64,000 nt of DNA from Eubacteriaceae bacterium (GTDB lineage Bacteria; Bacillota; Clostridia; Lachnospirales; Lachnospiraceae). A program made the position numbers and the translations under genes. How positions within the stretch are numbered: position 1 is the first letter of the stretch; every line of letters begins with the position of its first letter. This document shows positions 1 through 64,000 of this stretch, one piece after another. The stretch is from contig CAJTFB010000012.1 of assembly GCA_910575665.1 (NCBI GenBank), positions 1 to 64,000 of the forward strand, in the 5' to 3' direction. The notes beneath the pieces are model-generated. The model saw nothing but the letters and a program-made list of their open reading frames with translations, was not told the DNA's origin and did no database searches.

Positions 1-1262
1 TCCTGCCTGCGTTTCTGCGCTTTTTTCAGCTCCTTTTCATCACGGGCATTCTCTGTTCTCCGCTGTTTCTTGCTGCTCTGCAGCAGCCGTTCCAGAATGG
101 CGTCCTCATTCTCCTTTACCGCCATCAGCCAGTATTGTAACCGTCCGAGGACAAAAGCATAGAGCAGGTTGTAGGTGATGAAATGCAGGGAACACGCTTC
201 TTTCCCATGTGCGGAATACTGTGTGCAGCGGTAATACCGTGACTGGTTCTTTGTGTTTGCCGCCGACAAGCTCCATCCGCACTCGCCGCATTTGAGCAGC
301 CCTGCGAATATCTGCGGCTCATCGTCCTTTCGGCTGCGTTTGCGGGAATTGATATGCCCCTGCACTAAATCCCATGTTTCACGGTCAACCAATGGCTCGT
401 GGGTGTTCTCAATCCGCATCCAGTCCTCTTTCGGTCGCTTGACGTTCTTCTTTGACTTGTAGGAAAGTTTCTGTATCTGGTAATGCACGGTATTGCCCAG
501 ATAGATTTCATTCTGAAGGATTTTGCTTACGGTAACGATGTTCCAGAGGTATTTCTTGCCCTCTGGCTGTCCCTCAAAAATGTTCGCTTTGTAGCCGTTT
601 TTCTGCGATGCCCACCATGCGGGTATCGGGATTTTCTCGGCGGCAAGGGTGCGGCAGATTTTGTTCGCCCCGTATCCGTGCGCCGCAAGTGCGAAAATCT
701 TCTCCACAATCCACTTCGTTTCCTCGTCAACGACAAGCCTGTTTTTCTCGGCAGGGTTGATTTTATAGCCGATTGGCACGACAGGGGCGATGTATTCCCC
801 GTTCTTGAATTTCGCTTTCATCGCATTTTTCACCTTGCGGCTTGTTTCCTTTGCCTGCCATTCGTTGACGATGTTCTTGAATGGGGCGATGTCGTTGTCC
901 TCCCTTATCGTGTCAACGCCGTCATGGATTGCGATGTACCTTACGCCCTTACTCGGAAAATAAAGCTCCGTGTACTGCCCTGTGAGGATATAGTTCCTGC
1001 CAAGCCTTGACAAATCCTTTGTGACAACGCAGTTGATTTTCCCGTCCTCTATGTCCTCAATCATGCGTTTAAAACTTGGTCTTTCAAAATTCGTACCAGA
1101 AAATCCGTCGTCCACGTACTCGTCTACGACTAAAAATCCCTGCTCATTTGCATAATCCCTTAGTATCTGTTTCTGCGTGGAAATGCTTGCGCTTTCCCCT
1201 TCCAGCTCGTCATCACGGCTTAAACGCATATATAACGCTGTATTGTATTGCTGCTGTTTCAC
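1..1262 (-). CDS. tnpX: Large serine recombinase (TnpX/TndX type), C-terminus beyond window
   Basis: Site-specific DNA recombinase that would excise and integrate the surrounding transposon through a phosphoserine intermediate. About 420 residues are visible. The N-terminal resolvase domain has the catalytic serine in LYMRLSRDDE (Ser15) and the downstream block SRLGRNYILTGQY. A recombinase domain follows, then a zinc-ribbon with CGECG and a later YRC and C. The C-terminal coiled-coil region runs off the left edge. I chose the GTG at 1262 because AGGAGG lies 8 bases before it; an in-frame ATG further upstream (at 1316) is possible but would place the ribosome site inside the gene. It faces out of the element next to tnpW and mob genes, as expected for a Tn4451-type element. 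Family assignment is firm; the symbol is by analogy. Confidence 0.93.
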   Translation of the reverse strand, partial: MKQQQYNTALYMRLSRDDELEGESASISTQKQILRDYANEQGFLVVDEYVDDGFSGTNFERPSFKRMIEDIEDGKINCVVTKDLSRLGRNYILTGQYTELYFPSKGVRYIAIHDGVDTIREDNDIAPFKNIVNEWQAKETSRKVKNAMKAKFKNGEYIAPVVPIGYKINPAEKNRLVVDEETKWIVEKIFALAAHGYGANKICRTLAAEKIPIPAWWASQKNGYKANIFEGQPEGKKYLWNIVTVSKILQNEIYLGNTVHYQIQKLSYKSKKNVKRPKEDWMRIENTHEPLVDRETWDLVQGHINSRKRSRKDDEPQIFAGLLKCGECGWSLSAANTKNQSRYYRCTQYSAHGKEACSLHFITYNLLYAFVLGRLQYWLMAVKENEDAILERLLQSSKKQRRTENARDEKELKKAQKRRQ

Positions 1263-1371
1263 TTGTTTTAACCTCCTGTCCTTTGGAAACAGCCTGCCAC
1301 AATACACTGCTTGCATGAATCTATTATAGCATGGAGCAGGCTGTTTTTCCATCACTGCAACAATATTTTTC

Positions 1372-1572
1372 TTATGGTTTTTTCATCTCGTACCGCATGA
1401 CATTCTCCGCAAGCGTTTCCACGGTCTGTTTCTTCCCGCTGAAATGCTCTGTAAGATGGACAATGTTTTTGCCGCAGACAAAAGAAGTCTGACCGTCTTT
1501 TTCTATAAAATATCCCGTTGGGATTCCTTTCTCTTTTGGCTGGATTCCCGACGATATCATCTTATCAAACAA
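1372..1572 (-). CDS. TnpW-like transposon-encoded small protein
   Basis: A 66-residue protein between relaxase and recombinase genes, co-oriented with both. It has a short variable N-terminus and a conserved-looking core (VHLTEHFSGKK, then TVETLAENVMR) that resembles the TnpW family of Tn4451-like elements (pattern: V-HFS, then ET-D--LR). The function of TnpW is not known. The start lies just 5 bases downstream of the relaxase stop, so it is probably translated from the same mobilization transcript. Identification rests on motif recall and context, so it is moderately sure. Confidence 0.6.
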   Translation of the reverse strand: MFDKMISSGIQPKEKGIPTGYFIEKDGQTSFVCGKNIVHLTEHFSGKKQTVETLAENVMRYEMKKP

Positions 1573-1577
1573 CTGTT

Positions 1578-2942
1578 TTACCGTAATAATTCCTCCCTCC
1601 TGCGGTCTGCCCTGCCTGCTCTGACGTTTGTATTTGCCCGCTGGTTTTCAATCGTGTCGTGGATTTGGTCTAAGCAGTTGTCAATGTGTGCGGAGCGTTT
1701 CTCAATCTCATCTGCATATTTCAGCCGCTTTCTAAGCTTCGTTATCTGCTCTGTCACGCCCTGTTTTTCGGCTCGGAGTGTTTCTTTTTCGGCTGGTGTG
1801 GCACGGCGTACCTTATTCCGCAAATGCTGGCGGTAGTCCATCAGTTTATTCATTTCATTCTGGTTTTTCTCTCTGTCGGCGTTTAAATCAGAGAGGGTTG
1901 AGATGTTATGCTTTGACATATACCTTACCTGTGCGGTAATCTCGTCCAGTTTCCGAAGCTCCTCTTTCATCAGCGGGCTTGTCGGCTTGTAGTCCGTGCC
2001 TTTGGGGAATATCCCCAACTGATAGCACCAGTAGTAATATAACGCTAAGATTCCCGTGGTTTTCTGATGCGGTTTCCATGCGTTTTTGTACTGCTCTGGC
2101 ATATGGGGAGAGTAGGAAATCCTTGCTTTGTAGTTTCCATATCGGGAAGCCCCACCTAAACATGACCGTATGAAATCGGGCGTCAGCTGCTCGTCAAGCG
2201 TGTCTAACCTTGTGAAATGTTTATACTGCGGCAGTTTCATCTTCCAATGGCTGCCCGAAAAATCAACCTCATATCCCTTGTCGGTAAGGTATTTCATCAT
2301 GTGCTGTAAATCCCTGCTCCCGTTGATTGCCTCCCTTAAATCCTCCCGATAGACGTTGTATCTTGTCGGCTTTCCGTTCTTTTCATCCAGATAAAGCGGT
2401 CTTGCAGGGGCTTTCTTGGGATTTTCAATCACCGATAATCCGTACTCTCGGCATAAGCGGTCGGACACTTCCCGCAACTTTTTCTGCTCCGATTTTGAGT
2501 AATTGTATTTGCTCCCATCCAGATAGGAAACGGAGTTGAAACAGAAATGGTTATGCAGATGTCCTTTGTCAAGATGTGTGGCAACGATTATCTGGTACTT
2601 GCCGCCCCACATTTCCCTTGCCAGTTTCAATCCGATTTCATGGCACTGTTCGGGCGTTACCTCGTCTGGCTTGAAGCTCTGGTAGCCGTGCCATGCGATA
2701 TACCCACCTGTCTTTTGGTACTGTTCCTTCGTCAAAATCATCTGCTGTAAGGCGGTTTCTTTCAGACAGTTGACAGCGGAAACATACTCGCCCTCATTTG
2801 TTTTTAACGGATTCTTCACATAGGAGAACACGTCAAAGAAGTCCTGCATTTCCCGATTCGGCACGGTCTTTTCTGGGTTTTCTATATAGTCAATCACGTC
2901 TTTTATGCTCCCTTTGACATGCCACAGGCTCGTTACCGCCAT
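1578..2942 (-). CDS. Relaxase / mobilization nuclease (MobA/VirD2 type)
   Basis: Nicks the origin of transfer and pilots single-stranded DNA into a recipient during conjugative mobilization. The 454-residue protein has a relaxase domain over roughly residues 1-250 with the metal-binding three-histidine motif HLHNHF (His128, His130, His132) followed by NSVS. The C-terminal third (about 335-454) is charged and predicted to be coiled coil. It starts one base after the MobC-like gene stops, showing tight co-translation. No type IV secretion genes are visible, so the element probably depends on a helper conjugation system, although genes to the left of the window cannot be excluded. Confidence 0.93.
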   Translation of the reverse strand: MAVTSLWHVKGSIKDVIDYIENPEKTVPNREMQDFFDVFSYVKNPLKTNEGEYVSAVNCLKETALQQMILTKEQYQKTGGYIAWHGYQSFKPDEVTPEQCHEIGLKLAREMWGGKYQIIVATHLDKGHLHNHFCFNSVSYLDGSKYNYSKSEQKKLREVSDRLCREYGLSVIENPKKAPARPLYLDEKNGKPTRYNVYREDLREAINGSRDLQHMMKYLTDKGYEVDFSGSHWKMKLPQYKHFTRLDTLDEQLTPDFIRSCLGGASRYGNYKARISYSPHMPEQYKNAWKPHQKTTGILALYYYWCYQLGIFPKGTDYKPTSPLMKEELRKLDEITAQVRYMSKHNISTLSDLNADREKNQNEMNKLMDYRQHLRNKVRRATPAEKETLRAEKQGVTEQITKLRKRLKYADEIEKRSAHIDNCLDQIHDTIENQRANTNVRAGRADRRREELLR

Positions 2943-2943
2943 A

Positions 2944-3300
2944 TCAGACCGCCCCCTGTCCCGTCAATTCTTCTACGCTAAACTGTTGTGGGAGAGTGGA
3001 TTTCTGTTGCAGTTCTAAGATAAAATCCTCAATCTCCTTACAGATTTCAGCGGCGGTTGGATAGTAGGGAACACACTTTTTAAAGGCAGAATGTACCTCA
3101 TAAAGTGTGTTCAGCAACGCCCAAAATTCTTTCTCTGGCTTCGGCTGCGGGGCGTTTCCCTTGCATAACTGGCGCATAAATTCGGCTGCGGACAAACCGC
3201 AAGCGACGGCGCACTGCTTTAATTTTTCATGTTCTTCCTTGTTCAATCGGACAGTAATCGGGACATTCCGCACGTCCTTTTCTGATTTTTCTCTGCTCAT
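2944..3300 (-). CDS. MobC-like relaxosome accessory protein
   Basis: A 118-residue protein whose N-terminus (VPITVRLNKEEHEKLKQCA, then GLSAAEFMRQLC) is a ribbon-helix-helix DNA-binding segment typical of MobC/MbeC accessory proteins. These bind oriT and help the relaxase melt and nick DNA. It is the first gene of the mob operon, directly upstream of the relaxase and directly downstream of a run of perfect hairpins that look like oriT. AAGGA/GGAGGATTAAGGAAA-type sequence lies before the ATG. Confidence is high for the RHH/MobC class, lower for the exact subfamily. Confidence 0.85.
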   Translation of the reverse strand: MSREKSEKDVRNVPITVRLNKEEHEKLKQCAVACGLSAAEFMRQLCKGNAPQPKPEKEFWALLNTLYEVHSAFKKCVPYYPTAAEICKEIEDFILELQQKSTLPQQFSVEELTGQGAV

Positions 3301-3342
3301 TTTCCTTAATCCTCCAGTCTTAAATTCCTTTCTTCGGGGTAT

Positions 3343-3412
3343 TCAGGGGCTGTCCCCTGAGTTAGTCCATGCCCGCAAGCGGCATGGATTAGGATTGTGG
3401 CTGACACAATCC
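3343..3412. other. Candidate oriT: three tandem perfect hairpins
   Basis: Three back-to-back perfect inverted repeats lie 43 bases upstream of mobC: TCAGGGG/CCCCTGA (3343-3349 and 3354-3360), TCCATGCC/GGCATGGA (3366-3373 and 3381-3388) and GGATTGTG/CACAATCC (3392-3399 and 3405-3412). Origins of transfer of mobilizable elements usually sit upstream of mob genes and carry such inverted repeats beside the nick site. The nick site itself cannot be placed from the sequence. Confidence 0.55.
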
Positions 3413-3934
3413 GATGCTCGCTATCTCTGTGGACAATGCCGCAGAGCATTTTTCCTGTGCAGCCGCCATTCTTCCATACCTGTCTTACCCTCCGAAAAGA
3501 AAATCCTATGTCCCTGCACCTCCGTTCTGGATTTGATTTCTCTTGACTTTTGGATAAATGAAAAAGCCGCTACACCGCACCACGAACGACAGGGGTGATT
3601 TCTCCTGCTCGGATTCGCAATGCTATGTAACGGCTTTGGGATTCAAAACCTTGCTGCCATACGCCAGCCGAAAAGGTCAGCATACATTCGGCGGCGGTCA
3701 GCCTTGTCCATTGGCTGACATTCCGTTCTTCCATCTATGTGCTATTTCATTTTCAATCTTCCAATTCCCTCACGGGTATTTCAGAATATCATAGCGGCTG
3801 TACCCATGTCAAGATTTTGGGCAAACTTTTTAGTATTCCCTGTGGACAGGAATTTTATACATCAATTTTATAATTTGGCGGGGAATTTTATCCCCCACCC
3901 AATAGCCCGTCAAAAAGCTGTCTTTATTAGTTGG
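3413..3934. other. Non-coding stretch with further inverted repeats
   Basis: I see no convincing gene here; open frames lack ribosome sites. It holds a long-range inverted repeat (AAAGCCG at 3563-3569 with CGGCTTT at 3631-3637, flanked by TACA/TGTA), a perfect hairpin GTCAGCC/GGCTGAC (3697-3703 and 3713-3719) and a weak GGGGA/TCCCC hairpin at 3880-3895 just beyond the sigma-factor gene. It may be part of the transfer origin or mob-operon leader. Confidence 0.4.
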
Positions 3935-4360
3935 TTATAAAATCTTCCGCAACTTTTTCCGCAGATGGTCTAATCGTGCATAAATAGCCCCTGTTGTCAA
4001 TCCAACAAGCGGTGCAATTTCCTTTGTGGAATAGCCCTGCATTTTCAGCAGGATGATTTGCAGGGTACGCCTGTCCACCGTAAGCAATGCCCGATACAGA
4101 GTTTCGTCCTCAATCTCATCCAGTAAATCAGCAACGGTCTTTACCTCGGCATTCCGCTCCCTGTCTGCCATTCCCTCAAGGTATTCGCCAAAGTCGCTTG
4201 TCCAATGGTAAAACCGCCTGTTGGAATTGAAGTCTGCCCTGTCGTCTGTGCGGATTTGTTCAATGGTGGTTTCATCAACTCCATGCTCCCGTAATATTTT
4301 TTCCTCGGCTTCTTTCCAGATAAGCCATTTCCTGTTCTCCCGTCCGTTGTTGTATGCCAT
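3935..4360 (-). CDS. Small sigma-70-family factor of the mobile element
   Basis: A 141-residue protein with a C-terminal sigma region 4 helix-turn-helix: ALLTVDRRTLQIILLKMQGY, then STKEIAPLVGLTTGAIYARL and a basic tail. Region 2 is short and poorly conserved, as in the small sigma-like regulators found in many Clostridia conjugative elements. The open frame continues upstream for 135 codons, but the ATG at 4360 is preceded by GGAGGAAAAAAGA and starts the conserved MAYNNGRENRKW segment, so I take that start. It probably controls element genes; the target is unknown. Confidence 0.8.
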   Translation of the reverse strand: MAYNNGRENRKWLIWKEAEEKILREHGVDETTIEQIRTDDRADFNSNRRFYHWTSDFGEYLEGMADRERNAEVKTVADLLDEIEDETLYRALLTVDRRTLQIILLKMQGYSTKEIAPLVGLTTGAIYARLDHLRKKLRKIL

Positions 4361-4946
4361 TCTTTTTTCCTCCAATCTGAAATTTTTGAAAATGCTAAAA
4401 ACCAGATTGGATAGGAGGCGAACGGCAGCCAACAGCAGAAACAGCCCTGCGGCACATTCCGATAAAAAACGACAAAAGAAAAACCGCAAAGGCTCGGTGA
4501 CCTCTACGGTTATAGGAGATACATATTCTGTTAAGTGGAGATTATACTTCTGGTTGCATGGCAAGAAGTAGCGTTGCATGGGCAGGGATTTTTTTAACTG
4601 GCTTCCTGCTATTCCCCGATATGCTATGTACGGATAAATTCTGTGTTGCATGAGCAGATAGATTACCGCCCGAAAAAAGAACATAAAAAACCCTCCAAAC
4701 TTCAAAAACAGGTCTGGAGAGTGTCTGTTAAGTTTTTTAGGGCATAGCAATACCGCCCACCACACGCCGTTTTTTTATATGGTGAACATCCATGCTATGA
4801 ATGAAATGCAGGCAATAAGCAATAGCTATCCATCTTCTTTTTATCCTCAACACAAATTTGTTTTTTTGCAGATAGCTGTTGCTTAAATTGCCACATTAAT
4901 TTTTTATCCATTGATTCAAGTTTGGTAAAATTCTTTATGTATATTT
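4361..4946. other. Non-coding gap with a 15-bp inverted repeat
   Basis: No gene is supported here. TAAGCAATAGCTATC (4816-4830) and GATAGCTGTTGCTTA (4871-4885) form a 14/15 inverted repeat with a 40-base loop, 60-130 bases beyond the 3' end of the MATE gene. It could end or stabilise that transcript, but no T-tract follows it. Confidence 0.4.
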
Positions 4947-6272
4947 TTATTGTTTTTCTTTTTTGCTGACATGATAAAAATAAATTGCGCGGATTAATAG
5001 CCCTCCAAACCAGCCGATTGGAGCGGCTATCCAAATTCCATTATAACCAAGCTTTGTGCCAGACAAAATAATAGCGACAGGCACTTGAAGACAGCACAGG
5101 GAACATATGGAAGCAATCATCGGCACAAATGATTTTCCATACCCCAAAAGCAATCCGTTTAATACCTGCATGGCTGCAAAGATAATATAAAAAGCAGGCA
5201 CAATCTTCAGATAGCTGTTGCCAATATCTAAAACAGACGTATCCCTATTGAATATTGATATAAATACAGACGGAAACAATACAATGACAACAGAAATACA
5301 CGCTGATACTGCAATCCCCATAACCAATGCGTATTTCCCGCCTTTCAATACCCTGTCTTTCCTTTTTGCCCCTAAATTCTGGGCAGTAAAATTAGTCATA
5401 GCCTGCCCTAAGTTCAAGGCGGGCATTTCTGCAAAAGCATCTACCTTAGATGCGGCAGTATATGCCGCCATGCAATCCGTGCCAAACCCATTAATCAGAA
5501 ACTGCAATGACATAAATCCCACACTCACAAATACTTGCTGTATCATGGCGGGCGTACCTATCTTCAAGCTCTTTTTTAATTCTGCCTTGTCAAACTGTAA
5601 ATGCAATACATTAATAAACAAGCTGCGATAATGTATTTTCATATATACCATACAAACGATAAATGACAAAAGCTGCGATAACACAGTCGCAAATGCCGCC
5701 CCTGCCACACCCATTCCGAATGCCTTAATGAACAATATATCAAGCACAATATTCAGAAGCGCTGCCACTATCAGAATATATGTAGGTGTTTTTGAATCCC
5801 CCATCCCGCGAAGAATATTTGTAAGCGCGTTATATGCAAACGTGGGGATAACGCCGATAAACATAATTTTAAGATATATGTCAGCCGCTTCAAGCAAAGC
5901 GGACGGCACTCGGAAGACAAGCAGAATCTGATAGGAAAAACATATGCCCAAAGCAGCAATTATCAAACTGAGGCAAAAGCAGAAAGCAAATCCCGTATCC
6001 ATAACTTTTTTCGCAGATTCCATGTCCTTACTGCCAAAATATCGTGAAACCAATATGCTTGCCCCCATTGAAATGCCCATAGAAAGGGCAATCAGCAGAT
6101 AGTGTATCTGAAAACTGAACCCTACCGCCGCCAGACATTCTTTCCCCAAAAAATTACCTACAATAACCGTATCCGCAAGATTATATAGTTGCTGGAATAG
6201 ATTGCCGACCAAAATTGGCAGTGAAAATAAAAATATTGTCTTTAACTCATGTTCTCTCGTTAAATCCTTCAT
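4947..6272 (-). CDS. MATE-family multidrug/cation exporter
   Basis: Inner-membrane antiporter that would export drugs or metabolites using a sodium or proton gradient. The 441 residues match the usual MATE length, with about 12 hydrophobic helices in two halves. Each half starts with a family-typical block: LFSLPILVGNLFQQLYNLAD with VIVGNFLG near the N-terminus, and LKIGTPAMIQQVFVSVGF in the second half. AGGAAAGAGG precedes the ATG. It is divergent from a MocR-type regulator and shares an operator-rich 150-bp promoter region with it, so it is probably the regulated cargo of the transposon. The substrate cannot be read from sequence. Confidence 0.93.
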   Translation of the reverse strand: MKDLTREHELKTIFLFSLPILVGNLFQQLYNLADTVIVGNFLGKECLAAVGFSFQIHYLLIALSMGISMGASILVSRYFGSKDMESAKKVMDTGFAFCFCLSLIIAALGICFSYQILLVFRVPSALLEAADIYLKIMFIGVIPTFAYNALTNILRGMGDSKTPTYILIVAALLNIVLDILFIKAFGMGVAGAAFATVLSQLLSFIVCMVYMKIHYRSLFINVLHLQFDKAELKKSLKIGTPAMIQQVFVSVGFMSLQFLINGFGTDCMAAYTAASKVDAFAEMPALNLGQAMTNFTAQNLGAKRKDRVLKGGKYALVMGIAVSACISVVIVLFPSVFISIFNRDTSVLDIGNSYLKIVPAFYIIFAAMQVLNGLLLGYGKSFVPMIASICSLCCLQVPVAIILSGTKLGYNGIWIAAPIGWFGGLLIRAIYFYHVSKKEKQ

Positions 6273-6322
6273 TTCGTAACCTCTTTCCTACTAAAATAAA
6301 ATTTATTCCTTTTTGTTGCATG

Positions 6323-6398
6323 GTATTGTTTACACACAATACATACAATATAGATTATATTCTTGACTTTGTATGTTTTCAATGCTAATATTGTATGT
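6323..6398. promoter_or_regulatory. Divergent promoter/operator for MATE and MocR genes
   Basis: On the plus strand TTGACT (6363-6368), a 17-base spacer and TAATAT (6386-6391) form a clear promoter for the regulator. Three copies of TTGTATGT surround it: two direct copies 22 bp apart (6369-6376, 6391-6398) and one inverted copy (6341-6348). A separate palindrome GTATTGT/ACAATAC lies at 6323-6342. The inverted copy would sit at the -35 of a minus-strand promoter for the exporter. Repeats spaced two helical turns suit a MocR-type dimer. Binding is inferred. Confidence 0.65.
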
Positions 6399-6428
6399 AA
6401 GACAATTTTGAGCAGGGAGGGAAAAAGC

Positions 6429-7832
6429 TTGCCAGTTAATTCTTTTGAAAATTACCCAATGCCATGGATACCCGATAAAGAAAAATTAAAATCACCAATT
6501 TATATATCTATTGCGGAACTTTTGGAACAGGATATCCAAAGCGGCAAACTGGCTGGAAATACAAAACTGCCGCCCCAAAGGGAATTAGCAGACTTTCTTG
6601 ATTTGAACCTAAGCACAATAACCCGTGCATTCAAGATTTGTGAAAATAAGGGGCTAATCTATGCCAATATAGGGCAAGGCACATTTGTATCCCCAAATGC
6701 CGCCATCCCTTTTTTACATAAGGCAAATAACGGGTGCGTAGAACTGGGCATAATCAGACCTTTTTACCAGTATAATAAGATTGTCGCTGATATTGCGCAA
6801 AAAACCATACAACGCAATACTTCCCAGTATCTTTTTGAATTTGACAGCATATCGGAATCTTACAAGCACAAACAGACCGCCATAAAATGGCTGAAATCTT
6901 TCCATATAGAAACAGAGCCTGAAAACATCATGCTGACGGCAGGAACTCAAAATGCCCTGACGATTGTATTTTTGGCTCTTTTCCACTCTGGAGATAAAAT
7001 CCTAACTGATTCTTACACTTATTCCAATTTTATCGGCTTAGCCAGACAGTTAAATGTCCAGTTGATATCAGTAGCCGCAGATGAGGATGGAATGATACCC
7101 GACCTAGTGGAAAAGCAGTGCAGGATAATGGATATAAAAGGAATCTTCCTAATGCCGTCCTGCAATAATCCGACAGGAACTGTCATGTCAATGGAACGAA
7201 AAAGGAAAATTGCCAGCCTCATACAGCAATACCATCTGATTTTAATGGAAGATGACGCTTATGGATTTATTGCAAATGATACAGGAGAACCGATTCAGAC
7301 ATTGATACCAGATAATACCATTTACCTGCACAGCCTGTCAAAATCACTTTCAGCAGGCTTAAGATGCGCATATATGGTTATCCCTGATTGCTTAAGACAA
7401 ACCTTTCTTGAAACGGCTAATAATGTAAATTTGAAAATACCGCTGCTTAACGCAGAAATTATAAGCGAATTAATTGCAAGCGGCAATGCAGGCAGAATCA
7501 TAGGGCAGAAAAAAAGACAGGCAAAAGAACGGAACAGGATATATAAAAAATACTTTCCAGACAGCATCTGCCCGAATGAATACAGCTTCTTCCAATGGCT
7601 GCCCCTGCCTGCCCATTATAACGGTTATCAGTTGGAAATGCAGGCAACAGACAATGGCATTCATATCTTCTGTTCTGACCGTTTTACCGTTGGCAAAGCT
7701 GAATCCACAGCTATAAGAATTGCAACCTGTTCCCCTGATTCCTTACAACAATTGGAAACAGGACTGAAAACCCTAAAACATTTGCTGGATAAGAATCAGC
7801 AATATATTTCACAAGCTAATTTCATAATATAG
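6429..7832 (+). CDS. MocR-type regulator (GntR HTH fused to aminotransferase domain)
   Basis: A transcription factor that senses a PLP-linked ligand. Residues about 25-95 form a GntR winged helix (PIYISIAELLEQDIQSGKL, then LPPQRELADFLDLNLSTITR). The rest is a class I/II aminotransferase fold with NPTG, EDDAYGF and the PLP lysine in HSLSKSLSAG. The open frame has an ATG at 6363, but that lies upstream of the inferred transcription start. A TTG at 6429 has GGGAGG 8 bases before it, so I use TTG. It is divergent from the MATE exporter and probably controls both genes through TTGTATGT repeats. The inducer is unknown. Confidence 0.9.
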   Translation: MPVNSFENYPMPWIPDKEKLKSPIYISIAELLEQDIQSGKLAGNTKLPPQRELADFLDLNLSTITRAFKICENKGLIYANIGQGTFVSPNAAIPFLHKANNGCVELGIIRPFYQYNKIVADIAQKTIQRNTSQYLFEFDSISESYKHKQTAIKWLKSFHIETEPENIMLTAGTQNALTIVFLALFHSGDKILTDSYTYSNFIGLARQLNVQLISVAADEDGMIPDLVEKQCRIMDIKGIFLMPSCNNPTGTVMSMERKRKIASLIQQYHLILMEDDAYGFIANDTGEPIQTLIPDNTIYLHSLSKSLSAGLRCAYMVIPDCLRQTFLETANNVNLKIPLLNAEIISELIASGNAGRIIGQKKRQAKERNRIYKKYFPDSICPNEYSFFQWLPLPAHYNGYQLEMQATDNGIHIFCSDRFTVGKAESTAIRIATCSPDSLQQLETGLKTLKHLLDKNQQYISQANFII

Positions 7833-7884
7833 TTACTCCATTTGAAAGGCGGCAAAGAATTATATTCCCTGCCGCCAATTCTGA

Positions 7885-8256
7885 TTATATAAAAATAATT
7901 TCTCCGTTCACAATTTTCCTCGCACAAGCCCTTATATTATTTATTTTGCCTGTCCACTCTATGGCAGTTTCTTCCTTTAGCCGTTCCGTTATGTCCTGTG
8001 CCTGTTTCATGCTCTCTATAAGCCTTTCAAAGCGTTCCTGCGCCTGCATGTCAATGACGGCTAGATAGGAGTTCAGTCTGCCACTTGTGAGAAGATTGGT
8101 GTATGTAACCTTGTGGTACTGTTTCAGATAATCCTGATGCCGCTGTCCCCATGTGCCTATCGGCTGTTCTTCTTCGTTGGGTAATATTAAATCTGGAATA
8201 AGATACCCATTTTCTTCGTGATATGTGCCGCCTAACTGTTCAAATATTGACTTCAT
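7885..8256 (-). CDS. tnpV: TnpV family transposon-encoded protein
   Basis: A 123-residue soluble protein with the TnpV signature: GTYHEENGYLIPDLILP, then IGTWGQRHQDYLK and YTNLLTSGRLNSYL. TnpV proteins occur in Tn4451-type elements and their function is unknown. The frame is open to 8310, but the ATG at 8256 has AAAGGAG at the right distance and starts at the conserved MKSIFEQLGG. It faces the same way as the mob genes. A 5' remnant of a second tnpV lies just upstream. Confidence 0.85.
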   Translation of the reverse strand: MKSIFEQLGGTYHEENGYLIPDLILPNEEEQPIGTWGQRHQDYLKQYHKVTYTNLLTSGRLNSYLAVIDMQAQERFERLIESMKQAQDITERLKEETAIEWTGKINNIRACARKIVNGEIIFI

Positions 8257-8341
8257 ATGCAAAAACTCCTTTTCTGTATGGTTTGGTTTCTGCGGGGCAT
8301 CTGCAAGCAATGTGTCAGCAGGCTGTATGTATATGTTATCT

Positions 8342-8410
8342 TTAAGTTAAGTAATCCCCCTGCAACTCATACCAAAGACCGTTTTGTTCGTTATAAATGT
8401 ACTTTTCCAT
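8342..8410 (-). pseudogene. Truncated second TnpV (N-terminal 22 codons)
   Basis: GGAGGATTACATT precedes an ATG and 22 codons (MEKYIYNEQNGLWYELQGDY, then LT and a stop). The segment NGLWYELQGDY matches the start of other TnpV proteins, where YxP and an acidic run would follow. Only this N-terminus survives. It still has a good ribosome site, so it may be translated as a short leader upstream of the intact tnpV. Confidence 0.55.
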
Positions 8411-8657
8411 AATGTAATCCTCCAAAATAATATATTCGCACATATGTCACAGTTCTCCGATTGCCACACTTTGTTATATCTTGTTATTAGATTTTCTTGC
8501 CCTTGAATTTGCCCTTATGATTGTGCAGAACAAGGGTAACATTGTGTGAAATCATATAAAGAGATAAGGTGTACTGATTGCGATAAATCCTTTATTTTCA
8601 AGGCTTTCGGAGGATTTTATTAAAACCCTATGAGGTGTGATAAACACCTGTAAAATT

Positions 8658-8977
8658 ATGAGTTTCTAATTTAAATTTAGAGCAAGTAAAGAAATACTAT
8701 GGGGGTAATACTGGAAACATCACAAAAGCAGTAGACGGTATTTCTATGTATGTAGACAAAGGCGAATTTGTAGCAATCATGGGTGCAAGTGGTTCTGGAA
8801 AAACTACCCTATTAAATTGTATTTCTACGATTGACACCGTAACCATAATCTTCCAGATTGTTACTGGAAACAATGTCTGACATCAATAAGAAAATGCAGG
8901 CTACTATTTTAATGGTAACGCATGACCCGTTTAGTGTGTCTTTCTATGAACGTATTCTGTTCTTGAAATTGTGGTAA
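8658..8977 (+). pseudogene. Internally deleted BceA/SalX-type ABC transporter ATPase
   Basis: The 5' part encodes [20 protein letters not shown] with an intact Walker A (GASGSGKTT) and [10 protein letters not shown]. The reading then jumps, near 8850-8865, to [20 protein letters not shown] with the H-loop HD, and FYERILFL near the C-terminus. The Q-loop, signature motif and Walker B, about 130 codons in the family, are missing. The extreme 5' end is also out of frame after ATGAGT. Such ATPases partner antimicrobial-peptide export permeases; no permease remains here. Confidence 0.8.
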
Positions 8978-9227
8978 GTTACCACGTGTGGTGTCAGGGT
9001 ATCGGACAGCGCGCAAACAACAAAGCCTTTACGAAGCAAAAATATATGTTGGAGTGGAAGCGGCGACAGAGATGTATGAACAGGGGCTTTGCTTAGAAGA
9101 ATATTTAAAAATGTGTATATAAGAAAAACTGGCGGATCAGTTATGAGACTTTCGATATATTTAACAGTTAGCCGTTTTCCATATTTATGTATTTTCATTT
9201 TCTATGGTAGATATTAGGAAAAAGTTC
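8978..9227 (+). other. Unresolved remnant DNA before the rpmJ promoter
   Basis: No intact gene. A frame ending in TAA at 9120-9122 reads RKQQSLYEAKIYVGVEAATE and so on back to about 8988, with coding-like composition but no ribosome site or recognised family. It may be a gene fragment. The right end of the mobile element probably lies somewhere between 8.4 and 9.2 kb, but no target-site signature could be fixed. Confidence 0.3.
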
Positions 9228-9256
9228 TTGCCAACAGTGAATTTATGTGGTATACT
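9228..9256 (+). promoter_or_regulatory. Sigma-A promoter for rpmJ
   Basis: TTGCCA (9228-9233) and TATACT (9251-9256) are separated by exactly 17 bases, about 90 bases upstream of rpmJ. It gives the downstream ribosomal genes their own promoter to the right of the mobile element. Confidence 0.7.
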
Positions 9257-9346
9257 CGTAGATGGACTTTCGCTAGACGGAAGTAAATGGGCCTGTTTTC
9301 CAGGTTCAAAGATAACATGTCAACCATGTGAAAGGAGGTTATTACT

Positions 9347-9460
9347 GTGAAAGTTAGATCATCAGTAAAACCAATTTGCGAAAAATGCAAAGTTATTAAA
9401 AGAAAGGGTCGTATCAGAGTAATCTGTGAAAATCCAAAACACAAACAAAGACAGGGCTAA
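9347..9460 (+). CDS. rpmJ: 50S ribosomal protein L36
   Basis: A 37-residue basic zinc-ribbon protein of the large ribosomal subunit. The sequence [20 protein letters not shown], ending NPKHKQRQG, is a full-length bacterial L36 with the C-x2-C...C-x4-H zinc ligands (the third Cys in VICEN). GTG start with AAAGGAGG 10 bases upstream. In most Firmicutes infA directly precedes rpmJ; here no infA is found upstream within the window. A terminator-like hairpin follows it. Confidence 0.96.
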
Positions 9461-9475
9461 GAATATATCAGAGAG

Positions 9476-9502
9476 ACCTAAAGGAGACTTTAGGTTCTTT
9501 TC
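9476..9502 (+). terminator. Hairpin terminator or attenuator after rpmJ
   Basis: ACCTAAAG (9476-9483), GAGA loop, CTTTAGGT (9488-9495), then TCTTTT. It lies 16 bases beyond rpmJ and may partly separate rpmJ from rpsM expression. Confidence 0.7.
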
Positions 9503-9536
9503 GTGCTTATATAAGTCTTGCTTTCTGTGTTACAGA

Positions 9537-9704
9537 CTTCTCATTCCGTCATTATGAGAAGCTGTGATATCATGACGGTAAGCGCCACAGATTTCTCCAC
9601 AAATTTTCAAGTTATATATATTTATTATAGAAGAAAGTGGTTCTTAGTCTGTGACGTTGTTATGGTTTAAAGCGGCTGCAAAGAACTTTTACAAGAAAGT
9701 TCTT
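9537..9704 (+). promoter_or_regulatory. Structured rpsM leader with pseudoknot topology
   Basis: Four segments occur in the order A-B-A'-B': CTTCTCAT (9537-9544), CCGTCAT (9546-9552), ATGAGAAG (9554-9561), ATGACGG (9572-9578). A pairs with A' and B with B', which is H-type pseudoknot topology or two mutually exclusive hairpins. A further perfect hairpin AAGAACTTT/AAAGTTCTT (9681-9689 and 9696-9704) follows. In E. coli the alpha operon (rpsM first) is controlled by S4 binding a leader pseudoknot; a similar role here is inference. Confidence 0.5.
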
Positions 9705-9771
9705 AGAAAGGAGCATAGCTTCTTTCAGACAAATAATGTATTCAAATTTTTAATGGAGGTGTAAAGTACAC

Positions 9772-10140
9772 ATGGCTCGTATCAGTGGTGTAGATTTACC
9801 AAGAGAAAAACGTGTAGAGATAGGTCTGACCTATATTTACGGTATCGGCGTTGCCAGTTCAAGACGTATTCTGGCAGAAGCAAACGTAAATCCTGACATT
9901 CGTTGTAAGGATTTGACCGACGATGATGTTGCAAAGATTCGTGATGTTATTGACAGAACTCAGGTCGTAGAGGGTGATCTTCGTAGAGAGATCGCATTGA
10001 ATATCAAGAGATTACAGGAAATTGGATGCTATAGGGGGATTCGTCACAGAAAAGGACTTCCGGTTCGTGGTCAGAAAACAAAGACAAACGCGAGAACTAG
10101 AAAAGGTCCTAAGCGTACAGTAGCAAATAAGAAGAAATAA
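9772..10140 (+). CDS. rpsM: 30S ribosomal protein S13
   Basis: Small-subunit head protein that contacts the 50S subunit and P-site tRNA. The 122 residues are full length, starting [20 protein letters not shown] and ending in the basic tail with [29 protein letters not shown] lies upstream. First gene of the alpha operon segment rpsM-rpsK-rpsD-rpoA-rplQ, 41 bases before rpsK. Confidence 0.98.
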
Positions 10141-10180
10141 TTCTGTAAATCAATGAAGAAATAATTTAGGAGGTTTTGTC

Positions 10181-10576
10181 ATGGCTAAGAAAGTTGCAAA
10201 AAAAGTGACAAAAAGGCGTGTCAAAAAGAATATTGACCGCGGACAAGCGCACATTCAGTCATCTTTTAATAATACAATCGTAACACTGACCGATATGCAG
10301 GGAAATGCTATTTCATGGGCAAGTGCAGGTGGATTGGGATTCAGAGGTTCTAGAAAATCGACTCCATATGCTGCTCAGATGGCTGCAGAGACAGCAGCAA
10401 AGGCGGCATTACCACATGGACTGAAGTCGGTAGAGGTAATGGTTAAAGGACCTGGTTCAGGCCGAGAAGCTGCAATCCGTGCGATTCAGGCTTCTGGTAT
10501 TGAAGTTACTAGTATTCAGGATGTAACGCCAGTTCCACACAATGGTTGTAGACCACCAAAACGTAGAAGAGTTTAA
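10181..10576 (+). CDS. rpsK: 30S ribosomal protein S11
   Basis: Platform protein of the 30S subunit near the mRNA exit. The 131 residues include the family blocks [36 protein letters not shown] and a C-terminal [24 protein letters not shown] lies before the ATG. Lies 18 bases upstream of rpsD in the alpha operon. Confidence 0.98.
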
Positions 10577-10594
10577 TCATAGGAGGTATTAAAA

Positions 10595-11188
10595 ATGGCT
10601 ATAGATAGGACGCCTGTTCTGAAAAGATGTAGATCTCTTGATCTGGATCCAGTATATCTGGGAATTGATAAAAAATCAAAGAGAAATGCAAGAACCGGAA
10701 GAAAACTCAGTGAGTATGGTACTCAGCTGAAAGAAAAGCAAAAAGCAAAATTTATATATGGTGTACTTGAGAAGCCTTTCCGTAACTATTTTGCGAAGGC
10801 TCAGAAATTAAAATATGGTACTGTTGGTGAAAACCTGATGATCCTTCTTGAACTGAGACTTGACAATGTTATGTTCCGTCTGGGATATGGAAGAACAAGA
10901 AAAGAAGCAAGACAGATCGTTGATCATAAGCATGTGCTTGTAAATGGCAAACCGGTAAACATTCCATCTTATCAGCTGAAAGCGGGAGATGTGATCGAAA
11001 TTAAAGAAAAATTCAAAGGAACACAGAGATATAAGGACATTCTGGAAGTGACAGGTTCTCGAATGGTACCGGCATGGCTGGAGGCAGACCATGAAAATCT
11101 CAAAGGAACCGTATCTCAGATACCGACAAGAGCAGAGATCGATGTTCCAGTAAATGAAGTGCTTATCGTCGAGTTGTACTCCAAGTAA
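10595..11188 (+). CDS. rpsD: 30S ribosomal protein S4
   Basis: Primary 16S rRNA-binding assembly protein; in many bacteria it also represses its own operon. The 197 residues contain an S4 RNA-binding domain around residues 85-150 (RLDNVMFRLGYGRTRKEARQ, then VDHKHVLVNGKPVNIPSY). The N-terminal zinc-type cysteines of some S4 proteins are reduced here: only one Cys (Cys12) is present. AGGAGG upstream. Gene order rpsK-rpsD-rpoA is usual for Clostridia and differs from Bacillus, where rpsD is elsewhere. Confidence 0.98.
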   Translation: MAIDRTPVLKRCRSLDLDPVYLGIDKKSKRNARTGRKLSEYGTQLKEKQKAKFIYGVLEKPFRNYFAKAQKLKYGTVGENLMILLELRLDNVMFRLGYGRTRKEARQIVDHKHVLVNGKPVNIPSYQLKAGDVIEIKEKFKGTQRYKDILEVTGSRMVPAWLEADHENLKGTVSQIPTRAEIDVPVNEVLIVELYSK

Positions 11189-11217
11189 TTAAGTAAACCC
11201 AAAAGGAGGGTCCTAGA

Positions 11218-12180
11218 GTGTTTGAATTTGAGAAGCCAAGAATTGAAATCGCTGAAATTTCTGAAGATAAGAAATATGGACGTTTTGTAGTAGAACCACT
11301 TGAAAGAGGATACGGAACAACTTTGGGTAATTCTTTGAGACGGATTATGCTTTCGTCTTTGCCAGGTACTGCGGTAAGTCATATCAAGATTGATGGTGTT
11401 GTGCATGAATTCAGTGCGATTCCGGGAGTAAAGGAAGATGTCACGGAAATCGTGATGAATATCAAGAGCCTTGCCATCAAAAACAGCAGTGATAATCTGA
11501 ATGAGACGAAGATGATGTACATTGACGCAAACGGCGAGGGCGTGGTAACGGCCGCTGATATCAAATGTGACGCTGATCTTGAGATTATTAATCAAGATCA
11601 GGTCATCGCCACATTGAACGGTGGAGCAGACTGTAAGCTCTACATAGAAATGACTGTGGTAAATGGTCGTGGATATGTAAGTTCTGATAAGAACAAGAGA
11701 GAAGAAATGGCAATCGATGTAATTCCGATTGATTCCATATTTACTCCCATCGAGCGGGTAAATATCTCGATTGAAAACACACGTGTCGGTCAGATTACTG
11801 ACTTTGATAAGCTTACACTGGATGTATATACGAATGGAACTCTTGAGCCAGACGAGGCTGTCAGCCTTGCAGCAAAGGTTATGAGTGAGCATTTGAATAC
11901 ATTTATTGATCTGTCAGAGAAGGCCAGAATGGCTGAGGTTATTGTGGAGAAGGAAGAAGATGACACCGTCAAGGTATTGGAACTCAATATCGACGAGCTG
12001 GAGTTATCGGTACGTTCCTATAACTGTCTGAAGAGAGCGGGAATCAATACAGTGGAAGAACTGACAAATAAGACAGCTGACGATATGATGAAAGTTCGTA
12101 ACCTGGGGCGCAAATCATTAGAAGAGGTGCTCGCCAAGTTGAAAGAACTCGGTTTGTCACTTAAGTCAAGTGAAGATTAA
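11218..12180 (+). CDS. rpoA: RNA polymerase subunit alpha
   Basis: Alpha subunit that dimerises to nucleate RNA polymerase and whose C-terminal domain binds UP elements and activators. The 320 residues have the N-terminal dimer domain ([20 protein letters not shown]) and the C-terminal helix-hairpin-helix domain ([31 protein letters not shown]). The start is GTG with AAAGGAGGG upstream. Between rpsD and rplQ, as in other Firmicutes alpha operons. Confidence 0.98.
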
Positions 12181-12219
12181 TCAAACTTTGTTTTACTAAG
12201 TATCAAGGAGGAAATAGAA

Positions 12220-12756
12220 ATGGCAGGTTATAGAAAGCTTGGAAGAACTTCCAGCCAGAGAAAAGCCTTGCTTCGCAATCAGGTAACGAATCTTCTTTAT
12301 CATGGTAAAATCGTTACTACTGAGGCAAAAGCAAAAGAAATCCGCAGAATTGCTGAGCATATGATCGCTCTTGCAGTTCGCGAAAAAGATAATTATGAGA
12401 CAGTTACAGTCAAAGCCAAAGTGGCTCAGAAGGATAAAGATGGAAAACGTGTAAAAGAAGTCGTAGATGGCAAGAAAGTTACCGTTTTTGATATCATTGA
12501 CAAGGAAATCAAAAAAGAAGCTCCTTCCAGATTGCATGCAAGACGTCAGATGAACAAGATGCTTTACGGTATCAAGGAAGTTCCGACGGCTACAGCAGGA
12601 CGTAAAAAAGGAACCAAGACAATCGATATTGCAAGCAAGCTGTTTGATGAGATTGCACCAAAGTATGCTGACCGCAAGGGTGGCTATACAAGGATTATTA
12701 AGATCGGACCTCGTAAGGGCGATGCGGCAATGGAAGTTGTAATTGAACTTGTGTAA
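12220..12756 (+). CDS. rplQ: 50S ribosomal protein L17 with internal insertion
   Basis: Large-subunit protein near the polypeptide exit. The N-terminus ([20 protein letters not shown]) and C-terminus ([20 protein letters not shown], then [16 protein letters not shown]) are standard. At 178 residues it is longer than the usual 115-130, because a lysine-rich insert of about 50 residues (around 68-125) splits the middle. Such inserts occur in Lachnospiraceae-type L17. AAGGAGG precedes the ATG and a strong terminator follows, so it ends the operon. Confidence 0.97.
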
Positions 12757-12772
12757 AGGTTTTTGATATCAT

Positions 12773-12804
12773 TATGGCGGTATGACGAAGGTCATATCGC
12801 CATA
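12773..12804 (+). terminator. Terminator of the alpha operon
   Basis: TATGGCGGTATGAC (12773-12786), GAAG loop, GTCATATCGCCATA (12791-12804): a 14-bp stem with one G-U pair, followed by AATTATTT. It lies 16 bases after rplQ. Confidence 0.85.
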
Positions 12805-12810
12805 AATTAT

Positions 12811-12835
12811 TTGTGCCGCCTGCGGCGGCATGTTT
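12811..12835. repeat. Dispersed GC-rich hairpin repeat, copy 1
   Basis: TGCCGCC/GGCGGCA hairpin inside a 25-bp sequence. The same 25 bases, with one change, recur in inverted orientation at 55173-55197. No gene overlaps either copy. Confidence 0.6.
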
Positions 12836-12861
12836 GAAAGTATGCAGAAATGGAGAAAAAT

Positions 12862-13512
12862 ATGAGAAAAGCAACAAAATTATTATGTATGGCGTTGATA
12901 CTGATTGTGGGAATAACTGGATGTGGCGGCAACGCAAAAGAGGGAGAACAGTCCGGCAAAACTGGTTCGACGGATTCCGGGAAACAGCAGGAGTCACAGA
13001 CTGGTGAGACACTTACGGGAAAACATCATGTGGAGATACAGATAAAAGATTATGGTACCATTAAGGCGGAACTGGATGCAGATGTGGCGCCGATCTCCGT
13101 TTCAAACTTTGTATCCCTGGCAAAGAGTGGGTTTTATGATGGTTTGACTTTTCACCGTATCATTTCAGGCTTCATGATTCAGGGGGGAGATCCCAAGGGC
13201 GACGGAACAGGTGGCTCTGACAAAAACATCAAAGGAGAGTTCTCCGCCAACGGAGTTGAAAACAGCATTTCCCACGTGCGTGGAACGATTTCCATGGCAC
13301 GCGCCCGGGAATATGACAGTGCAAGTTCCCAGTTTTTCATTGTGCATCAGGATTCTGTCTACTTGGATGGTCAGTATGCAGCATTCGGTAAAGTGACAGA
13401 GGGAATGGAGATAGTGGACCAGATCTGTGAAAAGACGCCGGTAGCGGACGGAAATGAAAAAGTGGAGGCAGACAAGCAGCCGAAGATTGAGACCATTAAG
13501 GTGATTGACTAA
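12862..13512 (+). CDS. Cyclophilin-type peptidyl-prolyl isomerase lipoprotein
   Basis: Extracytoplasmic proline isomerase that would help exported proteins fold. The ATG at 12862 has GGAG 6 bases upstream and begins a lipoprotein signal ending in GITGC (Cys21), followed by a G/S/T/Q-rich linker. The cyclophilin domain covers about residues 50-216 with [36 protein letters not shown] and [12 protein letters not shown]. The FHRI...FMIQGGDP active-site region is intact. The frame is open 4 codons further upstream but that would bury the ribosome site. Stands alone between rplQ and tyrS. Confidence 0.94.
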
Positions 13513-13571
13513 TGCGCGCACGCCCAAACTTGTGTTAGGCGCATAAATCGTGCGCGAATGGAGGAGAAAAG

Positions 13572-14798
13572 ATGAAAGTATATGACGAACTGGAAGCCCG
13601 TGGACTGACCGCGCAGGTGACCGATGAAAAGGAGATTAAGGAGCTGGTAAATAACGGTAAGGCTGTATTTTACATTGGATTTGATCCGACAGCAGACAGC
13701 CTTCACGTGGGACATTTTATGGCTCTTTGCCTGATGAAAAGATTGCAGATGGCTGGAAATAAACCGATCGTTCTGATCGGAGGGGGAACAGCCATGGTGG
13801 GTGACCCATCCGGCAGGACGGATATGCGTCAGATGATGACAGAGGAGACCATACAGCATAATGTGGAGTGTTTTAAAAAACAGATGAGCCGGTTTATCGA
13901 CTTCTCAGAAGACAAAGCCATTGTTGTAAACAATGCGGACTGGCTGATGGATCTAAATTATATGGAAGTTCTGAGGGATATCGGACCACATTTTTCCGTA
14001 AACCGCATGCTGGCTGCGGAATGTTATAGACAGCGCATGGAGAAGGGACTTACTTTTCTGGAGTTTAACTACATGATCATGCAGAGTTATGATTTTTATG
14101 CCCTGTTTCAGAAATATGGCTGCAATATGCAGTTTGGCGGGGATGACCAGTGGAGTAATATGCTGGGCGGCACAGAACTGATCCGCCGTAAGCTGGGAAA
14201 GGATGCCTATGCCATGACCATCAATCTTCTCCTGAACTCAGAGGGAAAGAAGATGGGAAAGACGCAGTCCGGAGCGGTCTGGCTGGATCCTGAAAAGACC
14301 AGTCCCTTTGATTTTTACCAGTACTGGAGGAATGTCAGTGATTCGGATGTGCTGAAATGTCTGCGTATGCTTACCTTCCTGCCACTGGAACAGATCGACG
14401 AGATGGATCAGTGGGAAGGAAGCCAGCTGAATCAGGCGAAAGAAATTCTTGCATATGAGTTGACGAAGCTTGTGCATGGTGAAGAAGAGGCGGTGAAGGC
14501 ACAGGAAGGTGCCAGGGCCCTGTTTGCCAGCGGAAGTGCGGCACAGATGCCGGAGGTGGAGCTGACAGAGGCTGATTTTGAAGAAGGAAGCATCGGAATT
14601 CTCAATCTTCTTGTGAAGGCAGGACTAGCGCCTTCTAACGGTGAAGCGCGGAGAAATGTCCAGCAGGGCGGCGTGTCCATCGACGGCGAGAAAGTAGAAG
14701 ATGCCAGGATGCAGGTGTCAAGAGAAAGCATCGGTCCCGAAGGCGTCGTGCTGAAGCGTGGAAAGAAAAAGTTTATGAGGATTATCGTGAAATCCTGA
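13572..14798 (+). CDS. tyrS: Tyrosyl-tRNA synthetase (TyrRS)
   Basis: Charges tRNA-Tyr with tyrosine. The 408 residues are full length: class I catalytic domain with HVGH (45-48) and KMGKT (227-231, the KMSKS equivalent), and a C-terminal S4-like RNA-binding domain over about residues 340-408 (GLAPSNGEARRNVQQGGVSI). GGAGGAGAAAAG lies before the ATG. Many Firmicutes tyrS genes have a T-box leader; I see none in the short 60-base gap, only an inverted repeat CGCGCACG/CGTGCGCG around 13515-13557. A strong terminator follows. Confidence 0.97.
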   Translation: MKVYDELEARGLTAQVTDEKEIKELVNNGKAVFYIGFDPTADSLHVGHFMALCLMKRLQMAGNKPIVLIGGGTAMVGDPSGRTDMRQMMTEETIQHNVECFKKQMSRFIDFSEDKAIVVNNADWLMDLNYMEVLRDIGPHFSVNRMLAAECYRQRMEKGLTFLEFNYMIMQSYDFYALFQKYGCNMQFGGDDQWSNMLGGTELIRRKLGKDAYAMTINLLLNSEGKKMGKTQSGAVWLDPEKTSPFDFYQYWRNVSDSDVLKCLRMLTFLPLEQIDEMDQWEGSQLNQAKEILAYELTKLVHGEEEAVKAQEGARALFASGSAAQMPEVELTEADFEEGSIGILNLLVKAGLAPSNGEARRNVQQGGVSIDGEKVEDARMQVSRESIGPEGVVLKRGKKKFMRIIVKS

Positions 14799-14840
14799 CA
14801 GGTTGGCATTGAAATGAATATCCATCATGGATAACAAAAG

Positions 14841-14885
14841 ACCAGGGAGTGTTTCGTGTAGTGGAACATTCCCTGGTTTTTATTT
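14841..14885 (+). terminator. Terminator of tyrS
   Basis: ACCAGGGA (14841-14848) and TCCCTGGT (14869-14876), extended inside by TGTT/GAACA pairing, followed by TTTTATTT. Confidence 0.85.
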
Positions 14886-14943
14886 ACGCGAAGCGCGAAG
14901 CTCGCGGTTAGAAAACCCTCGAAAACGTAGACGCCAGTCTGGA

Positions 14944-15147
14944 TTAATTTCCTCCTGGACCATCCCTGCGTTCCCGTTGGTCATCTTGAACTACATATTT
15001 TGTAGTAGAGGAATCTTGATCTGAATTGTCATTTGCCCCGGATTCCGAGACGGGACGTTTTTTAGTTCTGTGGCAATTGGTTACACTATTTTTGATGGGA
15101 TCATTGATTCGATCATTCATTTGATCTGTGGTTTGGTTATTTGACAT
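14944..15147 (-). CDS. Small hydrophilic hypothetical protein
   Basis: A 67-residue protein rich in Asn, Asp, Ser, Thr and Gln, with a basic CHRTKKRP patch in the middle and a DQRERRDGPGGN end. There is no membrane segment or known domain, and it is probably disordered. I count it as real because AGAAGGAG stands 8 bases before the ATG and no other frame explains the region. It is convergent with tyrS and divergent from the oxidoreductase at 15293. Function unknown; similar small disordered proteins are often spore or surface associated, but nothing here proves that. Confidence 0.55.
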   Translation of the reverse strand: MSNNQTTDQMNDRINDPIKNSVTNCHRTKKRPVSESGANDNSDQDSSTTKYVVQDDQRERRDGPGGN

Positions 15148-15292
15148 ACAATCTGCTCCTTCTATTTCGCTCGTTTGTGCTGATGTCGCGGCACCATTTT
15201 AAAGGTGCTTCGAGCTTGTTTTCCAGAATAGTATTTCCCATATTGCTCAAAATAATCTTATAAAGTTGAGATCCAATGGGAAGTGAGGTACT

Positions 15293-16669
15293 ATGGAACA
15301 GTTTAAAAATATAAAACCAGAATCTCTTTGGAGCAAAGAGGTGGAGATTCCTTCAAGAAGACCACTTGAAGGAGATAAAAAAACGGAGATAGCAGTGATC
15401 GGAGCAGGAATGGCAGGCTTACTTACTGCATATTTTCTCAGGAAACAGGGCAAAAATGTGATCGTTCTTGAGGCAGACCGGATTGCAGGGGGACAGACAA
15501 AGAATACGACAGCTAAGATCACCAGTCAGCACGGACTTATTTACTCACCGCTTATCAAAAAGATCGGGAAAAACAAAGCAAAGCTTTATGCCATGGCAAA
15601 TCAGGAGGCGGTGAGAATTTATGAAAAATTGATCACAGAGCAAGAGATTAACTGTGATTTTAGGAAACTTCCGTCCGTACTCTACTCATGTCAAGAAACC
15701 GACAGTTTGAAAAGGGAAGCAGAAGCAGCGGAGACCCTCGGATTGAAAGCTGCCTTTACAGAGAAAACAGAGCTTCCCTTCCGGGTGGAGGGCGCTGTAT
15801 GTTTTGAAGACCAGGCGCAGTTTGAACCGCTGGCATTTGTAAAGCATATTTCTCAGGAGCTGGAGATATATGAAGGCACCAGGGCGCTATCGGTCAGGGG
15901 AAATGTTATTGAGACGGACCATGGGAATGTCACAGCAGATCATATTGTTTTTGCCACTCATTATCCTTTTATCAATGTGCCAGGTTTTTATTTTTTAAGG
16001 CAGCATCAGGAAAGGAGCTATGTCCTTACATTGTCAGGTGCAGAACAATACGAGAATATGTATTATGGAATGGATTCGGGAGCTCTTTCCTTTCGGAATG
16101 CCGGGGAATATCTCCTTCTGGGTGGTAGCAGTCACCGCACAGGAGATAAAACATGTGGGGGTGCGTATGAGAAACTTGCTGAAAAGGCGGCAAAGCTCTT
16201 TCCTGACTGTCAGATCGAGGCGAGATGGTCTGCACAAGATTGTGTAACCCATGACCGAATTCCGTTTATAGGAAAATTTTCTCTCTATCATTCAAACTGG
16301 TATGTGGTGACGGGATTTAAAAAATGGGGGATGACCTCATCCATGGTCGCTGCCAGGCTTATTACAGATCAGATCTGTGAAATAGAGAATCCTTATGAGG
16401 CTTTGTTTCGTCCATCAAGGTTTATGGTGCGGGCCTCAGCCAAAGACCTGTTAAAAGATATAGGAATTAGTACGGCGGGATTGATTCGGGGCGGGTTTCA
16501 TAGGAACAGACGCTGTCCACACATGGGATGTGGCTGCCGCTGGAATCCAAATGAACAGAGTTGGGATTGTCCTTGCCATGGTTCCCGGTTTGAAGCAGAC
16601 GGCAGTTTGATCGACAATCCGGCACAGCTTAGCAAAAAAACAGGTTTTCACCAGGGTGTGTCTCGGTGA
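15293..16669 (+). CDS. FAD-dependent oxidoreductase with C-terminal Rieske domain
   Basis: A 458-residue two-domain enzyme. Residues about 30-365 form a DAO-type FAD fold with the dinucleotide motif VIGAGMAG (35-42) and GGQTKNTTAKITSQHG; the late HDRIPFIG block is also typical. The C-terminus (about 395-458) is a Rieske [2Fe-2S] domain with ligands in CPHMGC and CPCHG. This fusion is known in Firmicutes and Actinobacteria, but its substrate is uncertain. GGAAGTGAGG lies before the ATG. Monocistronic, convergent with the cotJ genes across a terminator. Confidence 0.92.
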   Translation: MEQFKNIKPESLWSKEVEIPSRRPLEGDKKTEIAVIGAGMAGLLTAYFLRKQGKNVIVLEADRIAGGQTKNTTAKITSQHGLIYSPLIKKIGKNKAKLYAMANQEAVRIYEKLITEQEINCDFRKLPSVLYSCQETDSLKREAEAAETLGLKAAFTEKTELPFRVEGAVCFEDQAQFEPLAFVKHISQELEIYEGTRALSVRGNVIETDHGNVTADHIVFATHYPFINVPGFYFLRQHQERSYVLTLSGAEQYENMYYGMDSGALSFRNAGEYLLLGGSSHRTGDKTCGGAYEKLAEKAAKLFPDCQIEARWSAQDCVTHDRIPFIGKFSLYHSNWYVVTGFKKWGMTSSMVAARLITDQICEIENPYEALFRPSRFMVRASAKDLLKDIGISTAGLIRGGFHRNRRCPHMGCGCRWNPNEQSWDCPCHGSRFEADGSLIDNPAQLSKKTGFHQGVSR

Positions 16670-16689
16670 AATTGTTGCCATACCGAACC

Positions 16690-16726
16690 AAAAGCCAGAA
16701 CCGGGGAATTTCCGGCACTGGCTTTT
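16690..16726. terminator. Bidirectional terminator between oxidoreductase and cotJC
   Basis: AAAAGCCAG (16690-16698) pairs with CTGGCTTTT (16718-16726), with inner CCGG/CCGG pairing. The A- and T-ends allow it to serve both strands. Confidence 0.8.
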
Positions 16727-16752
16727 GAAGTATAATAAGGTATAGAAAACAG

Positions 16753-17370
16753 TTATTTTTTGCAGTCAAACATTTTTTTGTCAAATTCCGCGTTGAAATA
16801 ATAAAAATTATTTGAATCCAGCTTGGATTTGGTCATTTCCAGGGCTTCTCCAAAACGCTGAAAATGAACAACTTCTCTGGCACGCAGGAATTTTAACGGA
16901 GCCCTCACGTCTGGATCGTCGATGACCCGTAGAAGATTTTCATAGACGGTACGTGCTTTCTGCTCTGCGGCGAGGTCTTCATAAAGATCTGCGAAGGCAT
17001 CACCTTTGGATTGGAATTCCAGGGAAGTAAATGGAACGCCAGCTGCTGCCTGGGGCCACAGACCTGTGGTATGGTCGATATAATAGGCATCGAATCCGGC
17101 GGTTTTTGCCTGTTCCGGTGTCAGATCCTTTGTCAACTGATAGACGATGGAGCATATGATCTCCATATGGTTAATCTCCTCCGTCCCAATATCAGTCAGC
17201 AGACCTCCTACTTTTTTGACTGGCATGGAATACCGTTGTGCCAGATACCGCATGGAAGCGGAGAGCTCACCGTCAGGGCCGCCATACTGGCTGATAATAA
17301 GCTGAGCTGTTTTTGGACAGGTTTTTTTGATCTTAACTGGATATTGCAAACGTTTTTCATAACACCACAT
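16753..17370 (-). CDS. cotJC: Spore coat protein CotJC (manganese-catalase fold)
   Basis: A 205-residue ferritin-like protein of the spore coat, related to manganese catalases. It has the metal-ligand helices: DGELSASMRYLAQRY, DIGTEEINHMEIICS, AEQKARTVYENLL and LRAREVVHFQRFGEAL. The length fits CotJC. The ATG directly abuts the stop codon of the CotJA-JB fusion gene upstream with no gap, so it is translationally coupled. Expression in the mother cell late in sporulation is expected from the B. subtilis cotJ operon; I could not assign a clear sigma-E promoter. Confidence 0.95.
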   Translation of the reverse strand: MWCYEKRLQYPVKIKKTCPKTAQLIISQYGGPDGELSASMRYLAQRYSMPVKKVGGLLTDIGTEEINHMEIICSIVYQLTKDLTPEQAKTAGFDAYYIDHTTGLWPQAAAGVPFTSLEFQSKGDAFADLYEDLAAEQKARTVYENLLRVIDDPDVRAPLKFLRAREVVHFQRFGEALEMTKSKLDSNNFYYFNAEFDKKMFDCKK

Positions 17371-17841
17371 TTAGATCAAGCCCCCTTCCCATGGTGCAGG
17401 GCCTTCGCCCCAGCCATATTCTGCGGTTTCAGGATTACCTGTGATCATAGAGATCTGTGTCAGTGGATTGTATTTTTCTGCATATTCTGCCAGAAGATCA
17501 AGACGACGCTGAAGCAGATCCTTAAAAAGGGAAAGGCCGTTTTGACATGTGGGATGGGTATCGAGATAGAGCGTCAGGTCATTGATGGCAAAACTAACGG
17601 TGTTTATCTCATTCATCAGACATTCACGTTCTGAGGCTTTATCCAGAGCAGAGCCGGATTTCAGCGAACTTTTGATATCTTCTGCTTTGAAAAATTCCAG
17701 ATTCAGGCTGGGAAAGACAGTGCCTTCTCTGAGTGCAGTCTCAAGGTCATAGGGTTCACACCATTCCTGCATGGGAACAGACGCCATCGCCAATGTTTCC
17801 GGGCAGGAACAGCAGGTGCTTGCATTACTCATTTGTATCAT
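17371..17841 (-). CDS. Fused spore coat proteins CotJA-CotJB
   Basis: A 156-residue protein that joins two coat proteins encoded separately in most spore formers. Residues about 15-60 match CotJA (LAMASVPMQEW, then YDLETALREGTVFPSLNL). Residues about 72-156 match CotJB (LMNEINTVSFAINDLTLYLD, THPTCQ, and the C-terminal YGWGEGPAPWEGG). A short linker rich in K and S joins them. N-terminal Cys residues (STCCSC) could cross-link in the coat. AGAAGGAGATGA precedes the ATG. Upstream of cotJC with zero spacing. Confidence 0.88.
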   Translation of the reverse strand: MIQMSNASTCCSCPETLAMASVPMQEWCEPYDLETALREGTVFPSLNLEFFKAEDIKSSLKSGSALDKASERECLMNEINTVSFAINDLTLYLDTHPTCQNGLSLFKDLLQRRLDLLAEYAEKYNPLTQISMITGNPETAEYGWGEGPAPWEGGLI

Positions 17842-17997
17842 CTCCTTCTTTTGTATTTTGGGCTCGACAGTGCAAATTTTATCGAACAGTATTATTTTTT
17901 GTAAAAAAGGGAGATAATATACTTCTATTAAATACCTATTTTAATTTTGTTTTTAAATTGCCTGTAATTTCTTACTCGTACAATGTATTAAATTTGG

Positions 17998-18026
17998 TTG
18001 AGCATCAACCTAACATATGGTACAAT
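17998..18026 (+). promoter_or_regulatory. Promoter of the small toxin RNA
   Basis: TTGAGC (17998-18003), 17 bases, TACAAT (18021-18026). Transcription would start near 18033 and give an ~88-base leader that contains a hairpin AGAACT/AGTTCT. Confidence 0.65.
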
Positions 18027-18121
18027 TAATTTGTATAATTGAAAAGAATGCAGGATGCGATTTTCCAAGAACTTTAGTTCTTTTAGATGCTCTCTAGTCT
18101 TACGAAAGAGGGTGATGCCCT

Positions 18122-18202
18122 ATGAGTATAATGGAAGTTCTGACATTATTGCTTGTTTTGTTTGCGGCACTGTCTTACATAGACAATCATAAAAAGAAAT
18201 AG
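18122..18202 (+). CDS. Putative holin-like type I toxin (26 aa)
   Basis: A 26-residue peptide: a single hydrophobic helix (MEVLTLLLVLFAALSYI) followed by a charged DNHKKK tail. This is the form of the small membrane toxins of the TxpA/BsrG/BsrE and 'putative holin-like toxin' group. GAAAGAGGGTG precedes the ATG. The 130 bases after the stop have three perfect hairpins, as expected where a convergent antisense antitoxin RNA overlaps the 3' end. Missed by length-filtered gene callers. Confidence 0.7.
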   Translation: MSIMEVLTLLLVLFAALSYIDNHKKK

Positions 18203-18334
18203 CATCCCAACCGTCCAAAGTTAGATGCTATTCCTATGAATTAATATTCTGTACTGAGGGCAATCGGAGATTCAATTCCGATTACTTCTAAGTAAATTAT
18301 ACACTAGAGCCACTTGATTTTCAAGTGGCTCTTT
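18199..18334 (-). ncRNA. Probable antisense antitoxin RNA region with terminators
   Basis: The region holds ATAGCATC/GATGCTAT (18199-18206, 18224-18231), AATCGGA/TCCGATT (around 18262-18284) and a 12-bp perfect terminator AGAGCCACTTGA/TCAAGTGGCTCT (18306-18332) with a T-run on both sides. In type I systems of this kind the antitoxin is transcribed from the opposite strand and overlaps the toxin mRNA 3' end. The antisense promoter is not fixed, so strand and exact ends are inference. Confidence 0.4.
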
Positions 18335-18368
18335 CAATGCTGGCGTAGAAAATATTGATTCCAAATGG

Positions 18369-18406
18369 TTGACGTTGTAGTCCTTATATGTTAAAATGGT
18401 CTACAA
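18369..18406 (+). promoter_or_regulatory. Promoter and BlaI-type operator
   Basis: TTGACG (18369-18374), 17 bases, TAAAAT (18392-18397). An inverted repeat TTGTAG (18375-18380) and CTACAA (18401-18406) brackets the -10 region, as expected for an autoregulated BlaI/MecI repressor. Confidence 0.65.
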
Positions 18407-18430
18407 GATAGTCCGTTTTGGTCAGAGGAG

Positions 18431-18823
18431 GTGCAATGGATGGAAAAAAATGTTTCAAACAGTGAATGGTATGTATTGGAATGCTTATGGGATAGCGCCC
18501 CTAAAACATTGATGCAGATCGTGGAAGAGTGCAGGGAGAAGGCGGGATGGGCAAAGAGCACAACGGCTACGATGGTAAAAAGGATGGGAGAAAAGGGACT
18601 GATCCGCTATGAGGAAGGCGGAAGGGCAAAATTGTTTTATCCCATGGTGAAACGGGAAAATGTGGCGGTCAGGCAGACGAGAGAGTTTCTGCAGCGGATC
18701 TACCATGGCAGTGTTGGCATTATGATGAACACATTGGCAAAGCAGGATGGTTTGACGGAGAAAGATTTTCAGGAACTGGAGGAGTTTTTGGAACAGTGCC
18801 GTAAGGAAAAAGACGAAACGTAA
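18431..18823 (+). CDS. BlaI/MecI-family transcriptional repressor
   Basis: A 130-residue winged-helix repressor of the Penicillinase_R family: SEWYVLECLWDSAPKTLMQI, then KSTTATMVKRMGEKGLI and a dimerising C-terminal helix pair. Such repressors are cleaved or released when the partner BlaR1-like protease senses cell-wall stress. ATG is preceded by AGAGGAGG (an ATG four codons in is also possible). It heads a co-directional series with the BlaR1-like gene, a membrane protein and a two-component system. Confidence 0.93.
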   Translation: MQWMEKNVSNSEWYVLECLWDSAPKTLMQIVEECREKAGWAKSTTATMVKRMGEKGLIRYEEGGRAKLFYPMVKRENVAVRQTREFLQRIYHGSVGIMMNTLAKQDGLTEKDFQELEEFLEQCRKEKDET

Positions 18824-18868
18824 GACATTTGTCCGGTGGTTATCCGGGGTGATCAGGAGGGGATACAT

Positions 18869-21436
18869 ATGCAGATACCGATTATTTCATCATCTATATT
18901 GATCTGTCTGGTGCTGTTGATCCGGTACTGTTTCCGCAATAAGGTGAGAGCAGTATGGATCTATGGTTTGTGGGGGCTGGTGGCACTCCGGCTTCTGGTA
19001 CCGGTGCAGTTTTTTTCCTTTCCAGCTGGATCAGTGAAGCTGTTCAGCGGAGAGGATGATTTTTCTGTTTACAATTCCGAAGTACTGGAGCCGGGAAAAA
19101 CTTCGGTTTACGATGCTGATGCCGGGGAAGAGACCGAAAGGGATGTAGAACATAAAGTAGAATCAAAGAAGAGGGAAGAGGTTTTCGTTACAGAAGAAAT
19201 AGGTAAAAATGAGGAGCCTGGGATTTATGGCGAAAATGTGCAGGAAGAGGAAAAGAGCCAGATTGGCGATACACAAACCCAAATAACAGATGGGAAGATC
19301 AGAGTCCGGAATATGATGTTTTTGGTCTGGCTTTCGGTGGCAGGTGGGATGTTTGTGCTCTTTCTTGCAGTGAATTTTCATATGAGCCACAGATTAAGGA
19401 TGAACCGGGAAGCTTTGGAAAATAAGGCGCGTCCCCTTGTCTACCTCTCCGGGAGTGTATCGGTTCCCTGCCTATATGGATTTTTCCGTCCAGCTGTTTA
19501 TCTGACAAAGGCGGTGGCAGAACAGAGTGAGGAAGACAAGTCTTACATCATACTGCACGAAGGTATGCATTATAAGCATCTGGACCATATATGGGCAGGA
19601 GCGCGCCTTCTTTTGATCTGCCTTTACTGGTTCCATCCCCTTGTATGGATCGCAGCAAAACTTTCCAGGCAGGATGCAGAATATGCCGCAGATGAAGCTG
19701 TGACAGAAAACATGAGCCAGGAGGAGCGGTTGCGGTATGGAAAAATGATACTTTTTACGATTGGACACGGCAGGTCTGACAGAAAAAGGTTATCACTGGC
19801 CAGCACGGCCTCCAATTCCAGGAAGGAATTGGAGAGGAGGCTGGAAAAAATTGCTGGTAGGAAAAAGAAATCTTTCGTTTCTGCAATTCTATTGATGGTG
19901 ACCGCTTTGGCGGTGACGGCATGTTCCTTTGCCGGAAAACAGGCAGAAACGACAGAGACACCCTCTGATAAGAGAGAAACAGGGACTGTCAGCGGTGGCA
20001 GTTTCAGTGGAAGCAGTGTCAGCGGAAGCGTTATCGGAGACGATACCGTGAAAGGGCCGGATAAAGCGCAGAATCAAAGAGAAGCATTGGATAAAGCTGT
20101 CACAGAGGTGATTAAACAGGATTTTTCCGGGGAAATGGCAACTTCCTCCAGCTGGCAGTACCACGGAGTAAAATATGGGAATATTGTGGAGGCCCATACG
20201 ACGATAGCAAAAACTGAAAAAGAAAATGAGGTTACGGTGTATCTGGCCTATATGGTGGGGGCTTATGGAATCGGCGCGCCAGAAAACAAACCGGAAAAAT
20301 GTTATGAACTTAGAGGCGGTGAAAGGCGTTTTGCAGCTCTTACTTTTGAAAAAGAAGATGGGAAGTATGTATTGAAAGAGTTCTGGACACCGGAAGATGG
20401 AGAGGAATTGAAAAAAGATCTTCAGAAAAAATTTCCGGCTTCCGTCAGTGAAGAAGAGTTGTCTGAATATCGTTATTACCATTATCTTACGTCGGAGTGC
20501 CACAGGCAGGCGCTGGAATTCCTGAAGGCATCTGAGACCGGAGGACAGTCCTCAGATAAGGCGGAGATCTCCAAGCTCAAAGTCTCGGATGTGGAATTTG
20601 TTGAAATCTCTACAGGGAGGGGGCAGACGGTCCGCATTTTCAGCGAAAAAGCCTCCAGTTTTGTAAAAAAACTGGTGTCTGCTTATAACAAAATGAAGCT
20701 GGTTCCTGTTACAAATATCGAAGAAAATGCACTGGATGTAAAACAGTCAGTTACATTAAACTTCTATACCATGGATTCTTCTCATCCAGAGCAGGTGATC
20801 TTTGATGGAAAAAAAATCGGCTGGATTCACGGAGAACCGAAAGCCTGGGTAATGGATGAGCAGTATTTTGATCACAATGGGATCATGGAAAAGGCAGAAA
20901 GCCAGCAGAGACATGAAAGAATAGAAAACGCTGGTTCCAAGAAGGTACAGGATCCCTATGGAGGGCCTTTGAGGCTGGTCAGTGATTATGCAAGTGAGAA
21001 AAAACTGTACAGGAGCTTATTGTCAGACAGTAAGTACATTCCTGTAAGACTGGTGAAGGCGAGGGCAAGGGCGATGAGCAGTGAAAAGGGAATTGGATAT
21101 TATGATGAGTACCAGTCCGAATTGAATCAGTTTATTACGATCAAAAAAACGCATCTTCTGGCGGAGGACCTGGGGATCGCCCTGGACTGGCAGGGGACTG
21201 AAAAGTGGATAGAAGCCAGTGGTGCTGCAGGTGATGTCAGGAAGGCGATCCGAACATTCTGTAAAAGCTATGGGATAACGGAAGAACAGTATAAGGACTT
21301 TGCGCGCCTGCGCCTGCAGTTGACATATTTTGATTATGAACAATATATGGGGATCAGAAATCTGAACGATGCGGAACTGCAGGAGGTCTTCGAGAAAGAG
21401 CTGGAGAAGTATGAGGTACAGGCGGCAGAGTGGTAA
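18869..21436 (+). CDS. BlaR1-like M56 membrane metallopeptidase with long sensor tail
   Basis: An 855-residue membrane sensor-protease. It has N-terminal helices, an acidic loop (about residues 60-145, many E and D), another helix and the zinc-protease core HEGMH (230-234) with the distal AEYAADEA block. After a helix at about residue 345 and the ACSF segment it carries a Ser/Gly-rich linker and ~450 residues of extracytoplasmic domain. I find no penicillin-binding SxxK domain, so the signal may not be a beta-lactam. ATG at 18869 follows AGGAGGGG. Pairs with the BlaI-type repressor upstream. Confidence 0.9.
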   Translation: MQIPIISSSILICLVLLIRYCFRNKVRAVWIYGLWGLVALRLLVPVQFFSFPAGSVKLFSGEDDFSVYNSEVLEPGKTSVYDADAGEETERDVEHKVESKKREEVFVTEEIGKNEEPGIYGENVQEEEKSQIGDTQTQITDGKIRVRNMMFLVWLSVAGGMFVLFLAVNFHMSHRLRMNREALENKARPLVYLSGSVSVPCLYGFFRPAVYLTKAVAEQSEEDKSYIILHEGMHYKHLDHIWAGARLLLICLYWFHPLVWIAAKLSRQDAEYAADEAVTENMSQEERLRYGKMILFTIGHGRSDRKRLSLASTASNSRKELERRLEKIAGRKKKSFVSAILLMVTALAVTACSFAGKQAETTETPSDKRETGTVSGGSFSGSSVSGSVIGDDTVKGPDKAQNQREALDKAVTEVIKQDFSGEMATSSSWQYHGVKYGNIVEAHTTIAKTEKENEVTVYLAYMVGAYGIGAPENKPEKCYELRGGERRFAALTFEKEDGKYVLKEFWTPEDGEELKKDLQKKFPASVSEEELSEYRYYHYLTSECHRQALEFLKASETGGQSSDKAEISKLKVSDVEFVEISTGRGQTVRIFSEKASSFVKKLVSAYNKMKLVPVTNIEENALDVKQSVTLNFYTMDSSHPEQVIFDGKKIGWIHGEPKAWVMDEQYFDHNGIMEKAESQQRHERIENAGSKKVQDPYGGPLRLVSDYASEKKLYRSLLSDSKYIPVRLVKARARAMSSEKGIGYYDEYQSELNQFITIKKTHLLAEDLGIALDWQGTEKWIEASGAAGDVRKAIRTFCKSYGITEEQYKDFARLRLQLTYFDYEQYMGIRNLNDAELQEVFEKELEKYEVQAAEW

Positions 21437-21450
21437 AGGAGGGATTTTCT

Positions 21451-22725
21451 ATGGAAAAATGGCTGGACCGGTTCAAAAAACATCCCTGGCTGTGGCTGAT
21501 CCTGGTGTCTTTTGGGGCTGGTTTTCTGGTTGCGGCTGCCGAGGGAAGTTTTGTGGGAGATACTTATTCTTCTTTTGATTATGCCACTTTTATAATGTGT
21601 GCCATCGTATATGCACTTTTCTTCTTGCTGCCGATTTTTCTGACATTGATTCATGGAGCTGCACTATTCTGCCATCCAGAAGATGCGAGGTGGAAAAGGT
21701 TTCTTATAAAGTGTCAGCGTGTCACTATTGTACTTGGGGGTGTCTATAGTTATCTGGGCTGGATACTCACAGATATCACTGGGGCTGACTGGGATCAGGT
21801 GCTGTACAATACGGAATTACATACCCCCATCTGGAGCGGCGGAAGGACTACGATTCTGGTTCTGACACTGTTGGCAGTGGCAGGTTATGTCATATTGTCC
21901 TCCCTGCCCTTGTCACGGATCCCGCCGCTGGTGATTGTTTTTTCCATGGCAGCTATGTATATCGGGATCTTCATCTGTCTGACCTGGTGTGTGCAGATCA
22001 TGGGAAAAGAAGAGTCCTTTGCTTTGGGGCTGGATGACATGATGTGGGTATTCTGCCTGTTTCCTGTCAATTGTATTATGATTGCCCTGAGGACGGTAAG
22101 AGTTAAGATTCGGGAATGGAATACTCTTGAGAGAAAAGAGGGGTATTCGGGGAATAATATATATTTGGCGGGTTTGGATAAGTTTCTCAGGAAGGCAGAG
22201 AACTGGCCGATCGCGGCGTTTATCGTTATGCTGCCCCTGCTCGGAGTGGCGGTTGGAATACTGGTTTTGTTCGGGCAGCAGCCCGACGCGCTAATTAAGG
22301 CATGGACAGAGACCAGTGACTGGATGTTTTCCCAGAAGACCGCTCATCCTAATCTTCAGCGGGATATGCATTATCTGTGCACTGTTGCGGCAGGCGGGCA
22401 TGAAAAGATAGTAAAACCCCTAAGGATGGGAGAGCGGCACGGACACCGGGTGGTGGTAAACCGGCAGCTCTGTGTTGCCAATGCCTTTGAACAGATCCTG
22501 GAAGAAAAAATGCCGGGAGTTCACCGGAGGGTAAGATATATTTATGATACCTATGGTTTCCCGGTGGCTAAAATGATCCGGAGTCCCCTGGCTGCAGATG
22601 TGGTTTACCTGCTTATGAAACCGATGGAATGGTGCTTTCTGGCTGTCATTTATGCCTGTGATACAAAACCGGAAAACCGCATCGCCCTCCAGTATTTTCC
22701 ACAGGCATGGAGGAAGAAATCTTGA
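21451..22725 (+). CDS. Polytopic membrane protein, DUF6688-like
   Basis: A 424-residue protein with about seven hydrophobic helices in the first 260 residues. The conserved C-terminal segment (MHYLCTVAAGGHEKIVKPLR, RHGHRVVVNRQLCVANAFEQ, GFPVAKMI, YLLMKPMEWCF) matches my recollection of the DUF6688 family, whose function is unknown. AAAGGAGGG lies before the ATG at 21451, 14 bases after the BlaR1-like gene, so it is probably in the same operon. Family name is from memory; the features described are seen. Confidence 0.75.
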   Translation: MEKWLDRFKKHPWLWLILVSFGAGFLVAAAEGSFVGDTYSSFDYATFIMCAIVYALFFLLPIFLTLIHGAALFCHPEDARWKRFLIKCQRVTIVLGGVYSYLGWILTDITGADWDQVLYNTELHTPIWSGGRTTILVLTLLAVAGYVILSSLPLSRIPPLVIVFSMAAMYIGIFICLTWCVQIMGKEESFALGLDDMMWVFCLFPVNCIMIALRTVRVKIREWNTLERKEGYSGNNIYLAGLDKFLRKAENWPIAAFIVMLPLLGVAVGILVLFGQQPDALIKAWTETSDWMFSQKTAHPNLQRDMHYLCTVAAGGHEKIVKPLRMGERHGHRVVVNRQLCVANAFEQILEEKMPGVHRRVRYIYDTYGFPVAKMIRSPLAADVVYLLMKPMEWCFLAVIYACDTKPENRIALQYFPQAWRKKS

Positions 22726-22785
22726 TAAAATCATAAGAAATTATCTGTCCCAGTGTGTTATACTGTAGGAAGAATGGAGGTCGCT

Positions 22786-23478
22786 ATGTCAGAACATATT
22801 TTGATTGTGGATGATGAGAAAGAGATCGCAGATCTTCTGGAAGTATACCTTAAAAATGAAGGGTATCAGGTGCACAAATTCTATCATGGAAAAGGAGCTC
22901 TTGATTGTCTCGAAGATACAAAGATTGATTTGGCACTTTTAGATATCATGCTTCCGGATATTGATGGTTTTACGTTATGTCGGAAAATTCGCGAAAAATG
23001 GTTTTTTCCTGTTATCATGTTGACAGCAAAGTCAGAGGATGGAGATAAGATCATGGGGATTACGCTGGGAGCAGATGATTATATTACGAAACCGTTCAAT
23101 CCGTTGGAGGTGACAGCAAGAGTAAGAGCGCAGCTCAGGCGGGTGAATATGTATAATACCAGGCAAACGGAAGAAGATCCAGATTATTTTAATATTGATG
23201 GACTGGAAGTAAACGGAAAAAATCATGTCTGCCTGTTGTACGGAACCGAGATAGCCCTGACCCCGCTGGAGTTTTCTATCCTTTTCTATCTTTGCCAGCG
23301 GAGAGGAAATGTGGTGAGTGCGGAAGAACTGTTTGAAAAGGTATGGGGAGAACGGTATTTGGACAGTAATAATACTGTCATGACTCATATTGCAAAGCTA
23401 CGGGAGAAATTAAAAGAAAATGCGAGAAAACCTAAATTTATAAAAACTGTCTGGGGAGTTGGATATATAATTGAGTGA
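22786..23478 (+). CDS. OmpR/VanR-type response regulator
   Basis: A 230-residue DNA-binding regulator. The receiver domain (1-120) has the acidic pocket DD (9-10), phosphoacceptor Asp53 in LLDIMLPDIDG and the lysine in YITKPF. The C-terminal winged helix has EIALTPLEFSILFYL and a YLDSNNTVMTHIAKLREK recognition region. GGAGG stands 6 bases before the ATG at 22786. It overlaps the kinase gene by 8 bases. The sequence is closest in style to VanR-like regulators of Clostridia; targets are unknown, but the adjacent cell-wall sensor genes suggest envelope stress. Confidence 0.94.
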   Translation: MSEHILIVDDEKEIADLLEVYLKNEGYQVHKFYHGKGALDCLEDTKIDLALLDIMLPDIDGFTLCRKIREKWFFPVIMLTAKSEDGDKIMGITLGADDYITKPFNPLEVTARVRAQLRRVNMYNTRQTEEDPDYFNIDGLEVNGKNHVCLLYGTEIALTPLEFSILFYLCQRRGNVVSAEELFEKVWGERYLDSNNTVMTHIAKLREKLKENARKPKFIKTVWGVGYIIE

Positions 23479-24592
23479 GCATTATGATAATAATAACAAA
23501 TTAAGAATGGAGCTGACAGAGCAGCTGATGAGACGTTTTTATCTTCAGCTGCTGATTTATGCTATTCTGATGGCTCTATTGTTTGCCATTGCCTATCTAG
23601 TTTGTTCCAGGCGGATCTGGTATGAAAGTGATCCATTTTGGCCTTTGATCCATTTCATTCATGAGCACTGGTTTGGGTGTTTTATGGTCTGTGTCGTTGC
23701 AGGTTTTATACTCTTTTCATTTTGGAGTTTTAGACGGACGGTGTGGCTCATGGAAAATATTCTTGGTGCGGTGAACCGTATCTACCGTGAAAAAGAGGAA
23801 CTGGTGGAACTGCCTCAGGAGCTGCATGAGGTAGAAAAAGAACTGAATCAGGTGATGTTCAATGTGCGTGCTAGCAGGGAAAAGGCGGAAGAGGCAGAGC
23901 AACGGAAAAATGATCTCATTATATATATGGCACATGACCTGAAAACGCCGCTTACTTCGGTTATTGGCTACCTTTCTCTTCTCGAAGAGGAGAAGGATAT
24001 TTCTGGTGAGCTGAAACAAAAATATCTTGGCATTGCGCTGAAGAAGTCACAGCGATTGGAAGAGCTGGTCAACGAGTTTTTTGAGATAACAAGATTTAAT
24101 CTTTCCACCATGACCCTGGAACTGTCCACCGTCAATCTGACTCGCATGCTGGAGCAGATATCTTCTGAATTCATTCCTGTTTTTCAGGAAAAGGATCTTA
24201 CGTATCATCTGGAACTGGATCCAGATCTGAAACTTTTATGTGACATAGACAAGATGGAGCGGGTATTTGATAATCTCTTGAAAAATGCAGTAAATTACAG
24301 CTATAAGGGGACACAGATCCGCATTTTGGCCCACGTGGAGCAACAACAGGGCTCCAACAAAGAAAAACTTCATATACAGATTATCAATCATGGGAAAACG
24401 ATACCAAAGGAAAAGCAGGAGCGGATCTTTGAACAGTTTTTCCGGCTGGAGTCTTCCAGAGGCTCAGGAACCGGTGGAGCAGGTCTTGGCCTTGCCATCG
24501 CCAGGGAGATCATAGAACAGCATGGCGGAGAACTGACCTGTGAAAGCGAGGATGAGCAGATTATCTTCCATATAAGGATGGCATGCGGCTGA
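23471..24592 (+). CDS. VanS-type sensor histidine kinase
   Basis: A 373-residue membrane kinase with two transmembrane helices (about 25-46 and 70-92), a HAMP-like coiled segment, the phosphoacceptor His155 in MAHDLKTPLTSVIGY, and an ATPase domain with FDNLLKNAVNYS and GTGGAGLGLAIA. The start is uncertain: TTG at 23471 overlaps the regulator stop and would be coupled to it; an ATG at 23507 has no good ribosome site. Its stop codon forms the first bases of a 155-bp tandem repeat array, so the gene's 3' end borders a duplicated region. Confidence 0.92.
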   Translation: MSEHYDNNNKLRMELTEQLMRRFYLQLLIYAILMALLFAIAYLVCSRRIWYESDPFWPLIHFIHEHWFGCFMVCVVAGFILFSFWSFRRTVWLMENILGAVNRIYREKEELVELPQELHEVEKELNQVMFNVRASREKAEEAEQRKNDLIIYMAHDLKTPLTSVIGYLSLLEEEKDISGELKQKYLGIALKKSQRLEELVNEFFEITRFNLSTMTLELSTVNLTRMLEQISSEFIPVFQEKDLTYHLELDPDLKLLCDIDKMERVFDNLLKNAVNYSYKGTQIRILAHVEQQQGSNKEKLHIQIINHGKTIPKEKQERIFEQFFRLESSRGSGTGGAGLGLAIAREIIEQHGGELTCESEDEQIIFHIRMACG

Positions 24593-25053
24593 AAGCCGGT
24601 TGCTCCGTGCGCTGCACTCTCGCAACCGCCGTCATCATTCGCATTTCAGGCATTCGCCTTCCATGCTCATTCCGTCGGTGCGCCAAATGTCCGGGTCTGC
24701 GACTATGCAAGCATGTCACATCCCCGGCCGCTTGGCTTTGCTTATGAAAGCCGGTTGCTCCGTGCGCTGCACTCCCGCAACCGCCGTCATCATTCGCATT
24801 TCAGGCATTCGCCTTCCATGCTCATTCTGTCGGCGCGCCAAATGTCCGGGTCTGCGACTATGCAAGCATGTCACATCCCCGGCCGCTTGGCTTTGCTTAT
24901 GAAAGCCGGTTGCTCCGTGCGCTGCACTCCCGCAACCGCCGTCATCATTCGCATTTCAGGCATTCGCCTTCCATGCTCATTCTGTCGGCGCGCCAAATGT
25001 CCGGGTCTGCGACTATGCAAGCATGTCACATCCCCGGCCGCTTGGCTTTGCTT
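24591..25053. repeat. Three tandem copies of a 155-bp GC-rich repeat
   Basis: Units start at 24591, 24746 and 24901, each beginning GAAAGCCGGTTGCTCCGTGC. Copies 2 and 3 are nearly identical; copy 1 differs at a few bases. The array starts inside the kinase stop codon. Open frames across it are an artefact: the unit is not a multiple of three, so each frame shifts between copies and none has a ribosome site. Internal GGTTGC/GCAACC inverted repeats suggest structured RNA. No gene lies in 24593-25156 otherwise. Confidence 0.92.
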
Positions 25054-25156
25054 TCATAAAAATAAGAAAATGTTAAGAATGATATAAGAAAACATTCAGA
25101 TACTATGTACTGCGGGTTAGTATAATAAGGTTAAAATAGTATCTGGAGGGATTTTT

Positions 25157-25846
25157 ATGTCAAAAGTCAATGTACGTTATTATCAAAAAAGAGCACGGAG
25201 AAGAAGATTACTGGTTTCACGAACGATAAAAATAGTTTTTGTCCTAGCAGTGACGATTGGAATGCTTTTATTTTTGAGGCATATGTATCAGACAGAAACG
25301 AAAGTACTGCTTGGCAGAGATGAAAGGGTGACCCAGACGTTAAGTGCTGAGGTTATTCCAGGACAGATTCCAATGTTTTTTCAATATGACAGCCGGTGGA
25401 AAGATGAAAATTATGGAGATGGGACTATGGAATTTAACGGTTGTGGTCCTACCTGCCTGTCAATGGTATTGTGCGGTCTGAATGGAACAGCAGAGTATGA
25501 TCCAGTAACTATAGCGAAATTGGCAGATACAAGAGGTTATTATAAAGCAGGAGCAGGCTCTTCGTGGACATTGATGTCAGAGTTGTCGGAAGAGCTTGAC
25601 CTGAAGGTGCATGAGGTGCGTTTTGATGAAAGTCATATCCGGCAGGAGCTTATGGAGAAGAGACCGATCATCTGTGTGGTGGGACCTGGAGATTTTACAA
25701 CTACGGGACATTTTATCGTATTGTGTGGGCTGGATTCGGATGGGAGAGTGATTGTTCATGATCCCAACAGTGAGGAGAGAAGTCGAAGGACGTGGGAAAT
25801 TGAAGAGCTTATGCCTCAGATAAAAAATTTGTGGTCTTATAGTTGA
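25157..25846 (+). CDS. Membrane-anchored C39-like cysteine peptidase
   Basis: A 229-residue protein with a basic N-terminus (KRARRRRLL) and one membrane anchor (about 24-41), then a C39_2-type papain-like domain outside the cell. Catalytic Cys96 sits in FNGCGPTCLSMVL, the histidine in GHFIVLCGLD and an aspartate in VIVHDPNS. Such peptidases cleave peptides at glycine-containing or cell-wall sites, but the substrate here is unknown. GGAGGGATTTTT lies before the ATG. It stands alone between the tandem repeats and a palindromic repeat region. Confidence 0.85.
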   Translation: MSKVNVRYYQKRARRRRLLVSRTIKIVFVLAVTIGMLLFLRHMYQTETKVLLGRDERVTQTLSAEVIPGQIPMFFQYDSRWKDENYGDGTMEFNGCGPTCLSMVLCGLNGTAEYDPVTIAKLADTRGYYKAGAGSSWTLMSELSEELDLKVHEVRFDESHIRQELMEKRPIICVVGPGDFTTTGHFIVLCGLDSDGRVIVHDPNSEERSRRTWEIEELMPQIKNLWSYS

Positions 25847-25864
25847 GGAACTAACTGGCGATAA

Positions 25865-26089
25865 TTCACTGTTCAGCCAAGAAAGCCAGGTTACGCCTAC
25901 GGCTACATCTCGCTTTGGCTGGGGAACCAATCGAAGAGAGAAATTTCACTGTTCAGCCAGGAAAGCTCGATTTCGCCTGCGGCTGCATCTCGCTTTGGCT
26001 GAGCGCCATATACAAGAGGAGGGGACGGTCTGTTTGCAAGCAAGCTTGCACAGACCGTCCCCTCCTCTTGTGCATGGCTGAACAGTGAA
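25865..26089. repeat. Repeat region with 22-bp perfect palindrome
   Basis: Two direct copies of a ~57-bp sequence beginning TTCACTGTTCAGCCA (25865 and 25945) are closed by the inverted sequence GGCTGAACAGTGAA (26076-26089). Between lies a perfect 22-bp stem: 26012-26033 pairs with 26050-26071, and its loop contains GCAAGC/GCTTGC (26036-26041, 26044-26049). It may end peptidase transcription, or be a small non-coding mobile element. No gene is present in 25847-26213. Confidence 0.8.
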
Positions 26090-26096
26090 AAAGTAC

Positions 26097-26160
26097 TTGA
26101 CCTGTCGTAGTAGTTGTGCTAAGATATAACTACGACAGGCGTACTACGATAATCGTAGTA
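26097..26160 (+). promoter_or_regulatory. padR promoter with two operator palindromes
   Basis: TTGACC (26097-26102), 17 bases, TAAGAT (26120-26125). An 11-bp inverted repeat CCTGTCGTAGT/ACTACGACAGG (26101-26111, 26129-26139) spans the promoter, and a perfect palindrome TACTACGAT-A-ATCGTAGTA (26142-26160) follows. The shared CTACGA core points to autorepression by the PadR protein. Confidence 0.75.
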
Positions 26161-26213
26161 GAAAAATATTGTGAGGAGAGGAGGCGCAGGCTAGAGGATA
26201 TGCCTAAAGAGTT

Positions 26214-26534
26214 ATGATAAGCAGTGATGTGATCCGAGGGTATAATGATACCATTATTTTATATCTTCTGAAACAAGAACCATCCTATGGGTATGAGATA
26301 TCCAAACAGATCCGACAGATTTCAGAAGAAAAGTATGTTATAAAGGAAACTACGCTGTATTCTGCATTTACAAGGATGGAGAAAAATGGATATATTGAGT
26401 CTTTTTTTGGCAATGAGACCGGGGGAAAGCGAAGAACATATTACCGTATCACGGAGGAAGGACTTCAATATTATCAAGAAAAATGCGAAGAATGGGCAGT
26501 GACCAAGGAAGTAATTGATAAATTTGTGCGATAA
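26214..26534 (+). CDS. PadR-family transcriptional regulator
   Basis: A 106-residue winged-helix repressor of the PadR type: ILYLLKQEPSYGYEISKQI, then TTLYSAFTRMEKNGYI and the GGKRRTYYRIT wing, with a short C-terminal dimer helix. It precedes a DUF1700/DUF4097-like gene and a LiaF-like gene in the same direction, the usual arrangement for PadR-controlled envelope-stress operons. A strong promoter carrying two CTACGA palindromes lies upstream, so it is likely autoregulated. Confidence 0.93.
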   Translation: MISSDVIRGYNDTIILYLLKQEPSYGYEISKQIRQISEEKYVIKETTLYSAFTRMEKNGYIESFFGNETGGKRRTYYRITEEGLQYYQEKCEEWAVTKEVIDKFVR

Positions 26535-26651
26535 AGTAAGTTTTGATGGACTTGAAATAAGTTCTGACGAACTTATCGACAAGTTGCTTCGCAACATTGG
26601 GATGTGCGAAAACGTGCACAAAAATTACGATAAAAATGAATGGAGGATATT

Positions 26652-28364
26652 ATGGAAGCGATCAGGGAATATCTCAATAATCTGTTTATAAGCCTGCCGG
26701 AGACGCCGGAGGTGCTTCGGGCGAAGGCGGAGCTTCTTGAGATGATGGAGGACAAATACGAGGAGCTGATCCAGGAAGGTAAAACAGAGAAGGAAGCCAT
26801 TGGCACAGTGATTTCGGAGTTTGGCAATTTAGAAGAACTGGCAGAGGAGCTTGGTATTGATATTTATTTGAAGAAAGAAACAAAAGATTCAGGGACTAAT
26901 AAGGAAGAATCCGGGTCGGAGCCAAAAAATAGTGAGCCTGCTGGGGCAGAGAAGACCAGGACGGTATACTGCTGGGGGCTTGAAGAGGCGAGGGATTATA
27001 TATCCTATGCATGGAAGCATGCAGAATACATTGCGATAGCAGTATTCCTTTGCATCTGCGCGCCCTATGTGGACTGTATCATGGATGGCGCCTGTGCGCA
27101 GGGGTACATTTCTCCTATGATCAGTAATATAATAGGAACCAGTGGGCTCTTTGTTATGGTGGCGGTCGCTGTCTCCTTGTTCTGCGTGGCTTCGGGGTTG
27201 AAGAAAAGATATGGAAAGCTGTCCAGATACTGTGTACTGATGGATGAAAAGGCGGGCAGATATGTAGGGCAGAAGCAGGCAAAAGATTCTCAGAGAAGAC
27301 TGACGATGCGTATTGTCGGAATCAGTCTCTGCATATTGAGCGTCGTGCCCTCCAGTGTTAATTATTTCTCGGATTTGTTCCTTGAAGAGATCGTAGACAG
27401 CAGTGTGCTGCCGATCGCAGGTGTGGGAGTTCTCTTCCTGGTCCTGTCGGCAAGTGTGGGAAATCGATATGAAGAACTGGACAAAGCAGTAAAAAATGCT
27501 GGGAAGGTACAGGGAAAAACCTTTCAGGGGGCGGTATGGGAGAGTGCACCCAAAAAAGGAATGTCTCCCGCTGTTATATTGATCCTTGTTTTTATAGGTT
27601 TTCTTGTAATAGGAGGAAATTTGCTGGCGAGCCTGTTTTTTGGAGCAAGTATAAAATATGAAAAAATAAGTTCTGTCAATGAATATAATTATGCGGATAT
27701 CCGGTCATTGTCAGTGGATATGGATGCAGGAGATGTGGAGATACGGAAAAGCGAGAACCCAGAAGACGAGCAGCTTCGTGTGGAGTATAGCGGGGCTTCT
27801 AACCGCAAGCCCACGGTCTCATGCTCGGGCGGCAGGCTCCAGATTAAAGAACCGGGAAGATTTCATTGGTTTTCTTTTGATCTCAGCTTTTTGCGACGAA
27901 GTCATTGGGACCGCAAATTGATCATTTGGGTGCCGGAGGGGCTGAAAGATCTGGATGTTCAGATTGACTCAGACGCCGGTAGTGTCATCTGCGCTGATAT
28001 TTATATGAAAAACCTGACAATGGATGTGGACGCCGGACAGCTGGAAGTAGATAGCTGCACGGTTACCGGAGAAGCGTCTTTGGATGTGGATGCTGGCAGT
28101 GCTGACATAAATAACACATTCATCGGGGTTCTCAAAGGGGATGTGGATATGGGAGATATAAACTGTCGTCTCACAAGCGGAACCCTTGCCGGTTATTCAA
28201 TGGATCTGGATGTGGATATGGGAGATATCACCATCAATGGAGAAAATAAGGGTGGTTCCTATAAGCAGACTGCTACTTCTGATCAGAGCGGAAGCGGCCA
28301 GCCACAGCGGATTCAATTGGAAGTTGATATGGGAAATATAGAGATTGAGGCGCCTGTGCAGTAG
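26652..28364 (+). CDS. HAAS-type N-terminus with membrane helices and DUF4097-like C-terminus
   Basis: A 570-residue protein. Residues 1-70 resemble the short helical HAAS/DUF1700 signalling module found next to PadR regulators (EVLRAKAELLEMMEDKYEEL, EAIGTVISEFGN). About six membrane helices follow (115-335). The C-terminal ~230 residues form a repetitive beta-helix of the DUF4097 type, with many VDMDAGDVEI- and VDMGDI-like turns. GGAGG lies before the ATG at 26652. The domain order suggests that PadR-family signalling is coupled to an extracytoplasmic beta-solenoid. Precise function unknown. Confidence 0.82.
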   Translation: MEAIREYLNNLFISLPETPEVLRAKAELLEMMEDKYEELIQEGKTEKEAIGTVISEFGNLEELAEELGIDIYLKKETKDSGTNKEESGSEPKNSEPAGAEKTRTVYCWGLEEARDYISYAWKHAEYIAIAVFLCICAPYVDCIMDGACAQGYISPMISNIIGTSGLFVMVAVAVSLFCVASGLKKRYGKLSRYCVLMDEKAGRYVGQKQAKDSQRRLTMRIVGISLCILSVVPSSVNYFSDLFLEEIVDSSVLPIAGVGVLFLVLSASVGNRYEELDKAVKNAGKVQGKTFQGAVWESAPKKGMSPAVILILVFIGFLVIGGNLLASLFFGASIKYEKISSVNEYNYADIRSLSVDMDAGDVEIRKSENPEDEQLRVEYSGASNRKPTVSCSGGRLQIKEPGRFHWFSFDLSFLRRSHWDRKLIIWVPEGLKDLDVQIDSDAGSVICADIYMKNLTMDVDAGQLEVDSCTVTGEASLDVDAGSADINNTFIGVLKGDVDMGDINCRLTSGTLAGYSMDLDVDMGDITINGENKGGSYKQTATSDQSGSGQPQRIQLEVDMGNIEIEAPVQ

Positions 28365-28396
28365 CATTTTATAGAAATGAAGATTGGAGGATCAGA

Positions 28397-29092
28397 ATGA
28401 AAAAAGAAAATGTGTTTTGGGGAGTGGTACTGATACTTGCCGCGGTATATATTATCATAAATAGTTTCGGTTTTATGCCGGATGTAAGTGTTGTGCGTCT
28501 GGGAGTGGCGGTGATCTGCGGGGTTGTATTTTTCAAGTCTCTGGCTGGGCTGGAATTTGGCGGGATGCTGTTTTCTCTCGCCATACTTCTCATCCTGTTT
28601 GATGACCAGCTGGGGATCACAGAGATCACACCCTGGCCGGTGCTAATGGCAGCCCTGTTAGGCAGTATCGGGCTGAATATGATATTTGGTAACCGTGTCA
28701 TGGGACTAAAAAAAAGTAAATATGGTCCGTCAGAGTTTAAAGAAGCGGACTACGTGTCGGGAGATGAGATCCGGATCGGCGGGATGTTTGGCGCTTATAA
28801 AAAAAATATTTCCTCTGATAATTTTACGAAAGCCAGTGTAAGCTGCAGATTTGGCGGCATGGAGATCAGTTTTGACGATGCGGTGATCCAGAGCGGCAGC
28901 GCAGTGGTACGGCTGAACGTATTTTTTTCTGGTGTGGAGTTTTACATTCCCCAGTCCTGGAAAGTAGAAAACCGTACCGAGGGAATGTGCGGTGGGTTTC
29001 ATGAACACCGCTCCCACAGCAGCGACGAGGGACCGACCATCGTATTTGAGGGGAATGTAACATTTTCCGGTGTGGAGATTTACCGTATCTGA
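28397..29092 (+). CDS. LiaF-like cell-wall stress response protein
   Basis: A 231-residue protein with four hydrophobic helices in the first 110 residues and a C-terminal LiaF/DUF2154-type beta domain (RIGGMFGAYKKNIS, CRFGGMEISFDDA, LNVFFSGVEFYIP, NVTFSGVEIYRI). LiaF proteins restrain LiaRS-type systems or respond to cell-wall antibiotics. GGAGGATCAG lies before the ATG, 32 bases after the DUF4097-like gene, so both are likely in the PadR operon. Confidence 0.85.
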   Translation: MKKENVFWGVVLILAAVYIIINSFGFMPDVSVVRLGVAVICGVVFFKSLAGLEFGGMLFSLAILLILFDDQLGITEITPWPVLMAALLGSIGLNMIFGNRVMGLKKSKYGPSEFKEADYVSGDEIRIGGMFGAYKKNISSDNFTKASVSCRFGGMEISFDDAVIQSGSAVVRLNVFFSGVEFYIPQSWKVENRTEGMCGGFHEHRSHSSDEGPTIVFEGNVTFSGVEIYRI

Positions 29093-29366
29093 TTCAGATG
29101 CATAAATTTCCATCTGATTAGGAAAGTCCTCAACTCGCGGAGGAGTTGCGCGCTTCTCCGCCGTCCCTTTTTGGGGAGAAATTGCATTTATGAAGAAGTT
29201 ATGATAAAATAAGTCCTGGAGAACTTAAAATGAACTCTGGAGAGTTTTTGTAAAACTTGGTATGTGCGGAAAGCATGGACAGTAATTATGATAAAATATT
29301 TAAATTGCAATAAATAATATAGAGCGAAAAGACGATGACACAAGTGAATAAGAGGGAGGTAAATCT

Positions 29367-29687
29367 ATGCCAATGAATGAAATAGAAGAGCTAAATTAAC
29401 AATTTATTGCAGAACTTTCTCCGATAAAAATATATTTGTTTGGCTCGTTTGCTTATGGGACAAATAAGGAAGATAGTGATTTTGATTTCTATATAGTTGT
29501 GCGTGATGACGTTTTGGATTTGGCGGGAGCAACAGCACAGGCATACCGGGCAATCCGAAGAGTAAAACAACGACCCGTAGATATTATTGTAGGTACAGAA
29601 AGCAGGTTTGAGCATAGAAAAGAGATTCCATCTGTGGAAAGTGAAGTTTATCAAAAAGGAGTATTGTTATATGGAGCAAGTAATTAG
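29367..29687 (+). pseudogene. MntA-type nucleotidyltransferase antitoxin with early stop
   Basis: A minimal nucleotidyltransferase: IYLFGSFAYGTN followed by DSDFDFYIVV carries the GS and DxD catalytic motifs, and RPVDIIVGT the third acidic residue. In HEPN-MNT toxin-antitoxin modules such proteins AMPylate the HEPN toxin. GGGAGG and an ATG at 29367 start the gene, but codon 11 is TAA (29397-29399). An internal restart is possible from a TTG at 29436 but would remove the beginning of the first strand. Its stop overlaps the HepT remnant. Confidence 0.75.
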
Positions 29688-29748
29688 GGAATGGCTTGAG
29701 CTGGCTGAAATGGACTATGGAGTCGCAATGCATTTGTTTGAAAATTAG
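29671..29748 (+). pseudogene. Truncated HepT (HEPN toxin), first 25 codons
   Basis: The ATG lies inside the last codons of the MntA-like gene, the normal overlap for this pair. It encodes MEQVIREWLELAEMDYGVAM and four more residues, then TAG. This is only the first helix of a HEPN domain; the RxxxxH RNase motif is missing. Toxin loss fits the decayed antitoxin. Confidence 0.7.
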
Positions 29749-29765
29749 CAATTACAACATTTCCC

Positions 29766-29795
29766 TTGACTTTCCACGGTAAACTGTGTTATTCT
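29766..29795 (+). promoter_or_regulatory. Promoter of the rpmG-secE-nusG-rplKA unit
   Basis: TTGACT (29766-29771) and TATTCT (29790-29795) with an 18-base spacer. The leader holds a GGAACA/TGTTCC hairpin and a T8 run before rpmG. Confidence 0.65.
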
Positions 29796-29889
29796 ATTCT
29801 AGCGATGAAATGGAACAAAATGTTCCCTGGGTCTTTTTTTTATGCCTAAATTTTAACAAGAATAAAACAAAAATCACGGAGGTGACGTA

Positions 29890-30039
29890 ATGCGTACTAA
29901 AATTACTTTGGAATGTACAGAATGCAAACAGCGCAACTACAACATGACCAAAGACAAGAAGAACCATCCGGACAGAATGGAAACAAAAAAATATTGTAGA
30001 TTTTGTAAAACACACACATTGCACAAAGAGACGAAATAA
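29890..30039 (+). CDS. rpmG: 50S ribosomal protein L33 (zinc form)
   Basis: A 49-residue large-subunit protein. CTECKQRNY and YCRFCKTHT supply the two CxxC zinc pairs, so this is the zinc-binding type. GGAGGTGACGTA precedes the ATG. It starts the conserved rpmG-secE-nusG-rplK-rplA cluster. Too short for many gene finders. Confidence 0.96.
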
Positions 30040-30076
30040 TTGTTTCGTGTGATGTTATGGAAAGGATGTGTGTCGC

Positions 30077-30277
30077 ATGAGCGAAGCAGAAAAGACTTCG
30101 AAAAAGGGCAGCTTCTTCAAACATGTCAAGGCTGAGTTTAAGAGATGTACATGGCCCAAAAGAGATGAACTTATTCGTCAGTCTTCATTGGTAATCGTAG
30201 TTTCAGTTATTCTCGGAGGTGTGATCGCAGGGATCGACTGGCTGATTCGTATGGGGATGCAGGTCATTGGACTTTGA
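30077..30277 (+). CDS. secE: Preprotein translocase subunit SecE
   Basis: Clamp subunit of the SecYEG channel. The 66 residues have a conserved amphipathic helix (FFKHVKAEFKRCTWPKRDEL) and one C-terminal membrane helix (SSLVIVVSVILGGVIAGIDW). I take the ATG at 30077, with AAAGGA upstream, rather than the GTG at 30068. Lies between rpmG and nusG as usual. Confidence 0.96.
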   Translation: MSEAEKTSKKGSFFKHVKAEFKRCTWPKRDELIRQSSLVIVVSVILGGVIAGIDWLIRMGMQVIGL

Positions 30278-30293
30278 TTAGATGGAGGGTGCT

Positions 30294-30812
30294 ATGACGG
30301 AAGAGGCAAAATGGTATGTAGTGCATACTTATTCCGGTTACGAGAATAAGGTAAAGGTTGATATTGAGAAAACGATTGAGAATCGTAATCTTCAGGATCA
30401 GATCCTTGAGGTTATGGTGCCGATGCAGACAGTTGTGGAGGACAAGAACGGTGAGAAGAAACAGGTTCAGAAGAAAATGTTTCCGGCGTATGTTCTGCTC
30501 AATATGATCATGAATGACGAGACCTGGTATGTGGTTCGCAACACGCGGGGTGTGACAGGATTCGTCGGACCAGGATCCAAGCCGGTACCGCTGACGGCAG
30601 AAGAGATCGCCAATATGGGATTTCTGGCACAGGCAGAAGAGGCGCCATACAGCATTGGAGACCATGTTGTGGTTACTAAAGGTGTGTGGCAGGATACTCA
30701 CGGTGTCGTTCAGGAGGTACACCCTGCAAAACAGATGGTCGTTATCGAGATCGATATGTTTGGGCGTGGAACACCGGTTGAAATCGATTTCTCAGAATTA
30801 GAAAAGCTATAA
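30294..30812 (+). CDS. nusG: Transcription termination/antitermination factor NusG
   Basis: Binds RNA polymerase and modulates pausing and Rho-dependent termination. The 172 residues have the N-terminal NGN domain (KWYVVHTYSGYENKVKVDIE, FPAYVLLNM, RNTRGVTGFVG) and a C-terminal KOW motif (VVVTKGVWQDTHGVVQEV). GGAGGGTGCT precedes the ATG at 30294; the in-frame ATG at 30282 would sit within the ribosome site. Confidence 0.97.
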   Translation: MTEEAKWYVVHTYSGYENKVKVDIEKTIENRNLQDQILEVMVPMQTVVEDKNGEKKQVQKKMFPAYVLLNMIMNDETWYVVRNTRGVTGFVGPGSKPVPLTAEEIANMGFLAQAEEAPYSIGDHVVVTKGVWQDTHGVVQEVHPAKQMVVIEIDMFGRGTPVEIDFSELEKL

Positions 30813-30830
30813 AACAGGAGGAAACTTGAA

Positions 30831-31256
30831 ATGGCTAAGAAAGTTGAAGGATATATTAAATTACAGATCCCAGCTGGAAAAGCAACACCGGCGCCACCGG
30901 TTGGTCCAGCGCTTGGACAGCATGGAGTAAATATCGTGGAGTTCACGAAGCAGTTTAATGCGAAGACAGCGGGACAGGAAGGAATGATTATTCCGGTTGT
31001 CATTACTGTATATGCAGACAGGAGTTTCAGCTTCATTACGAAGACTCCACCGGCAGCAGTTCTTCTTAAGAAGGCGTGCAAGATTGATTCCGGTTCTGGA
31101 GTACCGAATAAGCAGAAAGTGGCTTCAATCTCCAAGGAAGAGATCCAGAAGATCGCTGAGCTTAAAATGCCGGATCTGAATGCAGGCAGTCTGGAAGCTG
31201 CCATGAGCATGATTGCCGGAACAGCAAGAAGTATGGGAATCACAGTAGAAGAATAA
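30831..31256 (+). CDS. rplK: 50S ribosomal protein L11
   Basis: Forms the GTPase-associated centre with 23S rRNA. The 141 residues are full length: [36 protein letters not shown] and the C-terminal rRNA-binding domain ending in [24 protein letters not shown] lies before the ATG. Followed by a structured 116-base gap and rplA. Confidence 0.98.
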
Positions 31257-31300
31257 AAACAGATATAAAATTTAGACATCGCAAAAGACTTATGTCATTT

Positions 31301-31320
31301 GAACGTTGTGGGAGACAACG
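31301..31320 (+). promoter_or_regulatory. Hairpin between rplK and rplA, possible L1 site
   Basis: CGTTGT (31304-31309), GGGAG loop, ACAACG (31315-31320), followed by GAAC/GTTC pairing and CGCTAATACCACCAGGAGG before rplA. L1 represses its operon by binding an mRNA mimic of its 23S site; whether this hairpin is that site is inference. Confidence 0.35.
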
Positions 31321-31372
31321 AACTTTAAAAGTTCTTTCATTTGTTCGCTAATACCACCAGGAGGTTTTTATC

Positions 31373-32065
31373 ATGAAAAGAGGTAAAAAGTATTTAGAAG
31401 CTGCAAAGTTGGTCGACAGAACTGTGCAGTATGAGCCAGAAGAGGCTATTGACCTTGTAAAGAAAACAGCAGTTGCAAAATTCGATGAAACGATTGAAGC
31501 GCATATTCGTCTCGGCGTAGACGGACGTCATGCAGACCAGCAGGTTCGTGGTGCGGTAGTACTGCCTCACGGAACTGGTAAAAAGGTTCGCGTTCTCGTA
31601 TTTGCTAAAGGTGATAAGCTGTCAGAGGCAGAAGCAGCAGGGGCTGATTTTGTCGGTGGCGAAGAGCTTATCCCGAAGATTCAGAACGACGGATGGTTAG
31701 AGTTTGATGTTGTAGTCGCTACTCCTGATATGATGGGTGTTGTTGGTCGTCTGGGACGTGTCCTGGGACCAAAGGGCTTGATGCCAAACCCCAAAGCAGG
31801 AACCGTTACAATGGATGTTACAAAGGCTGTTAATGATATCAAAGCAGGTAAGATCGAGTATCGTCTGGATAAAGCAAATATTATTCATGTTCCAGTTGGA
31901 AAGGCTTCCTTTACAGCGGAGCAGTTGAACGACAACTTCAATACGCTGATGGATGCAATCATCAAGGCGAAACCTTCCAGCGCGAAGGGACAGTACTTGA
32001 GAAGTGTTACCGTGACCAGTACAATGGGACCTGGCGTGAAGGTAAATGCCGCAAAGCTTGCATAA
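31373..32065 (+). CDS. rplA: 50S ribosomal protein L1
   Basis: L1-stalk protein that moves deacylated tRNA. The 230 residues are full length with [40 protein letters not shown] and a C-terminal [20 protein letters not shown] precedes the ATG. It ends the rplK-rplA part; rplJ has its own promoter and leader downstream. Confidence 0.98.
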
Positions 32066-32146
32066 TTCGGACGGATTAATAAGTTTTATGGCGCAGATTG
32101 GCGCTATTAAGCCAGATAAAAGGTCAGGAAAAAGATTATTCCTTTC

Positions 32147-32310
32147 TTGACATCAATTATATATTTGTGTTATTATATCATTTGTTAATAACTGCCGTAG
32201 ACAGTAAGTAAAGAGAAATCTTTGTAAGAGCGCAAGCCGCTTACCGAGGAGTAAAAGGATGAAATTATATTCGCCCTCTCTTTGTCTTGGCAAAGAGAGG
32301 CGTTTTTTGT
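32147..32310 (+). promoter_or_regulatory. rplJ promoter and L10(L12)4 leader with attenuator
   Basis: TTGACA (32147-32152) and TTATTA/TATTAT (32170-32176) form the promoter. The RNA starting near 32185 carries ACTGCCGTAGACAGTAAGTA and a later CAAGCCGCTTACCGAGG, the conserved parts of the L10 leader, then a terminator CCTCTCTTTG/CAAAGAGAGG (32275-32284, 32291-32300) with T6. Known L10 leaders bind the L10-L7/L12 complex to control rplJL. Confidence 0.85.
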
Positions 32311-32413
32311 TATGCTGCACAGCCTTGCTTGTACCAAAGAATTGTAAGGCGGAGACGGCAACATAGAATCATCTCCTTTCAGGCAGAAAAAATCTATAAG
32401 GAGGTAATAACCA

Positions 32414-32947
32414 ATGGCGAAAGTCGAGTTAAAACAGCCGATCGTTGAGGAAATCAAAGGTTATGCGGCCGACGCAAAGGCAGCTGTACTTGTTGATTAT
32501 CGTGGACTTACGGTAGAGCAGGACACAAGACTTCGTAAGCAGCTCAGAGAAGCAGGTGTAGTATACAAAGTATACAAAAACACAATGCTTGTTCGTGCAT
32601 TCGAGGGCACAGATTTTGCACAGCTGGAAAAGGATCTGGAAGGACCTACAGCGATTGCATTTTCATCAGAGGATGAAACAGCACCGGCAAGAATTCTTAA
32701 TGATTTCGCAAAGGAAGCAGAGGCTCTTCAGTTCAAGAGTGGTATCGTAGCTGGAACATACTATGATGAGGCGGGAATGCAGGCACTTGCTAAGATTCCG
32801 TCAAGGGATGTGCTTATTTCCAAACTTCTCGGAAGTATGCAGTCACCTATTACCAATCTTGCCCGCGTTCTGAATCAGATCGCAGAGAAGGGCGGAGCGT
32901 CCGCAGAGGCGGAAGCTGCTGAGGCAGCAGAACCAGCAGCAGAGTAA
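32414..32947 (+). CDS. rplJ: 50S ribosomal protein L10
   Basis: Base of the L7/L12 stalk. 177 residues: N-terminal rRNA-binding domain (VLVDYRGLTVEQDTRLRKQL, YKVYKNTMLVRA) and a C-terminal helix for L7/L12 binding, ending in an Ala/Glu-rich tail. AAGGAGG lies before the ATG. Preceded by the L10 leader and followed 45 bases later by rplL. Confidence 0.98.
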   Translation: MAKVELKQPIVEEIKGYAADAKAAVLVDYRGLTVEQDTRLRKQLREAGVVYKVYKNTMLVRAFEGTDFAQLEKDLEGPTAIAFSSEDETAPARILNDFAKEAEALQFKSGIVAGTYYDEAGMQALAKIPSRDVLISKLLGSMQSPITNLARVLNQIAEKGGASAEAEAAEAAEPAAE

Positions 32948-32992
32948 GCTGGTAAATTAAGAAAAATAAAAAATAAAATGGAGGAATTTAAA

Positions 32993-33361
32993 ATGACTAC
33001 TCAGGAATTTATTGATGCTATCAAAGAGATGAGCGTATTAGAGTTAAATGATCTTGTAAAAGCATGTGAAGAGGAATTTGGTGTTTCTGCAGCAGCAGGT
33101 GTTGTTGTGGCAGCAGCAGGTGACGGTGCAGCAGCAGGCGGCGCTGAGAAGGATGAGTTCGATGTAGAGCTTACAGAAGTTGGACCAAACAAAGTTAAGG
33201 TTATCAAAGTAGTACGTGAGGTAACTGGTCTTGGACTGAAAGAAGCAAAAGAAGTTGTAGACGGTGCTCCTAAAGTTGTTAAGGAAGCAGCTGCAAAAGA
33301 AGAGGCTGAGGATATCAAGGCTAAGCTTGAGGCTGAGGGCGCAAAAGTTACATTGAAGTAA
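32993..33361 (+). CDS. rplL: 50S ribosomal protein L7/L12
   Basis: Stalk protein that recruits translation factors. The 122 residues have an N-terminal dimer domain, an Ala/Gly hinge (about 33-53) and the C-terminal factor-binding domain ([28 protein letters not shown]). ATG at 32993 follows GGAGGAATTTAAA; an in-frame ATG at 32978 overlaps that site. The terminator inside the downstream 127-bp repeat ends the transcript. Confidence 0.98.
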
Positions 33362-33386
33362 TTTCCAAAGTGACAAATCAACAGGC

Positions 33387-33513
33387 GGGCGTTGTACTGT
33401 CTGAAAATAAAGAGTCCATTTTTAGATACATGAGATGGTATCTGGGATGGGCTCTTTTTGTGTGCAAATGGATTTGTCGAATTATGTCGAAAAAAGTCGA
33501 ACGATTGTTCTTG
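33387..33513. repeat. 127-bp control-region repeat, copy 1
   Basis: Shares about 80% identity with 44176-44304 in the same orientation, from GGGCGTTGTACTG to GATTGTTCTTG. Each copy contains a terminator followed by tandem Spo0A boxes; identity stops at the promoter. Copy 1 lies between rplL and the biosynthetic unit. Confidence 0.85.
33409..33459 (+). terminator. Terminator of rplL
   Basis: AAAGAGTCCAT (33409-33419) pairs with ATGGGCTCTTT (33447-33457) with inner GATAC/GTATC, followed by T's. Confidence 0.85.
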
Positions 33514-33539
33514 CTGGATTTATCATCAAATGTTAAAAT
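33475..33539 (+). promoter_or_regulatory. Tandem Spo0A boxes and promoter of the biosynthetic unit
   Basis: TGTCGAA (33475-33481), TGTCGAA (33485-33491) and AGTCGAA (33495-33501) are three 0A-type boxes at exact 10-bp spacing, very like the tandem 0A boxes of abrB. Ten bases on, TTGCTG (33511-33516) and TAAAAT (33534-33539) with a 17-base spacer form a promoter. A second possible -35 (TTGACA, 33550) exists. Boxes just upstream of -35 suit activation by Spo0A~P, but repression is possible. Confidence 0.75.
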
Positions 33540-33588
33540 TAAATAAAAGTTGACATAGAATTGACAAAAATACATTGAGATAGGAAAA

Positions 33589-34536
33589 ATGAAGGTATTA
33601 AAAAGTTATGAATGTATGAATGCCTGTATCCTGAATCATATGAACTGTGCAGGCATAAAGATAAACGGAAGCGACATCTTTTTTTCGGGTGGAGGATATC
33701 CTGTCAGTTATAAAAAGGGAAGTTTGACCCGTATTGTTTCAGATGGTTATGAAGCAAATTTTCGTTTTTTAGACCAATATGGTATTGATTACAAGTTTGG
33801 GAGGGTATCACCGGAAAAAAATTCTCTCCTTTCGTTTCTTGAAAATTCTGATGCCATTACGATAAGGATGGTTTCTGATTTTTTGACGTATGATCCGGTA
33901 TTTTCCCAGACAAGCGGCGCTTCCCATTTTATCAACATATTGAAATATGACAGTGATAAAATGAGATTTTATATTGCAGATGGAGATGTTCCCTCAGCAG
34001 AAACAGGAACTTATCTCGGGTGGCTAGAAGAGAGTGATGTCTTGAAGGGATGGGAGATAAAGTGTGGTGAAATTTTTGCTCTAAAACTGTCAGAAGGACT
34101 GGATCGGGAAAGGTTTTGTCGGCGCGTCCGAGAAGAGGCGAATTCTCAGGTAAAGCGGTCAATCAAATGTTATTTAGATGGTACAGATCATTTCTGGCTA
34201 AGCCGCTCAACTGGCGAGAAAGCGATTTCCTGCATGGTGAAAGAAATGGGAAGATATGTAGAAAAAAGAGACTTTAGAGATATAACAATAGATGCCAATT
34301 TTCGTCTGAGGGTAGATGGATATATGGGGGCGAAAAAATTTTTATTAGAGAAGCTTTGGGAACAGGGAAAAACTAAGTTGGCAGAAGAATATAAAGCTCT
34401 CATCGATCGATGGTCAAAATGGTGCATGTTGCTGTTGAAAAGTGGACTAGTAGCAACGACAGAGAATTTTTCCGTTGTAAAACAAAGAATGGAGGAACTG
34501 GTTCAACAGGAGCATGAAATATTGGAGAAATATTAA
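33589..34536 (+). CDS. BtrH-like acyltransferase (papain-like fold), copy 1
   Basis: A 315-residue cytosolic protein that resembles BtrH, which moves an acyl group from carrier protein BtrI to an aminoglycoside amine in butirosin synthesis. Visible candidate triad: Cys13 (NACILNHMNC), His114 (GASHFINILKYD) and Asp132 or Asp134 (FYIADGD), in the order of the BtrH_N family, with FFSGGG between. The C-terminal ~130 residues are helical, DUF4872-like. Weak AGGA ribosome site. First gene of a unit with decarboxylase, ATP-grasp and carrier protein, the same set as btrH-K-J-I. Acceptor unknown. Confidence 0.72.
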   Translation: MKVLKSYECMNACILNHMNCAGIKINGSDIFFSGGGYPVSYKKGSLTRIVSDGYEANFRFLDQYGIDYKFGRVSPEKNSLLSFLENSDAITIRMVSDFLTYDPVFSQTSGASHFINILKYDSDKMRFYIADGDVPSAETGTYLGWLEESDVLKGWEIKCGEIFALKLSEGLDRERFCRRVREEANSQVKRSIKCYLDGTDHFWLSRSTGEKAISCMVKEMGRYVEKRDFRDITIDANFRLRVDGYMGAKKFLLEKLWEQGKTKLAEEYKALIDRWSKWCMLLLKSGLVATTENFSVVKQRMEELVQQEHEILEKY

Positions 34537-34548
34537 CAGGAGATAGAC

Positions 34549-35745
34549 ATGACAGAAGATATTCAAAAGAAAGCCATTCAGAAATATGGTTCCCCATTGT
34601 ATCTTTATGATATGGATCAATTCAGGCTCAATATAGACAAACTTAGAGAGCATCTGTTTCCTGAAAGTGGATTGTTTTTTTCAATGAAGGCCAATCCATT
34701 ATCTGCATTTTCCAGCATAGCCTGTGAGAGAAGCTGTGGCGTAGAAATAGCATCTGGAGGGGAGCTGGAGCAGGCACTAGATAGTGGTGCTGCTCCTGGA
34801 AATATCGTGTTTACCGGACCAGGGAAAACAGAAAGTGAGTTACTGCAGGCCATCGATGCACAAATTTATATGATTCATGCAGAGTCTCTCCGGGAGATAC
34901 GAATCATCAATCAGTTAGCGGAGAGGAAGAACTGTAGTGTGCCCATTGCACTTCGTATTAATCCAAATGGAATAAAGTCATCGGGGAAGATACAGATGAG
35001 TGGAACTGCTTCGCAGTTTGGAATCGAAGAGACGGAAATTGATGACAGTTTGTTTGAAGAAATAAATTCCTTGAAAAATGTTAATTTAACTGGTGTACAT
35101 ATTTATATGGGAACATCTATATTAAATGCTGAGGAGATATGTCGGAATACGGAGTATTCAATTCAGCTGGGAATAGAACTTTCTGGAAAATATGCTTTCA
35201 AATTAAGATATCTAAACGTAGGCGGGGGATTTGGCATTCCTTATTTTCCAGGAGAAAAGGCATTAGATTTGACAGCGATGAGTAGCGGAATGGCGATATT
35301 AAAAGAAAAATACCAGAAATCGTTACGGGAAACAAAATTGTTTTTTGAGAGTGGGCGTTTTCTTTTGGCAGAATGTGGATTGTTTATGGTCTGTGTGTTA
35401 TATCGAAAAGAATCTCGTGGAAATACTTATCTGGTTTGTGATGGCGGTGCGAATTTCCATGCTGCCTCTGCCTTTTTAGGAAGGTTCGTCCGGGGAAATT
35501 TCCCTATGTATGTATTAGGCAAAGAGGGAGCGGAAAAAGAGTTTTATGTGACGGGACCCTCTTGTACGCCAACGGATCTGTTGGGTCAGAAGGTCATGCT
35601 TCCATCGGACACAGATGAGGGGGATATCATTGTGATAGAAAAGTCTGGGGCATACGGACTTACCTACAGTCCTTATGGTTTTCTGAGCCACAAACTGCCA
35701 TTGGAGATTGGCTACGAAAAAGAAAATGGGTTCCAGATATTATAA
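34549..35745 (+). CDS. BtrK-like fold-III PLP decarboxylase
   Basis: A 398-residue enzyme of the diaminopimelate/ornithine decarboxylase fold. PLP lysine Lys47 lies in FFSMKANP; the phosphate loop is LNVGGGFGIPYF (222-233); ESGRF (267-271), CDGGANFH and the active-site GPSCTPTD (Cys339) are present. In butirosin, BtrK decarboxylates glutamyl carrier protein to GABA carrier protein. Lies 12 bases after the BtrH-like gene and 30 before an ATP-grasp ligase, so a carrier-bound substrate is likely. A free amino acid substrate (LysA-type) is the alternative, but no lysine genes are near. Confidence 0.82.
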   Translation: MTEDIQKKAIQKYGSPLYLYDMDQFRLNIDKLREHLFPESGLFFSMKANPLSAFSSIACERSCGVEIASGGELEQALDSGAAPGNIVFTGPGKTESELLQAIDAQIYMIHAESLREIRIINQLAERKNCSVPIALRINPNGIKSSGKIQMSGTASQFGIEETEIDDSLFEEINSLKNVNLTGVHIYMGTSILNAEEICRNTEYSIQLGIELSGKYAFKLRYLNVGGGFGIPYFPGEKALDLTAMSSGMAILKEKYQKSLRETKLFFESGRFLLAECGLFMVCVLYRKESRGNTYLVCDGGANFHAASAFLGRFVRGNFPMYVLGKEGAEKEFYVTGPSCTPTDLLGQKVMLPSDTDEGDIIVIEKSGAYGLTYSPYGFLSHKLPLEIGYEKENGFQIL

Positions 35746-35775
35746 ATATTCGGTGAGGCTAAAGAAGAGGTAATA

Positions 35776-37041
35776 ATGAATTTTTGCTGGCTGTTTAATA
35801 TTGGAATAGAAGATAACTGGTCTGTAGACCGATTTAAGATGAAAGATCTGGAAGAGGATTGTATTGTACAGCATATGGAAGAAATTATGCTGTTAATGGC
35901 AGATAAAGATGATACTCTGCTCTTGCGCAGGAAACCAAATGACACGTTTTTATGCCAAATGAGGTCCTATGGATTTGAAGTACCCCAAATAATTTATCCA
36001 GAGAAAGAAGATACAACAAAAACAATTACCCAGCTTGTTCTTGAAGATAAAAGGATTCTTCAGGAATTAAAAGAGTTGTCTCGTAAAAAGGATACACATC
36101 TTCTTCCCTATGGTGTTACCGAAGATGAGGAAATACTGGCTAAGGAATGTGGTATGAGGTTGATTGGACCGAGTTCGACGGTATCACGCGTTTCCAATAG
36201 CAAATTATATGCAAAAGAACTTATAAAAAGACTCCATCTGTCATCGCCGGATGGAAAAGTATGTGAGAATTTTGACCAGATTCGGGAAGAGTGGGAACGT
36301 TTAAGGAAGCAGTTTCGCCGTATCGTTATGAAAAGACCATATGGGGCATCCGGAAGAGGATTATATCTGGTGGAGAATTTTGAGAAGCTGCAAAGAGTGC
36401 TGTATATATTGAAGCGTTCTGGCGGTGAAAATGAAAAATGTATTGTAGAGGGCTGGTATGAGGATAAAAAGGATTTAAACACTCAGATGTTTATATGCGA
36501 TGATGGTAATATTAAAATACTCTCAGTAAAGGAACAAATCCTGGAGGGTACTGTATACAAAGGTTCAATTTTTCCAGTTGAATTGTCAGTTGATATAAAG
36601 AGTAAATACTTAACTGCTTTAGAAAAGGCGGGGAGCGAGTTGTACAAGGATGGCATAAGAGGAATTGTCGGCATTGATTCTATCGTGACGGAACAAGAAA
36701 TTTTTCCGATCATAGAGATCAACGTGAGATTTACGCTTTCTACTTATCTGTCTATGTTACCATTGCGATTTCCAGATAGATATTTTTGCTCCATGTATTA
36801 CAGGATTTTTTTGTCGGAGAAATGGAATTACACTGAAATAACAAAAAAACTAGTTCGAGCCGGGCTGGCGTTTGATACGAAAACTAGGGAAGGAATATTT
36901 TGTTATAACCATGCCTGTGTACACCAGGATATTTTAGGTAAAGCTGGACGCTTATTTGTCATAATGATTGCAAAGCAAAGGACAGATTTACAAAAACTGC
37001 GTTTTAAATTGGAACAGTTATTGGAGGAGGCAAAATATTGA
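35776..37041 (+). CDS. BtrJ-like ATP-grasp ligase
   Basis: A 421-residue protein with a pre-ATP-grasp N-terminus and an ATP-grasp fold: RIVMKRPYGASGRGLYLVEN (ATP loop, about 178-197), CIVEGWYEDKKDLNTQMFIC and the metal-binding EINVRFTLSTYLSML. The arrangement matches BtrJ, which uses ATP to attach glutamate to the carrier protein phosphopantetheine. The next gene is a carrier protein that starts one base after its stop. The amino acid loaded cannot be read from sequence. Confidence 0.78.
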   Translation: MNFCWLFNIGIEDNWSVDRFKMKDLEEDCIVQHMEEIMLLMADKDDTLLLRRKPNDTFLCQMRSYGFEVPQIIYPEKEDTTKTITQLVLEDKRILQELKELSRKKDTHLLPYGVTEDEEILAKECGMRLIGPSSTVSRVSNSKLYAKELIKRLHLSSPDGKVCENFDQIREEWERLRKQFRRIVMKRPYGASGRGLYLVENFEKLQRVLYILKRSGGENEKCIVEGWYEDKKDLNTQMFICDDGNIKILSVKEQILEGTVYKGSIFPVELSVDIKSKYLTALEKAGSELYKDGIRGIVGIDSIVTEQEIFPIIEINVRFTLSTYLSMLPLRFPDRYFCSMYYRIFLSEKWNYTEITKKLVRAGLAFDTKTREGIFCYNHACVHQDILGKAGRLFVIMIAKQRTDLQKLRFKLEQLLEEAKY

Positions 37042-37042
37042 T

Positions 37043-37291
37043 ATGGAGCTGGAAAAAACGATACGGAACAAGCTGGCAGAAGTGTTAAGGACCGAGAATC
37101 CAGAGGAGATATCTTTAGAAAAGGATTTGAAAGAGTATGGAATGGATTCGTTAAATGCCATCGAACTGGTTGTTGCATTAGAAATGGAATTTGGGATTGA
37201 ATTCGCTGAAGATGACTTACTGGTAGATAATCTCTGTACCGTGCAGAAATTAATACTTGTGGTGAGGAAATATCAAGGGCTTAGGAGGTGA
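37043..37291 (+). CDS. Acyl carrier protein 1 (BtrI-like)
   Basis: An 82-residue carrier protein with the phosphopantetheine serine Ser36 in KEYGMDSLNAIELVVAL and the acidic helices of a type II ACP. GGAGG stands upstream inside the end of the ATP-grasp gene and the two are separated by one base. It probably carries the aminoacyl group made by the ligase and decarboxylase. It is not the fatty-acid ACP, as no fab genes are near. AcpS-type activation would come from elsewhere. Confidence 0.88.
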   Translation: MELEKTIRNKLAEVLRTENPEEISLEKDLKEYGMDSLNAIELVVALEMEFGIEFAEDDLLVDNLCTVQKLILVVRKYQGLRR

Positions 37292-37364
37292 GATTATGAA
37301 TAAATGAAATATTATAAAGAAATAGGTTGATCATTTAAGGTGAAGGAAAGGAGAACAAAAGACA

Positions 37365-37895
37365 ATGGATAAAATTATAAAAAACAAGTGTGTAGTATTA
37401 ATACTAATTCTAGCATTCTTTTTTTATAATGTATGTGATGTTAAAGCTGCTCAAAAAAAGAAAGAGATTCAACATACTTTTAGAATGAAAGAAATAGCGA
37501 ATTTTGGGGCATCATTATATGTGGTAGTTGATGTTTTTTCGACAGCGACAGAAAAATATACATACACAACTAAAAATGTAAAGTACAATAGGAGAAGTGT
37601 ATATGCTTATTTCAAGGAGATAACATCGCAAACTTATTACCAGTGTGGGGTTTCACCGATACGTCATTATAATAGTTCAGGTTCAGAAATTAAAAATTTT
37701 AGCTGGAAAAATGACGATGGGCTTTTTCCAGGTGGAACGGTTTTTAATTACGCTAAATATAATGATACAGAAGTAACTTATACTCGTTCAAATAGAAATA
37801 AGGCTCAGTGGACAGTTGCTGTATCTGCCCCAGACACTCAACAAAAACTTGCAGTAAAAACGGGAACTATCAGTCTGTATTTTTCATCCAAGTAA
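37365..37895 (+). CDS. Exported hypothetical protein
   Basis: A 176-residue protein with a signal peptide (CVVLILILAFFFYNVCDVKA, cleavage near Ala-Ala29) and a beta-rich, Tyr/Thr/Asn-rich mature part (about 145 residues) without known motifs. GAAAGGAGAACAAAAG is upstream. AT-rich compared with the enzyme genes. It sits between carrier protein 1 and a SurA-like protein, both in the same direction. No function assigned. Confidence 0.7.
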   Translation: MDKIIKNKCVVLILILAFFFYNVCDVKAAQKKKEIQHTFRMKEIANFGASLYVVVDVFSTATEKYTYTTKNVKYNRRSVYAYFKEITSQTYYQCGVSPIRHYNSSGSEIKNFSWKNDDGLFPGGTVFNYAKYNDTEVTYTRSNRNKAQWTVAVSAPDTQQKLAVKTGTISLYFSSK

Positions 37896-37909
37896 AGGAG
37901 GACAAAGAA

Positions 37910-38572
37910 ATGAAAAAAATATTAAAAAGGAAAAAGACATTAATCACATTGGGGACATGTATTGCTATTTTAGGCTTAACTTTCGGAACCGTAAGCATTG
38001 CTCAAAATTATTATAAGAGCTCTGGTTCTAGTGAAAAGGAAAAGGCAGTATATCAAATGGCTGAAAAAGAAAAAGAGAGATTAAAGGATAGAGGAACTTA
38101 TAACCCCAAAGGTCATATTAAAAAGGAAGATCTTGCTGAAAAAGCTGAAAATGTTGCAGATGTGTTTGATATGAGCGTCAGTGAAGCAGAAAAACGGATT
38201 ACGAAAAATTCGATTGAGAAAAAAGCCTTATATCTGGCAGCTGAAGAGGCGGGGTTTACCGTTGATGAACAGGAAGTAACAGAAGCAATTGATAAAATAA
38301 GGGCCACTTTTGTATCGGATCCAGAAGGTAAGAAAGAGCTTGAGGCTGAGATCGCCGGTATGGGAATGGATGAAGAGGAGTATTGGAATTTTGTACGTCC
38401 ACAATACAAGTCAAATATGATAGTCAACAAGTATTTGAATAAAATGTATGAAGAGAAATGTAAAGAAGAAAAAATAGATTTATATTCTGAAGAATATATG
38501 GAAAAGCGCAAAGAGTGGCGGGATTCCATCGCACAGGAGGCAATTAAAAAATATAATGTTAAGGTAGAATAA
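37910..38572 (+). CDS. Membrane-anchored SurA/PrsA-N-like protein
   Basis: A 220-residue protein with an N-terminal anchor or signal (TLITLGTCIAILGLTFGTVS) and a helical domain resembling the SurA N-terminal chaperone fold (IEKKALYLAAEEAGFTVDEQ, EVTEAIDKIRATF, MIVNKYLNKMYEE). There is no proline-isomerase domain. AAAGGAGGACAAAG lies before the ATG at 37910. It may help fold or deliver exported partners encoded beside it. Confidence 0.72.
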   Translation: MKKILKRKKTLITLGTCIAILGLTFGTVSIAQNYYKSSGSSEKEKAVYQMAEKEKERLKDRGTYNPKGHIKKEDLAEKAENVADVFDMSVSEAEKRITKNSIEKKALYLAAEEAGFTVDEQEVTEAIDKIRATFVSDPEGKKELEAEIAGMGMDEEEYWNFVRPQYKSNMIVNKYLNKMYEEKCKEEKIDLYSEEYMEKRKEWRDSIAQEAIKKYNVKVE

Positions 38573-38596
38573 ACATTATAATGAAGTTAGTACTTT

Positions 38597-38637
38597 TTGG
38601 TCAAATTGTTGTTTTAATAATGTGACAATTTGACCAA
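38597..38637. promoter_or_regulatory. 13-bp inverted repeat inside the biosynthetic unit
   Basis: TTTGGTCAAATTG pairs with CAATTTGACCAAA across a ~15-base loop, between the SurA-like gene and the lipoprotein gene. No long T-tract follows, so operator or weak terminator are both possible. Confidence 0.5.
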
Positions 38638-38678
38638 ATGTACATTTGTATCAATAGTTATTTAGTGAGGGAATACAG

Positions 38679-39452
38679 ATGAAAAAACGATATTTAGTAT
38701 TGATGGTTAGCATTTTAGTTTTACTATTTGGCTGTGGAGGAAGAAATCATTTAACTGAGACAAAAAACACGTATCCGCCAGAAAAAACGGACATAGCAAA
38801 AGAAATATATTGGGAAAAAAAAGAAGATCTGGGATTTCAGAAAACCAGTACTGTTCATTTGGAGTCTAACAAAGATAATTCAGGGTTGAAGATTGTAATA
38901 GACGGATACCCTGTCAGTCTGGAAAACGAAAAAGAGCTTACATATCAGAATTTTGACTTTACTAAAATGATAAAAAAGGATTTTGATGAAGATGGAATTA
39001 TGGAAATCGTTATATTATTTTATGGGAGGACCTTTGAGAATTTCAGAGTAATAAAATATGATGGGAAAACATGGGGAATGGTAAATATGGGCCAGGTAGA
39101 AGATACGTGGTCAAATTTTGTAGAGGTGAAGGCGCTGAAAAATAGTTCCGTGAAGATTGAGGTTAAAAAAACAGGGTATAAAACTACAGTAAAGCTTCCA
39201 AACAATAAATATCTTAAAAGAGAAGGGGAGAAAGCAATTTCGGGTACAGGTTATCATTTCTTTGAATTGCAGGATAATGATATCATCGTGGTTAATCAAT
39301 TATATCTGAATAATGTGGGGGATGCCTTTGGACAGGTCAGGCAAAAGATTCATCTCGATGAAAAAGGAACAGAGCTGATACTGGGAGAGACCAGTTATAT
39401 GTCCCAAAAAGATGCCAAAGGGAGAAAGTATGAGATGTATGAAGATTCGTAA
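38679..39452 (+). CDS. Putative lipoprotein with EF-hand-like repeat
   Basis: A 257-residue protein with a lipoprotein signal ending in LLFGCGG (Cys19). The mature part is beta-rich and includes KDFDEDGIMEIVI, an FG-GAP/calcium-loop-like segment. No family recognised. Its gene is preceded by a 106-base gap with AAATTGTTGTTT/TGTGACAATTTGACC-type near-repeats (TTTGGTCAAATTG and CAATTTGACCAAA form a perfect 13-bp inverted repeat around 38597-38637), so a terminator or regulator site separates it from the gene upstream. Confidence 0.7.
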   Translation: MKKRYLVLMVSILVLLFGCGGRNHLTETKNTYPPEKTDIAKEIYWEKKEDLGFQKTSTVHLESNKDNSGLKIVIDGYPVSLENEKELTYQNFDFTKMIKKDFDEDGIMEIVILFYGRTFENFRVIKYDGKTWGMVNMGQVEDTWSNFVEVKALKNSSVKIEVKKTGYKTTVKLPNNKYLKREGEKAISGTGYHFFELQDNDIIVVNQLYLNNVGDAFGQVRQKIHLDEKGTELILGETSYMSQKDAKGRKYEMYEDS

Positions 39453-39464
39453 GGAGGAAATAAA

Positions 39465-39710
39465 ATGCAGACGATACGCAGACAGATTATCGATATCATA
39501 GAAAAATATGCTGGTAAGGAAGTTGTAACGGACGGAGATATCAGCCTGATTGATGATTTGGAGTTTGATTCCCTTCAGCTTGTGGGAGTATTGACAGAAA
39601 TAGAGGAAAAGTTTCATATTTCTTTTGAACAGGGGGAAAAACTATTGGATATGGTGGACAGTCTGGATAAAATAACAGAGTATGTGGAGGAATTCAATGA
39701 AATATCGTAA
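39465..39710 (+). CDS. Acyl carrier protein 2
   Basis: An 81-residue carrier protein with the phosphopantetheine serine Ser36 in DDLEFDSLQLVGVLTEIEEK, more like D-alanyl or NRPS-type carriers than the first ACP. AAGGAGG precedes the ATG. It lies 12 bases before an adenylate-forming enzyme, its likely loading partner. Two carrier proteins in one unit suggest two building blocks. Confidence 0.85.
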   Translation: MQTIRRQIIDIIEKYAGKEVVTDGDISLIDDLEFDSLQLVGVLTEIEEKFHISFEQGEKLLDMVDSLDKITEYVEEFNEIS

Positions 39711-39722
39711 GGGAATTATGAG

Positions 39723-41177
39723 ATGAAGACGAGAGAGCCTGACTTATGGAATTTTAAAAAGTACGCAGACCTGCCAGCGGTTCTGACGGAGGACGGGAAA
39801 GAATACCGCTATTCGGAAATCGACCTGCTTAGGCAGGAACTTGCCAGCCGCATTCGGCCGCATACCCTTGTGCTGCTGCTGGCAGATAATGATATAGGAA
39901 GTCTGATGGGGTATGTGACCTGTCTCACACATGGCAGTGTGCCGATTTTGTTTCAGCAGGAGAGAGATAATACAGGTTTTATCTATATGGCAGAACATTA
40001 CGCTCCTGATTATGTGTGGCTGTCAGAAATACAATATAGCAGATTGAGACAAGGATTAGATTTTGGATATGAAAGCTGTTTTTATTTCCTGGGGTACATA
40101 TTATTGCAAAAGAAGGAAGTAAGTATGATCAAACTCTATCCAGACCTGGCGTTATTGCTGCCGACATCGGGCTCTACCGGCAGTCCAAAACTGGTACGTA
40201 TAAGCGCTGAAAATATAGCGGCTAATACGAGATCCATCTGTGAATATCTGGATCTGACAGAAGCAGACAGGGCAGTTATGTCTCTGCCTATGAGCTATAC
40301 CTATGGGCTTTCTGTCATAAACACTCATCTGTTCGTGGGAGGAAGTATCCTTCTGACAAAGGCAAAGGTAATACAGAGACGTTTCTGGGAGATGGTAAAC
40401 AAATACCATGTTACATTTTTTGCAGGCGTACCCTATACCTTTGAGTGCATGAAGAAAATACAGGCAGATAGGCTGGAATTAAAGGATCTGCGTATATTGA
40501 CCCAGGCAGGAGGCAGGCTGTCAGAAGAGCAGCAGCGGTATTGGGGTAAGTATGCAGAGAAGAAGGGAAAGGAATTTTATGTAATGTATGGGCAGACAGA
40601 GGCAACGGCGAGAATCAGTTATCTGCCGCCCGAGGACTGCCTGAGAAAGATTGGGAGCGTGGGAATACCTGTTCCAGGCAGCTGTATCCAGATAGAAGAT
40701 GAAGGACATCATAACGTTTCCGTACCAAAACAAGAGGGAGAGGTCGTCTGCGTGGGAAAGCAGGTGAGCCTGGGTTATGCAGAAAGTATAGAGGATTTAT
40801 CTCGGCCGGATCAAAATAAGGGAGTACTCTATACCGGGGATTTAGGTTATTTAGACGAAGAGGGGTATCTCTATATCACGGGAAGGAAAAACAGGTTTGC
40901 CAAGATTTATGGAAAGCGCATCGACCTAAATGTTTTGGAGCAGCTGGCTAAAGAATATTTTGGTGGAGAGACAGCAGCATTGGCGGATGATAAAAAAATC
41001 TATTTCTATACCGATGCGGATGTAACTGAGGATGAGCTTGCGAAAATACGAAATCACCTGCCGTTTGGCGTGGATGTTTTTGAAATCCGGGACATGGAAA
41101 CAGTGCCAAGGAAAAGTTCAGGCAAGATCGATTACAGAGGTGAAGAGTTATGCTTACAGAGAGACAGAGAAAAATAA
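39723..41177 (+). CDS. AMP-binding adenylation enzyme (acyl-ACP ligase-like)
   Basis: A 484-residue ANL-family enzyme: P-loop LLPTSGSTGSPKLVRIS (about 146-162), SLPMSYTYGLSV, YGQTEATARIS, YTGDLGYLDEEGYLYITGR and a C-terminal PRKSSGKIDYRG with the adenylation lysine. The N-terminal 140 residues are shorter than in typical acyl-CoA synthetases. It probably activates a carboxylic acid and loads carrier protein 2 next door. Its last 28 bases overlap the next gene, a PaaK-like enzyme, so they are co-translated. Confidence 0.88.
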   Translation: MKTREPDLWNFKKYADLPAVLTEDGKEYRYSEIDLLRQELASRIRPHTLVLLLADNDIGSLMGYVTCLTHGSVPILFQQERDNTGFIYMAEHYAPDYVWLSEIQYSRLRQGLDFGYESCFYFLGYILLQKKEVSMIKLYPDLALLLPTSGSTGSPKLVRISAENIAANTRSICEYLDLTEADRAVMSLPMSYTYGLSVINTHLFVGGSILLTKAKVIQRRFWEMVNKYHVTFFAGVPYTFECMKKIQADRLELKDLRILTQAGGRLSEEQQRYWGKYAEKKGKEFYVMYGQTEATARISYLPPEDCLRKIGSVGIPVPGSCIQIEDEGHHNVSVPKQEGEVVCVGKQVSLGYAESIEDLSRPDQNKGVLYTGDLGYLDEEGYLYITGRKNRFAKIYGKRIDLNVLEQLAKEYFGGETAALADDKKIYFYTDADVTEDELAKIRNHLPFGVDVFEIRDMETVPRKSSGKIDYRGEELCLQRDREK

Positions 41178-42418
41178 TACGGCATGCCTATGAGACGGTG
41201 CCTTTCTATATGAATATTAGCAGGGAAAAGGGAATTGACTGTGAGAAGTGTGAAGATCTTGCGGACATTCCTATCGTCAGTAAGGAAGATCTTGTTCTGC
41301 GGAATGATGCTTTTATTTCAGCAGGATATATGGCGGAATATCTACAGGGGAAGCTGGTACAGACCCATACGTCCGGTTCGACGGGGAAATGCGCCAATAT
41401 TTTTTGGAATCTGAAGGAATGCAGGCGTTCTCTTCTGCCGTTGTGGATAAAGAGAAAAAGATATTATGACATTAATCCACATGACAGGTATTGCTATTTT
41501 TACACGGGGAGAAGAGTTGGAGAGACTGATATAGAGATAGAGGAAGGGGGATTTGCCCTCGGTTTTTGTAAATGTAATCTGACGGATGAAAAACTAGTAC
41601 ATATCTGGGAGAAGATGAGAGAGTTTGGACCGGTGTGGATGAACCTGCAGCCCAGTATGGCAATATTATTGTGCCGGGTCATAGAAAAAAACGGGTTGGA
41701 TCCGATACCTACTCTGCGATACTTAGAAACAACCGGTGAGATGTTATTTCCACACATGCGAAAATACATACAGGAAAAAATGGATGTAGTGATTGCAGAT
41801 CAGTATGGCTGCAATGAATTAAATTCTCTTGCCTTTGAATGTCCGAAAGGGCATCTGCATTGTATGGAGGAAAATGCAGTAATTGAAATTCTTGACGAAC
41901 AGGGTGATCCACTGCCGGATGGGGAGGAAGGAGAGATCGTTGTCACCTCTCTGAGTAATTTTGCTATGCCGCTTATCCGTTATAAGATTGGTGACCGGGG
42001 ATGCTTTTTGAAGGAAACCTGTTCCTGTGATGATCCTGGGAAAGTACTGAAACTGACAACCGGGAGAAGTAATGACTGGGTTGTGGACAGGGAGGGTAAT
42101 CTGTTAAATGCCTATATATTTGTGAGATGTGTTGAAAATATTAACAGGATATACGAACATGCAATTCTGCAGTTTCAGGTAATTCAGCATGCGGTGGATA
42201 AGTTTACAATAAAGCTTGTAATCGATGAGGAATGTGAACCGGATGAAATATGCCGATACTTTATGGAAAACCTATGGCAGGGCACCCTTTTGGGAGCCGA
42301 TTTCCGCATACAGATTTATCCGGAGTTGATTCCAGAGGATAGAAGCGGGAAGTTGAAATGGTTTGTCAGTGAGATAGAGGATAATGTACAAGGGAGAGGA
42401 ATGGGGGATAATGTTTGA
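41150..42418 (+). CDS. PaaK-like adenylate-forming enzyme
   Basis: A 422-residue protein of the phenylacetate-CoA ligase (PaaK/CapK) group: VPFYMNISREKGID, TSGSTGKCANIFWN, DQYGCNELNSLAFECPKGHL, EIVVTSLSNFAMPLIRYKIG and GRSNDWV. It differs from the preceding AMP-binding enzyme in subfamily, so the unit activates two acids or has a split activation/transfer step. CapK-like members join acyl groups to amines in some pathways. ATG lies inside the previous gene with GAGG upstream. Confidence 0.85.
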   Translation: MLTERQRKIIRHAYETVPFYMNISREKGIDCEKCEDLADIPIVSKEDLVLRNDAFISAGYMAEYLQGKLVQTHTSGSTGKCANIFWNLKECRRSLLPLWIKRKRYYDINPHDRYCYFYTGRRVGETDIEIEEGGFALGFCKCNLTDEKLVHIWEKMREFGPVWMNLQPSMAILLCRVIEKNGLDPIPTLRYLETTGEMLFPHMRKYIQEKMDVVIADQYGCNELNSLAFECPKGHLHCMEENAVIEILDEQGDPLPDGEEGEIVVTSLSNFAMPLIRYKIGDRGCFLKETCSCDDPGKVLKLTTGRSNDWVVDREGNLLNAYIFVRCVENINRIYEHAILQFQVIQHAVDKFTIKLVIDEECEPDEICRYFMENLWQGTLLGADFRIQIYPELIPEDRSGKLKWFVSEIEDNVQGRGMGDNV

Positions 42419-42490
42419 GAATATAGCTGTTGGTATGTGAAATGGAAAGAGAAGCATACAGCGTTAAAATGACCTAAATGGAGATATGTT

Positions 42491-43465
42491 ATGGATAAAT
42501 ACATAAAAAGAGAGATTAAACCGTTTAATGAATTTTGGATTAACTGTGAATCAACAATGCTTCATTCCCTGTTGATTACACTTGATGAGAAATACCGTGT
42601 CATGGCATATACGAATAATTATGTATATGAGGTTCTACATTTTCCGACACCCAGCCGTAAGTGGATCAATGAGGTAAGAGTAAAACCTGAAATAATGGAC
42701 ATTTTTCATGTGGTTCTGAAAAATAGACGTGAAGTGCGGTGGAATGATTATGATAAGGCCGTCTGTGAGATAAAGGATTTCCTGAGGCAAGGGAAAATCG
42801 TTATGGCTGGCGTGGATTTGTTTTATTGGATACCGATGAATATGTGTTACCACAAGCACCATGCAGATCATTATGCCATAATTAATGGTTTTGATGAAGA
42901 CAAGGATATTTTCTTTGTTATGGATACGGATAATGTCAAATACCAGGAATTTGAAATGCCAGTAGAAAATGTGATGGAGGCCATTGCGCATTGTGATTTG
43001 CATTATGACGCACTTGTATATGATCTATGCACAAAAGAGGAAATCGAGCCTTACATGTTTGATAAAAAGGAATTGATCTGGCGGGCAAAAAGAATTTATA
43101 AGAGCCTTCGGCCGTTATCCAGGAAATACTTCTGGCTGATGGAGGAGGATGATTATAGAAAAGGATTTTACAGGGATATGTGTGTCATGTACATATTGCA
43201 GATAAATTGCCGGATGAAGGCAAACCGGCTGCTAATTGAATATCTTATAGAAAAGGAGATGATAGTGGAATTGGCTCCGCTGCAGGAGGATTGTCACCGG
43301 ATAGAAAGGAGGTGGACCGCTATAAAAAATAAGGTGTCAAAGGCTTATTTTGCAGAGAGCAGTGTGACAGAGATGGTGAACCTTGGTGAACAGATGATGA
43401 CGCAGTTTGAAGAAGAACGAAAGATGTGGAAGGCGTTTGTGAAGTTGTATGATAAACGCCGTTGA
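42491..43465 (+). CDS. BtrH-like acyltransferase, copy 2
   Basis: A 324-residue cytosolic protein of the same general type as the first gene of the unit but strongly diverged. Candidate triad: Cys19 (WINCESTMLHSLL), His127 (HADHYAIINGFDEDKD) and Asp145 (FFVMDTDN). The C-terminal half is helical and charged. GGAGATATGTT precedes the ATG. A second transferase suits a pathway that joins two carrier-bound groups or modifies two positions. The family match is by motif order only. Confidence 0.65.
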   Translation: MDKYIKREIKPFNEFWINCESTMLHSLLITLDEKYRVMAYTNNYVYEVLHFPTPSRKWINEVRVKPEIMDIFHVVLKNRREVRWNDYDKAVCEIKDFLRQGKIVMAGVDLFYWIPMNMCYHKHHADHYAIINGFDEDKDIFFVMDTDNVKYQEFEMPVENVMEAIAHCDLHYDALVYDLCTKEEIEPYMFDKKELIWRAKRIYKSLRPLSRKYFWLMEEDDYRKGFYRDMCVMYILQINCRMKANRLLIEYLIEKEMIVELAPLQEDCHRIERRWTAIKNKVSKAYFAESSVTEMVNLGEQMMTQFEEERKMWKAFVKLYDKRR

Positions 43466-43539
43466 GGGATAACAAGGATAAAAATCGTAAAGGAGGTACA
43501 GGAAACATATGAGTAATATCTATTTTTCCTGAAAAGTCT

Positions 43540-44172
43540 ATGAAAAAACAAACAAGAATCATTATTTGCATCTTACTGGCTTTCATAGTATTGGGCGGTA
43601 TAGGGATCTGGGTCTTTGTTTCTGGTAACCCGGCAGACGAAACATATTCTGCATCCTGGGAAGAGAATGGGAATAAAGTTTACTTTAATGAGCCGGATCA
43701 TGATGCCGTAGCGGCGGCTAAGTTAGCGCTTCCAGATGGGGAAAAGAAAGAGCTAACACTAGAAGAAGTCAATCAGTATTATGGACGTGACATGTCAGAA
43801 TGTTATATACCTGAAAATCTGGTGAAAAACAATTTAAAAGAAAAATTTGATTTTTACTACGATGGGGATAAAGTAACAAGTGACCGAGCCGTACTGTGGT
43901 ACAGTATAGAGGGGGGGACTGGTCCTGACTATCCATACATGGAGATCGAATTCCAGAAGGGAAAGATACCGTTGTCGGATATGATATATGCTGACAACGA
44001 TATAAAAGAATCTATCATCAACGAAAAAAAGGTAACGTTTACAGCAGAGTTCCCAGAAGGAAGTACAAATTATACAGCAGAGTTCCTAAACAACGAGATT
44101 GGGTACAGGGTACAAGGTATTTCAATTTCTCAGGAAGAGTTTATGAAAGTGATTTATTCCCTGCTTGATTGA
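43540..44172 (+). CDS. Membrane-anchored hypothetical protein
   Basis: A 210-residue protein with one N-terminal membrane helix (IIICILLAFIVLGGIGIWVF) and an extracytoplasmic domain of about 180 residues; the end (YRVQGISISQEEFMKVIYSL) resembles DUF4367-type domains. Its own ribosome site is poor. A strong AAAGGAGG instead serves a 7-codon frame (43509-43532, MSNIYFS) that stops 7 bases before this ATG, suggesting coupling or a damaged earlier start. Last gene of the unit before repeat copy 2. Confidence 0.7.
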   Translation: MKKQTRIIICILLAFIVLGGIGIWVFVSGNPADETYSASWEENGNKVYFNEPDHDAVAAAKLALPDGEKKELTLEEVNQYYGRDMSECYIPENLVKNNLKEKFDFYYDGDKVTSDRAVLWYSIEGGTGPDYPYMEIEFQKGKIPLSDMIYADNDIKESIINEKKVTFTAEFPEGSTNYTAEFLNNEIGYRVQGISISQEEFMKVIYSLLD

Positions 44173-44175
44173 TTT

Positions 44176-44304
44176 GGGCGTTGTACTGCCTGAGAATAAA
44201 GAGTCCATTTTTAGATGCATGGTATGGTGTCTGAAATGGGCTCTTTTTTTGTGCGGTTATTTATTTGTCGATTTATGTCGAAAAAAATCGAACGATTGTT
44301 CTTG
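44176..44304. repeat. 127-bp control-region repeat, copy 2
   Basis: Direct repeat of 33387-33513, same orientation. It ends the biosynthetic unit with a terminator and begins the next unit with Spo0A boxes. Confidence 0.85.
44198..44250 (+). terminator. Terminator of the biosynthetic unit
   Basis: AAAGAGTCCAT (44198-44208) pairs with ATGGGCTCTTT (44236-44246), followed by TTTT. Same element as after rplL. Confidence 0.85.
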
Positions 44305-44330
44305 TGTAAATTATTAAATAATGATAAAGT
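44266..44330 (+). promoter_or_regulatory. Tandem Spo0A boxes and promoter of the surface-protein unit
   Basis: TGTCGAT (44266-44272), TGTCGAA (44276-44282) and AATCGAA (44286-44292) repeat at exact 10-bp spacing. TTGTGT (44302-44307), 17 bases, TAAAGT (44325-44330) follow at the same distance as in copy 1, although the sequence between has diverged. Confidence 0.7.
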
Positions 44331-44384
44331 GTATATTAACAAATAATGAAAAACAAGTTACTATTTAAAATTTGGAGGTACAAA

Positions 44385-46436
44385 ATGAGAAAGGTAAAAA
44401 AGAAAACAAATTATTTAGACAAATATAGGAAAATCATTTCATTTTTCTTAATAACATTACTGCTTTTCGGTTGTATTACGAAGTTAGAACTGAAATATGT
44501 AGAAGCAAAGGAATTAACAGTTTATGAAAATAATTCGAATAATGTTTTTAGTTCCACTAAAGACAATAGTGATGTTGAGCTTTCATATCATATTAACAGC
44601 AGTTGGGGTGAACATTATAATGTGGATGTTACACTTACAAATATTACAGACGAAAAAATAGATGATTGGGAAATAAAGCTACCTGCTAATTTTTTTATAG
44701 AAAATATTTGGAATGCGAGAGTAATGTCTAGTGAAAAAAATAGTTATACAATTCATAATGCGGATTGGAATCAAGATATCCCGGTTGAAGGAAAAGTTTC
44801 TTTTGGAATGACAATAAAATCTGATAAAAAGCCGGATTTTCCGAAGTATTGTAGCACAACTAGAATGTGTCTGGGGGTGATGACAGAGTATAAAGTTGAA
44901 TATATGGAATATAGTTCATGGGATAATCATATTAATGGTAAGATTACCATAACCAATTGTGGAAATAACAGAATTGAAGACTGGAAACTTATGCTAGAAA
45001 CCAATTTCAATATAGAAAGTATTTGGAATGCGACTATTCTTACACAGGAAGAGGAAGAAAGTGTATACTATTATGATATTGACAATGTAGTGAATAATCA
45101 GAATATAGAACCACAACAGAGTATTGAATTTGGTTTTATCGCTACATGTGATGAGAAACCAAAAATTATTAACTCTGATTTGTTTGAAATGAAAGAATTT
45201 ACTGATGAAATCAGGGAATCTTGTATGGATATAGATTTAGATGATGTCAAAGATTATGAGAATGATGAATGTATTTTTGACGCAGATTACTTTGAAACGC
45301 CCCAGGAGTATGAAGATTATATTAATGGATTAATTGGGAACAAGAAAAAAATATCAAGGCAGAGAACAATAAAGGATAATTTATATAGGACCTTAACGGA
45401 TCCTATTTCTGGAATGCTTATTAAGTCATTTGATTTTTCACCTTCTGAAAAAGCAATACAAAATTATATGCCTTTAGCTAATGGAATTTATACGTTGCAG
45501 CATAGGTCAAATGATAAAGAATCGAAAAAGTATAATGACGCATTATTAATGTCAGGAAGTTTAAATGATAATAAGTATTATAATTTTTCTGAAAAAACAA
45601 ACTTAGTGGGATTCGCCCATGGTCAGACATTTGAACAATTTTGTTGTAATGGAGTAGGATACTATCTTCTGGCTGGATATGCTAAAAATGGTTTTGCTCG
45701 AAATTTAGTGATTATGAAAGAAAAAAAGTTTGAAGAAATTTCTCATAAGCAGACATATGATTTTGAAGAGTGGAATAAGAAAAAGAGGTCATTTTTACGA
45801 CTTACAGGCTTAGAGTGTGCAAATAAAAAGGGCAAAAAAAGTGGATCAGGCGAGATACATCGAGTAGATGCTGCGCTTACTGCGGATGGGAAAACCATGG
45901 TTATCTGGAAAAAACTCACGAAACCCTCTGTAGTAGAGATTAGTTTATATGATATGGATAAAATACAAAAGAAAATTTTAAAAAGTAAGTTTGAAAAGGC
46001 ACTGTCCTTTAGTAATAAATCTACTAGATGGGAATTAAAAAAGGCATGTATTGGCTCTTTTTATGAAAAATATAAAGTTGGTGATGATACTTCAAAACAT
46101 ATTTTACAAGCAAATGACTCATTTCAATCCATTGACATAGAAAATGCAGGTAAAGATGCTTGGAAAATATTAATTACCAGTGGAAATCAAAAAGTTAAAA
46201 AGCCAGTATCAATAACTCGAATCGATTTTAAGAAAGACGGTACAAAAAAATGTTACAGGGAATATATTTCATTTCCGGGAATTGAAGAAAATGAATTCGA
46301 TTTTGAGCTTGAAGGCGGACATATAGTTGGAGACAATTTAGATTTTGTGGTGAAAATGGCTAAAAAGGCGGGGAATGGAAAAGAGCAGTATATAGCAACC
46401 ATTCCTTTAAAAGATATTAAAACACCATTAAAATAA
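44385..46436 (+). CDS. Lipoprotein with two CBM2-like domains and helveticin-J-like C-terminus
   Basis: A 683-residue exported protein. The N-terminal hydrophobic segment ends in LLLFGC, a possible lipobox. Two CBM2-like beta domains follow (about 50-160 and 165-275), each with a W-x-NVDVTLTN or W-x-NGKITITN strand, a DW strand, IWNA and a later FG pattern. The C-terminal ~340 residues resemble helveticin J-like bacteriolysins (RVDAALTADGKTMVIWKKL, EISLYDMDKIQKKIL). GGAGG stands before ATG 44385. First gene of the second Spo0A-box unit. The helveticin assignment is from pattern only. Confidence 0.65.
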   Translation: MRKVKKKTNYLDKYRKIISFFLITLLLFGCITKLELKYVEAKELTVYENNSNNVFSSTKDNSDVELSYHINSSWGEHYNVDVTLTNITDEKIDDWEIKLPANFFIENIWNARVMSSEKNSYTIHNADWNQDIPVEGKVSFGMTIKSDKKPDFPKYCSTTRMCLGVMTEYKVEYMEYSSWDNHINGKITITNCGNNRIEDWKLMLETNFNIESIWNATILTQEEEESVYYYDIDNVVNNQNIEPQQSIEFGFIATCDEKPKIINSDLFEMKEFTDEIRESCMDIDLDDVKDYENDECIFDADYFETPQEYEDYINGLIGNKKKISRQRTIKDNLYRTLTDPISGMLIKSFDFSPSEKAIQNYMPLANGIYTLQHRSNDKESKKYNDALLMSGSLNDNKYYNFSEKTNLVGFAHGQTFEQFCCNGVGYYLLAGYAKNGFARNLVIMKEKKFEEISHKQTYDFEEWNKKKRSFLRLTGLECANKKGKKSGSGEIHRVDAALTADGKTMVIWKKLTKPSVVEISLYDMDKIQKKILKSKFEKALSFSNKSTRWELKKACIGSFYEKYKVGDDTSKHILQANDSFQSIDIENAGKDAWKILITSGNQKVKKPVSITRIDFKKDGTKKCYREYISFPGIEENEFDFELEGGHIVGDNLDFVVKMAKKAGNGKEQYIATIPLKDIKTPLK

Positions 46437-46453
46437 CTAAATTTGGAGGCGGC

Positions 46454-47620
46454 ATGAGAAAATTGATTCATTTAATTTTTGCTATTTGCATTTGTATATG
46501 CTTAATAAATACTATGGAGCAATCATTGAATGCCAAAGAACGTATTCAATACAGCTTGTCTGGGAAGGGTGTTATTACGTTCTCTGGCAAAGGACCACTT
46601 ACTTATTTTGACCATCGTTCTCTGGCATGGGAAGAAAAGGAAAAGATTAAGAAAATTGTTATTGGTGAGGGAATAACAGAATTAGAAGAACAGGCGCTGG
46701 CTGGTTTTTCCAATGCAGAAGGTATTGTGTTTCCAGATTCATTGACAAAAATAGGAACAGAATGCTTTAGTAATTGCTATTTACTAAAAGAAATTACATT
46801 TGGAAAAAATATCAGAGAAATTGGAGAAAGTGCATTTTCTGGATGTGTTGCGTTGAAACGTCTGACGATACCAGATACAGTAACTAAAATAGGCGGGTAT
46901 GCATTTTATAATTGTAAAAGGTTAAAGGAATTGATCTTACCAGCTTCTTTGAAATCATGGAAAAAAAGTGCCGTTAAGCAGTGCCCGCAGCTAAAAAGGA
47001 TTGTAAATCGTTCAAAGATTTCCTGTGGGATTAATACATATAAAGGGTTACGGATTTGGCGGGTAAGCGGCAGGAAAATAGGCGTATTACCAAAAGGAAA
47101 AACGGCATTGGCCAAAGGGAAGATGATCCCCATTACTTATAAACTAAAAGGTGGGAAGAGAAACGGAATACTGCCAGGTGCTTATGAGTATGGAACCCGT
47201 TTAAAAATACCTTTGAATGTGACGAAAAAGGGATATACAGCTGTTGCATGGTACTGTCAGGGAACGGACAGCAATTCAGATATGACATTTTATGTTGGAC
47301 CCGAAGCGAAAAAAGTGATTCTTACGCCCTTCTGGTATAAATACAAAATTGAAAACAAAGAGAATGGTTCTGTTCATGCGATTATTGATATAGAAGATAA
47401 AGATTGGGCATATGACAGATATGAAATAAGATATTCTGAGTATGCTAATATGAAAAATTCAACAATTACAACGTTATCTCTGAATAAGGGAAATGTCTCA
47501 AAGAAGATTACTGGTTTGAAAAAAGGTAAAACTTACTATTTTCAGTTTCGGGCATATGTAGATGCCGAATCCGGTGCAGGATGCTGGGTCGGAAAACGGA
47601 AGGTCAAAATAGTAAGGTAA
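46454..47620 (+). CDS. BspA-type leucine-rich repeat surface protein
   Basis: A 388-residue exported protein: signal peptide (LIFAICICICLINTM), about four LRR_5 repeats (residues 60-190; FPDSLTKIGTECFSNCYLLK, IPDTVTKIGGYAFYNCKRLK), then a beta region and an Fn3-like C-terminus (GLKKGKTYYFQFRAYV). No sortase signal or membrane anchor. GGAGGCGGC lies before the ATG. It resembles the C-terminal layout of the next gene, so the two are paralogues. Confidence 0.85.
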   Translation: MRKLIHLIFAICICICLINTMEQSLNAKERIQYSLSGKGVITFSGKGPLTYFDHRSLAWEEKEKIKKIVIGEGITELEEQALAGFSNAEGIVFPDSLTKIGTECFSNCYLLKEITFGKNIREIGESAFSGCVALKRLTIPDTVTKIGGYAFYNCKRLKELILPASLKSWKKSAVKQCPQLKRIVNRSKISCGINTYKGLRIWRVSGRKIGVLPKGKTALAKGKMIPITYKLKGGKRNGILPGAYEYGTRLKIPLNVTKKGYTAVAWYCQGTDSNSDMTFYVGPEAKKVILTPFWYKYKIENKENGSVHAIIDIEDKDWAYDRYEIRYSEYANMKNSTITTLSLNKGNVSKKITGLKKGKTYYFQFRAYVDAESGAGCWVGKRKVKIVR

Positions 47621-47646
47621 AAGGAGGTGTAAAAAGGAGATATTTC

Positions 47647-49515
47647 ATGAAAAAAATATTAATTGTTTTAGTCCTTTTTTGTTGGGTTTCCTTATGGGAC
47701 TGCCATCCCATTTATGCAGAGGAAACCATAAAAGGCAACTGTGGAGAATCGGTTTTCTGGGAATATAGTAATGGACTGTTAAGGATTTATGGAAATGGTG
47801 AAATGAAAACAAATCCGTGGATGAATTATAAAGACTGCAGAGAAAATTTGCGCAAAGTAATCATTGATGAGGGTGTTACGACTGTTTGTGAAAAAGCTTT
47901 TAATACTACAGAAGGCGATTCTTTGGAATACGACTATATGGCAGAGGGAGTTTTCCTGCCAGATACATTAGAACGTATTGGGGAGATGGCTTTTGCATTT
48001 TTAGGGGGATTGAAGGAGATTGATATTCCAGCTGGTGTAAAGAGCATTGGTGAAGGAGCGTTTGCGAGTTCTTCTAACCTGCAGACCGTTACTTTCTCAA
48101 GGGGATGTAAATTGGAAAAAGTAGAGGCTTATACTTTTAGTGGTTGTAGTGGTCTGGAGAATATTGTGCTGACAGAAGGTATTTCATATATTGGAGACGG
48201 TGCCTTCACAGAATGCAGATCCCTGAAGAAAATTAATCTTCCGGACAGTGTGAGTAAAATAGGTAAGCGGCTTTTTTATGAATGCTATCTGTTAGAAAGG
48301 ATTAAAATCCCAGATGGAATTACATCAATTCCCACTGGAATGTTTATTAAATGTTATCATTTGACGAAGGTTGAGATGTCAAATAATATTAAAAAAATTG
48401 GTTCTTATGCATTTTCATTTTGTTCTAGTTTAGAAAAGGTCAATATCCCATCAGAGTTAGGGGAGGTAGGAAAACAGGCATTTATCTATTGCGCGGCTTT
48501 AGAGGAACTGAATCTTCCAGATACATTAACCAGGATTGGTGAGGATGCTTTTGAGGGGTGCTGTGGATTGAAGAGGATTCGATTTCCTCAAAAATTGAAA
48601 GAAATCCCGCCCAAAATGCTCTATGACTGCACTGGATTAAAAAAAATCAACATTCCGGCTACGGTAACAAAGATTGGGAAAAACGCATTTGGAGGATGTG
48701 CCAGTTTAAGAAGATTAGTGATTCCTCCCAATGTTAAAAAAATTGATCCGTGTCATCAAGATTGTCCTGGGTTAAAGGAAATTCTTAATAAATCCAAGGT
48801 AACATATTCATTGTCGGCGAGTGAACTTGTAATGAATTGGTACCAGGGGAAGAAAAGGGTTACGGAAGTAAAGCCAGGAAAGGCAGTTGTTTCTAAAGGA
48901 AAACGTTTTCAAATTACATATGATTCTGGATTGCTGAAAAAATACAAGATCGATGCAAATGGAAAACTTCCGACGTCTTATGTGTATGGGAAAGAGCCTA
49001 AAATGCCACAGAAGGTAAAGGCGGCTGATTCCAACATACTTTTTATGGGATGGCGCTATCGGGTAAATAGTAAGAAATATAAGTCTGGTCCGACCCGCAC
49101 ATGGTATAATGCCAGAGTAACACAGTTTAGTAAAGGATTAAAGGGTGATGTGAAAGTATTTCCAATGGTAGACAAGGTTATGGTAAGAAAGAACAGCACA
49201 AAAAAGGTTGTTATGGTTTCCAAAGTGCTGTTAAAGGACTACTTAACCGCAGATAGTATTGATCTCGGATATATCAGCAAAGACCCTGGTCCAAGATATT
49301 TAATGTTTCAAGCAAGATATGCAGACAATAAGCACATGAAAAATGCGAAGTATTTACCTTTGCTTAGTCATGAATGGACAAGAAGATTTGCACTAAAAAA
49401 CTTAAAAAAAGGAAAGGTATATTACATTCAATATCGAAGTATTCCGTTTAGATATTTTGGAGTTCCGAGTGAGACCTGCTGGGGGCAGATGTTTAAAGTG
49501 AAAATAAAGGAATAG
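47647..49515 (+). CDS. BspA-type leucine-rich repeat surface protein, longer paralogue
   Basis: A 622-residue exported protein with signal peptide (ILIVLVLFCWVSLWDCHPIY, then AEE) and about eleven LRR_5 units (residues 60-380) of the form LP-[ST]-[LV]-T-x-IG-x-x-AF-x-x-C. The C-terminal ~240 residues match the preceding protein and end in an Fn3-like LKKGKVYYIQYRSI. BspA-like proteins bind host or matrix ligands. AAGGAGATATTTC precedes the ATG at 47647; the frame is open upstream into the previous gene. Confidence 0.85.
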   Translation: MKKILIVLVLFCWVSLWDCHPIYAEETIKGNCGESVFWEYSNGLLRIYGNGEMKTNPWMNYKDCRENLRKVIIDEGVTTVCEKAFNTTEGDSLEYDYMAEGVFLPDTLERIGEMAFAFLGGLKEIDIPAGVKSIGEGAFASSSNLQTVTFSRGCKLEKVEAYTFSGCSGLENIVLTEGISYIGDGAFTECRSLKKINLPDSVSKIGKRLFYECYLLERIKIPDGITSIPTGMFIKCYHLTKVEMSNNIKKIGSYAFSFCSSLEKVNIPSELGEVGKQAFIYCAALEELNLPDTLTRIGEDAFEGCCGLKRIRFPQKLKEIPPKMLYDCTGLKKINIPATVTKIGKNAFGGCASLRRLVIPPNVKKIDPCHQDCPGLKEILNKSKVTYSLSASELVMNWYQGKKRVTEVKPGKAVVSKGKRFQITYDSGLLKKYKIDANGKLPTSYVYGKEPKMPQKVKAADSNILFMGWRYRVNSKKYKSGPTRTWYNARVTQFSKGLKGDVKVFPMVDKVMVRKNSTKKVVMVSKVLLKDYLTADSIDLGYISKDPGPRYLMFQARYADNKHMKNAKYLPLLSHEWTRRFALKNLKKGKVYYIQYRSIPFRYFGVPSETCWGQMFKVKIKE

Positions 49516-49594
49516 AAGAACTTCTCTGCATTCGTATATAGCAGAGTAACCCTCTCCTGTGTCACCGCATATAATATAATAACCAGAGATACGT

Positions 49595-49624
49595 AAGGGT
49601 AATGGTCCTTTGGACATTACCCTT
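49595..49624 (+). terminator. Terminator before the ZIP gene
   Basis: AAGGGTAATG (49595-49604) pairs with CATTACCCTT (49615-49624), followed by TT. It lies 20 bases upstream of the ZIP start, so it may end the LRR operon or act as an attenuator for the transporter. Confidence 0.7.
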
Positions 49625-49643
49625 TTAGATTGGTGATGAAAGC

Positions 49644-50420
49644 ATGGTATTATTGGGAATCCTTCTGCCCTTTATGGGGACGGCTGCGGGGGCGGCGTCG
49701 GTATTCTTTCTAAGGAACAAGATGAGCGACAAACTTCTGACGATCATGATGGGTTTTACCTCAGGGATTATGATGGCGGCGGCGGTCTGGTCTCTTCTGC
49801 TTCCGGCGATCGACATGTCTTCTTCCATGGGAAAGTTTGCTTTTCTGCCAGCATCCGGTGGTTTTTTAGGGGGCGTGTTTTTCCTTTTGCTCCTGGACCG
49901 GGTGATCCCTCACATTCATGCCAGGACGAACCAGAAAGAAGGGCCGGACAGCCAGCTGAAAAAAGTGACGATGATGGTGCTGGCAGTCACTCTGCACAAC
50001 GTTCCAGAGGGGATGGCTGTGGGAGTTGTCTTTTCTAACTGTATGACAGGAGAGGGAGCGGTGGTTACTATGGCAGGTGCCTTCCTTTTAGCTGTGGGCA
50101 TCGCCTTGCAGAACATTCCGGAGGGAGCGATTATCTCTGTGCCGCTGAGAGGATTTGGAAAAAGCAGGAAAAGAGCCTTTGGGTATGGCATGTTGTCTGG
50201 GGTGGTGGAACCTATCGGGGCGGTGTTTACTATTCTTCTCACAAAACAGATCCAGAATCTTCTCCCGTTTCTGCTGGCATTTGCCGCAGGGGCAATGGTA
50301 TTTGTCATCATTGAAGAGCTGGTTCCGGAATCTTCGGGGGGAGAAGATTCGGATATGGGGACGATCGGTTTCGCGGTGGGATTTACGATTATGATGATAC
50401 TGGATGTGGCACTTGGATGA
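49644..50420 (+). CDS. ZIP-family metal transporter
   Basis: Cytoplasmic-membrane importer of zinc or other divalent metals. The 258 residues form about eight helices with the metal-binding motifs HNVPEGMAVGV (helix IV) and NIPEGAIISVPL (helix V), and the acidic IIEELVPE near helix VII. A His/Asp loop (IPHIHARTN) precedes. The layout matches ZupT-type bacterial ZIPs. A TATAATATAAT stretch near 49569-49580 could be its promoter. Confidence 0.93.
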   Translation: MVLLGILLPFMGTAAGAASVFFLRNKMSDKLLTIMMGFTSGIMMAAAVWSLLLPAIDMSSSMGKFAFLPASGGFLGGVFFLLLLDRVIPHIHARTNQKEGPDSQLKKVTMMVLAVTLHNVPEGMAVGVVFSNCMTGEGAVVTMAGAFLLAVGIALQNIPEGAIISVPLRGFGKSRKRAFGYGMLSGVVEPIGAVFTILLTKQIQNLLPFLLAFAAGAMVFVIIEELVPESSGGEDSDMGTIGFAVGFTIMMILDVALG

Positions 50421-50493
50421 AATAATAGTTCTTTTTTGTCCAGGCAGCCATATACTGTATATAGAAAGTCCAAATGGGAGGAGAGAAATTTGA

Positions 50494-51561
50494 ATGAATT
50501 ATCTGCGGAAGATCATATATCTGAATGAATATAATGGGGGAGAGTATGGCAGCAGCATTGGCTTTGTGAAGTTATCAAAAAAGCAGACAAGACTTCGGAT
50601 CGAGATTCAGCTGACAGGAAAAATATCTCTGCACCATCAGAAAATATATCTGCTTATAAAGAATAAGAACGTGGTAAATAAAATGTTTGCCGAAACGGTG
50701 ACAGAGGAGGGGACAAGGATTGATATCAGCCTGGAGGAGCCGGCGGGGGAGGCACTGAAAGGCGATATCATAGGAATCATCATTGGCACAGAAAATGAGA
50801 TTACATGCGGTGGAACACAGGACCACAGTATCAATCTTCTTGATTATGTGCGTCCAGAAAAAGTGAGGGCGGCAGCAGAGACGCTGGAGGATATGCCAGA
50901 GGAGGCACCAGATCAGGTTCCGAAGCTTTCGGAGCAAAAGACGGAAGAGCTGGAGATGATTTCAAAAGAGCCAGTTTTACAACAGGAGGTTTTGGATGAG
51001 ACGGTTTCAGAGGAGTTAGTTCCAGAAGAGCAGACGATTCAGAAAACCTCCGAAGTGGAAACAGAAGCCCAGGGAGAGACTGGACAGGACATTCCACAGG
51101 AGACCCAGCCAGAGGCGGAGCCTGGACTAGATGAAGAGGAAGAGGAGATCGTTCAGATAGAGATTGAGGCCGATCACGATGAGGCATACGAGTTCCGGAA
51201 AATTTTTTCCTCCCATCCGGGAATGTATCCTTTTGATGATGATGAAATGGAAGTGTGCGTACAGATCTCCCCAGTGGATTTTTCCGATTTTCCCAAAGCG
51301 TTCTGGCGGATGGGAAGCAACTCCTTTCTGCTTCAGGGGTATTACAATTACAGACATCTGCTCCTGTCCCACACGAAAGAGAAGATCTACATCGGAATCC
51401 CAGGGCAGTATCACCGGAGGGATAAATATCTGGCGGATATGTTTGGGTTTGGCAGGTTTAAGGGAATACATAATAAGCAGATCCGGCTGGGGGATTTTGG
51501 ATACTGGATGATGGAATTTGATATGCCTCAGTCGAAGGACGAAAAAATGTGCTGTCCGTAG
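50494..51561 (+). CDS. DUF6128-like protein with acidic linker
   Basis: A 355-residue cytosolic protein in three parts: N-terminal beta domain (1-125, YLNEYNGGEYGSSIGFVKL), a low-complexity acidic/proline linker (130-225, mostly E, Q, P, T), and a C-terminal domain (230-345) with FPKAFWRMGSNSFLLQGYYN, YRHLLL, GIPGQYHRRDKYLADMFGFG. This matches my recollection of DUF6128, common in Lachnospiraceae and of unknown function. GGAGGAGAGAA lies upstream. Ends at a strong bidirectional terminator. Confidence 0.75.
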   Translation: MNYLRKIIYLNEYNGGEYGSSIGFVKLSKKQTRLRIEIQLTGKISLHHQKIYLLIKNKNVVNKMFAETVTEEGTRIDISLEEPAGEALKGDIIGIIIGTENEITCGGTQDHSINLLDYVRPEKVRAAAETLEDMPEEAPDQVPKLSEQKTEELEMISKEPVLQQEVLDETVSEELVPEEQTIQKTSEVETEAQGETGQDIPQETQPEAEPGLDEEEEEIVQIEIEADHDEAYEFRKIFSSHPGMYPFDDDEMEVCVQISPVDFSDFPKAFWRMGSNSFLLQGYYNYRHLLLSHTKEKIYIGIPGQYHRRDKYLADMFGFGRFKGIHNKQIRLGDFGYWMMEFDMPQSKDEKMCCP

Positions 51562-51580
51562 ATTATGTTGATACAATAAA

Positions 51581-51633
51581 AAAGGAGCTCCCTGCGCCAG
51601 CGGTTTACAGCCGGTAGTGCAGGGAGCTCCTTT
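51581..51633. terminator. Bidirectional terminator
   Basis: AAAGGAGCTCCCTGC (51581-51595) and GCAGGGAGCTCCTTT (51619-51633) make a perfect 15-bp stem between convergent genes; AATAAAAAA on one side and TTTATG on the other. Confidence 0.88.
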
Positions 51634-51667
51634 ATGCTAAACCATCCAAAACTTAATTTCTGCTGTA

Positions 51668-53548
51668 TTAAGATATACCGTATTTTTCTCTCCAGTACCC
51701 CACCTGAAGGAGATAGGCAAGCATCTGGGGACCAGCCATGAGCTGGCCATACCAGGGCTTTCCGTAATCGCTGGGGCTCTTTAGAAAAGTTTCCAGTTTG
51801 CAGCGGTCAACGATGCCGGAGAGCGGGGAGTTAGTCCGGTCCAGCATTTCCATGAGCCGTCCCGCCAGCAGACGTTCATAGGCAGGATCATAGGTTTTTG
51901 GATAGGGACTCTTCTTTCGGTAAAGGACGGAATCCGGAAGAAGACCTTTTCCGGCTTCCTGCAGAAGGCTTTTTGTCCTTCCGTTATGGCATTTCATCTC
52001 CCAGGGGATATTATAAACATATCCCAGAATCCGTGGATCTGCAAAGGGAACTCTCGCCTCCAGGCCGGAGTACATGCTGGCGCGGTCCATGCGGTTTAGA
52101 AGGGTCATCATGAACCAGCGGACATTGAGCCATGCGATTTCCCGGCGCCTTGCTTCCTCCGGGCTGTCCTCGCTGCAGCGGGGAGTATGTTCCAGAGTTT
52201 CCAGGTAGGCATGCTGGGAATATTCTTCCATATGAAGATGATGGGCAAAATCATCCTTTAGCAGAGCCTTTCTTGCGTCCATGTCCCATGACCAGGGAAA
52301 GGTGTTTTTGTTCCACATATCCTTTCTGTGGAACCAGGGATATCCGCCAAAAATTTCATCCGCGCACTCCCCGGTCAGCGCCACCTGATTGGATTTTGAC
52401 ACCAGCTCACAAAAATACAGCATAGAAGATTCTACGTCTGCCATACAGGGAAAATCCCTGGCGTCAACAGCTTTGTACAGGTAATCCGCCTGGGTCTGGT
52501 TGTCGCATTCCAGAAAAGTGTGATGGCTTCCAATGTGCTCTGCCATTTCCGCGGCAAAAGGCCGGTCCAGGGAGGACTGGAACGCATTTGCCTGAAAGTT
52601 TTTCTGGTTATCCTTAAAATCAAAAGAAAAGGTGTTCAGCGTCCGGCCCCGCTCTTTTAGATGTTTCTGGCAGATGGCAGAGACCAGGGAACTGTCCAGT
52701 CCCCCGGACAAAAAGCTGCATATGGGAATATCCGATACCATCTGGCGCCGGATGCTGTCCTCGATCAGCCATTTCACCTTTTCCACTGTATCAGAATAAG
52801 AGTCTCTGTGGGGATGTGCTTCCAGCGACCAGAAGAATTGCTTCTGGCAGTTGTAATAAGGAGCATTCGGAGCAGCTGAAAAGGTCAGGTATTCCCCGGG
52901 AAGGACTTCCTTCATGTTTTTAAAACCGCCCTTTCCCGGAGTTCTCGCCGGTCCCAGGGTAAATATCTCATTCCAGCATTCCCTGTCTGCCTCCGCAGGT
53001 ACGCCATAGGCAAAGATTGCCTTGGGTTCTGAAGCAAAAATCACAGTATCTTGATGTTCCTGATAAAAAAGAGGCTTTACTCCCAGGGGATCCCTGGCCA
53101 GCAGCATTTCGCCGCTCATGTGATCGTAGATTGAAAAAGCAAAAATCCCATTCACCCTGGAAAAAAAGGCGGTTCCCATGGCGAGATAGCCGTTCAGGAT
53201 CACCTCTGTGTCGCATTTGGTGTTCCAGCGCAGTGAGTAGGAGGAAAGGTTGTTCCGGAGTTCCTCGGTGTTGTAGATCTCACCATTGTATACAATGGTG
53301 GCAGTTTTTCCGTGAAAGGAAGCGGTCATAGGCTGGGCGCCTCCCTGGATATCCCGAATGGATAATCTGGTGTGGGCGAGACCGGCGTGGTTGTACAGAA
53401 GTACATGCTGATCGTTTGGGCCCCGGTGGACAAGACTGTTCCTCATTTTTTCCAGTGTGCCATACCATTTATTTTTCCTGCTTCTGCCACCGTATTCCGG
53501 GGCAAGAAAATCATATTTGTTTTGATAAAAACCTGCGATACCGCACAT
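51668..53548 (-). CDS. asnB: Asparagine synthase, glutamine-hydrolysing
   Basis: Makes asparagine from aspartate with ammonia from glutamine. The 626 residues have the N-terminal glutaminase domain (catalytic Cys2 in MCGIAGFYQ, SLVHRGPND, IVYNGEIYNTEELR) and the synthetase domain with pyrophosphate loop FLSGGLDSSLVSAI, TGECADEIFGGYPW and a C-terminal VPFADPRIL. GAAAGGAGCATAGCAA precedes the ATG. Next to the spoVF genes in the same direction, but separated by 20 bases, so possibly one transcript. Confidence 0.95.
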   Translation of the reverse strand: MCGIAGFYQNKYDFLAPEYGGRSRKNKWYGTLEKMRNSLVHRGPNDQHVLLYNHAGLAHTRLSIRDIQGGAQPMTASFHGKTATIVYNGEIYNTEELRNNLSSYSLRWNTKCDTEVILNGYLAMGTAFFSRVNGIFAFSIYDHMSGEMLLARDPLGVKPLFYQEHQDTVIFASEPKAIFAYGVPAEADRECWNEIFTLGPARTPGKGGFKNMKEVLPGEYLTFSAAPNAPYYNCQKQFFWSLEAHPHRDSYSDTVEKVKWLIEDSIRRQMVSDIPICSFLSGGLDSSLVSAICQKHLKERGRTLNTFSFDFKDNQKNFQANAFQSSLDRPFAAEMAEHIGSHHTFLECDNQTQADYLYKAVDARDFPCMADVESSMLYFCELVSKSNQVALTGECADEIFGGYPWFHRKDMWNKNTFPWSWDMDARKALLKDDFAHHLHMEEYSQHAYLETLEHTPRCSEDSPEEARRREIAWLNVRWFMMTLLNRMDRASMYSGLEARVPFADPRILGYVYNIPWEMKCHNGRTKSLLQEAGKGLLPDSVLYRKKSPYPKTYDPAYERLLAGRLMEMLDRTNSPLSGIVDRCKLETFLKSPSDYGKPWYGQLMAGPQMLAYLLQVGYWREKYGIS

Positions 53549-53567
53549 TTGCTATGCTCCTTTCGGA

Positions 53568-54167
53568 TTATTTCGGACAGGGACCCTGAATGACCGGCTG
53601 CATCTGGCAGCTGTTCAGAGCCTGGCTGATGGTATCAGTCAGGAACTCCATATGAGCGATCATAGAGTTTGGCTTTGCCTTATAATTATCCTGTCCGAAA
53701 GGAATAAAATATATATTTTTCGTATTTAATAGTATCCCAATGTTTTTCAGATTCATTCCCAGAGCATCGTTGGTAGAGAGTGCTACTACCAAAGGACGGT
53801 TGTTTCTGAGATGTGCTTTTGCGGCCATGAGCACAGGCGTATCGGAGATACCATTGGCGAGCTTAGAGAGGGTATTTCCGGTACAGGGTGCGATGACCAG
53901 GAGGTCAAAAAGGGCGCCTGGTCCGATGGGTTCGGCGTCGGGGATTGTAGTGATGGGCTTCTTGCCGGTGATCTCCTCAGCGCGTTTTAGAAAATCCGCG
54001 CACTTGCCAAACCGGCTGTCCGTAGAAGCGGCGTGGTCAGAAAAGATCGGATACAGGTTGGCTCCTGTCTCTGCCAGTTTCTGCAGCTCCTGAAACACTT
54101 TTTCATACGTGCAGTAGGAACCGGTGATGGCGATTCCAATATTCTTATTTGATAAATCTACAGACAT
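53568..54167 (-). CDS. spoVFB: Dipicolinate synthase subunit B
   Basis: Flavoprotein-fold subunit of dipicolinate synthase, made in the mother cell to supply the spore core. The 199 residues show the flavoprotein pattern NIGIAITGSYCTYEKVFQEL, LLVIAPCTGNTLSKLANGIS, DTPVLMAAKAHLRNNRPLVV and STNDALGMNLKNIG. Lies downstream of spoVFA with a 57-base gap. TAGAAAGGAAATGAATT precedes the ATG. Confidence 0.96.
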   Translation of the reverse strand: MSVDLSNKNIGIAITGSYCTYEKVFQELQKLAETGANLYPIFSDHAASTDSRFGKCADFLKRAEEITGKKPITTIPDAEPIGPGALFDLLVIAPCTGNTLSKLANGISDTPVLMAAKAHLRNNRPLVVALSTNDALGMNLKNIGILLNTKNIYFIPFGQDNYKAKPNSMIAHMEFLTDTISQALNSCQMQPVIQGPCPK

Positions 54168-54224
54168 AATTCATTTCCTTTCTAAATATATTATGGATGA
54201 TAACTTCTGTTTTACCTCCACTCC

Positions 54225-55028
54225 CTAAAGGTGGAAGTGATGGCAGATTTCATTGGCAATTAGGCGCCCAGCAGTTTTGGGCGCATATTTTCCCGGAATC
54301 CCCGGGCAGTTGACCAGATGTTCAGACAAAGGAAGAGGCAGTGCCAGTGGACCAGAAGCGACCTGAAAGACTATGCAGTATTCCGGGAAGCAGTGCCACA
54401 GCTCATCCCCCAAAGGCTGGCCGGGAACTGTATTGATCAGTGTATTGATCTCTTTTAATCCAGGATGCTCCTGGAACACACTTTTGTCCGGTATGATTTT
54501 AAAATGATGCGACCGGGCGGCTTTTAAAGCGGCGGGATCTGTGTCATAAATGTATATTTCCTCCGTAAAATTATGGAGGATAGCGGCGATTTCCCTGCCA
54601 CACCTTCCGTAACCGATGATTAGAGTACGGAAGTCACCGGCGGAAAACGGGGTTTGGGCAAACAAATGAACCAATAGCCCCTCAGCGGTGAGCTTTGCAT
54701 TTTTTTCTGCGAGGCCGGGAGCCGTAAGTACATCATAATATTTTATGCTATGGTCGGTGCACCACTGTGTGACAGTTTCTGGAAGTGCCCCGCCCACCAG
54801 AATGTGGGAAGAGGTTAGAAGTCCTAAGAAGCTGTCGATATGAAGAGTGGGTTTCAGGGAAGTGTTCATAAACTGCTGATCTTTGGTAAAGGGGATTCCG
54901 CAGAGGATCAGACCGGAATCTGCGATTTCCTCCCAGGAAGAACAGCGTTGGGCGCCTTTTTTTCCTAATTCTGCGCATACATATTCCATTCGCTCGTCCC
55001 CTGGGAGGACTGAGATTGATGGCTGCAT
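54225..55028 (-). CDS. spoVFA: Dipicolinate synthase subunit A
   Basis: NAD(P)-binding subunit that oxidises the dihydrodipicolinate product to dipicolinic acid. 267 residues from the ATG at 55028, which has AGGAG 8 bases upstream; the frame is open 50 codons further but without a ribosome site. Visible: GDERMEYVCAELGKKG near the N-terminus, the Rossmann loop LIIGYGRCGREIAAIL (about 145-160), YDTDPAA and NTVPGQPL. Divergent from the SRP RNA gene. The promoter should be sigma-E/K type; I could not assign it with confidence. Confidence 0.95.
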   Translation of the reverse strand: MQPSISVLPGDERMEYVCAELGKKGAQRCSSWEEIADSGLILCGIPFTKDQQFMNTSLKPTLHIDSFLGLLTSSHILVGGALPETVTQWCTDHSIKYYDVLTAPGLAEKNAKLTAEGLLVHLFAQTPFSAGDFRTLIIGYGRCGREIAAILHNFTEEIYIYDTDPAALKAARSHHFKIIPDKSVFQEHPGLKEINTLINTVPGQPLGDELWHCFPEYCIVFQVASGPLALPLPLSEHLVNCPGIPGKYAPKTAGRLIANEICHHFHL

Positions 55029-55128
55029 GGGATCACTCCTGATAGAGTGTTTAAAAACAATATATGTCAGTTGTTTTTTGGGTGTGAAAATCTTGACATA
55101 AACATGAAAAACATATATACTTATTTTA

Positions 55129-55167
55129 TGTGAGACGATGGCGGTGTGCGCCGTCAGGTTACTCACA
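55129..55167. other. Hairpin between spoVFA and ffs
   Basis: TGTGAG (55129-55134) pairs with CTCACA (55162-55167), with GACGAUGGCG-like inner pairing to CGCCGTC. It is followed at once by the dispersed hairpin repeat. Role unknown. Confidence 0.4.
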
Positions 55168-55172
55168 TTTCT

Positions 55173-55197
55173 AAACATGCCGCCACAGGCGGCACAA
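55173..55197. repeat. Dispersed GC-rich hairpin repeat, copy 2
   Basis: Reverse complement of 12811-12835 with one change. Lies just upstream of the SRP RNA. Confidence 0.6.
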
Positions 55198-55220
55198 CGA
55201 TTTCATATTTGTTAAGATTT

Positions 55221-55483
55221 CCGTGCAGCCGGGGAGATAGCGGTGCCCTGTACCTGCAATCCGCTATAGCAGGGGTGTTGTCTTGCCTAGGGTCTTTCGA
55301 TGAGGAGCTGCCCTTTATAAGTGGCGTTGACATTCGGGTCTTACGCAACAGGAACTTGTGAACCGTGTCAGGTCAGGAATGAAGCAGCACTAAGCAAACC
55401 TTCTTGTGTGTCGTAGGGGTGCCTGAATCGAGTTAACTGTAGAGGTAACGTCTTCTGAAATTGATTCGAAGCAGGGCGCACGG
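55221..55483 (+). ncRNA. ffs: Signal recognition particle RNA, large Firmicute type
   Basis: About 263 bases. The ends pair (CCGTGC at 55221 with GCACGG at 55478). The helix 8 domain is clear: GAACCGTGTCAGGTCAGGAA, then TGAAGCAGCACTAAGC, which is the Ffh-binding motif. Early bases GGGGAGATAGCGGT and CCTGTACC match the Alu-like domain of the Bacillus scRNA. ATTATTTTATTTTTG follows as a termination tail. Binds Ffh for co-translational targeting. Confidence 0.94.
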
Positions 55484-55576
55484 ATTATTTTATTTTTGTG
55501 GCTGGTGATCTGGAGAAGCGCTGGGGTGCATTCATAACCATATCAGAGCCACCATTATTTTACGAGGTTGCCAAAC

Positions 55577-57895
55577 ATGGATAATAAAGCTCAATTAGCG
55601 CTAAATAGCATGAATTCTATAAGCAGTGGTACTCTTCTGTACGAGAAGGGAGATCCTGTGGATTCCATCAGTCTTCTGGTCAAAGGAAGAGTCGAAGCAG
55701 TAGCAGGCGGTGTGTGCACCGTTCTGGCATCCGGAAATTTCCTTGGCATATGTGATGTGGAGCGGGGGATGCACCAGTTTACATATACGGCGAAGGATGA
55801 TGCCGTTGTTTTTGTATTGCCAGTCAACGGTCTGGATAGCGTGCGTAAATTATTAGTAGCAAAGCCAGAGTATTGCGGTCTTCTTGTTACATCGCTGAAC
55901 TTTTTTATTACCGAGCTGTATAAAAGACAGACTCAGCTCAAGGGAGAATGCGTGAAGCTGCATGAATTTATCCTTCAGAATTATGAATTGTGTGAAGAAG
56001 TTGGAAAGAGCAGTGATATTGCCGTAGAGACAGGAAATCCCCGGGAGAAGCTGGAGAGATACTCTGGTGAAGAAGTAACATTAAATGATAAGACAGAGTA
56101 TTATCTTCACTGTGGGAAGCTTCCCATCGAGGTTCAGAAAAAATATTTCAGCGGCAGTGATTACATCGCCTTATTCCATTTCCAGGAGCAGTGTCTGGTA
56201 ATCCGGTCTTTGGTAAAGGGATGTTCAGCTTATGGAAACAATTTGTTTAAATATTTCCGCAGCCTGATCATGGACGAGGACAGTGTTTTCAATACCATGG
56301 GTAAATTGGCACTGGCTATGTTGGAAAAAGGGACAAAAAATGCATTGCTGGATCGTGCTGTGGATGAGGTCGTGGAGAAGATCAATGACACAGAGTCCTA
56401 TCTGGTAGAGAAAGCTGGATTGGAAATTCAGCTCGATAGAGAGCGGATGGAAAGGCTTTATTTTGCTCTTTTATCTGGAGATGCGACTGGGGGAGAAGAG
56501 CGGGAAGATTTTGAGACACCAGGGGTTGAGTTTTTATATGATTCTCTGGAACAGATCACAGAGTATGCAACGGTTCATCTCAAGGTAAAGAGTGAATTTA
56601 AGGAAAATATTGGAAAGTTTATAGAGTTAAAAGATAAATTTGAAAAGACGCCGGAGGCGACAGCCCTAAGAAAACAGATTACATCTGGCTTTTTTGAAAT
56701 ATATGAAGCGGTGGCGTTCCGAAGCTTTGGGGACAGAGACATACCTTTAGCGGTGAAACTGTTTTTGGATTATGGATTTGTCAGTGAAAAACTTTTGACA
56801 GAAGAAGAACTTCAAACCCTTCTATCGTTGCGGCGTGAAAAATATAAAAAAGAAAATGGCTGCCGTGTCTATACGATGCGGAAGTGGCTGAAAGCAGTCT
56901 ATGACGGCGTAAAGGAAGCCTCCAAGAACGAGTATGACATGGATTATGAAGAGACGCTTCGCCAGCTTGTGAAAGAAAAGAGATTGGAGAAAAAGGATGT
57001 TCCAGGGGAACTGGCGGATAAGGAAAAAAGAATGCGTTTTGAGTGCCAGAATCTTTTCCGCTATGCAGACCGTGTTGTCAGCGGAAATATCAGTGCCTTT
57101 GTTCCGGTGCTCTGCTCCGATGGAATATTTGGAAGCATAAGCAATTCTTATATCACAGAGGCGAAGATCAATGCGGCAGTGGAAAAACTTGAGGAAGTGG
57201 ATTATTCCATTTTTTACCGTGATCGTCTGGCTGCTTTCGAAGAGATCGACGTTATGAAAGCGACAGTGATCGACCGTATTCCGCCGGATGTTATTTTGTT
57301 TCCAGTATATGGAAAGAATTGTATTATGTGGCAGGATATTACTGGAAAGCGGCGAAGCTCCAAAGGTCGTATCCTTATTCCTATTTTATTTGAAAAGGAT
57401 CTGGAGATGGAGATGGTCAGAGCCCTTGCGGCTTTCCGCTGGGAAAAATGCCGTACCGACATGGGGAACCGATGGAACGATTTCCGGTATCCGTCGCTCA
57501 CCAGTGAGTACACAGACTATCTGCAGTTTTACCGGAAGAATAGCGAGCTGACCCAGGAGAGAAAGACAAAGATCCGGGCACAGCTACAGCAGTGCAACAA
57601 CAAACACAAAGAGGTATTTGTGAAAGATTATATGGACTGGGTTCTGCGGGAAGCCAGAGGAGCGATGAAACTCAGCCGGGTGGCGAGAAATATATTGTTT
57701 ACTTACTGTCCGCTGTCGGCCGGAATATTTAAGAACTTAGAAGGGCAGACGGTGTATGCCGAGGCGGCGAAAAAGTATATTCGGGAGAACCGGGCAGCGC
57801 GGAAGAATCAAGAAATGCTGATCCACAAGTTTGAAAAGGAAGGAATCGAGATTCCAGAGGAAGTACAGAAAACATCCGAATTTTTGAGAGGTTGA
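55577..57895 (+). CDS. Large protein with N-terminal cNMP-binding-like domain
   Basis: A 772-residue cytosolic protein. Residues 15-115 look like a cyclic-nucleotide-binding beta barrel (GTLLYEKGDPVDSISLLVKG, GNFLGICDV, VFVLPVNGL), without a following HTH. The remaining ~650 residues are mostly helical and charged, with no recognised domain. The ATG at 55577 follows GAGG by 8 bases; an in-frame TTG lies 3 codons earlier. Coupled to the next gene by a 33-base gap, so the two probably act together. Typical of Lachnospiraceae; function unknown. Confidence 0.75.
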   Translation: MDNKAQLALNSMNSISSGTLLYEKGDPVDSISLLVKGRVEAVAGGVCTVLASGNFLGICDVERGMHQFTYTAKDDAVVFVLPVNGLDSVRKLLVAKPEYCGLLVTSLNFFITELYKRQTQLKGECVKLHEFILQNYELCEEVGKSSDIAVETGNPREKLERYSGEEVTLNDKTEYYLHCGKLPIEVQKKYFSGSDYIALFHFQEQCLVIRSLVKGCSAYGNNLFKYFRSLIMDEDSVFNTMGKLALAMLEKGTKNALLDRAVDEVVEKINDTESYLVEKAGLEIQLDRERMERLYFALLSGDATGGEEREDFETPGVEFLYDSLEQITEYATVHLKVKSEFKENIGKFIELKDKFEKTPEATALRKQITSGFFEIYEAVAFRSFGDRDIPLAVKLFLDYGFVSEKLLTEEELQTLLSLRREKYKKENGCRVYTMRKWLKAVYDGVKEASKNEYDMDYEETLRQLVKEKRLEKKDVPGELADKEKRMRFECQNLFRYADRVVSGNISAFVPVLCSDGIFGSISNSYITEAKINAAVEKLEEVDYSIFYRDRLAAFEEIDVMKATVIDRIPPDVILFPVYGKNCIMWQDITGKRRSSKGRILIPILFEKDLEMEMVRALAAFRWEKCRTDMGNRWNDFRYPSLTSEYTDYLQFYRKNSELTQERKTKIRAQLQQCNNKHKEVFVKDYMDWVLREARGAMKLSRVARNILFTYCPLSAGIFKNLEGQTVYAEAAKKYIRENRAARKNQEMLIHKFEKEGIEIPEEVQKTSEFLRG

Positions 57896-57928
57896 GTTCA
57901 GTCTGATACGGAGCAGAGTGAGGTTGTT

Positions 57929-59635
57929 ATGGGTAAATATAACTCAGCAGTACGATGTGCACAGATAAGAGAATTAATTGAAGAAAATCAGTATTTGGAG
58001 GCAATGGAAGAGATTGAAGAGATGGATTTTGAAAAGATCCCCTCCATTGCAGACATATATTTATTTGCAGACATTTTTCTTAAGGCAGAGAAACTGGATG
58101 TGGCGAAAGAGCTATATTATACCGTTTACCGCAGGACAGCTTCCCGACCTGCACTGTATCGGCTGCTGATGTTGGTGATACAGATGGGAGATATCGAAGA
58201 GGCAAAGGATCTGTATCTTGCCTATGAGATCGTCGCAGGAATGACCCTTGATACCTTTGAGTTGCGGTATCGTCTGGCAAAAGCAGAAGGAGAACCGAGG
58301 AGTCGTCTGATCGAGATTTTGGAACAGCTCAAAGAGGAGGAGTATACCGAGGAATGGGGATTTCAGCTTGCCAAGCTCTATGAGATAGAGGGGCGTAAAC
58401 AAGATTGTATCCGGGAGTGTGAGGATCTGGAGCGCTGGTTTGGCAGAGGTTCCATCGTAGAGAAAGCCAAAGCATTAAAGAAAAAGTGCAAGAGTCCTTC
58501 TTGGGTAAAGCCCCATCAGGTGGAGATTCCGGAACCAGAGAAAGAAGAACCAGAACCGATATCATATGCACACGCGCCGGTTGCTGTGGAAAACATTATT
58601 CCAGAGCCCAAGGCACAGGTGCAGGAGTCTATTCATGAGATGGAAGAAGGTCTTCCGGTCCAGGAAGAGGTGATTCCAGAGCCTCAGGCGGTGAAGGAAG
58701 AGGTGCCTCCTGATGAGACAGTGACAGAAGTAATAGAACCAGAGGCTAAACTGGAACGCGAGCCAGAGTCAAAGTCAGAGACAAGGTCAAAGTCTGAACC
58801 CGAACCAGAATCGGAAGATGCAGAGGATCTGGAAACCAGATCAAAAGATGGATTATTTCATAAGATTGTAAACTATTTTAAGATAGATTTAGATACTTTT
58901 ATCGAAGAAGAGGAAGAATTTCCAGAGGAACTGGATACCTATAAGCAGCAGTCTACTGCAGAGATCAATGTAAAGGCAGTTCTTGCTGAGGGGGTCGATC
59001 ACGTCTTGGAACAGCCGCCGCACGTACCTGAGAGGGAAGTGCTGGATGTAGAAAAGACTAAGAAACTTCCGGTGGAGTCACTGGATGACCGGCTTCAGGA
59101 AATCGAGGAGCACAAACGGGTGATTCGTCTGGAAGATACGATGAAACAGAAGGCGATAAAGAGCCATCCTCTTGGAAAATCCTCCACGGAGGAGGTTCAT
59201 GAGGATATCTCCAGAAATGGAATTGGTTATCTGACGCTCAAAGGAGCGATGCACCGCCTTCGTCGGGACGATGGGATCGTTCACTTTGCCCTGACAGGAG
59301 GGGCCGAAGGGATGTCTCTGGCAGTGGCGAAGAGACTGTGTAAAGAATTAAAGAAGAATCAGTATTTCGAGGCAAAAAATATTGGTAAGATCGAGGCCGA
59401 TAAACTGGATGAAGTGAATCTGGACGAGTGGGCAGAGAAGTTTATTGGGGGCTGTATGTATATAATGGATGCACCATCTCTCACGGATACAAGCGTCAAA
59501 AATCTGATTGCTCTTATGGATCGCTATCAAAAGCAGATTGTCATCTTGTTGGAAGGCAGTTATGATGAGATGGATAGTTTTTTGAACTATCACAGAGAAT
59601 TTGAAAAAAGGATAACTTATAAAGTCAGGCTGTAG
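57929..59635 (+). CDS. TPR-like protein with degenerate CbbX-type AAA+ domain
   Basis: A 568-residue protein. Residues 1-185 are TPR-like helical repeats; 190-300 are a low-complexity E/P/V linker; 400-568 align by eye with CbbX/CfxQ AAA+ domains, but the key residues are lost. The Walker A site reads FALTGGAEGMSLAVAKRL without Lys-Thr, and Walker B reads GGCMYIMDAPSL in place of GG-hhFIDEAYSL. The final QIVILLEGSYDEMDSFL and RITYKV match the family's sensor 1 and end region. Probably a non-hydrolysing scaffold working with the preceding gene product. Confidence 0.7.
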   Translation: MGKYNSAVRCAQIRELIEENQYLEAMEEIEEMDFEKIPSIADIYLFADIFLKAEKLDVAKELYYTVYRRTASRPALYRLLMLVIQMGDIEEAKDLYLAYEIVAGMTLDTFELRYRLAKAEGEPRSRLIEILEQLKEEEYTEEWGFQLAKLYEIEGRKQDCIRECEDLERWFGRGSIVEKAKALKKKCKSPSWVKPHQVEIPEPEKEEPEPISYAHAPVAVENIIPEPKAQVQESIHEMEEGLPVQEEVIPEPQAVKEEVPPDETVTEVIEPEAKLEREPESKSETRSKSEPEPESEDAEDLETRSKDGLFHKIVNYFKIDLDTFIEEEEEFPEELDTYKQQSTAEINVKAVLAEGVDHVLEQPPHVPEREVLDVEKTKKLPVESLDDRLQEIEEHKRVIRLEDTMKQKAIKSHPLGKSSTEEVHEDISRNGIGYLTLKGAMHRLRRDDGIVHFALTGGAEGMSLAVAKRLCKELKKNQYFEAKNIGKIEADKLDEVNLDEWAEKFIGGCMYIMDAPSLTDTSVKNLIALMDRYQKQIVILLEGSYDEMDSFLNYHREFEKRITYKVRL

Positions 59636-59703
59636 GCGGGTTGCAGATATTCTAGTACATACAACCTGAAATGGGGGAATTAGTGTGAAAAATCCCGCTG
59701 ATG

Positions 59704-59786
59704 CCAAAGAACTAAAGTTCTTGGATTTTTCACATAGCGAACATAGTTCGCTTTAGCTATTTGTTTCTGAGCGAAAGCAAATAGCT
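59704..59786. other. Series of three hairpins
   Basis: AAGAACT/AGTTCTT (59707-59713, 59716-59722, followed by GGATTTTT), AGCGAAC/GTTCGCT (59736-59742, 59746-59752) and AGCTATTTG/CAAATAGCT (59755-59763, 59778-59786). The first may end the upstream transcript; the others lie in the leader of the flavin reductase gene. Confidence 0.55.
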
Positions 59787-59861
59787 TTGTTCCGACATGA
59801 GAAACTCTTTGAGCTTTCTCGTGCGGTTCTTCGCGATAAATCGCTCAGAAAAGAGGATTTG

Positions 59862-60425
59862 ATGGACAAACAGGAATGGAAACCGGGAAATATGCTGTAC
59901 CCGGTACCGGCAGTAATGGTAAGTTGCTGCGATGAAAAAGAAATACCAAATATAATTACCGTAGCATGGACAGGGACCATTTGTTCCGATCCGGTTATGG
60001 TATCGATCTCCGTCAGACCGGAGCGCTATTCTTATGATATGATTAAGAAGACTGGAGAATTTGTGATCAATCTTACCACGAGAGAACTGACCCGGGCTAC
60101 GGACTGGTGCGGAGTAAAATCTGGGAGAGATGTGGACAAATTCCGGGAAATGTCCTTGACACCAGGCCTGGCGCGCCATTTGGATTATGCGCCGATCATC
60201 GTAGAGAGTCCGGTAAATCTTGAGTGTAAAGTGAGGGAAATAAAAGAGCTGGGATCACACCACATGTTTATCGCCGAGGTTGTCGGGGTGCAGGTCAGTG
60301 AAAAGTATTTGGATGAAAATGGTAAATTTTGGCTGAATCACTCGGATCTTGTGGCGTATTCTCATGGAGAATACTTTGTTTTAGGGGAAAAAATTGGGAA
60401 ATTTGGTTATTCTGTAAAGAAATGA
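59862..60425 (+). CDS. Flavin reductase family protein (FMN-binding split barrel)
   Basis: A 187-residue FMN-binding protein: PVPAVMVSCCDEKEIPNIIT, VAWTGTICSDPVMVSISVRP, FVINLTTREL and SHHMFIAEVVGVQV. Such proteins use NAD(P)H and FMN for reductions or supply flavin to partners; its partner is unknown. GAGGATTTG precedes ATG 59862. The frame extends 25 codons upstream through the hairpins, which I reject. Monocistronic. Confidence 0.9.
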   Translation: MDKQEWKPGNMLYPVPAVMVSCCDEKEIPNIITVAWTGTICSDPVMVSISVRPERYSYDMIKKTGEFVINLTTRELTRATDWCGVKSGRDVDKFREMSLTPGLARHLDYAPIIVESPVNLECKVREIKELGSHHMFIAEVVGVQVSEKYLDENGKFWLNHSDLVAYSHGEYFVLGEKIGKFGYSVKK

Positions 60426-60460
60426 TAATATTTTCTTAATAAAAGTAAAGAAATTGACAT

Positions 60461-60488
60461 TTTACAAAATCAAGATCTGTGATATACT
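60461..60488 (+). promoter_or_regulatory. murA promoter
   Basis: TTTACA (60461-60466), 16 bases, TATACT (60483-60488). A perfect TTGACA at 60454 is 23 bases from the -10, too far to be its -35. Confidence 0.6.
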
Positions 60489-60532
60489 ATATTAGTGTTG
60501 CAGAATTGTTTTTAACGGATGGAGATTTATAT

Positions 60533-61831
60533 ATGAAACAATATATTATAAAAGGCGGACAGCCATTGCGAGGAGAAGTGTTGATCGGTGGTGCAAAAAA
60601 TGCCGCGCTGGGGATCATTGTAGCAGCCATTATGGCAAATGAGCCAGTGACGATCGAAAATCTTCCCGATGTAGATGATGTTAGGGTGCTGCTGGATGCC
60701 GTAGAGGGAATTGGAGCGATCGTAGAGCGGTTTGACGCACATACTGTTCGTATTAATGGTGCGCTCATTAATGATGTCAATGTTGATGATGACTATATAA
60801 GGAAAATCAGGGGATCTTATTATTTGGTGGGAGCACTTTTAGGGAAATATCGCAAAGCGGTGGTGGCACTGCCAGGGGGATGTCAAATCGGCAGCCGTCC
60901 CATCGACCAGCACTTAAAGGGATTTGAACAGTTGGGGGCGAAGGTTACCATTCACAATGGAAAGATCGATGCCTGTGCAGAAAGACTCACAGGCAGTCAT
61001 ATATATCTAGATTGTCCCAGTGTAGGAGCTACCATAAATATTATGATGGCGGCCTGTATGGCAGAGGGAAAGACCATTATCGAAAACCCTGCTAAGGAAC
61101 CGCATATCGTTGATGTGGCCAACTTCCTGAACAGTATGGGTGCCAATATAAAAGGCGCTGGTACGGATACCATTCGGATTCGTGGTGTGGAGAGTCTTCA
61201 CGGCAGCGAATACTCTATTATACCGGATCAGATCGAAGCGGGGACTTACATGATGGCGGCAGCTGCCACCGGTGGGGATGTCTATATCCGAAATGTAATT
61301 CCAAAGCATTTGGAAGCTATTACAGCCAAGTTGATTGAAATCGGTGTAAGAGTTGAGGAGTACGATGACTGTGTGAGAGTTTATTCGGATCACAGACTGG
61401 GGTATGCCAACGTCAAAACCATGCCATATCCAGGTTTTCCTACCGATATGCAGCCTCAGATGGTGACATTGCTTGCCCTTTCCATGGGAGTGAGCATTGT
61501 AACAGAGACCATATTTGAGACACGTTTCAAATATATCAGTGAGCTTCGGAGGATGGGCGCCAATATCAATGTAGAGGGAAATGCTGCGATTATTACCGGA
61601 GTTGAAGACTTTACCGGCGCTGTGGTGAGTGCTCCGGATCTACGTGCTGGGGCGGCCCTGGTGATCGCCGGGCTGGTGGCAGATGGATTTACGACCGTAG
61701 AACAGATTCAATATATAGAGCGAGGATACGAAGACTTTGAGGAGAAGCTGAGAGGTTTGGGAGGAGTTATCGAAAAATTTGACGCCGAAGATGAGAGAGC
61801 GGTGAAAAAATTTAAACTCAAGGTAGGCTGA
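60533..61831 (+). CDS. murA: UDP-N-acetylglucosamine 1-carboxyvinyltransferase
   Basis: First committed step of peptidoglycan synthesis: transfers enolpyruvate from PEP to UDP-GlcNAc. The 432 residues include GGAKNAALGI, the active-site loop LPGGCQIGSRPIDQH with Cys117 (the fosfomycin target), and GFPTDMQPQMVTLL. The cysteine form implies fosfomycin sensitivity. ATG at 60533 follows GGAG; the frame extends 18 codons upstream across the promoter. Firmicutes often have two murA paralogues; which one this is cannot be told. Confidence 0.95.
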   Translation: MKQYIIKGGQPLRGEVLIGGAKNAALGIIVAAIMANEPVTIENLPDVDDVRVLLDAVEGIGAIVERFDAHTVRINGALINDVNVDDDYIRKIRGSYYLVGALLGKYRKAVVALPGGCQIGSRPIDQHLKGFEQLGAKVTIHNGKIDACAERLTGSHIYLDCPSVGATINIMMAACMAEGKTIIENPAKEPHIVDVANFLNSMGANIKGAGTDTIRIRGVESLHGSEYSIIPDQIEAGTYMMAAAATGGDVYIRNVIPKHLEAITAKLIEIGVRVEEYDDCVRVYSDHRLGYANVKTMPYPGFPTDMQPQMVTLLALSMGVSIVTETIFETRFKYISELRRMGANINVEGNAAIITGVEDFTGAVVSAPDLRAGAALVIAGLVADGFTTVEQIQYIERGYEDFEEKLRGLGGVIEKFDAEDERAVKKFKLKVG

Positions 61832-61884
61832 TTCTATAAGTCAAATCCCCCGTACCGTTGTTATAAGTGGTTTCAGACTAAAAA

Positions 61885-61909
61885 AACGTCCATTCTATGA
61901 GTGGGCGTT
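61885..61909. terminator. Terminator-like hairpin after murA
   Basis: AACGTCCA (61885-61892) pairs with TGGGCGTT (61902-61909); A-run before and TCTATATT after, so it reads best on the minus strand but may serve murA. Confidence 0.5.
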
Positions 61910-61997
61910 CTATATTATCACGTGGCCTGGAAATGGGTGGAAGGATACTTTTTAATATGCAGTGATCGTTTTGAAGGGGCACAAAAGGAGGAAAAAA

Positions 61998-62924
61998 ATG
62001 CAAGGAAGAGTACAGCAGATACTGGATGAGGTGGGAAAGGTGATCCGTGGAAAGGATGAGGCGATTCGCCTTGTTTTGACAGCGATTCTTGCCAAAGGAC
62101 ATATTTTGATCGAAGACATTCCTGGGGTGGGAAAAACAACGTTGGCAGTGGCATTTTCTCGGGCTATGGAGCTGACGGAGAGGCGTCTACAGTTTACCCC
62201 GGACGTACTTCCCAGTGATGTGGTGGGGTTTAATATGCTGGATGCCGATGGGGAGATGCAGTACAAGCCGGGAGCGATCCTTTGTAATCTGCTCCTGGCA
62301 GATGAGATCAACCGTACTTCCACCAAGACGCAATCGGCGCTTTTGGAGGTGATGGAAGAGGGACAGGTGACGGTGGACGGCGTGACGAGACAGCTGCCCA
62401 ATCCTTTCGTTGTTGTTGCTACCCAGAATCCGGTGGGATCTGCCGGTACCCAGATGCTTCCGGAATCCCAGCTGGATCGTTTTATGATCCGGATTTCCAT
62501 GGGATATCCAGAGATGGAAGAAGAGATGCGTCTGATCAAGGAGCGCCAGGAAGCGAATCCCATTGATTACATACAGGAGATTATAACCAAGCAGGAGTTA
62601 TTGGAAATGCAGGAGCAGGTGCGTTCGGTATTCGTAGATGATAAGGTACTGAAGTATCTGTCCAAGATCGTGGTTGCCACGAGAAACCATTCTATGCTGT
62701 CTCTGGGGATCAGTCCCCGGGGAACTCTCGCCTTTGTGGATATGTCAAAGGGACATGCCTTCATGAGTGGACGGGATTATGTGCTGCCAGAGGATGTAAA
62801 AAAGGTGGCGAAGGCAGTTCTTGCCCACCGCCTTCTTTTGAACGGAAAGGCGCGTATGAGCCATGTGACAGCGGAAGACATCGTAGGTGAGATTGTAGAG
62901 AAAACCCAGGCACCGAAGCTGTAA
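61998..62924 (+). CDS. MoxR-family AAA+ ATPase
   Basis: A 308-residue chaperone-like ATPase with Walker A GVGKTT (43-48), Walker B LLLADEIN (98-105), the MoxR block PLTYPLPESQ-like (NPVGSAGTQMLPESQLDRFM) and sensor 2 region SPRGTLAFVDMSKGHAF. AAAAGGAGGAAAAAA precedes ATG 61998. It is followed by a DUF58 gene, the classic MoxR-DUF58 pair often linked with transglutaminase-like proteins in envelope or metal-insertion functions. Confidence 0.94.
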   Translation: MQGRVQQILDEVGKVIRGKDEAIRLVLTAILAKGHILIEDIPGVGKTTLAVAFSRAMELTERRLQFTPDVLPSDVVGFNMLDADGEMQYKPGAILCNLLLADEINRTSTKTQSALLEVMEEGQVTVDGVTRQLPNPFVVVATQNPVGSAGTQMLPESQLDRFMIRISMGYPEMEEEMRLIKERQEANPIDYIQEIITKQELLEMQEQVRSVFVDDKVLKYLSKIVVATRNHSMLSLGISPRGTLAFVDMSKGHAFMSGRDYVLPEDVKKVAKAVLAHRLLLNGKARMSHVTAEDIVGEIVEKTQAPKL

Positions 62925-63018
62925 TCCAGGTACTTTACGTAGTATCTGTGGTTTGACACCGGATCACCGGTGGAGAAGAACAGGAGTGTTACAGAACTTA
63001 CAGATGGGAGGTGCCGGG

Positions 63019-64000
63019 ATGACTTTTGGTACTCTAATTTATTTTTTCATATTATTGACGGGGCTCCTTATTTCGGTGGTTTGCCTGCAATACGGCACCG
63101 TAGCAGTGATGGGGGCTTTGATCATCGTGCCTGTGTTTATGCTGGCATTTCTTATTGTCATGCGCTACCATACAACCGTGGAGGTAGAGTGCAAAAATCC
63201 CTTAGCGGAAAAAGACTCTATGGAAAAACCGGCGCGGGCGACGATCGCCTTGTCGGTGGAAAATAATGGAAAATTTCTTCCGATTTCCAAGGGGATTGCC
63301 TGGGTTCGCTATGAGAATTTTTTCTCAGGAGAAAAGGGAAATATGAAAGTACGGTTTTCTGTCGATACGGGAAAACGAAGAGGACGAAGGATTCCGGTGG
63401 TGATCCATCACTGCGGCAACGTGTCGATCCAGGTGGAGAAAGTCAGGATCTACGACTATCTCAACCTTTTTGCTACCACGATTGGGAAAAATTACGAGGT
63501 ACAGGATGTGCTTGTCATGCCTCCTTTAAAAGAGATTTACCTTGGAAAAGATCGCTGGTATAACGAGACAAATGAAGACAGTGACCGCTTTTCTTTATAC
63601 AAAAAAGGAGATGATCCCTCCGAGATCTTTGATATCCGGGATTTTAAGGATGGTGACCGAATTCAGCAGATTCACTGGAAGCTCAGCAGCAAAGCGGGAC
63701 ATTATATGGTAAAGGACGGAAGCCTTCCCCTAGCAAAAGCGGTACATATTTTTCTAGATCTGTGCGCTGAAGATGCACAGACGGCGGATCTGCTCGTACA
63801 GGGAATATATTCTGTATCCATGGAATTGATGGCACAGGGAGTACCCCAGCATTATATTTGGTATGACAGCATAAATGAAATTATTCAGGAGAAGCTGATT
63901 GAGCATGAGGAAGAATTGTTTTGGATGTTTGAGGATCTGTTTAAGTGCAGAACTACAAAGGATCCGGAGGAACTGATTCGGGCATACATTGAATGGGAAG
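63019..64000 (+). CDS. DUF58-domain membrane protein, cut by right edge
   Basis: The first ~327 codons are present. Two membrane helices (LIYFFILLTGLLISVVCLQY and VAVMGALIIVPVFMLAFLIV) are followed by a beta region and the DUF58 core: FSLYKKGDDPSEIFDIRDFK, DGDRIQQIHWKLSSKAGHYM. DUF58 proteins pair with MoxR ATPases. GGGAGG lies 8 bases before the ATG, 94 bases after the MoxR gene. The end is outside the window. Confidence 0.9.
   Translation, partial: MTFGTLIYFFILLTGLLISVVCLQYGTVAVMGALIIVPVFMLAFLIVMRYHTTVEVECKNPLAEKDSMEKPARATIALSVENNGKFLPISKGIAWVRYENFFSGEKGNMKVRFSVDTGKRRGRRIPVVIHHCGNVSIQVEKVRIYDYLNLFATTIGKNYEVQDVLVMPPLKEIYLGKDRWYNETNEDSDRFSLYKKGDDPSEIFDIRDFKDGDRIQQIHWKLSSKAGHYMVKDGSLPLAKAVHIFLDLCAEDAQTADLLVQGIYSVSMELMAQGVPQHYIWYDSINEIIQEKLIEHEEELFWMFEDLFKCRTTKDPEELIRAYIEWE

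Follow-up and report, generated by a model that had tools for sequence, protein, structure and literature searches.

In the 64,000-nucleotide stretch of Lachnospiraceae DNA analysed here (the window), eleven genes follow rplL on the plus strand, between positions 33589 and 43465 (Table 1). Gene calls and profile scans bear out the genes, strand, coordinates and order of enzymes and carriers reported by the first-pass annotation, with ACP1 starting at 37043 instead of the 36968 of the open-reading-frame list, whereas the exported part placed between the two carriers is present but comprises three genes, not four. Judging from their sequences, the unit's enzymes keep their catalytic motifs intact. 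Intergenic gaps range from -28 to 30 nt apart from three wider ones, which separate ACP1 from the exported protein (73 nt), the SurA-like protein from the lipoprotein (106 nt) and the PaaK-like enzyme from BtrH2 (72 nt), and a further 74 nt lie 3′ of BtrH2 before the next gene. Such short gaps and the shared strand are compatible with the single transcription unit proposed earlier, though spacing by itself falls short of proof. Pattern scans gave 7 terminator-like sites for 5.6 expected and 43 promoter-like sites for 32.4 expected, and an Rfam scan of positions 28000-50000 matched the ribosomal L10 leader alone.

Table 1. Genes of the unit and the gene that follows it (window coordinates).
Feature	Position	Strand	Evidence
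BtrH1, BtrH_N-type (papain-like) acyltransferase	33589..34536	+	C9-H113-D131; Pfam and alignment
BtrK-like PLP decarboxylase	34549..35745	+	K47, H184, ESGR, GPSCTP; PDB match, tree, motifs
BtrJ-like ATP-grasp ligase	35776..37041	+	Pfam PreAtp-grasp, ATP-grasp_3, PGM1_C; tree
ACP1, BtrI-type carrier protein	37043..37291	+	GMDSL; PP-binding 54.9 bits; tree
Exported 176-aa protein	37365..37895	+	Signal peptide by eye; no Pfam family over cut-off
Anchored SurA_N-like protein	37910..38572	+	Pfam SurA_N_3 23.6 bits, missing the cut-off of 27.2
257-aa lipoprotein	38679..39452	+	LFGC lipobox by eye; without Pfam family
ACP2, kind seen adjoining PaaK-like genes	39465..39710	+	EFDSL; PP-binding 25.9 bits; tree
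AMP-binding enzyme	39723..41177	+	Pfam AMP-binding 139.8 bits; TSGSTG, YGQTE, TGD, SGK
PaaK-like adenylate-forming enzyme	41150..42418	+	TSGSTG, YGCNE, SGK; genus-wide family
BtrH2, second BtrH_N-type acyltransferase	42491..43465	+	C19-H127-D145; Pfam and alignment
Anchored 210-aa protein, possibly associated	43540..44172	+	tblastn homolog; without Pfam family

The biosynthetic genes fall into two modules, the first formed by BtrH1, the PLP decarboxylase, the ATP-grasp ligase and ACP1, and the second by ACP2, the two adenylate-forming enzymes and BtrH2. Among solved structures, the decarboxylase is closest to BtrK (2J66/7RU7; 286 bits, aligned over 11-393), and the top diaminopimelate decarboxylase structure, 2P3E, reaches 149 bits, a difference on which free diaminopimelate decarboxylation is rejected, the contrary case named in the first-pass annotation. 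Diaminopimelate decarboxylases have EPGR and CES motifs; ESGR occurs in 7/7 alignment rows from the window set and genomes G219, G855, G942 and G862, and ELGR in the remaining 6. Both the ESGR and the CTP motifs match those of the G855 enzyme, although the fork uniting the window decarboxylase with the BtrK rows is weak (57/83). The ligase clusters with that of a butirosin-type cluster at 93/91, under the 95 mark, and the two are 28% identical over 328 aa (140 bits); against solved structures it gave two weak matches, of 28.4 and 27.6 bits. ACP1 clusters with BtrI-type ACPs at 93/90, also under the 95 mark, in a tree built on a short alignment that leaves 8 of its 15 inner forks open. An independent locus, in G219, carries a decarboxylase and an ACP fused in one frame (this ACP scoring 112 against ACP1 and 60 against ACP2), next to a ligase 35% identical to that of the window and to a pair of proteins whose Cys, His and Asp align with those of BtrH. 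The structure match, the trees, the active-site residues and the G219 locus all argue for the BtrH/K/J/I identity first suggested for the four leading genes, and at the sequence level module 1 is of the butirosin-quartet type.

The search with the BtrH_N profile, on the other hand, upholds only one of the two BtrH-like transferases initially proposed, since BtrH2 passes the cut-off of 29.7 bits (31.5) and BtrH1 misses it (23.5). The Cys-His-Asp triad is nevertheless invariant across ten aligned BtrH-type proteins, including both of these, but their identity is mostly 14-20%, and the alignment is uncertain outside the motifs for that reason. The two BtrH-like proteins of G219 lack a Pfam match at E 0.05, and a search of plasmids for BtrH2 gave no match. 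Among further candidates, no BtrH assignment is made for the 276/320-aa proteins seen in L094 and similar loci (profile A13, probability 36%). The A11 group of 500-aa proteins is a doubtful candidate (91% over 56 columns, without a conserved Cys), and the A14 group a better one (97%).

Orthologous units, whole or in part, are found in three genomes besides that of the window, and the dN/dS of the unit genes against the nearest of them, G017, is 0.05-0.25, which together place the unit far beyond chance. The conserved co-occurrence on which the original reading had been made to depend is thus seen in part: sets resembling module 1 turn up in Bacillota further afield and module 2 is frequent within the genus, but orthologous copies of the unit were found in just four genomes, complete in two and affected by gene loss or breaks in the other two. 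Among 61 genomes, the 176-aa exported protein occurs in the window's own and in G036, and the SurA_N-like protein in four (at 1e-10), whereas a homolog of the 210-aa protein adjoins the unit copies of G017 and G034.

Module 2 is part of a distinct family that spans the genus and is associated with exported proteins and with CcpM-type loci, a point absent from the first-pass annotation. The PaaK-like family of the gene at 41150-42418 comprises 28 genes in 13 of the 61 genomes; an ACP adjoins 21 of these genes, a subtilase-family gene lies within 6 kb of 15, and a CcpM-type radical SAM gene within 6 kb of 3, in loci of CcpM-type peptide maturation. Four of the six PaaK-like genes of the window's own genome are near an ACP (1.4e-5, against a background of 19 ACPs and without the ACP beside the C3:86064 gene), and ACP2 clusters with the ACP of L094 (87/86).

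Taken together, these data suggest a composite two-module pathway of amide assembly, a reading by analogy with butirosin that we consider fairly probable. It would start with the activation of an amino acid by the ATP-grasp ligase, at a guess most likely L-glutamate at its γ-carboxyl, and its loading on holo-ACP1. The BtrK-like enzyme would then strip the α-carboxyl from the ACP1-held amino acid, leaving a γ-aminobutyryl thioester. The substrates activated by the two adenylate-forming enzymes would be one or two carboxylic acids, with ACP2 receiving at least one of them. The BtrH cysteines would accept acyl groups from the carriers and hand them to amines, so that one BtrH may couple the acyl group of ACP2 to the free amine of the ACP1-bound group, and the other may free the chain by transfer to a last amine acceptor, both the order of joining and the acceptor being our guesses. 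The product would probably be an amide, and the unit is a lead towards a new one.

The exported genes invite a different reading, rather unlikely in our view, in which the ACP/PaaK/BtrH set makes no free small molecule but adds acyl groups to an exported protein or peptide that is encoded with it and then secreted. The subtilase and radical SAM neighbours of the PaaK-like family are in keeping with it, as are the exported genes inside both the window unit and the complete unit of G036, together with the G017 copy, which has lost the 176-aa gene and carries two broken BtrH genes. However, the exported genes are placed elsewhere in the order of the G036 unit, radical SAM and subtilase are absent from the eleven products, and no open reading frame of 20-59 aa lies mainly in the gaps inside the unit, three being found in the leader before BtrH1. 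The LRR neighbourhood is nothing special either, because LRR matches are common across the genome (54), which rules out a special linkage to LRR proteins. A broader and decidedly speculative version would give the papain-fold BtrH-like enzymes of this genus a general role in condensation, as free-standing enzymes in an extensive family of ACP/PaaK-type loci that acylate exported proteins or ribosomal peptides, with the window unit contributing a γ-aminobutyryl spacer made on its carrier.

Improbable, too, is that the AMP-binding enzyme charges ACP2 for the decarboxylase to act on, the ATP-grasp ligase attaching another amino acid at a later step. Such a pairing is possible by analogy, because loci of Rahnella and Streptomyces sp. 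CA-256286 combine a related decarboxylase with an AMP-binding enzyme and an ACP but have no annotated ATP-grasp, and the top NCBIfam matches of the window decarboxylase and AMP-binding enzyme are TIGR03099 and TIGR03098, both below cut-off. Gene order speaks against it, however, as do the ESGR of the window decarboxylase versus ELGR in those two loci and the ACP1-like carrier fused to the G219 decarboxylase. It is highly improbable that the product is a signal of quorum or bacteriocin-like type controlled by an Agr-type two-component system. A LytTR regulator and a GHKL kinase, directly upstream of the G036 unit and also near a PaaK-like gene in G025, speak for it, but no such pair was seen beside the window unit, which has rplL upstream, and the pair would bear on regulation rather than chemistry.

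If the two-module amide pathway is correct, antibiotic tailoring chemistry would serve in gut Lachnospiraceae as a portable building-block arm, where it is paired with another carrier-based arm, BtrH-type enzymes taking over the joining role of NRPS condensation domains. The unit offers eight proteins open to testing and draws attention to PaaK-like/ACP loci that form a genus-wide family near genes for exported proteins and peptide maturation. No description of the same gene combination was recognised in the open-access literature among the matches listed (best 10 of 901; best 10 of 26), so the term undescribed applies to the combination within the literature searched, but not to four of the eight biosynthetic genes, which are of a described kind.

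The closest known relative is the butirosin system of Bacillus circulans, as the window unit has homologs of btrH, btrI, btrJ and btrK, with the Cys-His-Asp residues of BtrH retained. In butirosin biosynthesis, BtrJ loads glutamate through its γ-carboxyl and then adds a protecting second γ-glutamyl group, which BtrG removes; a luciferase-like oxygenase serves the hydroxyl and a dehydroquinate-synthase-like enzyme the deoxystreptamine. The butirosin-type comparator (L098/G855), whose decarboxylase is 63% identical to the BtrK of the PDB, holds GGACT, BtrH_N, ACP, ATP-grasp, decarboxylase, luciferase-like oxygenase and dehydroquinate-synthase-like genes, and its ligase, unlike that of the window, scores under the PreAtp-grasp cut-off (14.2 bits) and has no PGM1_C match. 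Among the unit's eleven products, Pfam matched neither GGACT (BtrG), nor the 2-hydroxyl oxygenase and deoxystreptamine-pathway families, nor any transporter family, and the absence of aminoglycoside genes noted at first sight holds there; the unit has, in addition, another carrier, a pair of adenylating enzymes and a further BtrH. The trio of ligase, type III PLP decarboxylase and ACP is shared with the Streptomyces decoyicus plasmid NZ_CP108348 and with G491. In those loci the partners are KAS III-like and the decarboxylase is of the ELGR type, and no BtrH was noted among the open reading frames scanned. The exosortase A-associated TIGR03098/TIGR03099 pair is ruled out by scores of 154 versus 592.35 and 346.7 versus 478.45 bits against the curated cut-offs.

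On the side of module 2, distant PaaK-like relatives of the gene at 41150-42418 lie in loci (L134, L138, L139) of the CcpM/TIGR04066/TIGR04069 system of Cys-rich peptide maturation, which PMC4573289 reports from Roseburia intestinalis L1-82; the window unit differs in that its products include no subtilase, CcpM radical SAM or TIGR04066 (Pfam scanned for 11/11, NCBIfam for 10/11). BtrH-family papain-fold proteins have been proposed, in PMC2922099, as transacylases acting with ACPs outside butirosin, in predicted peptide-synthesis neighbourhoods built around aminoacyl-tRNA-synthetase-like or GNAT enzymes together with a cupin, whereas those of the window are partnered by ATP-grasp, BtrK-like and PaaK-like enzymes. 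Finally, the OaaA/OaaACP/OaaC pathway for gut fatty acid amides of Coprococcus eutactus, as outlined in PMC13142362, likewise belongs to a gut bacterium, pairs an adenylating enzyme with a free ACP, and makes amides, as is predicted for the window unit. That pathway joins its substrates through an NRPS condensation domain; the window unit, with no free-standing Condensation domain among its eleven products (Pfam), would rely on BtrH enzymes and an ATP-grasp/decarboxylase arm.

The unit lies in a draft genome of 4.19 Mb in 163 contigs and consists of 11 genes that read in one direction 3' of rplL, encoding in order BtrH1, a PLP decarboxylase, an ATP-grasp ligase, ACP1, an exported 176-aa protein, a SurA_N-like anchored protein, a lipoprotein, ACP2, an AMP-binding enzyme, a PaaK-like enzyme and BtrH2, with assignments consistent with both Pfam and NCBIfam. 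The first-pass annotation had given this order, which stands, but its four exported/accessory genes between the carriers reduce to three exported or anchored ones. The G+C content of module 1 (the first four genes, 39.1%), the exported part (33.8%) and module 2 (ACP2 to BtrH2, 42.2%) is compatible with a composite origin of the unit, which it does not prove.

Our best explanation is that an amino acid would be loaded on ACP1, decarboxylated there and joined by the BtrH enzymes to an acid borne by ACP2. By analogy, decarboxylation on the carrier and acyl transfer would both be carried out by enzymes of the unit; glutamate as the amino acid is a guess, as are the identity of the acids and the acceptor. 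An alignment of 10 BtrH-type proteins, with low identities, leaves Cys, His and Asp as sole invariant residues, present in both BtrH1 and BtrH2. The idea of BtrH as a transacylase is not new here, since PMC2922099 already proposed BtrH-family papain-fold proteins as ACP-partnered transacylases in other predicted peptide-synthesis neighbourhoods.

Coordinates of the unit and of other features observed
Feature	Sequence	Coordinates	Strand
11-gene unit	window	33589-43465	
Ribosomal L10 leader (Rfam RF00557), upstream of rplJ	window	32177-32315	
Row of exported proteins after the unit (CBM_2, BspA-type LRR_5); also in G017, over the stretch retrieved	window	44346-49515	
Adjoining Flavoprotein and DpaA_N-type genes, dipicolinate-synthase-like	window	53568-55178	minus
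Second BtrH-bearing cluster (L041), two BtrH_N matches; by eye/BLAST, two ABC transporters, AMP-binding enzymes, SDR; beyond, two serine-recombinase-like genes	own genome, contig C51	1-11163	
SurA-like gene of the unit	window	37910-38572	
Stand-alone relative of the former (L101), 36% identity; no BtrH cluster seen around it in that stretch	genome G023	8422-9081	

Among the genomes searched, the unit has a narrow distribution. Orthologs of the ligase occur in 4 of 61 relatives (its own genome, G017 at 92%, G036 at 64% and G034 at 62%), the other 38 matching genomes showing background ATP-grasp alone (1.4e-6 or weaker); relatives of the ligase also stand in named records, all MAGs (uncultured Roseburia sp., Lachnoclostridium sp. 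UBA3262, uncultured Lachnospiraceae bacterium). Across the order, 5/392 genomes match the ligase beyond 1e-12 and 2/392 match BtrH2 beyond 1e-6; across the phylum, 4/398 match the decarboxylase beyond 1e-85. G036 keeps the full set, but rearranged; its lipoprotein is a different one, and a LytTR/GHKL pair precedes the unit. In G017, BtrH1 carries a deletion, the 176-aa gene is missing and BtrH2 is split, and in G034 the frames of BtrH1 and the decarboxylase are broken, with the AMP, PaaK, BtrH2, SurA-like and 176-aa genes unmatched in the stretch searched; MAG assembly errors could contribute to these breaks and losses. Against G017, dN/dS of the unit genes is 0.05-0.25 (rplA, 0.017). The comparison with G036 gives no value above 0.27, but there the synonymous rates are high, four genes having infinite ones. 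Selection on the unit, like its families, kinship, catalytic residues and module make-up, is shown at the level of sequence.

Module 2 is, by sequence comparison, a family apart from module 1 and genus-wide. At 1e-40, the PaaK-like profile finds 28 places in 13/61 genomes (its own counted), corresponding to 13/37 genomes of the genus and 0/24 others, and it matches 2/196 in the order. The neighbourhoods of all 28 genes were compared (29 rows, since one gene is split in two), with neighbour families linked by BLAST and a subset of members scanned with Pfam/NCBIfam; these loci are not independent, because some are mutual orthologs (L096/L135, L097/L133). For 21/28, an ACP gene sits no more than 3.5 kb away in the same orientation, by a profile drawn partly from those loci themselves; among the other seven genes, four are less than 350 nt from a contig end, two have a TIGR04069-like gene (23.5 bits in L138, cut-off 70) and one has neither. 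In the own genome, this adjacency holds for 5/6 genes by the ACP profile and 4/6 by Pfam, the latter against 3% expected at random (~1.4e-5, binomial ignoring clustering). Within 6 kb of the 28 genes we found subtilase-family genes (15), AMP-binding enzymes (10), BtrH-like proteins with the Cys (8) and F3 proteins (10), whose BtrH kinship is doubtful; the decarboxylase and ligase accompany three (window, G017, G036). Locus L095, on contig C24 of the own genome, is an array in which a PaaK-like enzyme, subtilase and LRR-type exported proteins recur; it contains a single ACP and a single BtrH-like protein of 498 aa.

The strongest rival, which we consider unlikely, is that the unit modifies an exported protein or peptide. 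Loci L134, L138 and L139 combine a CcpM-type radical SAM protein (of Cys-rich peptide maturation), a TIGR04066-type protein, a PaaK-like enzyme and a subtilase-family gene; in the two loci scored, the CcpM-type protein reaches 486 (L138) and 457.8 bits (L134; cut-off 500), and the TIGR04066-type protein 286.8 and 90.4 (cut-off 200). PMC4573289 describes TIGR04068, TIGR04066, TIGR04069, subtilase and ABC transporter together in Roseburia intestinalis. Besides these, L134 encodes an ACP, a BtrH-like protein of 455 aa and an enzyme of the AMP-binding family.

Independent support comes from gene sets resembling module 1 that turn up again outside butirosin. G219 has decarboxylase and ACP in a single frame, adjoining a ligase 35% identical and two BtrH-aligning proteins; the latter match nothing in Pfam at E 0.05, which, like the low identities of the BtrH alignment, is a point against. 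In G862 a ligase, an ACP and BtrH_N (36.4 bits) stand together, a decarboxylase following ~6.5 kb beyond; G942 combines all four, its BtrH_N scoring 49.8 bits. By eye, ABC-transporter-like genes also occur in these stretches, and an NRPS-like gene at the G942 edge; no deoxystreptamine gene was seen, with part of the ORFs scanned. Among plasmids, the ligase matched three records; in one of them (Streptomyces decoyicus) the match spans at least 80% of the protein, with genes for an ACP and a type III PLP enzyme alongside. The decarboxylase matched 79 plasmid records at 1e-40, two of which were examined besides Streptomyces decoyicus. Similar clusters with ATP-grasp (L055 in G183, L054 in G219) have a neighbour that is possibly BtrH-like; inspection by eye adds an ABC-2-type transporter, an oxidoreductase and radical SAM proteins.

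Module 1 itself is of the butirosin type by sequence. Of 245 genomes in the G491 family, 37 matched a BtrK query at 1e-70, with G855 at the top (63% identity), and neighbourhoods were compared in four (G855, G942, G862, G491). The G855 locus, L098, is a butirosin-type cluster judging by its contents: a GGACT protein, BtrH_N (35.3 bits), ACP, ATP-grasp, decarboxylase, luciferase-like oxygenase and dehydroquinate-synthase-like gene. Its ligase has a sub-cut-off PreAtp-grasp and no PGM1_C match, which counts against kinship with the window ligase. Midpoint-drawn trees place the window's ligase (support 93/91) and ACP1 (93/90) with those of G855, G942, G862 and G219, both below the 95 mark taken as yardstick, the ligase tree having one long, suspect branch away from this group; for the decarboxylase a weak fork (57/83) joins the same rows. 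The motif ESGR is found in all seven decarboxylases of the window's group, and ELGR in the remaining six. In butirosin, according to PMC7857480, BtrK decarboxylates glutamyl-BtrI to gamma-aminobutyryl-BtrI, and BtrK is the top match of the window decarboxylase among solved structures (286 bits, versus 149 for the top diaminopimelate decarboxylase).
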